IMG/VR virus record: IMGVR_UViG_3300020411_001412
Location: 1-47,775 of that record
Direction: 5' to 3' (one strand)
DNA: 47,775 bases
Origin: a virus
The position numbers were made by a program, and so were the translations under genes. Within the stretch, counting starts at the first letter, position 1, and every line of letters starts with the position of its first letter. Below the pieces are notes generated by a model, which saw nothing but the letters and a program-made list of their open reading frames with translations, was not told the DNA's origin and did not search any database. This document shows, one piece after another, positions 1-47,775 of this stretch.

Positions 1-145
1 GTATATTTAAAATGTCAAATTAAATGTATGTTTGTGTTATTTAACGATGATAATATTGACTCTAGTTAGTGTTATCTAAGAGCGTAACATAGCGAGATTT
101 TTTTGTCAACAACTATGGAGAAATATGTCAATCTTCGCAAACACC

Positions 146-174
146 TTGACACCACACATTTCTTGCTATATAAT
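146..174 (+). promoter_or_regulatory. Consensus sigma70-type promoter
   Basis: The -35 box TTGACA lies at 146-151 and the -10 box TATAAT at 169-174, with a 17-base spacer; all three match the bacterial housekeeping consensus exactly. Transcription would start near 181, about 15 bases before the ATG at 196. It probably drives the cluster of small genes 196-747 early in infection using host RNA polymerase. The timing is inferred; the match is read directly. Confidence 0.8.
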
Positions 175-195
175 AACAATGTAAGCACAATTACA

Positions 196-348
196 ATGGG
201 AAGATCTTACAAACGTAATGACCCTTATTCATCACATAAGGCGAAAAGTTTGAGAGAAAAGAGAAAACAATCCAACACTAAGTTCAAAGGAGTTACTAAC
301 AACAATCCGCACAATAATGTGGAAAAGTATTACAAACCCCGCCCCTAA
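196..348 (+). CDS. Small basic hypothetical protein, 50 aa
   Basis: This 50-residue, strongly basic protein begins MGRSYKRND and is rich in Lys, Arg and Asn. An open frame extends upstream to a TTG at 103, but that stretch contains the consensus promoter at 146-174. The ATG at 196, just downstream of the predicted transcription start, is therefore the better start. No domain, membrane segment or signal peptide is visible. Charge and size suggest nucleic-acid binding or an early host-interaction role, but that is a guess. A second small basic protein lies at 6066-6203; the two are alike in composition only. I have a weak recollection of similar small proteins in cyanophages. Confidence 0.6.
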   Translation: MGRSYKRNDPYSSHKAKSLREKRKQSNTKFKGVTNNNPHNNVEKYYKPRP

Positions 349-388
349 TTGCCCCCCTATACTATGCCCCGCATTGCCCTTTTTTGCT

Positions 389-559
389 ATGTCTAAAATA
401 ACAACTATTCAGACAATTCCACCAGTAAATGTTAAATTGTGGTCACACGGTTCTAAACACTTTTGGGCATACGATTACCCAGGAAATAGTAAGAACGGAC
501 CATTTAAATCTGAGAAATTAGCATTACTTGACGCAACCCAATTCTCTAGTGATTCATGA
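389..559 (+). CDS. Hypothetical protein, 56 aa
   Basis: The frame can be read from an ATG at 317, but those codons overlap the preceding gene and give a Pro/Cys-rich, unlikely N terminus. The ATG at 389 gives a natural start, MSKITTIQTIPPVNVKLW, so I prefer it. No clear Shine-Dalgarno sequence precedes it. The protein is soluble, with the central string HGSKHFWAYDYPG, and has no domain I recognise. Its stop overlaps the next start in an ATGA junction, which points to translational coupling. It probably belongs to the early transcript from the 146-174 promoter. Confidence 0.5.
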   Translation: MSKITTIQTIPPVNVKLWSHGSKHFWAYDYPGNSKNGPFKSEKLALLDATQFSSDS

Positions 560-747
560 CAACAATTCCACACAAATTGCAGTTATTACTTGATAACTAC
601 GATGAGGGATTATTACCCCCTGATTTACAAATAGAGATGGCACAGTTCTTAATAGATTGTGACCTACATAATGAGTTATTACAGTATCAACAATTATGCG
701 ATTATTACATCGCTGAGGGTATATGCTATGACGTGCAATTAGCATAG
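556..747 (+). CDS. DUF7417-like small protein, 63 aa
   Basis: This 63-residue acidic protein contains YDEGLLPPDLQIEMAQFLID near its middle. That resembles the DUF7417-type small proteins I associate with cyanophages and cyanobacteria (Leu-Asp-Asn-Tyr-Glu/Asp-x-Gly, then Pro-Pro and a Gln-Ile-Glu-x-Ala-Gln helix). No function is known. The start is fixed by the ATGA overlap with the upstream gene, and helices are predicted for most of its length. The family name is from memory and the match is moderate. It is probably an early gene of the same small transcript. The stem-loop at 762-811 lies just after the stop. Confidence 0.55.
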   Translation: MTTIPHKLQLLLDNYDEGLLPPDLQIEMAQFLIDCDLHNELLQYQQLCDYYIAEGICYDVQLA

Positions 748-761
748 CATATTAACACATA

Positions 762-811
762 GCATGCACACAGTTATTAACAATTAAGACAGTTAATTTC
801 TGTGTGTATGT
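762..811 (+). other. Intergenic stem-loop
   Basis: The arms CACACAG (767-773) and CTGTGTG (800-806) pair perfectly, and TTAAC (777-781) pairs with GTTAA (792-796) around a 10-base loop. The outer stem extends to 762/811 with two G-T wobbles. The sequence after it is A-rich rather than T-rich, so it is not a standard intrinsic terminator on the + strand. It sits between the small early genes and the tail genes and could be an RNA processing, stability or weak termination element. Confidence 0.5.
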
Positions 812-823
812 GTATATTAAAAA

Positions 824-839
824 ATCGATAAATGCTAAC
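824..839 (+). promoter_or_regulatory. Possible shared upstream element, copy 1
   Basis: The 16-mer ATCGATAAATGCTAAC matches the 16-mer at 1572-1587 in 13 of 16 positions, including the 9-base core AATGCTAAC. It lies 56 bases before the ATG at 896. It also contains GATAAATG, which matches the T4 late box in 6 of 8 positions. It could be a phage promoter element for the following gene. Two copies are weak evidence. Confidence 0.25.
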
Positions 840-895
840 CTACAAAAGTATACCATCGATTTCAAAAAATTTTCCCAGTAAAAAATTTCTCCAGT

Positions 896-1375
896 ATGGT
901 TTTAAACCCTAGACAAGAAAAGAAAATCGCCCTCCAAGAAACCTATAAGGATTTGGTAGGTCTCCCATGGCCTGCTCGTAGGTATCCAGGGTGTTACGAT
1001 ATTATACAGAAATACGCTAAGGCACAATTAGACCTCGACCTACCTAACTTCTCAGGGGTCTACCAGTCATTCGCAGATGACGCTGTAGCACAGGCAAATG
1101 GTCTATGGGTAGAGAAACCTACATGGGGTGAGGAATTAGACTTTACAAACCTACAGAAGGATGACCTATTATTGTTTAGGTTATATACACAGGAAGGTAG
1201 GATTGTTACTCCAGAGAATGAGCGTATACCTAATCATGGTGCTGCTTACCTAGGTGATGGTTATATGCTACATCAACCATATAAGGAGTTAAGTCAGATA
1301 GTAGACATGAAAAGTAGTGGATGTAAGATATATCAGACATCTTGTGTAGGTGTAGTTAGGAATAACAATACATAG
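896..1375 (+). CDS. NlpC/P60-family peptidase, tail-associated
   Basis: This 159-residue protein is a probable cysteine endopeptidase of the NlpC/P60 fold, the group that cuts peptide bonds in bacterial peptidoglycan. The N-terminal catalytic region is PGCYDIIQKYAK with Cys33. The second part carries DDLLLF (89-94), then NHGAAYLGDGYMLHQ with His114 and His126. Cys33 and His114 are the expected nucleophile and base, and His126 fits the third polar residue. The arrangement resembles phage tail proteins of the lambda K type, where the residue before or after the Cys is often not the usual Ser-Gly. Its place before the structural genes suggests a virion peptidase that locally opens the cell wall during DNA entry, perhaps doing the job of the lysozyme domain of T4 gp5. 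An alternative role is lysis at the end of infection. The ATG start has no strong ribosome site. Confidence 0.75.
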   Translation: MVLNPRQEKKIALQETYKDLVGLPWPARRYPGCYDIIQKYAKAQLDLDLPNFSGVYQSFADDAVAQANGLWVEKPTWGEELDFTNLQKDDLLLFRLYTQEGRIVTPENERIPNHGAAYLGDGYMLHQPYKELSQIVDMKSSGCKIYQTSCVGVVRNNNT

Positions 1376-1400
1376 CAATAGACAACTGAATAATAAGTTA

Positions 1401-1565
1401 ATGAGCAAAAGGTTTACTTTAAAAATAGAGGAGACCTACGACGGTGATTGTTATGTTAACATACCACAGGATTTAATGGATGAATGTGGATGGAAAGCAG
1501 GAGATGTGCTAGAATATGAAGAAGAGACCGATGGGTCTGTTATCTTGATTAAAAGTGAAGAATGA
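1401..1565 (+). CDS. AbrB/MazE-like small protein, 54 aa
   Basis: This short gene starts MSKRFTLKIEET and runs to SVILIKSEE. The pattern of a beta strand, then IPQDLMDECGWKAGDVLEY, then acidic residues and SVILIK matches the swapped-hairpin AbrB/SpoVT/MazE DNA-binding fold. In that family a Pro followed by a short helix leads into a Gly-Trp/Leu-x-x-Gly-Asp turn and two strands. Such proteins act as dimeric repressors or antitoxins. No toxin gene is visible beside it, so a stand-alone transcription regulator is more likely. It lies 25 bases after the peptidase gene. The start is the first ATG, and no frame on the other strand competes. Confidence 0.6.
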   Translation: MSKRFTLKIEETYDGDCYVNIPQDLMDECGWKAGDVLEYEEETDGSVILIKSEE

Positions 1566-1571
1566 GATATA

Positions 1572-1587
1572 ATCAAATAATGCTAAC
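1572..1587 (+). promoter_or_regulatory. Possible shared upstream element, copy 2
   Basis: The 16-mer ATCAAATAATGCTAAC matches the one at 824-839 in 13 of 16 positions. It stands 69 bases before the GTG at 1657, a spacing similar to copy 1. It may be a promoter or regulator site for the structural genes that follow, but this is speculative. Confidence 0.22.
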
Positions 1588-1656
1588 TATACTGGTTGTA
1601 TGTAATATCATCAACTTGGTAAAAAATTAGCGTTTGAAAAAAATAAAAAAATCGTC

Positions 1657-1905
1657 GTGGAAACTCCAAAGTTTAACAGTGATGAGGAATTCATCGCTTG
1701 GGCATTACAAAATATAAGTGAAGCAATAAAGAATCTATCCAGTAGAATAGAAGCTTTAGAGGTTGCCATAGGGAAAATGCCTCCCCCTGGTGCTGATATG
1801 ATTAAGTATAAAGTCCCAGGTGATGACTCCTACTCTAATTTGAAAGAGTTGTTTGATAATCTGTATAAGAGGATAAATACCTTAGAGAATAATAGTAAAA
1901 CGTAG
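1657..1905 (+). CDS. Small coiled-coil protein, 82 aa
   Basis: The protein has two short heptad-like stretches: an N-terminal helix with IKNLSSRIEALEVAIGKM (about 24-41) and a C-terminal one, LKELFDNLYKRINTLENN. Between them lies a Pro/Gly loop, MPPPGADMIKYKVPG. The start is a GTG at 1657 after an A-rich stretch, with no clear Shine-Dalgarno. Its last base is shared with the start of the next gene (TAGTG), so the two are probably translated together. Its small size, coiled coils and coupling to a large structural protein suggest a chaperone, trimerisation partner or minor virion component. No known family was recognised. Confidence 0.55.
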   Translation: METPKFNSDEEFIAWALQNISEAIKNLSSRIEALEVAIGKMPPPGADMIKYKVPGDDSYSNLKELFDNLYKRINTLENNSKT

Positions 1906-4900
1906 TGCCAGCTTATATTCAGGAAACAGGTCGAAGTTTTCCGAATCCTACTAAAGGCGGTGGTTTTAACCAAGTCTTTAAACGTCCTTCATCGGGTGAG
2001 TATACTACTCATGGAGATTACCCTGATGTAGGTAGCGGTATGGACTATAGCATCACCTTTGAGGGTGCTGGTCCAGGCACTATGCCTATGGGCAAAGATA
2101 TTGTCCATTATATTGGTGATGATGACCCTACTAATGTTACCAGTGGTGGTGGGGAAAGAAGAGGAGTCTATAGATGGTATAGAGGGGTCAAAGATGACCA
2201 CATGTATACACAAGACCCTCAACAAAAGAAATCAGACTTCGGTTGCGAGAATGAGTCTTGGAGGACAGCAGCAGGAGGATATAACTCAGAACCTAGGCAA
2301 GGGACACCTGTATTCTATGTAATGAGAGAGCAGGTACCTAATAGTGTGCCACTCAATACCTATTACAGTCACTGGCCTGACGATTCACAACTGACCGTAG
2401 GAAGTAATGTCCCTACTGGATTAAACGGAGTAGGTTGTGGAAGAAACAAATACTTTAATACTGGTAAGTTAGGGTATGCCTTTACTTCAGAAGCAGATGC
2501 ATTAGCATACTGTAGTGGTGGAGAGACTCCTGTCCCTCTATATGAGTATCTACATCCTGACCCAGACCATTTCTATACAATAGACCCTGCTAATGAAGTT
2601 AATCTTAGTGGTGGTCCTATAGCACCTAAACATGCCTATGGTGGAGAATACTCCTACCTAGGCATTTTGTGTTGGGTATTTGCTGAACCTCCTAGAGATG
2701 CACCTACCGATACTATAGTAGACGTAGGTAAAATAGGTCCAACAGGGCAAACTCTTAACAAGAGTGGTTGGTATGACTACACTGATGATGACCAATTCTC
2801 CTATGGTGAGTCTGGATGGGGTACAGGAGGGTGGTCTGAGTTCATGTATAGGCAAATGCGTGACTCAAACAGTAATGCAGTAGAGGGTCCACCTGCTGTT
2901 AACGGTTGGGGTAACCCAGATAACGTAGATATGCTATCTAATGATGCTCAATTTGAATGGGCTTATGGTTTATCTGGTGCTGTAAAGGGTGCTGTGCCTA
3001 GATTCCTCGGTTTTGAGGACATGTATGATGCTCAATTCGTCTTTTATTTGTTTGATACCTCCTTCCCATGGAATGGTCCTATCTTTTCTACACAGTATAT
3101 CCTCTCAAATGCGAAATGTTGTCCAAATACTACTGACCCAGAGGGTTGTCCGCAGTGTGCACCAGTATGGACGTACCATTCTCACTTCTATGAGATACAA
3201 TCAGACTCATGGGAGACTACAAAAACAGAGATTTCCATACATGATGAGAGTAGTACGGGTGTAAAAGAGTCATTTTGGACTATAGGAACTGATTCTACTA
3301 CCCTATTCTTCCGTTATGTTACCCGTACAGGTGACTTTAACCGTGGAGATAAGATAAATGGGTGGGATATTGACGCAGTTTACTACTTTGGTGATGAATT
3401 AAAGTGTGGAATAATGGAATTAACGTGGGATCAGGGTAGTGGTGCAACGAAAAATACCTTTTCTTATCAACAATCCTTCACTTCTACGGATAATGGGGAG
3501 ATAGAAGTGCTTGCTGGCTACGGTGTACCCAATAAAGCAGCGTTTTGTGGCACATATGAGTTTCCAAAGAAGATATCTTACTGGAAAGTAGAGGTAGATC
3601 CACAGGCTTTGATACCTCATCGTAAGATGGATGAGGCAGAAATGCGAGCTGTAGTCGGAGATGATGGTACAATCGTCGCAATAGACATAGTTAATGGCGG
3701 TAGAGGGTATGTTTTAGAGGATACAACCATAGAATTGACGCATCCGAGGGAAATGGATAACTTCTCTGCTACGGATACAGCAGATTTTATGGAAAATAGT
3801 ATTAATAGTGACACGGATTACGATAAAGCACTCGGTAATAGTCGCACAGAGAAAGGATTTAAGCGTAAAAACATGGAATCTGCTGTAAAAGCGTATGGAA
3901 CGCATAGCGGAATCGTGGATTTGAGTAAAGATAAGAATAATGAGTTCTATAAACTGAAAAAAGCAGTCGTAGAAGTAGAGAAAATAGACGAAGCAGGTAC
4001 AATTAAGCGTGTAAGAGTCGTAGATGGTGGTGCAGGATACAACCAAGCGAATGTTCCTACCGTAATGATAGTACAACCAGAGAAAATTAAGGTATCAGAG
4101 GACGCATCTCAGGATGAGATAGCTGCGACTGAGAAAGGAATGCAAGAAGCATGGAATCACGAGTTTACGGATGGAGATGTGCAACCAATTTCATCTACAT
4201 TTGACAAAGAAACCATGGGAATCATCGGATCTTCCATGGGAGTCTCCCCACAGGGAGAAAATTCAGGATCATCTGTCTATGTTGAGGTACCAGACTCCTA
4301 TGTAAGGGCAGCCAGTGACGGTGTAGACGACGATGTAACCAAATTATGCATGAATATACCCGCAGAATGTATTAATGTAGATGCTAGGGGTTATATTTCT
4401 GATGCTATGCCTGATGAAACCCAGTTTGAAATCATATCTGGAGCAGATCCAAACGGTATAGGAATATTTGAGAAGGAAGTGATGCCATATGCATATAGTG
4501 GCACTGCTCAAGTAGACCAATACTCAGAAAATGTCTCCCACTTATACGGTCCATTTGGTAAACAGAGGTGTATTGAGGTAAGACAACCTAAACTTTACAA
4601 CATAACTCGTTGGTTTGATATGCCATGTGCGTATTTGGATGCTAACGAGGCAGGTGAGCAGAAGGCATTTGGTTATCTACCCTTTAAATACTGTGGTTCT
4701 GAGCAGAAGGATGCAACCTTTAGAGTATCACTTAGTTGTGAGGGACGTATAACTGGTAGTCAAGGTGGTGCGTGTATGGATTTCATACAGAGTTTACCTA
4801 CTCCGCATCTACAACAGAAGAGACCTACACCAACAAACAATAGATGTTGGAATTGTAGACGTGGTAATGTACCTGGTAGGTGTTACCGTGATCCTAGTGA

Positions 4901-5516
4901 CCCTAATGACATTGTATTTGTGCCAGTAGGTTTGGATGAGAATACTTATGATTATAATAGGAGTAACTTTACAGAGCTAGAGCAGTTACAAATGTGGGCA
5001 GGACAGAATATTACCAGTGCAGCCGCAGTGCAGACATGGTTAGGACACCCAACCGCACAAGACCCTGCTGGTACTCCGCACTCTGTTGATTATACTGAGC
5101 TTACTGTTGCGTCATGTAGCGGAGGAGTCCCGCCAAATGAGTGTTGGGATACCTATGTGCGTGGAGTAACTGCGTCAGACGGTCCATTAGTAGTGTATAG
5201 TGAGTACGATGCGAACGGAAATGGCGGTGGTGGTAGTACCTTCTGTCAGACAAGTGAATTATATGACTCTTGTGTTGCACTAGATAAGTGTATGGATGCG
5301 TCTATTGCCATCAACCCTAAGCGTATGACTGGTAGTGGCACTAATGCACGGATGTTAATGGGTCCGTATAATGGAACTATGACCGTGCGGAATTATCTTA
5401 CTGGTGGTACTATTGCACTAGATAAGAGTATCAAGAATTATGGTAACCCATACTTTGATGAGTGTAGTGAGGAGAATGCGTGGACAGAAGGTACACAGGT
5501 TAACGAGGATTTATAA
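1905..5516 (+). CDS. Large cysteine-rich structural protein, 1203 aa
   Basis: This is probably a virion protein of the tail tip or baseplate hub region; the exact role is not recognised. The N-terminal third has two DUF5648-like units: VYRWYRG...DHMYT (about 88-102) and LYEYLHPDPDHFYT (about 213-226), the latter followed by a Leu-Cys-Trp strand. DUF5648 repeats occur in secreted, surface-binding proteins. Two Gly-x-Gly-Tyr beta repeats lie near 595 and 706 (IDIVNGGRGY and RVVDGGAGY), the same repeat found in the giant gene and gp8. About 26 Cys are spread along the chain, including RCWNCRRGNVPGRCYRD near the C terminus, which is high for a phage protein. The gene starts with GTG overlapping the previous stop, and its own stop overlaps the start of the PAAR gene. 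Translational coupling to a spike-tip protein suggests the two assemble together. Confidence 0.6.
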   Translation: MPAYIQETGRSFPNPTKGGGFNQVFKRPSSGEYTTHGDYPDVGSGMDYSITFEGAGPGTMPMGKDIVHYIGDDDPTNVTSGGGERRGVYRWYRGVKDDHMYTQDPQQKKSDFGCENESWRTAAGGYNSEPRQGTPVFYVMREQVPNSVPLNTYYSHWPDDSQLTVGSNVPTGLNGVGCGRNKYFNTGKLGYAFTSEADALAYCSGGETPVPLYEYLHPDPDHFYTIDPANEVNLSGGPIAPKHAYGGEYSYLGILCWVFAEPPRDAPTDTIVDVGKIGPTGQTLNKSGWYDYTDDDQFSYGESGWGTGGWSEFMYRQMRDSNSNAVEGPPAVNGWGNPDNVDMLSNDAQFEWAYGLSGAVKGAVPRFLGFEDMYDAQFVFYLFDTSFPWNGPIFSTQYILSNAKCCPNTTDPEGCPQCAPVWTYHSHFYEIQSDSWETTKTEISIHDESSTGVKESFWTIGTDSTTLFFRYVTRTGDFNRGDKINGWDIDAVYYFGDELKCGIMELTWDQGSGATKNTFSYQQSFTSTDNGEIEVLAGYGVPNKAAFCGTYEFPKKISYWKVEVDPQALIPHRKMDEAEMRAVVGDDGTIVAIDIVNGGRGYVLEDTTIELTHPREMDNFSATDTADFMENSINSDTDYDKALGNSRTEKGFKRKNMESAVKAYGTHSGIVDLSKDKNNEFYKLKKAVVEVEKIDEAGTIKRVRVVDGGAGYNQANVPTVMIVQPEKIKVSEDASQDEIAATEKGMQEAWNHEFTDGDVQPISSTFDKETMGIIGSSMGVSPQGENSGSSVYVEVPDSYVRAASDGVDDDVTKLCMNIPAECINVDARGYISDAMPDETQFEIISGADPNGIGIFEKEVMPYAYSGTAQVDQYSENVSHLYGPFGKQRCIEVRQPKLYNITRWFDMPCAYLDANEAGEQKAFGYLPFKYCGSEQKDATFRVSLSCEGRITGSQGGACMDFIQSLPTPHLQQKRPTPTNNRCWNCRRGNVPGRCYRDPSDPNDIVFVPVGLDENTYDYNRSNFTELEQLQMWAGQNITSAAAVQTWLGHPTAQDPAGTPHSVDYTELTVASCSGGVPPNECWDTYVRGVTASDGPLVVYSEYDANGNGGGGSTFCQTSELYDSCVALDKCMDASIAINPKRMTGSGTNARMLMGPYNGTMTVRNYLTGGTIALDKSIKNYGNPYFDECSEENAWTEGTQVNEDL

Positions 5517-6049
5517 TGGCATTTGGATTTTTAAAACCAGTTGCATCACTTAACGGACTACCTTGCAGTGGTCACGGACTTTGTTTGCCTTCTACTATAC
5601 ACTCTGTACAGAGTTGTGGTAGTCCTCCTATTCCTTATTCTATTGTGATTAAGGAATTTACATGTTGGTGGCCTCCGCACCCTACGGTTCCCTTCTTCCC
5701 TGTTACACCATTACGTGCTACAGTGTTAGTGAATCGTATTCCCATCATGTTATTGGGTGATACATTCATACCACACATTGCTGTGTGTACCAATATAATT
5801 GTGTACATATGTCCTTGTGGTAAGGCAATGTGTCCAACGCCCACTCCAATCCCTTGTAGCGTCCTTACAATCGAAGATGGTGGAGGAGTCGGTCATACTA
5901 GAATCTGTATGGCAACGACCTTTACTGTATTTGCATTGAAGCGACCTATAGGTAGGATTCTGGATCCGTTAGGAGTTGGATTCTCAGGGTTTAGTTACCC
6001 TTGTTCATCTGTGGTTGCATTTGGGCATGCAACTGTGTTAGCATCATAG
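5516..6049 (+). CDS. PAAR-domain spike-tip protein
   Basis: PAAR proteins cap the central spike of contractile tails (gp5.4 in T4) and sharpen it for membrane puncture, usually holding a metal ion with His and Cys. This 177-residue protein has the family pattern of SGHGLCLPS (about 18-26), Pro-rich linkers, and VLVNRIPIMLLGDTFIPH, which corresponds to the signature Asn-Gly-x-Pro-Ala...Gly-Asp...His. It is longer than a minimal PAAR of about 100 residues and has about 11 Cys, including CPCGKAMC in the second half. The start overlaps the previous stop (TAATG). Its place between a large structural protein and gp25 agrees with a tail-tip role. Confidence 0.8.
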   Translation: MAFGFLKPVASLNGLPCSGHGLCLPSTIHSVQSCGSPPIPYSIVIKEFTCWWPPHPTVPFFPVTPLRATVLVNRIPIMLLGDTFIPHIAVCTNIIVYICPCGKAMCPTPTPIPCSVLTIEDGGGVGHTRICMATTFTVFALKRPIGRILDPLGVGFSGFSYPCSSVVAFGHATVLAS

Positions 6050-6065
6050 TAGTTTATTTTAAATT

Positions 6066-6203
6066 ATGGCATTATACTCGTCAACTGGTGGATATATTAC
6101 TCCTCCTGCAAAGAAAACAAGACAAGGAAACTCGAAAAACACAAAATTGAGTGCTACTTCTCGTAATAGAGCAAGAAAAAAATATAGGGGTCAAGGAAAA
6201 TAG
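6066..6203 (+). CDS. Very small basic protein, 45 aa
   Basis: The 45-residue product begins MALYSSTGGYITPPAKK and ends in a strongly basic tail (RNRARKKYRGQGK). It has many Lys, Arg, Ser and Asn and no acidic residue, so it is probably disordered and may bind nucleic acid or an acidic surface. It lies 16 bases after the PAAR stop and just before the late promoter of gp25. I recall short basic genes at this place in other cyanophages, but not a function. The frame is short, so coding status rests on its start, composition and fit in the gap. Confidence 0.5.
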   Translation: MALYSSTGGYITPPAKKTRQGNSKNTKLSATSRNRARKKYRGQGK

Positions 6204-6214
6204 TCGGGAAACCC

Positions 6215-6222
6215 TATAAATA
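6215..6222 (+). promoter_or_regulatory. T4-type late promoter before gp25
   Basis: TATAAATA, preceded by CCC, is an exact match to the late box recognised by the T4-like late sigma factor gp55 with gp33 and the gp45 clamp. Transcription should start about 5-6 bases downstream, before the ATG at 6250. It probably drives the gp25-gp6-giant unit and the three genes after it. Confidence 0.85.
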
Positions 6223-6249
6223 AACATATTGGCACTAAATATAGGTAAT

Positions 6250-6663
6250 ATGCCATCGTATAGGTTCAGATCTGAAAAATATATCAGTAGAGGGTTTAAG
6301 GATTTAGCAGTCTCTTTTAAAGCAAACCCTTCTACAGGAGATTTTGGTGTGGTCAAAAATGAAAACGCTATAAAACAGTCTGTCCGAAACATCATATTAA
6401 CAATGTTTGGTGAAAGACCTTTTCAATATGAAATTGGGTCTAGGGTTAAAGCACTATTGTTTGAGCCTTGGGATCCATTTAGTGCTGATAGTATGAAAAG
6501 TGAAATTCGTAATGCTCTGGATAGATTAGAACCAAGAATCGAAGTTAACCAAATTAAGTTAAGGGATGATTCTGATATAAATTCCATCCAGGTTGGTATT
6601 GACTACACTATCGTGGGTCAAGAAGAAATACAAAACGTCGAATTTCTCTTAGAGAGAGCATAA
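6250..6663 (+). CDS. 25: Baseplate wedge subunit gp25
   Basis: gp25 is part of the inner baseplate wedge and helps nucleate the tail sheath in contractile tails. The 137-residue product has the gp25-like signature: NPSTGDFG (26-33), a helix, then GERPFQYEIGS with the conserved Arg-Pro, and LEPRIEV later. The family is often labelled lysozyme-like, but its known role is structural. The frame is open to a TTG at 6229, but that lies at or before the expected transcription start of the late promoter. The ATG at 6250, preceded by AGGTAAT, is the better start. Its stop overlaps the gp6 start (TAATG). Confidence 0.93.
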   Translation: MPSYRFRSEKYISRGFKDLAVSFKANPSTGDFGVVKNENAIKQSVRNIILTMFGERPFQYEIGSRVKALLFEPWDPFSADSMKSEIRNALDRLEPRIEVNQIKLRDDSDINSIQVGIDYTIVGQEEIQNVEFLLERA

Positions 6664-8762
6664 TGTCCGCTATTCCATCACAATTAACGTCGTTAGACTT
6701 CTTTGAAATCAAAGAATCTATCAGATCTTACCTTAGAACTCGTAAAGAATTCACAGACTACGACTTTGAAGGTAGTTCTGCGTCATATTTGATAGATATT
6801 CTTGCTTATAACACTTATTATACTGCCTTTAATGCTAATATGGCATTAAATGAGGCATTTCTGGAGACTGCTACTGTTAGAGATAACATTGTAAGGATAG
6901 CAAAGCAGTTAAATTACACTCCAAGGTCTATAAAAGCAGCTAGAGCATGCTTGAGATTGGTTGCACAGACAACAACATCTCTAAATGGCACTACATTCCC
7001 AGAATTTTGCACATTACATAAAGGTGATGTGTTTGTAGCAGAGAATGAGGCTGATACTTTTACCTTTGCATTGACAGAAGACATCAAAGTTGCGGTAGAT
7101 TCATCTACTGGAAAGGCAACCTTCGATAATGTATTGGTATATCAGGGAAATCTGCTAACATACAACTATACAGTTGATTATACAGTCAAGCAGGACTTTG
7201 TAATACCTGCTGAAAACGTTGATACCTCTCTTTTGAGAGTAGATGTATCTCCAAATGCTCAATCCTCTGAAACTGACACCTATAGTCAGGCAGCAAACAT
7301 CACATCTACTGATGCTACCTCAAGGATTTACTATTTGGAAGAGGCAGATGACCTTAGATACCGTTTAGTCTTCGGTGATGGGGTTATTGGACGTAAATTA
7401 ATCGATGGAGAATACCTTACCCTCACCTATGTGGTAACAAATGGTGTTGAGGCTAATGGATGTAAGAATTTTGACTATATTGGTTATATAAACGACTCAG
7501 ATGGTAGACCAATTAACCCTGCTGCCATCACATTGGTCACCAAAGACGCTGCACAGGACGGTGAAGAGCACGAAACCGCACTTTCGGTTAAGTTTAGAGC
7601 ACCTAGGGCATATGCAACCCAAAACAGGGCAGTTACTGAAACAGATTATGAGCATATCGTCTCTGAAATCTATCCACAAGCAGCTTCAGTGACTGCTTAT
7701 GGTGGTGAGAAGTTAAATCCACCTGTTTATGGTAAAGTTTATGTCGCTATACGACCAAAAACAGGAAATAAGCTTAATGAGACAACAAAACAGAAGATAA
7801 AAAACGATTTGAAGAAATATTCAGTCGCTTCTATTGAACCAGTCATCATTGACCCAACTTCTTTCTACGTTATTCCAAAATCTTACGTTTATTACAACGG
7901 AAACGAGACTGGACTTACTGGATCGCAACTTGGTACTAAAGTTTTACAGTCTATTGATAATTATAACAGAAATGGACAGAATAACAGGTTTGGAGGACGT
8001 ATAGACGGCTCTAAATTTGGTGCAATGCTTGATAATAGCGATACCTCCATTGCAGGTAACGTTACACAGATGACTTTAGGTCAAAATCTCGATAAATTCA
8101 CTTTTGGTAACGTATTTACCCAATGTCTTGATTTTGGTAACCCACTTTATAACCCATCTAACTATTCTGGCAATCCAGATGGAGGAGATGGTGATAATAC
8201 AGGTGTTTCCTGTAAACCTTCCTTCTCTGTTGCTAAATCTGGTACATTTTATGCCACAGGCTACACAGAAGACCTTGTAAACCTCACTTTAAGTGATGGT
8301 GCTACTGCTGCTGCTATATCAACTCCTGGTTTAAGCACAAATGTAACAAATCAGGTGTTAGTCCCAGTAAATATAAGAGATGATGGATCAGGAAACCTCA
8401 TTCTAGTTACTACTAGAGATGAGACTGAATTGATACTCAATCCTTCCGTTGGAAGTGTAGATTATGCGAATGGAATAGTCTGTGTTGGACCGATTGCAAT
8501 ACAAGGCACTCCAGATGATACTGAAAGACTTCCAATTCAAGTATTACCAGCTGGTGGATCAATTAATATCCCACCAGGTGTAGATCCAACAATCTTTAAC
8601 CCATCAGTCAATCCTATTGACTATACAATCAACGATACTGCAATCCCCACCTTCGATCCTAACAACTTTAATGGTTTCAATTTCGGTGATATTGGGGGCA
8701 TAAATATTATCGATTATCCAACTGATACGTTCACGTATCCAGTCAGCGACTCCTGTTTCTAA
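6663..8762 (+). CDS. 6: Baseplate wedge subunit gp6
   Basis: gp6 forms the continuous inner ring of the T4-type baseplate and contacts gp25 and gp7. The 699-residue product, close to the T4 length, opens with TSLDFFEIKESIRSYLRT and then has YDFEGSSASYLIDILAYNT, the hallmark N-terminal region of gp6/baseplate J-like proteins. The middle has FGDGVIGRKL (about 237-246) and an Asp/Glu-Thr-Asp-Tyr-Glu segment typical of the family. The C-terminal part (about 500-699) is rich in Asp, Asn, Pro and Gly and looks more variable. It overlaps gp25 by one base and is followed after six bases by the gp7-like giant, matching T4 gene order 25-6-7. Confidence 0.92.
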   Translation: MSAIPSQLTSLDFFEIKESIRSYLRTRKEFTDYDFEGSSASYLIDILAYNTYYTAFNANMALNEAFLETATVRDNIVRIAKQLNYTPRSIKAARACLRLVAQTTTSLNGTTFPEFCTLHKGDVFVAENEADTFTFALTEDIKVAVDSSTGKATFDNVLVYQGNLLTYNYTVDYTVKQDFVIPAENVDTSLLRVDVSPNAQSSETDTYSQAANITSTDATSRIYYLEEADDLRYRLVFGDGVIGRKLIDGEYLTLTYVVTNGVEANGCKNFDYIGYINDSDGRPINPAAITLVTKDAAQDGEEHETALSVKFRAPRAYATQNRAVTETDYEHIVSEIYPQAASVTAYGGEKLNPPVYGKVYVAIRPKTGNKLNETTKQKIKNDLKKYSVASIEPVIIDPTSFYVIPKSYVYYNGNETGLTGSQLGTKVLQSIDNYNRNGQNNRFGGRIDGSKFGAMLDNSDTSIAGNVTQMTLGQNLDKFTFGNVFTQCLDFGNPLYNPSNYSGNPDGGDGDNTGVSCKPSFSVAKSGTFYATGYTEDLVNLTLSDGATAAAISTPGLSTNVTNQVLVPVNIRDDGSGNLILVTTRDETELILNPSVGSVDYANGIVCVGPIAIQGTPDDTERLPIQVLPAGGSINIPPGVDPTIFNPSVNPIDYTINDTAIPTFDPNNFNGFNFGDIGGINIIDYPTDTFTYPVSDSCF

Positions 8763-8768
8763 GAATAA

Positions 8769-8904
8769 ATGACTCCGATAACCAAGAATATCAACGTCTC
8801 TGATAGGGTCGAAAATCAGTTACCTGAATTTATACGCCAGGAAGACAGACAATTAGTCAACTTCCTATTTGAGTATTATAAATCACAGGAAAAAACTGGT
8901 AGAC
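8769..8904 (+). other. gp7-like N-terminal segment of the giant
   Basis: Residues 1-45 include LVNFLFEYYKSQ and DILNNLMRYL, which follow the pattern of T4 gp7 just before its conserved core (a Phe-x-Glu-x-Tyr helix, then Leu-x-Asn-Leu-x-Arg). This suggests the large fibronectin-like N-terminal part of T4 gp7 is absent here. Confidence 0.5.
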
Positions 8905-11900
8905 CATACGATATCCTCAACAACTTGATGAGGTATCTTGACCTTGACAAATACTCATCAGAAGAGTTGTCAAGTAGCACGAGCTTGTTAAAAGATATTG
9001 GGGTAGATGATACTAAGATAGAAATAGAGAGTATTAATGGATTCCAGACAAGAGATGGATCCATAATGGTTGATAATGAGGTCATTTACTACGAGGGAGT
9101 CACTCGTGGACCTGACGTTATTATTACACCTGGTATTTCACTTCCACAGTTTAATAAGAAGAAGCAACAACTAGAAAACCCCTTCACATCGTTTGATGGT
9201 GTTGAAAGAGTCTTCCCATTAAGTTTTTTAGGTACTCCTATAGCACCTCCTAGTGCAGAGCACCTAATTGTAGTGACATACAACGATATGCTGATTCCTG
9301 GATCAGAATATACCGTTAATGGAACTAATATATCATTTACAAATCCACCTAGAGCAAGAACAGGTGCAGATGATTCAGAATTTACTCAAGTAGTATATTT
9401 GGTTGGATATGCAGACCAAACAATCGTTACTGCTGACCAAATCCCATATCAAGAGTGGCAGAATACTCAAGTTTATCCATTAAGAGTTAATGGACAGTCT
9501 TATACTCCAACTTCTGATATTGGTTTAATTATTAACAAGAATGGTAGGTTACAAACTCCTCAAGACGACTATACCCTCTTTGAAGACAAGGTTATCTTCA
9601 AAAACCCAGTCGGTGCTGCTGATCTTATCCATATTAGGTCTGTTGAATATGTTGCTCCTGCATATGGGTCTGGAGCCTCAGCTATTGCTCAAGTTGATAC
9701 CATAGGTCAGATTGAAGCAATCATTCCTAAGAATGGTGGTAAGAAGTATCGTCTAGATTTCGCTCCTAAGGTTGCTATAACCCATAAAGATGGTATTAGT
9801 GCTACTGCAAAGTCTCTAGTTGGTGGTATTAAGGATATTAACCTTATAGATGGTGGACAAGGGTATTCTTCTTATAACCCACCTATCCCAGTAGTTGTAG
9901 CACCTGCAGATCCTAATGGATCCATTGCACAACTAAGTTTAACGGTTAATGATGTAACTGGAACAGTTGATAGCGTTACTATTACTAATAGTGGTAGTGG
10001 ATATGACTTTATTCCCGCTATTTCCTTTAAAAATCCTTCTGGTGCTACTATAGGTGCACCTACTATTGACATAGAAGGTAGAGTTAACATAGGTAGCATC
10101 CCTGTTATCACTATGGGTAGTGGATATAGTAATCCACCCGAAGTTTATATTGATGCTGCCCCAGATGGGGGTATCAATGCTCAGGCAGTCTCTAAAATCA
10201 ACCAAGATGGTCAAGTATACGAGATTACCATTGTTAATAGGGGTAAAGGATACATTACACCTCCTAGAGTAAAGATTATTGAGCCTATAGGTGCTCAAGT
10301 CCTTGATGTAACGGTTGCATCGGGAAGTGTTACAAATATTGAGATGTTAACAGGTGGTAGCGGTTATACAGACGCACCATCAGTCTACATAGTTGACAAA
10401 AGGGTTGATGGATATGGAGAACCAATTGGAGGTACTGGTGCAACAGCAGTTGCCACCATTTTTAATGGTGAAATCACCGATATCAACATTACTAACTTTG
10501 GAACTGGTTATTCCGAGTCTGAACCCCCTCAAATCTATATTGCAGAACCTAAATCCGCTAGAGCATCGGTAGATGTAGGTTTTGACGAAGTAACTGGATT
10601 CGACATCCTAGAAAAGGGCAGTGGATACTCTTCTTCTGCCTTTTTACAATGTTCTCGTGGTGTTTCTGGTCCTGTTAAGTATGATAACCTTCATAATGAG
10701 ATATATGCCACTGAATCGAATTTAAGACAGTCTGATCACCATGCAGGTGCTGCTGTAGTCAATTTAGACACTTTATTCATCAAAGAAGTCTTCGATAAGT
10801 TTAGAAGGCAGTATTTGCCGACTTTAGACATTGATTTTGCGTCAATTAACCCAGTTCAGGTAATTAAGAATATTACCGACTTCTATATCTCGAAAGGTAC
10901 TAAATTATCGACTCAATACCTCTTCAAAATTCTTTTTGGTGAAGATGTTGACCTTTATTATCCAAAAGATGAAATAATCAGTCCATCTCATGCAACTTGG
11001 GTTGTAGACACGGTTTTAAGAGCCGAATTGATGGAAGGAGACCCAACTAACCTAATTGACTCCCAAGTTAACCAATATGCCGATGATGTAGACCCTAATG
11101 TTACTGCTGCGTCTGCATTAATTGAAAACGTCATTACAATCATCGAAGGAACCGATACAATCTACGAATTGGCGATTTCTGAAGAAACCTTGGTTGGTAG
11201 CTTCATTATTCCTTATAAAACTCGTCTTGTTGAGCCATTATCGACCACTGGGCAAATAATCACTGTTGACTCTACTATTGGATGGCCTGAGAGAAATGGT
11301 ACCATAAGAATAAATGATGAAGAAGAAGTACAATATAAAGAGAAATCTCTGAACCAATTCATCGAATGTACCAGAAGCAAAAACGGTATTGTTGAGGATT
11401 GGGATCCAGGAACGATTATTCAGTCCGATATTTACGTTTGGACTAACTTTGGAACACCACAGCAATGTAAGTTAAGAATATTAGGAATTGCTGAAGCAGG
11501 TACTACAGTTCTTAATGATACAGGGTCATATTACCTTCAAGGAGATAAACTAAAGGTAGCAAACCTTGGATCTACTGCTGAGGAGTTAAGACTCCAATCT
11601 TGGTTATATAACGTCAAGAAACTTATTCAAGTTACCTCTATAACTCCTGGTGGAGTTAATAACCAGACTGCGACTGTAGTTTGCAGTAACCCACATGGAT
11701 TATTGGTTTCTGACCAAGTTACCATATATGGTGCTAACCCAGTTGTCTATAATGGCACATTTACGGTTACATCACGTATTGACCAATTTACTTTCTCTTA
11801 TCAGATAGCAACACCTACAGAGATAATTCCTACTGGTAATATTCTCTTATCTGTTGACTTAAACAGAGGTAAGTCTGATGTAGTATCAATAAACAAGGTT

Positions 11901-14900
11901 GTTAGTGAATTTACAACTAACATACAGAATGCATTTTTCAACGATAACTATGTTTATGTTGCTGCTTCTGGTTTACCCAACTATAAGATTGGTCCTTTCA
12001 CTGGGTCAGCTCTCATCCCAGGAAACCAAAGGAAACTCTTAAGATTCCCCAGAACAGTACAAACCGTCTCAGAAAGACAAGCAGTTGCTCCAGGTACTCC
12101 AATAGGTAGTTGGGTCAACGGTGTTTCTATATGGTCATATAAGTCTCCAGACTATATTCAGTATGGTCCTTTAACCTCTATTAGTGTTACTAGCGTTGGT
12201 GAAGGATATGATGCAGGTGCTAAACCCAACGTAGAAATCACTGGGGGTGGTGGAACAGGTGCTGCTGCTGAAGTTATAGTTAATGGTAGTCTTTCATCAT
12301 TTGATGTTATAGAACAGGGTAGTGGATATACAGAATCACCTTTAGTATCAATCGTAGGTGGCGGTGGTATTGGTGCTACTGCTCAAGCAGTTATTACAGG
12401 TGGTAGAGTAACAAGAATTTTAGTTGAGCAACCAGGTTCAGGTTATACGACTCAACCCCTAGTTTCTATTACTGGAGGTGGAGGCACTGGTGCGACTGCT
12501 ACTGCCAGTGTCCGTGGACCTATTAGTAGTGTTAATATTACAAACTTCGGTAGTGGATATACTTCACTCCCTGACATTAAAGTTAACTCTGGTGAGAATG
12601 CTTTAGCACAACCAATCGTATTAAATGGTAGAATCGTTTCTATCGCTATTATTAACTCTGGTAATTCCTATACAACAGCACCTAATGTAATAATCAATGG
12701 TGATGGATTTGGTGCAATCGCTAAAGCAACTATCGGTACAATTGGTGAGGATAAAGGACGTGTATTAAGCGTTTCCATCACTAACCGTGGAATTGGGTAT
12801 ACACAAGGTTTAACAACCGTCAGACTCGAAGCAGTGGGTCAATTAGCGTCATTCCAACCTACAGTTTACCAATGGAATAGAAACCTTCAATATGAATTGG
12901 CAGATAAGTTTGATGGTGCAAGTGGATATGTATTTACTGGATTTAACAACCAGTTTGGTGGTGAATATGCTCACTTATCAGATCCTAAGGAATTAAGATA
13001 TGTTGTTGGTGATAACGTATTCTTAAATCCTGTTACACAGAATTTCCAAGAAGTTGCTTCTAATTATGACCACTCACCTATTATAGGTTGGGCATTTGAT
13101 GGAAACCCAATTTATGGTCCTTATGGTTACATTGACCCAACTGACCAGAATAGTGGTATCAGAAGGATGCGTACATCCTTCAAATTGAAGACTAATGTTG
13201 TATTTGATGCAACTACTAACCCTAACCCTTCTAGGGTAGATGGACCTCCTATTTCAACATATGCTGCTGGAACATTTGTTGATGATTACTACTATGATTT
13301 CCAATCTGGTGATTTAGACCAATATAATGGTCGTTTCTGTAAAACACCTGATTATCCAGATGGCACATATGCATACTTCGTAACTATCGATGCTAGTGAC
13401 GCAGGTATTGCTGAATTCCCATATATCGTTGGACCTCAGTTTAACTCACTTCCAGATTCATGGAATTTGAATCAAGCAGCAACACAGGAGAATATTCCTG
13501 ATGGAGTTGTCCGTTATAGAGATCCATATACTGATGTTGACATTGATATTGACCGTCAACCAAACCAGACTGCTGATGTCTTTACTACTGAGATAGAAGG
13601 TTATCCTATCATCTTTGAAATACAAGACTCTAATAATGATGGTTTGATTGATGCTAATGAGCAACAAGAATTATTAGAGATGTCTGAAGAGGCAACTCTA
13701 CAAATATACGATTATTTCCCAAGAGTATCAGCAGAGTCTAGAGTTGATATTGAAGTTGAGACAACTACCCAATTTGAGAATGCTCAGATAGATGGATTCG
13801 TTGTTGAAAACCCAGGTGTTTCATATCAGGTAAATGACACCATATTCTTCGATAATGAAGGAACTGGTGGATTTGGTGCATCTGCTCTTATTGAATCTGT
13901 TAAAGGACAGAATATAATTGGTTATCAAAAAGAAATGATTGGTGACCGTCCTTACGGTGTAATTACTACTGATATAGAGCATGAATTACGTCAACAGGAT
14001 GAAATCATTGTAAACTCACGTCCTGTTATTGATAATACTAATAAGACGTTTAGAGTTAAGGTTGTAGCGGGTGTTGAGAATATTGCTATAACTCAATCAG
14101 GTACTGGATATAATACAGATATTCCTCCAACATTTGAGTTAATTACTGCATCTGGACAAGATGCTGAGTTATCACTTGTATTAGAGAATACAGGTCAAGT
14201 TAATGCTGTTAATATCATTAACTCAGGTAATGGATACGATTCTGATAATCCTCCTCAGATTAGGGTATCACATCCACAACAATTCAAGAAAACAAGGTAT
14301 TGGTTAGCTGAATATCAAGAAGCAACAGGTATAGTTAGTATCAATGATATTGTAACCACTGAAGAGCGTTATACTTATATTTGCGGTAGCATCACTGAGA
14401 CAGATGGTGATATGGCAGCATTCCTTGCCAAGTTTGATGATTTAGGTCAACTTGTTTGGGAAAGAAACCTTCTTCCTCAAAATGCAGGTCAGAAGAAAGC
14501 AGAATTCATTAAGATTCTAGTTGACGCAGTTCCAGAGAATGACCTCATATATGTTGTTGGACATACTTACGATCCAAACAATTCAGCATATAATCCTGAT
14601 ATATGGTTAGGTAAGTATGAATCTGGATTTAATAATGCTAATGCACCTGATGGTATTCTTAAATGGCAGAAAGCGATTGCAGGTATCAGTGGTACTACAA
14701 GAAGGGATTGGGTAACTTCCTTAGCACTTGACCAGGAAGGTCGTATCTATCTTGCAGGTTATACAGATAGTAATTCCATAGATCCTAACGATATGTGGAT
14801 TATCCAGTGTAACTTGGATGGTGACCTTGTAGAGAAGAGAAAGATTGCATCTGCAACTGATTCTGAAATGATTAATCAGATTCAGTGGATATCTGATGAT

Positions 14901-17900
14901 AGATTCTTCATGGTTGGTCAAAATGACGAAAATGACGATTGTATCTTCGGTGTATTCTGGTTTGATGGTGCAAACCTTGAAATTGAATATATTCGCCAAA
15001 TTCCAACAATAGGTGGATATGTAAGAAATCCTAAATTCACTATTGACGAATATGACGATGTAATCTTAGTTTGGGACGTATATAACGGTGCAGCACAGAA
15101 ATACGATAAAGTCCAGATTAACAAGTTTCCATTATCTACAGCATCTACTTCATGGACATGGAGTAAGACTGTAACCATTAGTGGTAATATTGACGCTATT
15201 AGACATGCAGGAGTCAATGTAGATAAGTTTGGAAATTATACTTTAGTTACTGATGTAATAGAAGACCAAAATCAGAGATATGCGATATATCACTATATCA
15301 AGTATGATGGTAACGTAATTAAAGAATCTAAAGTTGATGATACTACAAGTATCGGATTCCAAGCTATAACTCACTCAGTTGATAACTCTGGTGATGTAAT
15401 AATGGTTATTAACAGACAACAGTCTGACCAAATTGCAGCATATAGATTTAATGATGATACTGATTTAGATTACGACTTTACTAAGCAGAATAAGGCAGCA
15501 ATGACCTTCTATTCTCCATCTGACGCATCATATGATTCATCATTCTATAAGTATGGCACTGGTGCACTTAAACTAAGTGCAGTTAACCCAGTTTCTCTTC
15601 CTAATCTTAATCTTGAGTCTAAAGAGTGGAGTTTCAGAGCATGGTTATCCATGAATTCTACTGCTCATTCTACAGACCATAAACCACTTCTTTGGGATAT
15701 TCTACCAGTAGCAGGTGATTCAATTCAGGTTGAATTGGATGGTGATACTAATAGTGCAAACTATGAGAAAGTTATAATCTATGTAAACTCTGTACAGGTT
15801 GCAACTTCTCTTCTTGCTACTAACTGGACTGCATTTGCAGGTGCATCATGGGTGCATGTTACATTCCAGAAGAGAGAAGAATCATTAGGTCTTTATCAAT
15901 ATGAAGTCTTTATCAATGGTGCTTTAGTTTGTAACTTCCAATCAACATCTGATATCAGTGTTGGTAGTGCAGTCCTTTGTGGTAAGTCTGCTGGACCTAC
16001 AGCTAACAATACATTCATTGGATGGGTAGATGACTATGTGATTGATGATGTTGCTCCATATCTTTCTGCTTATAGTGTGCCATCGGCCGAGATTGAAATT
16101 ACTACTTCAAACTCTGATTCTGCCTTAGTTAAATTTGACAGAGAGCATACTAAGAGAGGAAGTTATGCACTTAGTGGACTAGACAATTATACACAATTAG
16201 ACTTTACAGATAATGAGATTACAACTACATGGGTTGATGTAGGTCTATCTGCTATCAGTCCATGGACTGTTGGAGCAGGTGGTTTACAGATTCTTGATAT
16301 GTCTCAGGTTGTTTCTAACCTGAATCCTGGCACATATACATTTACTTCTAATAAGTTTGAGTATGGTACTAAGACTTCTACAATACCATCTCCTCTAGGT
16401 AAGAAACTTATTATTGAACCTGAAGTAATCAGTAAATTCTATATTAGAGATGCTCTATATCAGAAGATTGATAATGTAATGGAATTCACCTTCAGTCAAG
16501 ATGTTAAGTTGACTAAAGGATCAATACTTCAACAATTCAACAGCTCTGGTGTTACACAAGCATATGGTACTATTGTAAAAGTTCCAGAAGGAACTCTCCT
16601 GAATCCTGGATATGGTAATAAGTATCAAGTTGGTAAAATATATGGTACTTTTAATAACACTGACCGTTATAGGACAGTAGCAAATGATATTAACCAGATT
16701 GAAGGAACTTACTTTAATACAGAAGAAGAGGAATCACCTTGGCAAGCAAATACAGCATATACTGCGGGTGATAGAGTATACGCTGATAAGAAGATTTACG
16801 AAGTCCAAGCAACAGGTACTTCTGGTACTATTTCATTATCACATACATCTGGTGTTGCTAGTGACGGATTATTAAACTGGGCATTTATTGATGATGCAGG
16901 TAAGTTTACTATTGACTTAACACAACATCCATATCCTAGACCTCAGTGGGTTGGTATGGATATGCCAGAATGGTTACCAGATCGCTTATATGTTGAGGGA
17001 CAAAGAGTATGGTGGAAACTTAATGTATATGAAGTAGCAGTAGGTGGTGCAGGTGTAGCAGGAACAAATGCTCCTGTGCATACTACTGGTGATGCATCTG
17101 ATGGTGGTGTAACATGGACTCACGTTTCTACTGAGGAAGCAATCAGCGTCTATAGTAGATTGATGGGTTATGATATGGGCAATAATTATACGGTCCAGAT
17201 CATGGAAGTCCATCCTGGTTCAGTATACATTCCAGATGACGTTGTTAGTTTAAATGCAGGAAATATAACTCTTGCTGAAGATGAAAAGAGTGTAGAGATA
17301 TCTGGATTTGCTTCAGTTAAAAAGATTCAAGTTACTGCACGTTTAGAGAAAGATATAATTAGGACAAATGCTGTAAGGACAGAATTTGTTTATTGCACAT
17401 CAAATACTGCTCATATGTTTAAAGCAGGTGATATCCTCTTTACTGAAGGATTCAGTACTGCACAATTCAATGGTAGTTTCTTTATTGACCAAGTAATTGG
17501 TAGTAGAGAATTTACATTTGCTATTAGAGATACTGCAAGTAGTGATCCTGCGTTTATTAATAATGCTCTTGGTGGTGTTAACATCTATGCAAAACACCCA
17601 ACATTAGAGTTTACTAGAAATCATCAGTATGTCTTTGACCTATCTGACTCTTCTAACTTTGGATATTACTTATCATTCTCTCAAGATAACCAATACAAAC
17701 TAGAATACTCATTTAACAACATTGAAAGAAATGGAACTCCTGGTATTGCAACAACACCAGCTCCAACAGTTCAATTCTCTGTATTAGGTGAAGTTACTAA
17801 TATTTCCTACTACTTTGATCCATCAAGAACTGGTGCTGATTCACCAGTAGGTACAAACAGTTTTATTGATGTCATTACAACTCCTTTCGATGGTAGATTT

Positions 17901-20900
17901 ACTATTTCAGAAGTACCAACCGATACATCATTCAAATTCCCACTCCTTAAGGAACCTGAAAGGACTAATGCTGAGGTTGGAGAAGATTATCTAGGTAATG
18001 ATTATTCATACTATTCAACTACATCTGTAAGGGCAGTTGGACCTATTAATACAATTCAACTGGTTTCTCCAGGTGGATTCTATCAGAAGTTACCTATCAT
18101 TAGTGATATTGCATCTTTCAGACAAATTGAGAAATGTGTAGTAGTAGATGGAGGTACTGAATATGCTCCAGGTGTTTACTATGATGTGCCTATTGCAGGA
18201 GATGGTGAAGGTGCTAAATGTACTGTTACTGTTGAAGTAGATGAGGAGATTGGATCAGGAACTATTACAAGTTGTGCTGTAACTGACCCAGGTAAAGGTT
18301 ATACAACTGCATCTATTGATATTGACGCTATACCTGGAATATTAGGAGCAACTCTTGCTGGATCTGGTGGTAGTGTAAATGTTGTTATTCCATCAGAAGG
18401 TAGTGGTGCATCTGTATTCTTAACAGGTACTAATATTGGTAAGATTAAGAGATTAAAGAATAATGAATTTGGTTTCGGTTATTCACATGACTATACCTTA
18501 AAACCAGAGATTACCTTCCCTGTTAACTTACAACTCTTTAATACTTCAATACTAAGTCAGATTACCATAACTGACCCAGGTTCTGGATACTCATCAACTC
18601 CAGCTGTTGTAATCGAAGGTGGTGGTGGATCTGGTGCTGAAGCAGAAGCAATTATTAAGAATAATAGATTATCTGAGATAATAATCAAGAATCCAGGTGC
18701 AGGTTACTCATCTGAACCAACTGTTACTCTTAAATCAGAATTTAACTACGTTGTTAACTTAGACCTTAATTATCTACAGTTTAACTTCCCACATGGTATT
18801 ACGTCAGGTGCAGAAGTTACATTTAGGGCAGAAAACGTAGGATCCACAACTGGCGAATTACCAAAACCATCTACCGCAGGTTTAACCAGTTTGGTGGAAA
18901 ATCAGGTTTACTATGCTATTGCTGGTACAGCAGCAGGACTAGAGCCTGACCAATTAAGATTTGGTCTTACTAAAGCATCTGCATTAGCAGGATCTTACAT
19001 TACCTTCTTAACACAAGGTAGTGGTCGTCAAGTCCTTTTAACTGAGGTATTCGGTGGTAAAGCAACTGCTGTTGTTGAAACTTCTAGATTCCTTGAAGGT
19101 GAAGATGTATATCAAGGATCTAATGTTGAAACTGCCACTGCTATGGGTACAGTTTCTACTAACACTGGTTGGCAGATAGGTCCTAAGATTCTTAAGATTG
19201 TTGATTATACTGGTGATTGGGCAGTTGGTGAGTCTGTAACAGGTACTATTTCTAAAGCATCTGGTGTTATTGATAACTTCTCGATTGCACGTGGTGTGTT
19301 AAATATCGGCTCCCTAACGAAGACACCAGGCCGATTTATTGATGACGTTGGTAAACCATCTGAGATTGTCCAGAAGATTCAAGATAGTTTCTTCTATCAA
19401 AACTTCTCTTACGTTGTCCAATCACAAATTCCTATCACAGAGTGGAAGTCTCAAGTATTAGAGAATAACCACCCAGCTGGTTTCAACATGTTTGGTCAGT
19501 TACAACTTACTGGTGGTAAGGACGTATCTGGACGTAAGATTGGTACTGAGTTTACTAAGAAAGTTAATATTAACAACTATAGTAATGTAAACCAGATTAC
19601 ATCATTTGGTGCTGCTCAACCAATCTATACTGACTACAACAATACTGAGGTTCTTTTCCGTAAGAAACGTCTAACATCTTCTGAGGAAATCTTAACTTCA
19701 ATCGTTAAGAAACTTGATAATTTTGAGGATCAGTTTGATGGTATTAAGAAAGCATTCCCAATTACTGTTGAAGGTGAGCAGGTAATCGTTAAGCAAGATC
19801 AGTTGATGATTACACTTAATGGTGTTATTCAGGCTCCTGGTGTTTCTTATCAAGTTGTTGGTGGAGATTTAGTATTCTCTGAGCCACCAAGACCTCCTTC
19901 AAAAGTTAACTATAGAATCATTGGTGTTACACCTACTCCAATATACAGAATTGCTCTTTATAGTCCTGGTGGTAATGCAAACTATGGTATATTCCCAACT
20001 ATAGGTCAGCAAGTACAAGGTGAATTTTCCGATGCTGTTGGAACTGTTATAGATTCAGGTACTAATCATATTGATGTTATCAATATCGTTGGTGGACCAT
20101 TCCAACTTAACGAAGAAATTGTTAGAGGAGAAATCTTCTCAGCATTAGTCGAAACAGTTACTCAGGTTAATAGTGATACTATATTTGAATTTGGTGAAGC
20201 AATTACTAACCTTGAAGGTGATACTGCATATGTTGAAGAGACAAACGTAGATACTGATGGTAATGTTACAGATAGACTTGTTGTAAGTAAGACTTCAGGT
20301 ACTCCAAGATTTGAAACTGGAATATATGACTTAAGACTTAACGAATACATTTATTCTGCATCATCTAAGATTGCAGGACAGATTACATACACTGCACCTT
20401 ACTCAGACCCAATTAATGACGAAGTTGTTGATGAATTAATCATTAACCGAGGCACAACTTTCTTCGGACTACTATTTGAGCGTTTATTAAGTCTAACAAA
20501 CCCAAATATCATTTTAGACAATATTTCGCAATCTTCAATCACTCCAACTAAGCTTTATGATTCTTCAAACAGAATTAACGCTGATTTCCTTGATTTTGAA
20601 GAAGTTAGGACTACAGAAGTTACATATTCACAATTAGCGAATGGTGCTTTTGCAGATGGTGATATTATCCGAAATAAGAAGACTTTCTACGGAAATCCAA
20701 TTTCTGTCTTCCATGGAAACGCTGCAAACCGTTTCTTAGATGGTGGACGTAATATTGCGAATAATAAGCAAGAAATCATCGATTTTGCTGAAGCAAGCAT
20801 TGCAATAGACTATCCAGACTATTATTTCCCATCTGACGTTATTACTAACGCTTGGAGTCGATTTAAAGATGCTTACAGGATGATTCAGAAGAATAAGGCA

Positions 20901-23900
20901 TTAATCGTCGGAATGGCGTTTGATGACATGAAAACTCAATTCCCTTCATCTTCAATTCCTTCAGATGCGAAATGTAAGCGAGATATTGAATATTTCGTAG
21001 ATGCAGTAAGTATTGACATGTATGCAGGTGGAAACCGCTATACACGTAAATTCTGTCAGCAATATTTCAATGAGGCTGGATCTTTCACTTATATCAATGC
21101 TCAAGCAACTGAGACCAAATGGGCTTACGAAAAAGCAAGAGATAGGATGAAAGTTGCTATTGCTAATGGATATTCAGGAACTATTAGTGCAGTAAACTCT
21201 GGAGACTCTTGGGTTGCATATCAGGACTTAACAATCACTGCTGACCCATCACCAACCAATCCTTACGGTACTGCAGGAACTAACACTTCAAATACTGATT
21301 CAGACAACTGTACTGATGTCCAATCTGCTATTGAGACATTACATGAAATAGTTGATGAAACATTAACTAATGGATCTCTAACTGAATTACCAGTTGAATC
21401 TGGTGGTACATATTCACCACACCAAGAGAAGTGCAGAAGAGACCTTGGATATTTCATTGATGCTATTTCTAATGACCTTAAGACTGGTGGTAACTATCAA
21501 ACTGTCCTATTCACAAGATCATTCTTTGATGCTTCTGGCACACCTCTAACTAACGGAATTGTTGGTGAAGAAGCAGAAGCAGTCCATGCATTTACAACTG
21601 CTGGAACATTAATGCATAGAGCAATTAATAACTTAATGTATTGGAAGGATCTCAGTGGGGTTGGATATAACCTTAATGATCCTACTACTTACTCTGGTGG
21701 TGTTGCTCCTGCTAATACTTACGATGCAAACTATGCATCTGGTAATAATCAAGATATCAACAACTGTGCAAACGTTAAGTCTTATATTGATACGCTGAAA
21801 GCGATTGCTACGACTGCAATGACAGCAGGTAATCTTAGCAACGTTAATGCACTTGCATCCATCACAGATGGTACATTCCAAGATGGAGAAACAATTAGGA
21901 CAACTAAATTTGCATATAAGAATAGAAGTCGTGGATTATTCGCTCTTGGAGATACAATCAAGGGTATTACATCTGGTGCTGTATTTGAAGCAATCGGTGC
22001 TAATGCAGGTTTAAAATGGATATTTGCTTCTAATGTTACTGGCACATTCCAAGATGAAGAATGGATAACCAATTCTACTTTAACTGCAACAAATTGCACC
22101 CAAAGTGTAATTATTAAGAAAGCAGAATTAGTAGGAGATAAATCTGTCTACAAACCTTCAAATGGACTTCTAACACAAACAGCAAGTGAAGATTTTGCTT
22201 TTGGAACTGGAGATTTCACAATCCAATCATGGATACGTCCTGCTGCTAATGTTGGCACACAATACCTATTTGACTTCAGAAGATTATCTGCTGCTCAAGG
22301 TTTAAACATTAGAATGGATGGTCAAGGTCTTAAGGTCTATAATGGCACAACCTTGATGGTAAGTGGTAGTGGTGATTTTGCAACAACTGGTACTTGGTAT
22401 CACATCGCTATTGTAAGAAATTCTGGTGTTACTCAGGCATATGTTAATGGTGCTCAAATAGGGTCTAACTACGTTGATACTAACGATTATCTTTACAATG
22501 CTCCTCATATTGGGTCTGACTTTAACCAGTCATCTCATTGGACTGGACATATTGATAATCTTTGCATTAAGAAGGGTGTTTGTGATTTCATTACTGGATT
22601 TACTCCTCCTACTCAAGTTGACTTTACTGAAGATAATATTGTATTAGGTATCGATGGTGAAGGTCCATTCATTGCTTCTACTACTGAAGTATGGGCAACA
22701 TACACTGGACAGAGAACATCATCTACAACTGCTAAGAGAGTTGATTATGATGGTTTAGCACTTATTGCTTCTGATATTGATACTGGTAGAAAAGAATTAA
22801 GAGATTGTGCTGAAATAATCGACCTTAACGGTGCATGGATTGCTGAGGAAGCAGTTGGTCGAATGAAGGCAGCATTCGTTGATTTCACCATTAGAGGTGA
22901 CGATCCAGGAAATAATAGTTACGGTGGTACTAACCTTTGTATTAGGGATACTAAAGATTATATTCTTGGTGCTCTAATTAAAGACTTAAAAGAAGGTGGA
23001 GATTTCCATACAATCTATACTGCAAGGACATACCTTACTACAAGTGGTAAATTAGACCATATCACAGATGAGATTCTACAATCTCTCTATACATGGAATG
23101 AGGTATTTAAACTTTGTGAGACTGTTATTACAACAACATCTACTGACCTATCAGGTGAATATAGCACAAGATTGAGAATACCCAATAACTTCTCATCTCC
23201 TGCATCTTCTACTGTTACTGATGAGATTAAACTATTAGGTGATAATTTACTTAAAGTTGTTGCTCCTAATGACCAAAGATTCAGAGAAGGTGGATTCCAA
23301 CTTTGGAAGAATAGAGATTATATTGCTGAAGAAGTAGCAGGATATATTCAAGACAAATATCAACAGGAGATTAATGAAGTAACATATGACTTCCTTGAAA
23401 TGCCTGGATATGGTCAACCCTACTGTGAACGTGATATCAAAGAATTTATTCTTCCTGCTGTAATGGCTGATTTGGTCACAGGTGGTACATATCAGACTGA
23501 AGCAGTTATTGACAAGTATCTTGATAGTCAGAATAAGGTAATACATGTTGATGAAGAATTAAACCCAATGCTTGATGCATTTGAGTATTGTAAGATGCTC
23601 TGCATGAAGGCAGTTAATAACTTACTATTATCAAGTGGTGAAGCAGCTGCTGAGTTGGGTGTCCCAACATGGGTACAAGAAGAGTATTATGCACCTCAGT
23701 GGACTGCTAGAGCAGCATATAGAGATGATACTATTGTCCTTGATACAGAAGGATATCCTCAGGCAGGATCTAGACAAAACAATGACAGATATCTTGATGC
23801 TGCTGACCTAATCTGGAAGAATAGACACGTCATCGCTAAAGAGTGTGTTAGCACTATGAATGACTTGTCCAAGTATGAGAATCTAAACATTCCTGGTGGA

Positions 23901-26900
23901 CATGTTAACTGTGAAGATGATGTTTTAGATATGATTGAAGCAATGGTACATGACCTTCGCTTTGATTGTAACGAGAAGACATATGATGCTGCTGCATTAT
24001 ACATTGAGACTGAAAATAACTCACTTAAGCATATTGAGGGTGAGTGGGAAGCATCTATAACTGTAGTTAAGATTCTAAGAGATATTACTTCTCTAATAAT
24101 GCGTAATGCATTTGGTAGAGATTATGAAGAAGGTGGATCCCCTGATCAGAAACCAGTTGAATCTTATGAGCAAAATCCAAGAATTGACCTTTATAAGAAT
24201 TGTGGTGATGCGATTGATGGAAACATCAGATATATCGCAGAGCAAGCAGTTGCAGCTGGATTAGTCCAATTCCCTAACCTTAATATTCCTGGTGGTCCTA
24301 TTAACTGTGTCCATGACGTTACTGATATTCTTAGAGCATTAGTATTCAACATCAAGTATGGTGGTAATAACTGGTTACAATATTCTACTGAATTCTATGC
24401 AACATATTCTGGTAATTTAGACCATGTTACTAATGCACCTACTGAAACTAATTGGATAATGAATAAAGCACGTGATTTTGCAATCCGTGCAATGAAGGGT
24501 CAGATTATTACTAATGAAGCAGGACATGTAGTAGACCAAAGATTCTACGATGCAGTGCCAAGACCTACTACAACTATGGTCACAACCAGTGTATTAACTG
24601 GTGCACCTGTTACTGACAATTATAATAATCTTGTAACAAGATCATTCAAGTTTGGTGAAGATAAGATTTCTACAACTGATACTGGCACAGGTATCATACC
24701 TGATGAAGATGCTGTATTCAGTGTTGTAACTAAACTACCTTCTAGTCCAATAGATTGCTGTCTATTTGAAGCAGGTGGTGGTACATCTGGTGTATGGTTT
24801 GGTATCAGAGATGGTGGTACATGGTTGAGATTAAGAGCTGGTAATGGTACTAACTCATATACATCTGGAGCATCATATACTGCTGATACTGGTCTTGCAA
24901 TGCTCGACCTACAGATTAGTAACCTAACACAATACTTTGATGATGGTGACCATGAATTAGTATGGCAGATTGTTATTGGTGGTAACCAAACAACTGGTGC
25001 AGGTAGTGTTACTCTTTGGATTGATGGTCAGCAGGTTGGACAAGCAACAACACCTGGTGGTGGTTGGACAGGTTTAACTGGAGCATCTGGATTATTTGCT
25101 AATACTCAGTGGGCAGGATTCGGTGTTTCTAATGGATCTTTGGTAGCAGGAGAAGCAGCAACTATTAACACATTTACAGTTAATGTTGGACCTGCTCCTA
25201 CTATTGCATATGATATAACTGCTGCTGATTACGATTCATCTACAGGTGATTTAATATTAAATGTTGGTAATCATAATCATACTCCAGGAACATTCTTGAG
25301 GTTGATTTCTAACTCATTAACATTTACATGTGACCAAGATAATCATGCTTCTAATCACACTTATCCTAGATCTGGTGACCCCGCAGGTAATACTGCTGTA
25401 GAGGTATTAGATGTAGGTAGAACTGAGCATACTGCAACTGCTGCGTCATACGATCCTAACTCAGGAATAATGAATATGACCATAGAGCAGCATGGTATGA
25501 CTGCATCAACATCTCATACTGCTAAAGATGCTGCATATGACCCAGATTCAGGTGTCCTAACAATTACTCTTGATGACCATGGATTTAAGACAGGTGACCA
25601 AGTTAAGATTCATAATGGATCTCTAATCTTTACATGTGCTCAAGATAATCATGCTACTAAGCATGGATATCCTAGACAGAAAGATCCAGCTGGTGACCAG
25701 TGGTTATTAATAGAAGAAGTTACACCAAATACATTTAAAGTTAATGTTGGTGCTACACCTAAAGTTGAGTATAATGTTTCCGATGCAGTATATGACCAAA
25801 ATGATGGTGAATTAACTCTTGATATTGGTCAGCATCGTTTCGTTGGTGCTTCAAATCATGTTGCAACATTTGCTGAATATAATGCAGATAAGGGAACATT
25901 AAAACTAACAGTATCTGGACATGGAGTTATAGTTGGTGACCAGATTCAGATCATGGAAAATTCCATGACATTTACTTGCTCAATGGATAATCATTATACT
26001 AACCATGTATATCCAAGAAGCACTGACCCATGTGTAGGTCAATGGTTAGATGTTATTGAATCTGATATTCCTGGTGGAACATTTACAGTTAACGTAGGTC
26101 AATCTCCTATAGTTGGTTGGGATCCATCTGATGCAACATATAATGCTGAGACAGGTCATTTAACACTTGAAATTGGCAATCACTCTCTTGCAGTTGGTAC
26201 TCATGTGAAACTATCACAAGAGTCATTAAACTTCACTTGCTCAATGGATGACCATGCAACGATTCATAGTTATCCTAGAGATACAGACCCAACTCATAAT
26301 GAACCAATACAAATTCTTGCAACCACTGCTACTTCTATAACAGTACCAGTTGGCACAACTCCTACAGTTCAATATACTCCAACAAATGCAACATTTAATC
26401 CTGCTGATGGTCTATTAGAATTAACATTAGATAGAAAGCATACATTCCGTCCTGCTACTATTCATAACATTTCTGGTGGTGAATATAATGGATCTACTGG
26501 ATTAATGAGAGTTACAGTTGCTGACCACGGATTCTCTAATGGTGATTTTGTTAAGATTGCTGATGGTGGAATTACATTCTCATGCACAATGGATGGCAAT
26601 GCATCTAACCATGCATATCCAAGACCATCAGACCCATATTCTAATAAATGGTTAGCAGTTAGAAATGCATCTAAAGATTCATTCGATGTATATGTTGGTA
26701 GAACACCTGAGTTACCATTTACAATAACTGATGCTACATTTGTACCTTCTACAGGTCATATGAGAGTATGGATTGGTGACCATGATTTAGTTGCAGGTGA
26801 TTATGTAAGAATGACAGAAGAGTCAATCGGATTTACCTGTTTATTAGATAATAATATTTCCAAGAAATACTATCCTAGGTCATCTGGATCTAACTACGTT

Positions 26901-29900
26901 GGTAACGGTGGTGCTGACCCATTCTGGAATAAGAGAATCCAGATTGCATATGCAGGTATGCCTTTAACTGCTACTACTGGCACATCATATAATCCTACAA
27001 CTGGAGTGATGACCATCGCTACTGATGCTCCTCATGGAATGAGTGACGGTGATGAAGTTAAGATTGCAACTGATTCATTAGTATTCACTTGTTTAGAAGA
27101 TAACAACCAAACAAATCATACTTATCCTAGAGCAACTGATCCATTTAATGATAGATGGATGAGAGTTTCTAATACATCAACATATACATTTGATGTCCAA
27201 GTATTGAGTTATGCTCCATCAACTAACTCAACAACTCATACATTTGTCCAAGCAAATGTAAATGGAATCACTAAGAAGGATGGCACAATTACTCTTGATG
27301 TAGGTGCATCCTCAGATACTACTGCTCATACTTACACTCCAACTCCTGGTTTAACTCCAACTGCTATTACTCATAATCCTGTAACAGGTATTATGGATAT
27401 CACAGTTGAAGGACACAAATTAATGGCAGGTGACTTTATTAAGATTGCTGATAATTCATTGACATTTACTTGTGCAATGGATAACCATGCAACTGACCAT
27501 GTATATCCTCGTCCTGCTGACCCAGCTAGTGGATCATGGTTGAAAGTTTTAACTGCTACTACTGATACATTTACAGTACAAGTATTAAAAGATATACCAC
27601 AGAGTAATACTACAACTCATCTATTCAAGTCTGCTGTTGCTGAATGTATTACAAAATCTGTTATTAAAACTGGTGGTGTATATGACCACACTTATGTAAC
27701 ATCTGCTGTTGGTGCTTTACGTCATGCAGGTGATAGTGTAAGACTTGCTCCTGATGCATTGACATTCCGTTGTGATGCTGATGGTCAAGCATCTGATCAT
27801 GTATATCCTAGATCTGCTACTACACAACATACACCTTCAGATGTTGTATATAATCCTAACACTGGTAACCTTAAGTTTACAGTTAATAATCATGGATTCT
27901 TACCACATTCATATGTCAAGATTGCTGATAACTCTCTAACATTTACATGTGCTAAGGATGACAATGCTACTGGACATTTATATCCAAGACCTACTGACCC
28001 TATAAGTGGTAAGTGGGTGATGATTAATGATGTAAGTGCGAATACATTCACTGTTGAAGTATTAGATGTAATTCCATCTACAAATACTACAGTCCATACA
28101 TTTGTATCTGCAACTTCTAACTGCATTACACATAAGAAAGACCACTTCTATGATACAAATATTCCTATCTACGAAGTAGGAATGACATCATCTACACCTT
28201 CTAATGTTTCTTATAATCCAACATTAGGTGAGATGGTTGTTACTGTTAATAATACTCTTACTGGATGTAATAAGATTACACCTGATAGTGCTACCTATTA
28301 TCCTGCTACTGGTATTCTAAGAATACAGATGAATGGTCATCCTGTTAAGAATGGTCAAATGGTTTGGTTACAAGATGGAGCATTTACATTCCGTTGTGAC
28401 GAAGATGGTCAAGCATCTGATCATGCTTATCCAAGACCTTCTGATCCTGCAAGTAATAAATTCCTTAAAGCATTTAATGTTGGCACAAATACTATAGATG
28501 TTAACGTAGGATACTTTGAAGGACAAGGTGCAATTTCTAACCAAACAACTCATGTATTCCAGAGTGGTGCAATGAATGGAGTATGGCATGCAAATTCTTA
28601 TGTAATGTTTGAAGAGAATGCTGTTACATTCCAGTGCACTAAGGATAACAATGCAACTAATCATTCATATCCTAGACCTTCAGATCCATCATGGAATAAG
28701 TGGTTACCTGTATTCAATACTTCCTCTGGACAGTTTAGTGTTAAGGTTGGTAAGTCTGGTATTAATGACATTTACGATCATACTTTCGTTTCCTTTGCTA
28801 CTGATGGTCTTAAGACACAAACTGGCACTATTAAATTAGATGTTGGTAATGGTCAAATTACAAACCCAACAACTCATGTATTCCAATCTGCTAATGCTAA
28901 TTCTTTAATTGGTGGTGGTGAATATACACACGACTTCAAATCAACAAATTCAACATACACTGTAACGGATGCTAACTATCTTCCTGCTACAGGTATAATG
29001 ACTCTTACAATTCCTAATCATGGATTCCAAGATGGTGAGAGTATTAAGATTGCTAATGATTCATTAGTATTCACATGTCTTCAAGACGCAGGTGGAACTG
29101 AGCACAGTTACCCAAGATATACAGACCCTGTTGCAGATAAATGGATTAAGATTCATAACTGCACAGATGATACATTTGATGTCCAAGTACTAGAGAATAT
29201 TCCATCAACTAATACAACTCTTCATACATTCAAACGTGCATCTGCTAATGGTGTAACAAGAGCAGTATTAGCAACTGGTGGTAACTACACTCATAAGTTT
29301 ATTGCTCCTGCACAATTAACTCCAACTAACGCAGTATACGATCCATCAACAGGTGTGATGACTGTAACTGTTACTAAGCATGGATTGAAGAATGGCACAA
29401 GAATTAAAGTTGAAGATGGATTCGTAACATTCACATGTGGTCAAGATAGTAACCAAACTAATCATTCATATCCTAGGGCATCTGACCCATTTAGTGATGA
29501 GTGGATGAAGGTATCTAACGTCACTACTGACACATTTGATATTCAAGTATTATTCAATATTCCATCTACAAATACTACACCTCATACATTTGTATCTGGT
29601 AAACCTAAGAGTATAACTGTTGCTACTTTAATGAAGGGTAATGACAGTATTAAGATTGCTGACAATGGTTTAACATTCACATGTAGTAAAGATGGTAATT
29701 CTACTGAGCACACATATCCACGTCCTAATGTTGACCCATCATGGAATAATTCTCTAAGGATTGTTGATGATGGTGTATCACGTCATACTCCAACAGATGC
29801 TTCTTATACTCCTACAACTGGAGTCCTAACATTAACAGTACCTAATCATGGTTGGTCTAATGGTCAGTATATTAGATTAGAAGATTATGCATTAGATTTA

Positions 29901-32900
29901 ACTTGCACCATGGATGATGGTAGTGAGAATCATGCATACCCTAGAGGCACAGATCCTATTAGTAATAAGTGGTTAGAAATTTCTAACGTAACTACATCTA
30001 CATTTGATATTAATGTAGGCACTACACCTTCTGTCCAGTATACTCCTACTGATGCTTCTTATGACCCATATTCAGGTCATATGGAATTGAATATTGGTGC
30101 TCACCCACTTAAGGTTGGTCAAAGTGTTAAACTTGCTGATGGTGCTGTTACCTTTAGTTGTGACATGGACATGAATGCATCTAACCATGCATATCCAAGG
30201 ACAACTGTTGACACATTTACTCCAACAGCAGGAGAATATGATGGCACAACTGGTTATCTAACATTAACTCTTAATGGTCATGGATTTGATAACGGATCAT
30301 TAATTAAGATTGCAGATAATGCTCTTACTGCCACCTGTGAAATGGATGGTAATTCATCAGGTAAGACATATCCAAGATCAACAGATCCTATTAGTGGAAA
30401 ATGGAAACCTGTAGAGAATGCAACTGAAAATACATTTGATATTTTTGTTGGTAAGACAGAATTCAAGAGTTTCGATCCACAGCAAGTAGATTATAATCCT
30501 GCTACAGGTAATATGGTAATCACTGTTGGTCCTGACCACGGTATTACAACTGCACATAGTGTTTACATTAATCGTGAATCAATGTGCTTCACTTGTGCAC
30601 AAGATGGTCATGGAAGTGACCACTTCTATCCACGTCCTAATGGTAGTGGTGGTGCATCTGGTGATGACCCTGCATATCAAGCGGCTGTTGCTGTAACTGC
30701 TGTTGATGATAGCACTATAACAGTTAATGTTAACCCATCACCTTCTGGAGCATCTAATCATGCTCATATCTTCAAACCTGCTGTAGGTTTAACTCCACAG
30801 AATGTGACATATAGTGGTGTATCTGGTGTGATGACTGTTACCTATGCAAGTCATGGCATGATAACAGGTGAGCAGATTATGTTTGAGGATAATTCCTTAA
30901 TCTTCACATGTGGTAAAGATGACCATGCTACTGAGCATGCTTATCCAAGACACGGTGACCCTGCAAGCAACAGATGGTTAACAATTACAAGAATTGATGA
31001 CAATAGATTCACTGTTAAAGTTTTAGATGAAACTCCTTCTACTAACACTTCTGCTCATACATTCAAGTATGCTAAAGCAGGTGCAATGAAGAGAGGATCT
31101 ATCAGAGCAGGTGGATCATTTGCACATACATTTACATCATTCGCATCAGGTGGTGTATCTCATAAGAGAGATAGAGCATATGACCATTCTATAGAAATTA
31201 AGAAAGTTGGTCATGGTGAATATACTGCTACAGGTGCAACATATAATGCTGAGACAGGTGTCCTACAATTAACAATTAATGGTCATCCATTTGCTAATGG
31301 CAACATGATTAAGTTGAAGCCTAATTCACTAATCATGACTTGTGATATGGATAACAATGCTACTAAGCACTCTTATCCTAGAAAGACAGATTTTGCTTAT
31401 GATAGATGGTTAGAAATTTCCAACAAGCAAACAAATACTATTGATGTTAACGTTGGTAAAACACCTCGTGCTAACTACCTAGTTTCTGCTGCCACATTTG
31501 ACCCAACATCAGGTGACATGGAACTTACTATTGGTAAGCATGGATATCATGGTGGCACAACACATACAGTAACTAATGGTACCTATGATGCTATAACTGG
31601 TAAGATGGTTATCACAGTTCCTAATCATGGATTCATTATTGGCGACAGAGTTAAGTTTGTAGATAATTCAATTTCATTCAAGTGTGGTATGGATGGATAT
31701 GATGTTGTTAAATCTTATCCAAGACCAACTGACCCTGCACATAACACATGGTTAGAAATTGATGATATAACACTTCATACATTCTCTATTAATGTTGGTA
31801 CATCACCTAAGACAACTCATAACGTAACTAACGCTAATTACAATCCTACCAGTGGTGTAATGGAATTAACCATTGGATCACATAACTTGGATGTTGGTGA
31901 TAGTATCAAACTTAAGCCAAATTCATTAACATTTACTTGTGATTATAATGGTGATGGTCAGACAACTCAGAAGACATATCCTCGCTCATCTGGTGCTGCT
32001 ACTGCAAACGGTAAAGACTATGCTTATGATGCAGCATTGGTTATTACTGCTAAGACAGGAACATCAATCACAGTTAACGTTAACGGTGGTCAGGGTGCTA
32101 TTACTGACGTAACTACTCACACATGGGCTGGTGGAACATCAGCAGGTGCTGTTATATCTGGTGGTGGTTATGCACATCAATTCTGGTCTGCTGCTGCAAA
32201 CGGACTTCAGAGAGCAAACGAATCAGTTTACATTGAGAATGAGTCATTAGTATTCAAGTGTAATAATGATGGTTATGCTACTGAGCACAAGTATCCACGT
32301 GCTAATGGTCAAGGTGGTGCTACTGCTGATGACCCATATTATGATACTTCAGTTCCTATAGTTTCTGTAGGAGATGAAACTATTACAGTTAACGTTGGTA
32401 AATCTTCAGATACATCAACTCATCTATTTGTAAGGTCTGAAAATGCATTCGATGTTTCTGGTGCATCCTTCGTACCTGGCACAGGTGAATTAACAATCAC
32501 AATGCCTAGTCATCCATTCACCTCAGGTGATAAGGTTATGCTTAAGGATCAAGGATTCACATTCACTTGTCAAGAAGATAATGACCAAACAACTCATTCA
32601 TATCCTAGAGCATCAGACCCTGCTTCAAATAATACTTGGTTGACAGTTACTGTTGTAGATGCATCTAACTTTAAAGTTAACGTTGGTACTTCTTCTAACA
32701 CTACAACTCACACATGGGTATCATCATTACCTGGTGCTGTTATAAGAGGTGTAATTAGAGGTGGTGGAGTTTATGCTCATACCTTCGATAGTTTCGTTGA
32801 TGGTGGAGTACAATGGAAGAATTCTACTATTAGTCTTGACGTTGGTGAGTCACCAGCTAAAGGATATGGTGTTAGTGGTGCAACATTTGTACCTGCCACA

Positions 32901-35900
32901 GGTCTATTGACAATGACAATCGGCAACCATCAGCTTAAGACTGGTATGTATGCCAAGATTGCTAACAAGTCAATGGTATTCCGTTGCGACCAAGACTCAC
33001 AGCAAACTGACCACGTATATCCACGTCCTAATGGATTCAGTGGTGCTACAGGTAATGACCCTGCATACAATAATAGAGTTGAGATTACTGCTGTTACTGC
33101 TGATAGTATTACAGTTGATGTTGGTACATCTTCTAACACTACAACTCATTATTTCCAAAACGCTAATAACGTTTACACACCAACTTTTGCATCATATGAC
33201 CCAACATCAGGTTTAATGAATATCAGCATTCCTGGTGACACTAAAAACGTTACAGGTGCTGCATACAACCCAACTTCTGGTACATTAGAATTAACAATCG
33301 GTGCTCATACTTTAACTACAGATGATGTAATTAAGTTGAAGCCTAATTCATTAACATTCACTTGTGATTATGGTGGAGATGGAAACGTAACTCAGAAGAC
33401 ATATCCTCGTGCACAAGGTGCATCTACTTCTGATGGAAAAGATTATGCATATGATACTGCATTAGCAATTACTGCTGTAGACCAAGCAGGTGGCACAATC
33501 ACAGTTAACGTTAACGGTGGTCAGGGTGCTATCACTGATACTACTACCCATACATTCCAATCTGCACTTGCAGGTGCTGTTATCGTTGGTAACGGTTTCA
33601 TAGATGGTGAGTATATTAAGATTGCTGATGATGCATTTAAGTTTACTTGTGATAAGGATAATAACGTTACATATCACGATTATCCAAGAGCATCAGATCC
33701 ATCAAGTGGAAGATGGTTGAAGATTTCTAACTGTAATGTTGATACATTCGATGTCCAAGTATTACAAAACGTACCTTCCACAAACACAACTGATCATACA
33801 TTTGTATCTGCTGTAGCATCTAGTATTCAGAGGTCTGTTGTTACTATCGGTGGTGAGTATAATCATACATTCGTATCTGCTGTTAGTGGTGGTGTAACTG
33901 CGGGTGGAAACTATACACATACATTTGCATCTGCTAAGCCAAATTCACTACACAGACAGAGTGGTAAGATTACAGTTAATGTAAATGTTGCTGCTACTGC
34001 TGACCTATATGACCATACATTTGTTAGTGCAATTCCTGGTGCTGTTATAGCAGGTGGTAATTATATGCACTCATTTGTATCTGCTGCCACAGGTGGAATT
34101 GAGAAAGCAAATTCATATATCTTGATAAAAGATGGTGCTCTTAACTTCACATGTGATTTAGATGATTATGAAACTGAGCACTTATATCCTAGAGATACAG
34201 ACCATGCAAGTAATGAATGGTTGGCAGTATCTAATGTCACTGTGGATACATTTGATGTCCAAGTATTGAAAGGAGTCCCATCATCATTCTTAGGTAAGCA
34301 TACATTTGTATCTTGTGCTGAAGGTGGTATATGGAAGCAAGACGGTACTATTAAGATTAACGTTGGACCTTCACCTGCGGGTAACACATATGCTCACAGA
34401 TTTGTAAGTGCTAACTCTGGTGCTTTAATACAGGGTGGTAACTATAGACATAACTTTGTATCTGCTGCATCTGGATGCATCAAGGTAACAAATAGTGGTG
34501 CTACATTAACACCTACTGATGCATACTACGTCCCAACAACAGGTAAGTTAACTCTAACTGTTGCAGGTCATAGTTTAACAACTGATGATACTATTGAAAT
34601 TGATACTAACGGATTAACATTCACATGTAGTCAAGACCAGAATGCAACTAACCACACATATCCTCGTGTGACAGACTATGCTGACGGTAAGAAATTACAT
34701 GTCCAAATGTCTAACTCATGGGCATGGCCTACTCAAGATTTGAAATACTTCAGGTCACGTCAGGTATCACAAAACTACACAGGTACAGAAGGTGCTCCAG
34801 TAGAAACTGAGATTACACAACTCATACAATTTGTAACTGATGGACTTACTAATCCTAACACAGTTGCAAGTAGGTCTTACGTCATGCCTACTGTATGGCC
34901 TGTTAAGTATACTCCAGAAGTTGTAGTAAGAGATCTTACTATTCAATATGATACAGCACAGGGTGGACAAGGTAACCAAGGTACATGGAATCAAACATGT
35001 CAAAACGTTGCTTCAACAATCGCTACTGTTGCTGATATCTACATTCAAACAATATCAGAGGCAGCAAATAATAATGTTAACTACTTAACTTCAAACGTTA
35101 CTAAGACATTCCCATTCAATAGCAACACAATATATCAAGATGGCACATGCTATAACGTAACATCTGCTATTGATACGTTGTTTGATATTATGAAGCATAC
35201 ACTTGGTGCTGGATCAAATAACTCCAAGAATATCGCTAACATGATACTCTTCAATCAGCAAGCAATAGCAGGAAGAGCATTTGGTGAGACACAGGAAACA
35301 TGGCCTACAACTAATCTAACTATTGACTTTGCTAATGATGTCCTTGCAGCAGTACGTTATGACTTAGTAACTGGTGGTAACTCAGGTGCATTTGAATTAG
35401 CACAACAGTGGTTTGACGGTGAAGGTAACTTCATAGCATTCCCAACCGTAGTTAGGACACACATCTTATATTGTTTAACAAGAGTTAGAGAATATATTAA
35501 GAGTGTTATGTATCTTGTTGGTGAAGATGCTGTATGGAATAATTACGATGTATATGTCCCAGAAGGAAGACTTGAGTGGAATCAAGAAGCAGTTGAATTT
35601 ATGGTTGACTCTTCACTTAACCCACTTGAATTTGCTTTAGAGAGAGGAGAATTCCCAACAGAAGCAAGAGTCCAGTGGATTGCATCTAGTGATGCTGTTA
35701 ACCGTGTTACAAGGAATGAAGTAGGTTGGGATTATAACACTGACCCTGCATTGGTTACTCTAACTCCTGAAGTTGAAGTTGGATATGACCGTGCTGAATA
35801 TAGAATAAGAATTAATCAACCAAACAACTTCCGTCGTGGTGATGTGTTAAGTTACATTCCTACTGGTGGTCAAGCTCTTAGTGGATTGACAAATCAGGAT

Positions 35901-38513: not shown

Positions 38514-38521
38514 ATAATCTC

Positions 38522-40510
38522 ATGGCAGGTACCGCATCATTTAACTCAGCAACCCAGATACTTACTGTAGCAGCAGATGGATTACCATCTCCTGTTGCTT
38601 CTGGTGTGTTCCCTAATGATAATAACTCCAATACAATTACAGAGCAGGACTTTGATCATGACTTCCTATACCGTGGAGGAACATTTGGACCTACTAGGAC
38701 TTTTAATTCTAATCAGTATACGCATGACGGTTTCATTAGGTCGATATCGTTAATCTCTAGTGACTTAAATGTCTTTACTGGTAACTTTATCCAACCTGGC
38801 GATGAAGTTTTATTCGTATTCAGTGATGGTCTGAAGAAAAGATTTATCTATAGAGGTACAACTTTTACATCTATAGAAGGAGAATTCTGGTTAGCAACAT
38901 CAGATAGACTTGATTTGATTATGGATACACAGGAAAATACTCCTGTGTCAGGAACATATGAATATTTCGATGCAAGAAATTCCAGATCTGCTACACCTTT
39001 AGGTGCTATAGGAATTGCAGGTAACGGAGTTACTATTTTTAACCCATCAGCAGGTGGTGGACTTAACCCTCCTCCTGGTTTTCAGTGGATAGCAGCAGGA
39101 GAGAGTCCTTTTGTTGATTCTGGAGAAGATTCCTGTGGTGGACACCCAGAAACAACTGGTCAGTATCATTATCACGACCCACATTTCATAGATTGTTGGA
39201 ATGCTAATGGTGCAATGGCAGGTTATAATGATTATTATGGGTCAACACAGTTTAATGGTGATAATTTAAGACATCCAGACGGTCATTCTAAGATTTTAGG
39301 CATAGCATTTGATGGATTTCCTATTTACGGACCCTATGGATATAGCAATCCCTTTGATAATGTTAGTGCACCTCGTGTAATGAGGACTTCATATCGTGTT
39401 AGAGACGTTGAAATACCAGGAAGACCTGATTATGGCAACTCATCTGACAACCCTCCTGCTGGAACCTTAATGGAGGACTGGGAATTTGTTGAAGGTGTTG
39501 GTGATTTAGACACTTGTAATGGTAGATTCTGCACTACACCTGAATATACAACAGGAACTTATGCATATTTCGTCACTGTAGATGAAAATGACACCGATGT
39601 TGTTAAATTTCCATTCATTATTGGTAAAACAACTAGAGAAACTATTGATACTACCTTTACTAATGAGCCTGTACAGGGTGGTGCACAGTTACCAGAGGTC
39701 ACTATTACTGTTACAGTGGGCACAGACTCAGTAAATGGTCAAGCAACAGGTGTATTCTACTTCAATGGTGTTGAAAAACCTGCTAATTTCGCTCTTGAGA
39801 GAGAAACTACGAAGTATATCTTCAATCAAGATGATGATTCTAATGCAACCTTCGGTGATACTTACCATCCTTTGATGGTATCTCCTGGAGAAGATGGTGA
39901 GTTAGCTGGTTACGACCATTATATGATGGGTATTACCTATAAATTGGATGGTGTACCTAAGACTATGATGCAATATCATATGGGATTCGAGGCAGCAACC
40001 ACTCGTAGAATGGAATGGGTTGTACCTGCCACTGCACCTAACTTACTTTGGTATTGGTGTCATTTCCATACAGGTCAGGGTAATAGTTTTGCTATCTCTG
40101 GTGGCACAGTCATCCCAACTCTAGCATTTACACTACAACCACAGAATGTAACTGTAAGTAGTGGTGCAACTGCAACATTTACTGTCCAAACAGAGATATC
40201 TCCAGAAGACGGACCAGTTACTTATCAATGGTATAGGTCTACTGACGGTGGATTTGCATTCAGTGCTGTTACTGGAGCAACAACTGACACATATCAGTTG
40301 ACTGGACTGTCTTATATGACTGGATATCGTTATAGATGTCGTATTACTGGTCCTGTGGGAGCACCAGTACAAGCAAATAACTCCCCATTAGATTCACAAG
40401 CTGCAATTCTAACTGTCACAGGTGGTGGTGATGGTGGAAGCACTGATAATCGCTTCGATAGCACATTGTCAACATTTGACTCTACGCTACAAACATATGA
40501 TGGTACCTAA
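38522..40510 (+). CDS. YHYH-domain structural protein with cupredoxin-like site
   Basis: The 662-residue product is probably a virion protein. Its N-terminal 140 residues are beta-rich and unrecognised. A YHYH-family domain follows: IGIAGNGVTIFNP, DSCGGHP, the YHYH motif itself (215-218), DGFPIYGPYGY (264-274), NGRFC and GTYAYFVT. Next comes a beta domain with His449 in TYHPLMV and Cys513-x2-His516-x2-Gln519 in WYWCHFHTGQG. That spacing equals a cupredoxin copper loop, with Gln where Met is usual, as in stellacyanin. An Ig-like domain (QPQNVTVSSGATATF, YQWYRS, about 536-635) and a short Asp/Ser/Thr tail end the protein. The gene starts eight bases after the giant. The YHYH family has no settled function; many His suggest metal binding, which is inference. 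Confidence 0.75.
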   Translation: MAGTASFNSATQILTVAADGLPSPVASGVFPNDNNSNTITEQDFDHDFLYRGGTFGPTRTFNSNQYTHDGFIRSISLISSDLNVFTGNFIQPGDEVLFVFSDGLKKRFIYRGTTFTSIEGEFWLATSDRLDLIMDTQENTPVSGTYEYFDARNSRSATPLGAIGIAGNGVTIFNPSAGGGLNPPPGFQWIAAGESPFVDSGEDSCGGHPETTGQYHYHDPHFIDCWNANGAMAGYNDYYGSTQFNGDNLRHPDGHSKILGIAFDGFPIYGPYGYSNPFDNVSAPRVMRTSYRVRDVEIPGRPDYGNSSDNPPAGTLMEDWEFVEGVGDLDTCNGRFCTTPEYTTGTYAYFVTVDENDTDVVKFPFIIGKTTRETIDTTFTNEPVQGGAQLPEVTITVTVGTDSVNGQATGVFYFNGVEKPANFALERETTKYIFNQDDDSNATFGDTYHPLMVSPGEDGELAGYDHYMMGITYKLDGVPKTMMQYHMGFEAATTRRMEWVVPATAPNLLWYWCHFHTGQGNSFAISGGTVIPTLAFTLQPQNVTVSSGATATFTVQTEISPEDGPVTYQWYRSTDGGFAFSAVTGATTDTYQLTGLSYMTGYRYRCRITGPVGAPVQANNSPLDSQAAILTVTGGGDGGSTDNRFDSTLSTFDSTLQTYDGT

Positions 40511-40534
40511 ATAACCTTGTAGAAAACTGTACTC

Positions 40535-42013
40535 ATGGCAAAGCAAAATCTCAATATAGGTTCGTCGGCAAACGACGGGACTGGTGACAGTCTGAGGGAT
40601 GGTGCTATCAAATTGAATAGCGTCATCAACGAACTGTATACCAATCTGGGAAACGATACCAACCTTCAAATTAATGTAGGGTCTCCAACACAGGGACAAC
40701 TACTTAAATGGAATGGTGCTCAGTTTGCTGAGGGCGGTTTTAACTCATTTACTGAAGATGTAGATGTAAATGATTTCTCAATAATATCAAGTGCAAATGG
40801 TGACATTACTCTTAAACCCAATGGGACTGGCGATGTTAAGTTTTGGGCAGCCAATACTGGAAGTGCTCTTACTTATATCGATGGTGAAGATGGAAAATTA
40901 AAATATTCAAATCATTTCCCAACAGTAGGTGATTTACCTGATGTTAACAGTCATCATGGTATGTTTGCCTATGTTTCTGCTGATGGTAAACCTAGAGTTG
41001 CTAGTAGCACTGCTTGGGTACCAATAATAACAGAGCAAAGTGGATTAGGTAGTCTAGGTGACGTTGATATGACCGTTGGTGGCGGTCCAAGTGGTGGTCA
41101 AGTTATTAAATGGAATGGATCAACAAACAAATGGGAACCAGCTAACGATGATTCGTCAGGTGGTGGAGGTGGTGGCACAACTCAAAACCTCTTTGAAGGA
41201 ATCACTGCTGACACTGGCAGTACTACTGCTAGTGCTCCTACTGATGTCCTTACAGTTGCGGGAGGCACTAATATCTCGACTACAATCGTCGGAGACACCC
41301 TCACAATAGCAATGACAGGGACACTTGGTGACCCTGATCAGAATCTCTACAGTGTCATAGGTAGTGATGCAGGAAATAAGACTGCAAATAGTGCAACAGC
41401 ACAGATTAATTTCGTTGGTGGCACTGGAATTTCTACTGCTATAGCAGGAGATGACTTAACAATTACTAATGATGCACCTAACGTAGTCCAAGAAGTTTAT
41501 AAAACAATAACAGGTGATAGTGGTACCACAACTGCACAGTTGTCAACCTCTACCCTGAATATTGCAGGTGGTTCAGGATGCACATCAGTAGCAACTTCTA
41601 ATACTTTGACAGTTAATGTAGATGTACCTTTACCATCTACTTCAACTAGAGGACAACAACTAATATTTGATGGTAGTGACTGGATATCAGCAGTTGCACA
41701 CGTCAATTTTGACATTACATCTAATATGAGTAATGCATATAGACTATCTGGTGGTGGAGTTGGCACTTCTACTGACAACCCAACAATATACCTCATGAGA
41801 GGTTTCACATATAGATTTGTTAACACAACTGGTAATGCTCACCCATTTGAAATAAGAGCATCAGCAGGTGGATCTGCCATTACTAATGGTATTACAGGTT
41901 CAACTTCTGGAGTCCAATATTATACTATCCCACAGACTTTAAGTCCTGGTACCACTTATGTTTATGAGTGTACTGCTCACCCCGCTATGGTAGGTAACAT
42001 TATAATCGTATGA
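40535..42013 (+). CDS. Tail structural protein with C-terminal cupredoxin-like domain
   Basis: The 492-residue product starts NIGSSANDGTGDSLRDGAIK, a common start of phage tail-fibre-type proteins. Residues about 60-390 are Gly/Ser/Thr-rich with repeated strands ending in LTI or TVNV, probably a fibrous region. The last 100 residues look like a cupredoxin: FRLVNTTGNAHPFEIR-like strands with His436, and YVYECTAHPAMVG with Cys479, His482 and Met485. His...Cys-x2-His-x2-Met is the full blue-copper ligand set, with the amicyanin loop length. A copper or other metal site, or a fold kept for binding only, are both possible. The stop overlaps the next start in an ATGA junction. Confidence 0.7.
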   Translation: MAKQNLNIGSSANDGTGDSLRDGAIKLNSVINELYTNLGNDTNLQINVGSPTQGQLLKWNGAQFAEGGFNSFTEDVDVNDFSIISSANGDITLKPNGTGDVKFWAANTGSALTYIDGEDGKLKYSNHFPTVGDLPDVNSHHGMFAYVSADGKPRVASSTAWVPIITEQSGLGSLGDVDMTVGGGPSGGQVIKWNGSTNKWEPANDDSSGGGGGGTTQNLFEGITADTGSTTASAPTDVLTVAGGTNISTTIVGDTLTIAMTGTLGDPDQNLYSVIGSDAGNKTANSATAQINFVGGTGISTAIAGDDLTITNDAPNVVQEVYKTITGDSGTTTAQLSTSTLNIAGGSGCTSVATSNTLTVNVDVPLPSTSTRGQQLIFDGSDWISAVAHVNFDITSNMSNAYRLSGGGVGTSTDNPTIYLMRGFTYRFVNTTGNAHPFEIRASAGGSAITNGITGSTSGVQYYTIPQTLSPGTTYVYECTAHPAMVGNIIIV

Positions 42014-43950
42014 CAAGAACTGTTCCTGGATCTGGTGCTCAAATTATTCCGATATTTAATAGTGTATCTGGGGTAAGAGATGTCTATGTGATCAATGGCG
42101 GTGAAGGATACGATCCTAATGACCCTCCTAGATTAAGAATTGAGAATTGTGGCACACCAATCAGGGATGCAGTATTAAGAGCAGTCATTGAAGGTGAAGC
42201 TGGTGTTATAACTGCTGTAGAAGTATTAGATCCAGGTGAAGGATATGATCCACTTAAATTAGTCATCGAAGATGATACTTCAGATGGTAAAGCAACTGGA
42301 CAGATATTCATAAAAGATGATGGTAGTGGTGGTATAGACTTCATTCAGATGACTGTACCAGGTGATAATTATTTTGATGCAGTAGCATCTATTCAAGGTG
42401 GTGGTGGATCTGGTGCTGAATTAGTACCTGTTACAGGACTGGTTACTGGTCTAGCGATTGAAGAGCAAGGTAGAAATTATACAGAAGAAGACGTTAACAT
42501 CATCATATCAGGTGGTGGAGGACAGGGTGCAACTGGTGTTGCTGCTGTATCTCAGTTTGGTGAAGTTTCTTCTATTACATTAACTAATCAAGGTGAATTC
42601 TTCGAGACACCTCCTCTCATACAAATTATTAAAGGTGGAGGTTCAGGTGCAACAGCAGAAGCATTTATTGACCTTGGAGTCATTACGAACATTGACCTAT
42701 TGGCAGGTGGTGGAGGTTATAGCACTCCTCCAGAAATTATTTTCACGAGAGATACCAACCTCATCAGGTCAGCAAGAGTCAGACAATCCTTAAACTCTAC
42801 GATATTTAATTTAACAGGATTAGTTGCTGACGTAGATACCAGTCAGAATACCATATATGTTGAATCAACTGCACCTTTCCCAGGTTCAGGTAAGATTCTA
42901 TTAGGTAGAGAGGTTATCAGATATACAGGTAAAACCTCTAAGCATGATGAATCTGACTTAAACGTTAACCCAGATTACGTCCCATGGGATTCATTCACAG
43001 GATGTGATAGAGGAGTTAACTTTAGATTTGACCAGAAAGTTATCTTAGATAACCTACAGGATGATCCTGAAACTGGATTAACAAATTATGATTTCAATGT
43101 AACTGATAAGGTTAGAAGGGTTGTTGAATCCTCTAATAACAGAGTTGCTATTGTATATGATTGGGATAGAGTTAATAGAGCACTATATCTCGTATTCCAA
43201 GTTGATGAGTTGGCATTTATTGATGGTGGTAGATCCAATGAACAGTCTAAAATTATAGCATTCGTTGGTGGTACAGCAGGTGCATCTGGCACAGGTGTTG
43301 AACCACATGTTTTATTAGAAGTGGAAGGTGAAGATATAGTTGCCTTTACTGACCCATTGTCTTTGATCCTTAACAGAAGGTTTGAGGATGATGATGAAGA
43401 ATACACCGATGAAGAAGGTGTGCAACGATTTGGTGATGGAATTATTGACTTAGTTAACACTGGTACTGAGTTTGAAAACCAGATTAACTTAGATGGTGGT
43501 ATTGCATCATCTAAATATGGTATTGAGGAAACTTTAGGTGGTCAAAATACCACTCTATTCCAATTAGGTGATCAGATATATGATGGAAGTCCTAATGCTT
43601 TAGTAGCAACTATCCAATCTGCGGGTCAGTTAGGAGATGGTGATGCTCACACATCAACATTCGAGATAGTAGTAGGAGAATTCCAAGTAGGGTCTGCATA
43701 TAATCCAGCTGGTGAAGAAATTGAAGGGATTACCAGTGGTGTTAAAGCAACTATGACTCAAGTTTTACCCAATACACCCAAGACAGGCCAGACTACATTA
43801 ATAGGTAGAAGTATTGTCCCTAACCTCGTTGCTTCTCCTGACAAATACTATTTCCAAGATGGCGAACTGCTAAGAGGAAATAATTCTGGTGCTCAATGTT
43901 ATATCTTCTCTGTGTCATACGATTTGTATGCCAGAAATGAAGATGATTAA
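42010..43950 (+). CDS. Gly-x-Gly-Tyr repeat structural protein, 646 aa
   Basis: Residues about 15-250 hold six units of the Gly-x-Gly-Tyr beta repeat (for example VINGGEGYDPNDPP and LLAGGGGYSTPP), several with GGGGSGA turns. They are followed at about 270-340 by the fibre module TIYVESTAPFPGSGKI with EVIRYTG and FTGCDRG. The C-terminal part is beta-rich with an acidic loop (RRFEDDDEEYTDEEG, about 457-471) and no known family. It is translationally coupled to the cupredoxin-bearing protein upstream, and its stop is four bases before the second late promoter. It probably forms part of the outer baseplate or a fibre base. Position before gp8 does not correspond to a T4 gene I can name. Confidence 0.6.
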   Translation: MTRTVPGSGAQIIPIFNSVSGVRDVYVINGGEGYDPNDPPRLRIENCGTPIRDAVLRAVIEGEAGVITAVEVLDPGEGYDPLKLVIEDDTSDGKATGQIFIKDDGSGGIDFIQMTVPGDNYFDAVASIQGGGGSGAELVPVTGLVTGLAIEEQGRNYTEEDVNIIISGGGGQGATGVAAVSQFGEVSSITLTNQGEFFETPPLIQIIKGGGSGATAEAFIDLGVITNIDLLAGGGGYSTPPEIIFTRDTNLIRSARVRQSLNSTIFNLTGLVADVDTSQNTIYVESTAPFPGSGKILLGREVIRYTGKTSKHDESDLNVNPDYVPWDSFTGCDRGVNFRFDQKVILDNLQDDPETGLTNYDFNVTDKVRRVVESSNNRVAIVYDWDRVNRALYLVFQVDELAFIDGGRSNEQSKIIAFVGGTAGASGTGVEPHVLLEVEGEDIVAFTDPLSLILNRRFEDDDEEYTDEEGVQRFGDGIIDLVNTGTEFENQINLDGGIASSKYGIEETLGGQNTTLFQLGDQIYDGSPNALVATIQSAGQLGDGDAHTSTFEIVVGEFQVGSAYNPAGEEIEGITSGVKATMTQVLPNTPKTGQTTLIGRSIVPNLVASPDKYYFQDGELLRGNNSGAQCYIFSVSYDLYARNEDD

Positions 43951-43954
43951 CCCC

Positions 43955-43962
43955 TATAAATA
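43955..43962 (+). promoter_or_regulatory. T4-type late promoter before gp8
   Basis: TATAAATA after a C run (CCCC) is an exact late-box match. It ends 22 bases before the gp8 ATG. The same arrangement with a C run is seen at 6215. It separates gp8 and the DUF4815 gene from the giant-gene unit. Confidence 0.85.
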
Positions 43963-43984
43963 TAAAGAAGGCAATCCGTAGACA

Positions 43985-45520
43985 ATGGCGTTACTTACCG
44001 ACCAATTTAGAATTTTTACTGCCGAAAGGTTCCGCAAGGCACTTGAGGGACCTATACCTACACAGTCTGACTTAGAGGCAGGTACTTCTAGGGATCGCTT
44101 GTATGTGTTCATCGGTAGACCCCAACCATGGGATAACGAGAATGCACCTCCAGACCCAGTAGATTCATTCCAAGAGTTTTCAGATGACTATTCTGACATG
44201 ATCTCTATGAAGAGAGTGTTAGCGAATGATACTGTGCAGGTTATCCGTAGGACAGACTGGATACCCCCAGAGCAAACTACTGGTGGATTGGGTTATGTTT
44301 ATGATATGTACCGCCATGATTACTCCTCGACTAAAACTGCATCATCGGGTGCGACGAAACTTTACGACGCAGATTTCTACGTTGTTAACTCGTCTTATCA
44401 GGTTTACAAGTGCATCTTTAATGGGACAAGTCCTTCTGATCCTAACGGTAAACCTTCTACTGTTGAGCCTACTGGTACCTCCACTTCAATTATCACAACT
44501 GCTGATGGTTACCGTTGGAAGTATATGTTTACGATCCCTGTTGGTCAAGTCTTAAAATTCTTCTCCAACGAATACATGCCAGTGTTATTTGACACTGCTG
44601 TTGTGGCGGATGCTATCGGTGGAGAGATTGATACTATTGTTATTGGATCATCTGGTGCGGGTTATAACAACGGTACCTATGAAAACGTCCCTATTAAAGG
44701 AGACGGAGTTGGTGGTAGGGTTTCACTTGTTGTAGATGGTGGTCGTATTGCATCTGCTACTGTTACATCTGGTGGATCTGGATACACCTTTGGTAAAGTA
44801 ATCATCGATGAAGTCAATGGTATTGGTGCTGGAACAGGTACTGGTGGTAGCGTTGAGGTTGTCATACCTCCAGTAGGAGGACATGGTAAATCCCCTGCAA
44901 CTGAATTGGGTGGTTTCCGTGTAATGATTAACACTAAGTTCACCTACGATGAAGGATCTGGTGACTTCCCAACTGATAACGACTATCGTCGTATTGGTTT
45001 GGTAATTAATCCTAACAAGTTTGGTACTCAGGAGTTAACGTCCGACCTGACATTAAGTGCCACCAAGGCTGCAATATTTGCACCTACGTTTACTGGAAAC
45101 TTCCAGACTGACGAGATCATCACACAATCTCGTACTGTTGGTGGGCAACAGGTAACAGCAAGAGGACGTGTTATCTCATGGAATAGCACAACGAAAGTGC
45201 TTAAATATTATCAGAATAGAGTTGACGGTATTTTCCCTGAATTTACTGGTAACCTAATCGAGTTTGAAGGAGGTAACCCAATAGTGGGTGCTACATCTGG
45301 TGCATCTGCTGACCCAGACATCAACTTCCCCATTGTTTCAGGATCCTCTACGAGGGTTATTAACAATGCTGAATACGATCTAGGTATGGCATTCACTAAT
45401 GGTTATGCAAAAGCAGAAGTAGATCCAAACTCAGGTGATGTGATCTACATAGATAATAGAGGTGCGATCACTCGTGCTGGTGACCAGATAGAAGATATCA
45501 AAATCGTAATCGAGTTCTAA
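43985..45520 (+). CDS. 8: Baseplate wedge subunit gp8 with inserted domain
   Basis: gp8 is a dimeric wedge protein that binds gp7 and gp6 in T4. Here FRIFTAERFRKAL, the Gly-Arg-x-x-Pro-Trp segment (GRPQPWDNENAPP), RRTDW (88-92), DGYRWKYMF (174-182), NEYMPV and the C-terminal IYIDNRGAITRAGDQ follow T4 gp8 from end to end. T4 has GRSEPW, RRDW, DGYVWEYLFEIP, NEY and MIYMENRPPI. At 511 residues it is longer than T4 gp8 (334). Much of the excess is a beta insertion at about 216-306 with two Gly-x-Gly-Tyr units and GGSVEVVIP, which the giant also has. Shared insertion modules in two wedge partners may mean a shared new interface. Confidence 0.87.
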   Translation: MALLTDQFRIFTAERFRKALEGPIPTQSDLEAGTSRDRLYVFIGRPQPWDNENAPPDPVDSFQEFSDDYSDMISMKRVLANDTVQVIRRTDWIPPEQTTGGLGYVYDMYRHDYSSTKTASSGATKLYDADFYVVNSSYQVYKCIFNGTSPSDPNGKPSTVEPTGTSTSIITTADGYRWKYMFTIPVGQVLKFFSNEYMPVLFDTAVVADAIGGEIDTIVIGSSGAGYNNGTYENVPIKGDGVGGRVSLVVDGGRIASATVTSGGSGYTFGKVIIDEVNGIGAGTGTGGSVEVVIPPVGGHGKSPATELGGFRVMINTKFTYDEGSGDFPTDNDYRRIGLVINPNKFGTQELTSDLTLSATKAAIFAPTFTGNFQTDEIITQSRTVGGQQVTARGRVISWNSTTKVLKYYQNRVDGIFPEFTGNLIEFEGGNPIVGATSGASADPDINFPIVSGSSTRVINNAEYDLGMAFTNGYAKAEVDPNSGDVIYIDNRGAITRAGDQIEDIKIVIEF

Positions 45521-45524
45521 TTCA

Positions 45525-47775
45525 ATGCCACAGAATACTAATCTAAATATTAGTCCTTATTTTGACGATTTCGATAAGGATAAGAATTTTTACAGAGTCC
45601 TTTTTAGACCAGGATATCCTATTCAGGCGAGAGAACTCACGACCATGCAGTCGATTCTTCAGAATCAACTAGAGAGTATTGGTCAGCACTTCTTTAAAGA
45701 AGGCACAATGGTTATACCTGGTCAAGTAGGTTATGACCTTCAGGTACAAGCAATTGTGTTGCAACAGTCTTTCCTTGGTGTAGACGTTGAGACTTATCGT
45801 ACCCAATTAAATGGTCAGATTATTGAGGGTATAACAACAGGTATTAAAGCAAAGGTATTATATTCAATCCCAGCTACAGAGTCATCAAGAGGGTATGTAA
45901 CTCTGTATGTTAAGTATGTTGAGTCAGGTGACAGTACCAGTGACACTAGTATCAAGACATTTCAACCCAACGAGCAACTATTGGCCGAAAATGAAATCAC
46001 TTTCGGTACAACTCTAATTGAGGTTGGATCACCCTTCGCACAATTACTCCCAGTTGATGCAACTGCTGTAGCATCTACAGCATATATCAATGAAGGTGTA
46101 TATTTTATTAGAGGACACTTTGTAGATGTACCATCATCATATCTTATCCTTGATCAATACAGTAACAACCCTTCCTATAGAGTTGGACTTGAGGTCAGCG
46201 AGTCAATTGTTACGCCAGAAGATGATCCGTCTCTTAATGACAACGCAGCTGGCACATCGAACTATTCTGCTCCAGGTGGTCACAGATTTAGAATTAAAAC
46301 TTCTCTCACTAAGAAGCCAATCGCAGACGAGACAGATAAAAACTTCATTGAATTACTGCGTATTAACAACTCAAAGATTGAACAGTTTGTTACTCACACA
46401 GCATATTCAGAACTTGAAAGATCTCTCGCAAGAAGAACCTTTGAGGAAAGTGGTGACTATGTAATTGATACATTCTCTATTAAAGCGAGAGAGTGTTTGG
46501 ATGATGGATTTAATAATGGTGTCTATGGAGTTGGTGACACAACACAATCAAAAAATACTGCTGATGATTCATTAGTAACTTTCGAGATATCCCCAGGTAG
46601 AGCATACGTTAAAGGTTACAGGACAGAATTTTTAGTACCACAATATGTGGATGCTGCTAAACCAAGAGACTTTGAATCAGTACAAAACGCCATATTAGCA
46701 TTCCGTCTTGGACAGATGCTTAAGGTCTATGATGTATATGGATGGCCTGAGCTGACTGGTGAAGGTGTGTCTTCTGCTTATCAAACACTTGAGTTGTACG
46801 ATGACTGGACTTTAAATACCACTAATACTGTTACTGGTAGGAAGATTGGTAGAGCACGTACTGTTCAACTTCAGGAGTCTAGTGTAACAGGTGTATGGGA
46901 ACTCTGGATATTTGATGCACAGATGTTTACTGGTATCAACTTTGCTGCTGGTAACAACACAGTTGCTATTGGTGATGTCCTCAGAGGACGTACTTCAAGA
47001 GCATCAGGTTACGTTGCTGACAATGGATCTGGCACATACTGTTGGTTAGAGCAAGTATCAGGTGCCTTCATAAATGGCGAGGTTATCGAGCGTGATGGCC
47101 GAGTTGTTGGTACATTAGAAGCAGCACATACTTATAATCTTACAGATACAAGAAGTGTATTAGGAAGACAAAACTCTGCCTCTGCTGGTACTGTAGTCTT
47201 TGGTGCTAACTTAATGCTTAACGATGTTAAGTTGGTTGAAGGTGCTACAATTACTATTGATAGTGCAGGTAACGGTAGATTAGAAGGATTTAGAACTAAG
47301 TTTGCAGAAGACCTACGTCCAGGTGATGTAGTTACTTCTACTAATACCTCTGATGAAGGTGAGAATACTCTTAGAATTATGAGAGTAGACACTGCTGGTG
47401 GTATTAATGTAACATCCACTAATGCTGCTACAGGTCAGTCAGGATTTATATTTGATTATCTAAATCAGCATGCGTTATTAGAGACTGGACTTAAGAAGGG
47501 TAGTGGAAATGCTGACGGTGAGGTAACTGCATTGGCTAGAATGCGTCCTTTCGTATTCCAGAAGGACTATCAGAATGGTGAGTTATCTATTGACACACCT
47601 AGGACATCGATGAAGTCAATTGAAGACGAATCATTCTTTGTCTACAGGACATTTAATAATAAGACTGTTGTATCTGGTGGTGTTACTGTTTCACTACCTG
47701 AATCAGAGCAGTTTGCAACACTAGATGATGAAAACTATATCTTAACTATCATTGCTGAATCAGGATCTTCATGGA
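45525..47775 (+). CDS. DUF4815-type structural protein, 3' end outside window
   Basis: The gene opens at the ATG at 45525, four bases after gp8, and is open to the end of the window (750 codons). The N terminus has NISPYFDDFDKDKNFYRVLF and then PGYPIQARELTTMQSILQNQ, the signature of DUF4815 phage proteins (Asp-Phe-Asp, Leu-Phe-Arg-Pro-Gly, Gln-Ala-Arg-Glu-Leu). FKEGTMVIPG follows. The remainder is beta-rich, with AYVKGYRTEF near residue 360. The family is known from contractile-tail phages as a baseplate or fibre-linked protein without defined function. By position it would stand where T4 has gp9 or gp10, but no sequence link to either is visible. Confidence 0.8.
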   Translation, partial: MPQNTNLNISPYFDDFDKDKNFYRVLFRPGYPIQARELTTMQSILQNQLESIGQHFFKEGTMVIPGQVGYDLQVQAIVLQQSFLGVDVETYRTQLNGQIIEGITTGIKAKVLYSIPATESSRGYVTLYVKYVESGDSTSDTSIKTFQPNEQLLAENEITFGTTLIEVGSPFAQLLPVDATAVASTAYINEGVYFIRGHFVDVPSSYLILDQYSNNPSYRVGLEVSESIVTPEDDPSLNDNAAGTSNYSAPGGHRFRIKTSLTKKPIADETDKNFIELLRINNSKIEQFVTHTAYSELERSLARRTFEESGDYVIDTFSIKARECLDDGFNNGVYGVGDTTQSKNTADDSLVTFEISPGRAYVKGYRTEFLVPQYVDAAKPRDFESVQNAILAFRLGQMLKVYDVYGWPELTGEGVSSAYQTLELYDDWTLNTTNTVTGRKIGRARTVQLQESSVTGVWELWIFDAQMFTGINFAAGNNTVAIGDVLRGRTSRASGYVADNGSGTYCWLEQVSGAFINGEVIERDGRVVGTLEAAHTYNLTDTRSVLGRQNSASAGTVVFGANLMLNDVKLVEGATITIDSAGNGRLEGFRTKFAEDLRPGDVVTSTNTSDEGENTLRIMRVDTAGGINVTSTNAATGQSGFIFDYLNQHALLETGLKKGSGNADGEVTALARMRPFVFQKDYQNGELSIDTPRTSMKSIEDESFFVYRTFNNKTVVSGGVTVSLPESEQFATLDDENYILTIIAESGSSW

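Follow-up and report, generated by a model that had tools for sequence, protein, structure and literature searches.

A small baseplate core that appears to be built from pieces scattered along a 9,914-residue protein of a marine cyanobacterial virus

In T4-type baseplates, the wedge protein gp7 is a monomer and binds gp6. The DNA analysed here, a stretch of 47,775 bases referred to throughout as the window, raises the question of whether a gp7 core can be kept when it is interrupted by thousands of residues. One ORF of the window (8769..38513, + strand), hereafter the giant, is open throughout its frame and encodes 9,914 aa (1,075,786 Da). Its motifs, their order, its position and its uniqueness show, as far as sequence evidence reaches, that it is the phage's gp7, and in this marine cyanobacterial virus the small baseplate core appears to be built from pieces scattered along the protein. 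The gp7 group is common to type VI secretion and other contractile injection systems, as seen in published structures. A core interrupted at fixed sites, by lengths graded from ~100 to ~2,790 residues, makes the growth of a multi-megadalton machine without loss of its core testable.

Position and identity of the giant gene

The giant lies among baseplate wedge genes. A gp25-like wedge gene (6229..6663, +; PHROG 261, E 6.8e-52), whose counterpart at the equivalent position in P-TIM40 is annotated as T4 gp25-like, is followed by gp6 (6663..8762, +; 699 aa; PHROG 219, E 4e-202), the partner of gp7 in T4. The stop of gp6 at 8762 and the ATG of the giant at 8769 are six bases apart, confirming the earlier note in placing the giant directly after gp6, an order found also in T4 and in all 13 other relatives fetched. 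PHROG 701 aligns to the giant in a single match over residues 7-3829, with further stretches in the second half. Stretches of the giant turn up again in neighbouring genes, and some of its relatives carry the annotations head closure, gp8 or gp14.

Two pairs of landmark motifs link the giant to T4 gp7 (NP_049765, 1,032 aa, from NC_000866). In T4 these are DFYSTKG at residue 733 and FLFKVLY at 746, then WKSDV at 875 and HPVGF at 884; the giant has DFYISKG at 704, YLFKILF at 717, WKSQV at 3559 and HPAGF at 3568, each once. The letters are not identical to those of T4, and the spacing within each pair is equal in the two proteins (13 and 9 residues). The same order and the identical spacing of the second pair had been pointed out from the letters alone, and the identity of spacing extends to the first pair. 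The pairs themselves are 2,855 residues apart in the giant versus 142 in T4 gp7, so that the distances given previously, about 2,850 and about 150, were right. In a BLASTP comparison of T4 gp7 with the giant, the landmark segments give the two best matches and keep their order (E 0.001 and 0.008, against a database of one sequence).

Because phmmer with the first 4,957 residues of the giant found no match among PDB sequences, profiles were used, one for core module 2 (the first motif pair) and one for core module 3 (the second). Built without the T4 row, each has one match in the six-frame translation of the T4 genome, in gp7 both times (module 2, E 6.8e-10; module 3, E 2.6e-4). Among 177,635 distinct PDB sequences, both profiles place the two distinct gp7 sequences at ranks one and two, significantly for module 2 (E 3.9e-7 and 1.9e-6) and, taken alone, not significantly for module 3 (E 0.04 and 0.19). 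Alignment to the T4 gp7 family with hhalign gives E 2.2e-9 for module 2 and 9.4e-6 for module 3. Pfam PF23786, Baseplate_wedge, reaches 18.5 bits, below its cut-off of 27, over residues 695-736 only. When the PDB was searched with a long alignment that includes the inserts (A5), gp7 was not among the matches listed, which comprise a minor tail protein (8vjh_A, 8.3e-5), a J-domain tip protein, a tailspike and a restriction enzyme. TssG, gpI and XM1 gp17 are likewise not listed in the PDB sequence searches, which remote folds can escape. The motifs, the profiles made without T4 and the position after gp6 together bear out the earlier assignment of the giant to gp7.

Core modules and the sequences between them

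Module 1 (8793..8966, +; residues 9-66; profile 87.3 bits) is N-terminal and predicted to be helical, with model helices at 10-17, 20-25, 27-41 and 47-56 in a low-confidence part. Its comparison with T4 gp7 is not significant (HMM E 1.6, rank 7; hhalign probability 1.6), and the weak hhalign alignment falls at the right place. Between modules 1 and 2 lies a small beta domain of ~85 residues that is itself divided by ~510 residues. Its first half (8970..9107, +; residues 68-113) and second half (10635..10754, +; residues 623-662) flank a beta-rich bead array (9108..10634, +; residues 114-622) that is absent in 13 rows of a mid-size class, all 13 of which align to residues 1-113 of the giant and resume at 623. 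The array carries 8 G.[GS]Y motifs, and residues 111-630 have block-mean pLDDT values of 89-95.

The structure model of residues 1-800 has a mean pLDDT of 83.6, with most core-helix blocks at 50-70. VIA-align superposes it on chain 8rk3_b of the JBD30 baseplate (Z 9.8, 2.1 Å, 77 residues) over model range 68..670, which spans both halves of the beta domain; the unrelated barrels of EF-Tu and Tsr1 cover the same range at Z 4.5-4.6. T4 gp7 is not among the VIA-align rows listed for this model, which are mostly beta parts, and Foldseek gave no match in the PDB at E ≤ 0.001. The predicted re-formation of the beta domain across its own 510-residue insert is supported by the model but not proven. 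A model of the compact gp7 of pf16, made from A5 with 28 rows, was discarded at a mean pLDDT of 37.6.

Module 2 (10755..11060, +; residues 663-764; profile 131.2 bits) contains DFYISKG...YLFKILF. The stretch past it (11061..11219, +; residues 765-817) is alignable to T4 gp7 as far as about residue 825 (hhalign, 96 columns, probability 96). A large insert then separates modules 2 and 3 (11220..19349, +; residues 818-3527), where T4 has ~40 residues. Module 3 (19350..19508, +; residues 3528-3580; profile 88.4 bits) reads DSFFYQNFSYV...WKSQV....HPAGF and has D, Y, Q, S, Y and H invariant in 12 of 12 rows. Within the large insert, residues 1046-1070 give a weak half-match to module 3 (domain E 0.22). 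Downstream of module 3, the C-terminal extension (19509..38510, +; residues 3581-9914, 6,334 in all) combines a LamG domain with a repeat array: Laminin_G_3 lies at residues 4474-4600, and 30 of the giant's 31 YPR motifs fall at residues 5532-8633. The split of the core proposed in the earlier note therefore stands between modules 2 and 3, but interruptions occur at two sites of the core rather than one, modules 1 and 2 being separated too, and the long tail is added to this.

Several structural domains can be named in the large insert. The top-scoring is a YHYH domain that the earlier note had not named (12951..13394, +; residues 1395-1542; PF14240, 103.1 bits against a cut-off of 25). The propeller-like region that had been suggested is matched by an SBBP beta-propeller repeat above its cut-off (14691..14780, +; residues 1975-2004; PF06739, 25.0 bits against 20.5). 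The lectin-like domain fares less clearly, as a Laminin_G_3-like stretch in the insert, scanned in a piece, is just under the cut-off (15585..16043, +; residues 2273-2425; PF13385, 26.5 bits against 27.6) and the stronger example is the one past the second landmark. For the proposed CBM-like modules there is a weak CBM_5_12-like stretch (16740..16823, +; residues 2658-2685; PF02839, 18.5 bits against 26.2). Blocks of the insert are common to the giant and its relatives in the best colinear match chains; other matches exist, and the order of blocks in the chains is imposed by their selection as colinear.

The insert might also be removed or cut, by an intein-like splice or by proteolysis, so that the virion would hold a compact gp7. 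Many T4 head proteins are processed proteolytically, which is in keeping with this idea. For the S-SZBM1 orthologue (S-SZBM1_208; 6,619 aa, 724 kDa), mass spectrometry of CsCl-purified particles found 71 peptides with a coverage of 13.5% (PMC9146016). Nevertheless, we consider such removal decidedly unlikely: the Pfam scans of the giant, at E up to 1, list no intein or homing-endonuclease family, and the insert comprises several structural domains, some of them common to relatives, and is not one element.

A single gp7 and its spacing classes

If the giant is gp7, a second gene encoding a complete gp7 would compete with it. Each of the two core profiles has exactly one match per record in eight of eight records at E ≤ 0.1. 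Neither profile finds a second gp7 in the window, which is a fragment, or in the closely related 199 kb record G001, which stands in for the rest of the genome and is 99 and 100% identical to the window over the two stretches compared; the search for a rival gene that had been proposed as a check thus came out in favour of the giant. S-SZBM1_205 (615 aa), likewise named 'baseplate wedge initiator' in PMC9146016, was rejected as a second gp7, neither profile having a second match in the S-SZBM1 genome.

The 369 loci covered include 160 ORFs in which modules 2 and 3 occur together, and none of the loci has two ORFs bearing the same one of these modules. A further 202 ORFs with a single module of the pair (176 and 26) are cut off where their stretch ends and are uninformative. 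Closed ORFs with just one of the two occur in L178, where two ORFs are separated by a frame break between modules 2 and 3, and in L313 and T4 (module 3 below the cut-off applied in this count). Five ORFs have module 1 alone; four run off and one is closed.

These counts bear on a reading in which the giant is gp7 yet rebuilds no T4-like core, module 3 being a domain of its own while modules 1 and 2 hold the wedge. The non-significant PDB scores of module 3 against solved gp7 would fit it, as would the lack of any model that joins modules 2 and 3 and the reported formation of the XM1 gp17 core bundle by N-terminal helix-turn-helix motifs (PMC10457771). However, the invariant residues of module 3 and its company with module 2 in the 160 ORFs, which include natural proteins of ~500 aa, imply that it is not easily dispensable, and we regard the reading as unlikely. 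The observations that parts of the giant recur nearby and that some relatives are annotated otherwise would suit a different view, that the two motifs are shuffled modules of an unrelated large structural protein with a convergent resemblance to gp7. This is highly improbable in the face of one match per core profile in each of the eight records, a constant module order, the place after gp6 and the existence of compact versions.

The order of the modules is constant among the tabulated ORFs, and the distance from module 2 to module 3 is grouped by size class, ranging from ~100 to 2,789 residues. It varies little in the class of the window (2,742-2,789). The spacing table holds 161 ORFs, which are not 161 independent phages since some loci come from one contig (for example L007 and L087). 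Relatives were gathered in separate searches (the best 80 of 157, 80 of 267, 33, 1, 80 of 480 and 80 of 437), and alignment A3 contains 60 relatives drawn from 103 non-redundant of 266 rows.

The split core recurs in separate records. The 9,914-aa frame itself is present in two others (G001 and G002), and a frame of 9,553 aa or more occurs in 8 of 28 records, which were chosen for long contigs and are not a random sample; the 7,092-aa frame of G006 reaches the contig end and is a lower bound, and not all of the others were checked for this. An assembly chimera joining a normal gp7 to other genes might be suspected in a virus record such as the window, which may be a fragment, but against these recurrent frames and the nearly constant distance between modules 2 and 3 its probability is close to nil.

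Proposed architecture and known gp7-type systems

The giant is most probably the phage's gp7, no other having been found, with its conserved core of modules 1-3 written discontinuously. The detection of its S-SZBM1 orthologue in purified particles (PMC9146016) is in line with this. Modules 1, 2 and 3 would fold together into one gp7 core within a (gp6)2-gp7 wedge, while the inserted arrays would loop outward and form much of the baseplate periphery. The arrays may bear carbohydrate- or receptor-contacting domains that in other phages are separate attached proteins, giving the inserts a putative role in host recognition. According to PMC9146016, S-SZBM1, S-WAM1, P-RSM6 and P-TIM40 lack long tail fibres or the genes for them, and a giant gp7 hints at a possible site of their receptor-contacting parts.

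A bolder proposal, which we offer tentatively and hold to be possible rather than probable, is that gp7 of these cyanophages absorbed the baseplate periphery. The core loops that hold separate spikes or TssK trimers in XM1 gp17 and TssG would have become covalent arrays of thousands of residues, which themselves recognise the host surface and relay the trigger in place of the long tail fibres reportedly missing from close relatives. The arrays would have arisen from insertions nested again and again within earlier ones, at fixed sites, with even a domain once inserted being divided afterwards. If true, this would amount to ~6.5 MDa per six-copy baseplate, given the copy number of T4.

The label gp7 is already attached in databases to giants of some cyanophages (P-SSM4). 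We noticed no description of a split gp7 core in searches of open-licence PMC papers, which were seen mostly as listings. P-SSM4 (7,312 aa), S-SZBM1_208 and S-WAM1 are of the same class as the giant and are annotated gp7 or 'baseplate wedge initiator'. P-TIM40 (7,351 aa, 'putative structural protein') is colinear with residues 8-4369 of the giant at 61% identity; the giant is longer, with its extra residues in the C-terminal half. Split sites in this class are those of the giant, at similar distances.

Compact homologues occur in Pseudomonas phage pf16 (523 aa) and Stenotrophomonas phage Moby (503 aa), annotated hypothetical protein. Like the giant, they immediately follow gp6 and contain modules 1, 2 and 3 in that order. 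Unlike it, they have modules 1 and 2 adjacent or nearly so, module 3 at 224-242 residues from module 2, and a tail of less than ~110 residues. T4 gp7 shares with the giant its place after gp6, both motif sets (DFY-KG-LFK and WKS-V-HP-GF) and the alignable stretch past module 2. In T4 gp7, however, the core is preceded by ~640 residues, and modules 2 and 3 stand ~100 residues apart. In the giant, 8 residues precede module 1, a split beta domain parts it from module 2, module 3 lies ~2,760 residues further on, and the long tail comes last.

Further afield, two structural reports place gp17 of Vibrio phage XM1 and T6SS TssG in the gp7 group, within (gp6)2-gp7-type heterotrimers (PMC10457771, PMC6300606). 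The loop at 80-106 and the C-terminus of XM1 gp17 anchor tail spikes (PMC10457771), and loops 1 and 2 of TssG each bind one TssK trimer (PMC6300606). In contrast to the giant, XM1 gp17 (242 aa) and TssG are small proteins whose peripheral subunits are separate.

The gp7 core within a giant frame

The giant protein is encoded by one open frame (8769-38513, + strand) of 9,914 aa and 1.08 MDa, which an earlier note had read as a T4 gp7 whose two motif pairs are pulled far apart. With T4 gp7 taken from its database record, the landmarks fall at residues 733/746 and 875/884 in T4, and at 704/717 and 3559/3568 in the giant, where they read DFYISKG, YLFKILF, WKSQV and HPAGF, with slight departures from T4. 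Exact positions and BLASTP agree on the same order, the two top BLASTP matches between T4 gp7 and the giant being the two landmark segments, colinear. Internal spacing is equal for both pairs, and the separation between pairs, put at about 150 and 2,850 residues in the note, measures 142 in T4 vs 2,855 in the giant.

Profiles of the two core modules, M2 (DFY, residues 663-764) and M3 (HPAG, residues 3528-3580), were built from twelve sequences, including the window's own and excluding T4. In a six-frame search of the whole T4 record each gave one match, both within gp7 (E 6.8e-10 and 2.6e-4), and gp7 was the best match for both in a separate profile search of 18 kb of T4. Among 177,635 distinct PDB sequences, the two from gp7 take the top two places with each profile, significantly for M2 (3.9e-7 and 1.9e-6) and, though top-ranked, below significance for M3 alone (0.04 and 0.19). 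Counting against the identification, gp7 was absent from the matches listed when the PDB was searched with the long alignment A5, in which the inserts were left in. Profile-profile comparison with a T4-family alignment gave E values of 2.2e-9 for M2 and 9.4e-6 for M3, and the match runs past M2 to about T4 residue 825 (giant residue 817); about 2,700 giant residues therefore lie where T4 has about 40.

The giant lies directly after gp6 (6663-8762), as had been claimed, and downstream of a gp25-like gene; a homologue follows the gp6-position wedge gene in all 13 other relatives compared. Both core profiles match once and only once per record in 8/8 records, T4 and a 199 kb record included, so that no second gp7 was found in these eight. 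The 199 kb relative carries this 9,914-aa frame as well, matches the window at 99 and 100% identity in the two stretches compared, and stands in for the 47,775-base window to the extent that a relative can. Judged by sequence, the giant is gp7, and the sole one found. The gp7 homologue of HTVC008M (7506-10556 of its locus, L168) carries the record label 'head closure Hc2', as do PHROGs 460 and 3465, which match the giant; the group so labelled is probably a misnamed gp7-type group.

Core modules and graded expansions

Compact relatives carry all three modules, namely the helical, N-terminal M1 (giant residues 9-66), M2 and M3, in proteins straight after gp6 of 503 aa in Stenotrophomonas phage Moby and 523 aa in Pseudomonas phage pf16. 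M2 and M3 occur together in 160 ORFs from the 369 loci searched; 202 further ORFs with either alone reach the end of the available stretch and are uninformative. Closed ORFs with one of the two are found in L178, whose frame is broken between the modules, L313, and T4, whose M3 scores under the cut-off used in this count. On these counts, M3 seems to go with M2 as a rule and not to be a stray module.

M2-to-M3 distances, tabulated for 161 ORFs, several sharing a contig, cluster in size classes. They run from about 103 residues in T4 (758 to 862) through 224-242 in pf16 and Moby, 375 in Melnitz, 485-517 in pelagiphages, 784 in phiM7, 1,076 in S-CRM01, 1,427-1,697 in the S-RIM44 class and 2,195-2,206 in S-SM2 and P-SSM2 to 2,512 in a single case (L234) and 2,742-2,789 in the window's class. 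M1-to-M2 distances (202 ORFs) form classes of -4 to 19, 84-124 and 592-603 residues. In alignment A3 of the giant with relatives, giant residues 1-113 are covered by all 13 mid-size-class rows, which then pick up again at 623; in the giant class, about 510 residues therefore interrupt a beta domain of about 85 residues that lies between M1 and M2. Three pelagiphage rows match the beta-domain region in fragments only, and one pf16 row jumps from giant residue 52 to 665. On this alignment, the two longer M1-to-M2 classes, about 85 and about 597 residues, differ by a nested stretch, and insertion would be the simpler reading of this.

A predicted model of residues 1-800 (61 rows) has a mean pLDDT of 83.6, with 89-95 per block in the bead array (residues 114-622) and 50-70 in most core-helix blocks. 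Its best VIA-align match is the JBD30 phage baseplate chain 8rk3_b (77 residues, 2.1 A), at Z 9.8, top scores of Z 7 to 8 being common for this tool; lambda tail-tip chains (Z 6.1-6.5) and unrelated barrels (Z 3.6-4.6) cover similar model ranges. The 8rk3_b match covers model range 68..670, the output giving the first and last aligned residue only, and we infer that the split beta domain may be aligned to it in both of its halves, with the intervening array skipped. Foldseek gave no match for this model at E <= 0.001, and structure prediction of the compact pf16 gp7 failed. On sequence, M2 and M3 are predicted to form a joint fold with the 2,700-residue insert between them.

The large insert and the C-terminal extension

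The earlier note had filled the large insert (residues 818-3527) with propeller-like, lectin-like and CBM-like parts. By Pfam, the first stands, with an SBBP propeller repeat above cut-off (25.0 bits); the lectin-like part is weak (a Laminin_G_3 stretch slightly below cut-off) and the CBM-like part weaker (a CBM_5_12 stretch well below). The insert also holds a YHYH domain (residues 1395-1542, 103 bits). By best colinear chains of BLAST matches, S-RIM44, P-SSM2 and S-SM2 relatives have blocks of the insert in common with the giant. P-TIM40 is colinear with giant residues 8-4369 (61% identity), and the giant's extra length relative to it therefore falls within the C-terminal half. Frames in 28 long records span 6,180-9,922 aa and reach at least 9,553 aa in eight; that of one long relative record, G006, reaches the contig end. 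No clear Shine-Dalgarno sequence precedes the giant's ATG (8750-8770), although T4 stoichiometry, if it applies, would demand six copies of a protein of this great length.

Of 31 YPR motifs in the protein, 30 lie in a repeat array (25362-34667) of the C-terminal extension (residues 3581-9914); the array's irregularly spaced units resemble TFTC..D...T.H.YPR..DP.... A stretch of this cyanophage structural protein (20868-21074, residues 4034-4102) weakly resembles the Phycobilisome family (20.6 bits against a cut-off of 22.2, E 4.7e-4). The next gene (38522-40510) carries a free-standing relative of the giant's YHYH domain, 49% identical to giant residues 1435-1555, and the end of this gene resembles the giant's end (9803-9903); neighbouring baseplate-type genes (42010-43950 and 43985-45520) share stretches with residues 300-630, 1173-1312 and 3106-3236. 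Such recurrence makes it plausible that neighbouring genes of the operon have exchanged modules with the giant.

Precedents and a proposed role

As an annotation, giant cyanophage gp7 is already known and not new: P-SSM4 (7,312 aa), P-SSM2, S-SM2, S-WAM1 and S-SZBM1 have records annotating gp7 or 'baseplate wedge initiator'. The S-SZBM1 giant protein was detected when CsCl-purified particles were analysed by mass spectrometry, with 71 peptides and 13.5% coverage (PMC9146016), and Sullivan et al. 2010 state that non-cyanophage T4-like gp7 is so divergent that several gene clusters result (PMC3037559). In the portions of the open-licence literature consulted, we noticed no description of a discontinuous core, nested insertion or graded series.

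T4 gp7 is monomeric, occurs in six copies and belongs to a set of seven wedge proteins with a strict order of assembly (PMC3004832). We propose that the giant keeps the wedge core of gp7, the well-supported part, and that its inserts and tail would loop outward and form the periphery. We further infer that the looped-out parts may perform recognition, a task of separate subunits in other systems. In keeping with this proposal, long tail fibres or the genes for them are reported missing from four relatives of the window's phage, S-SZBM1, S-WAM1, P-RSM6 and P-TIM40 (PMC9146016). Among the systems compared, XM1 gp17, a gp7 orthologue, holds tail spikes via an internal loop and its C-terminus (PMC10457771), and in type VI secretion two loops of TssG anchor two TssK trimers (PMC6300606).
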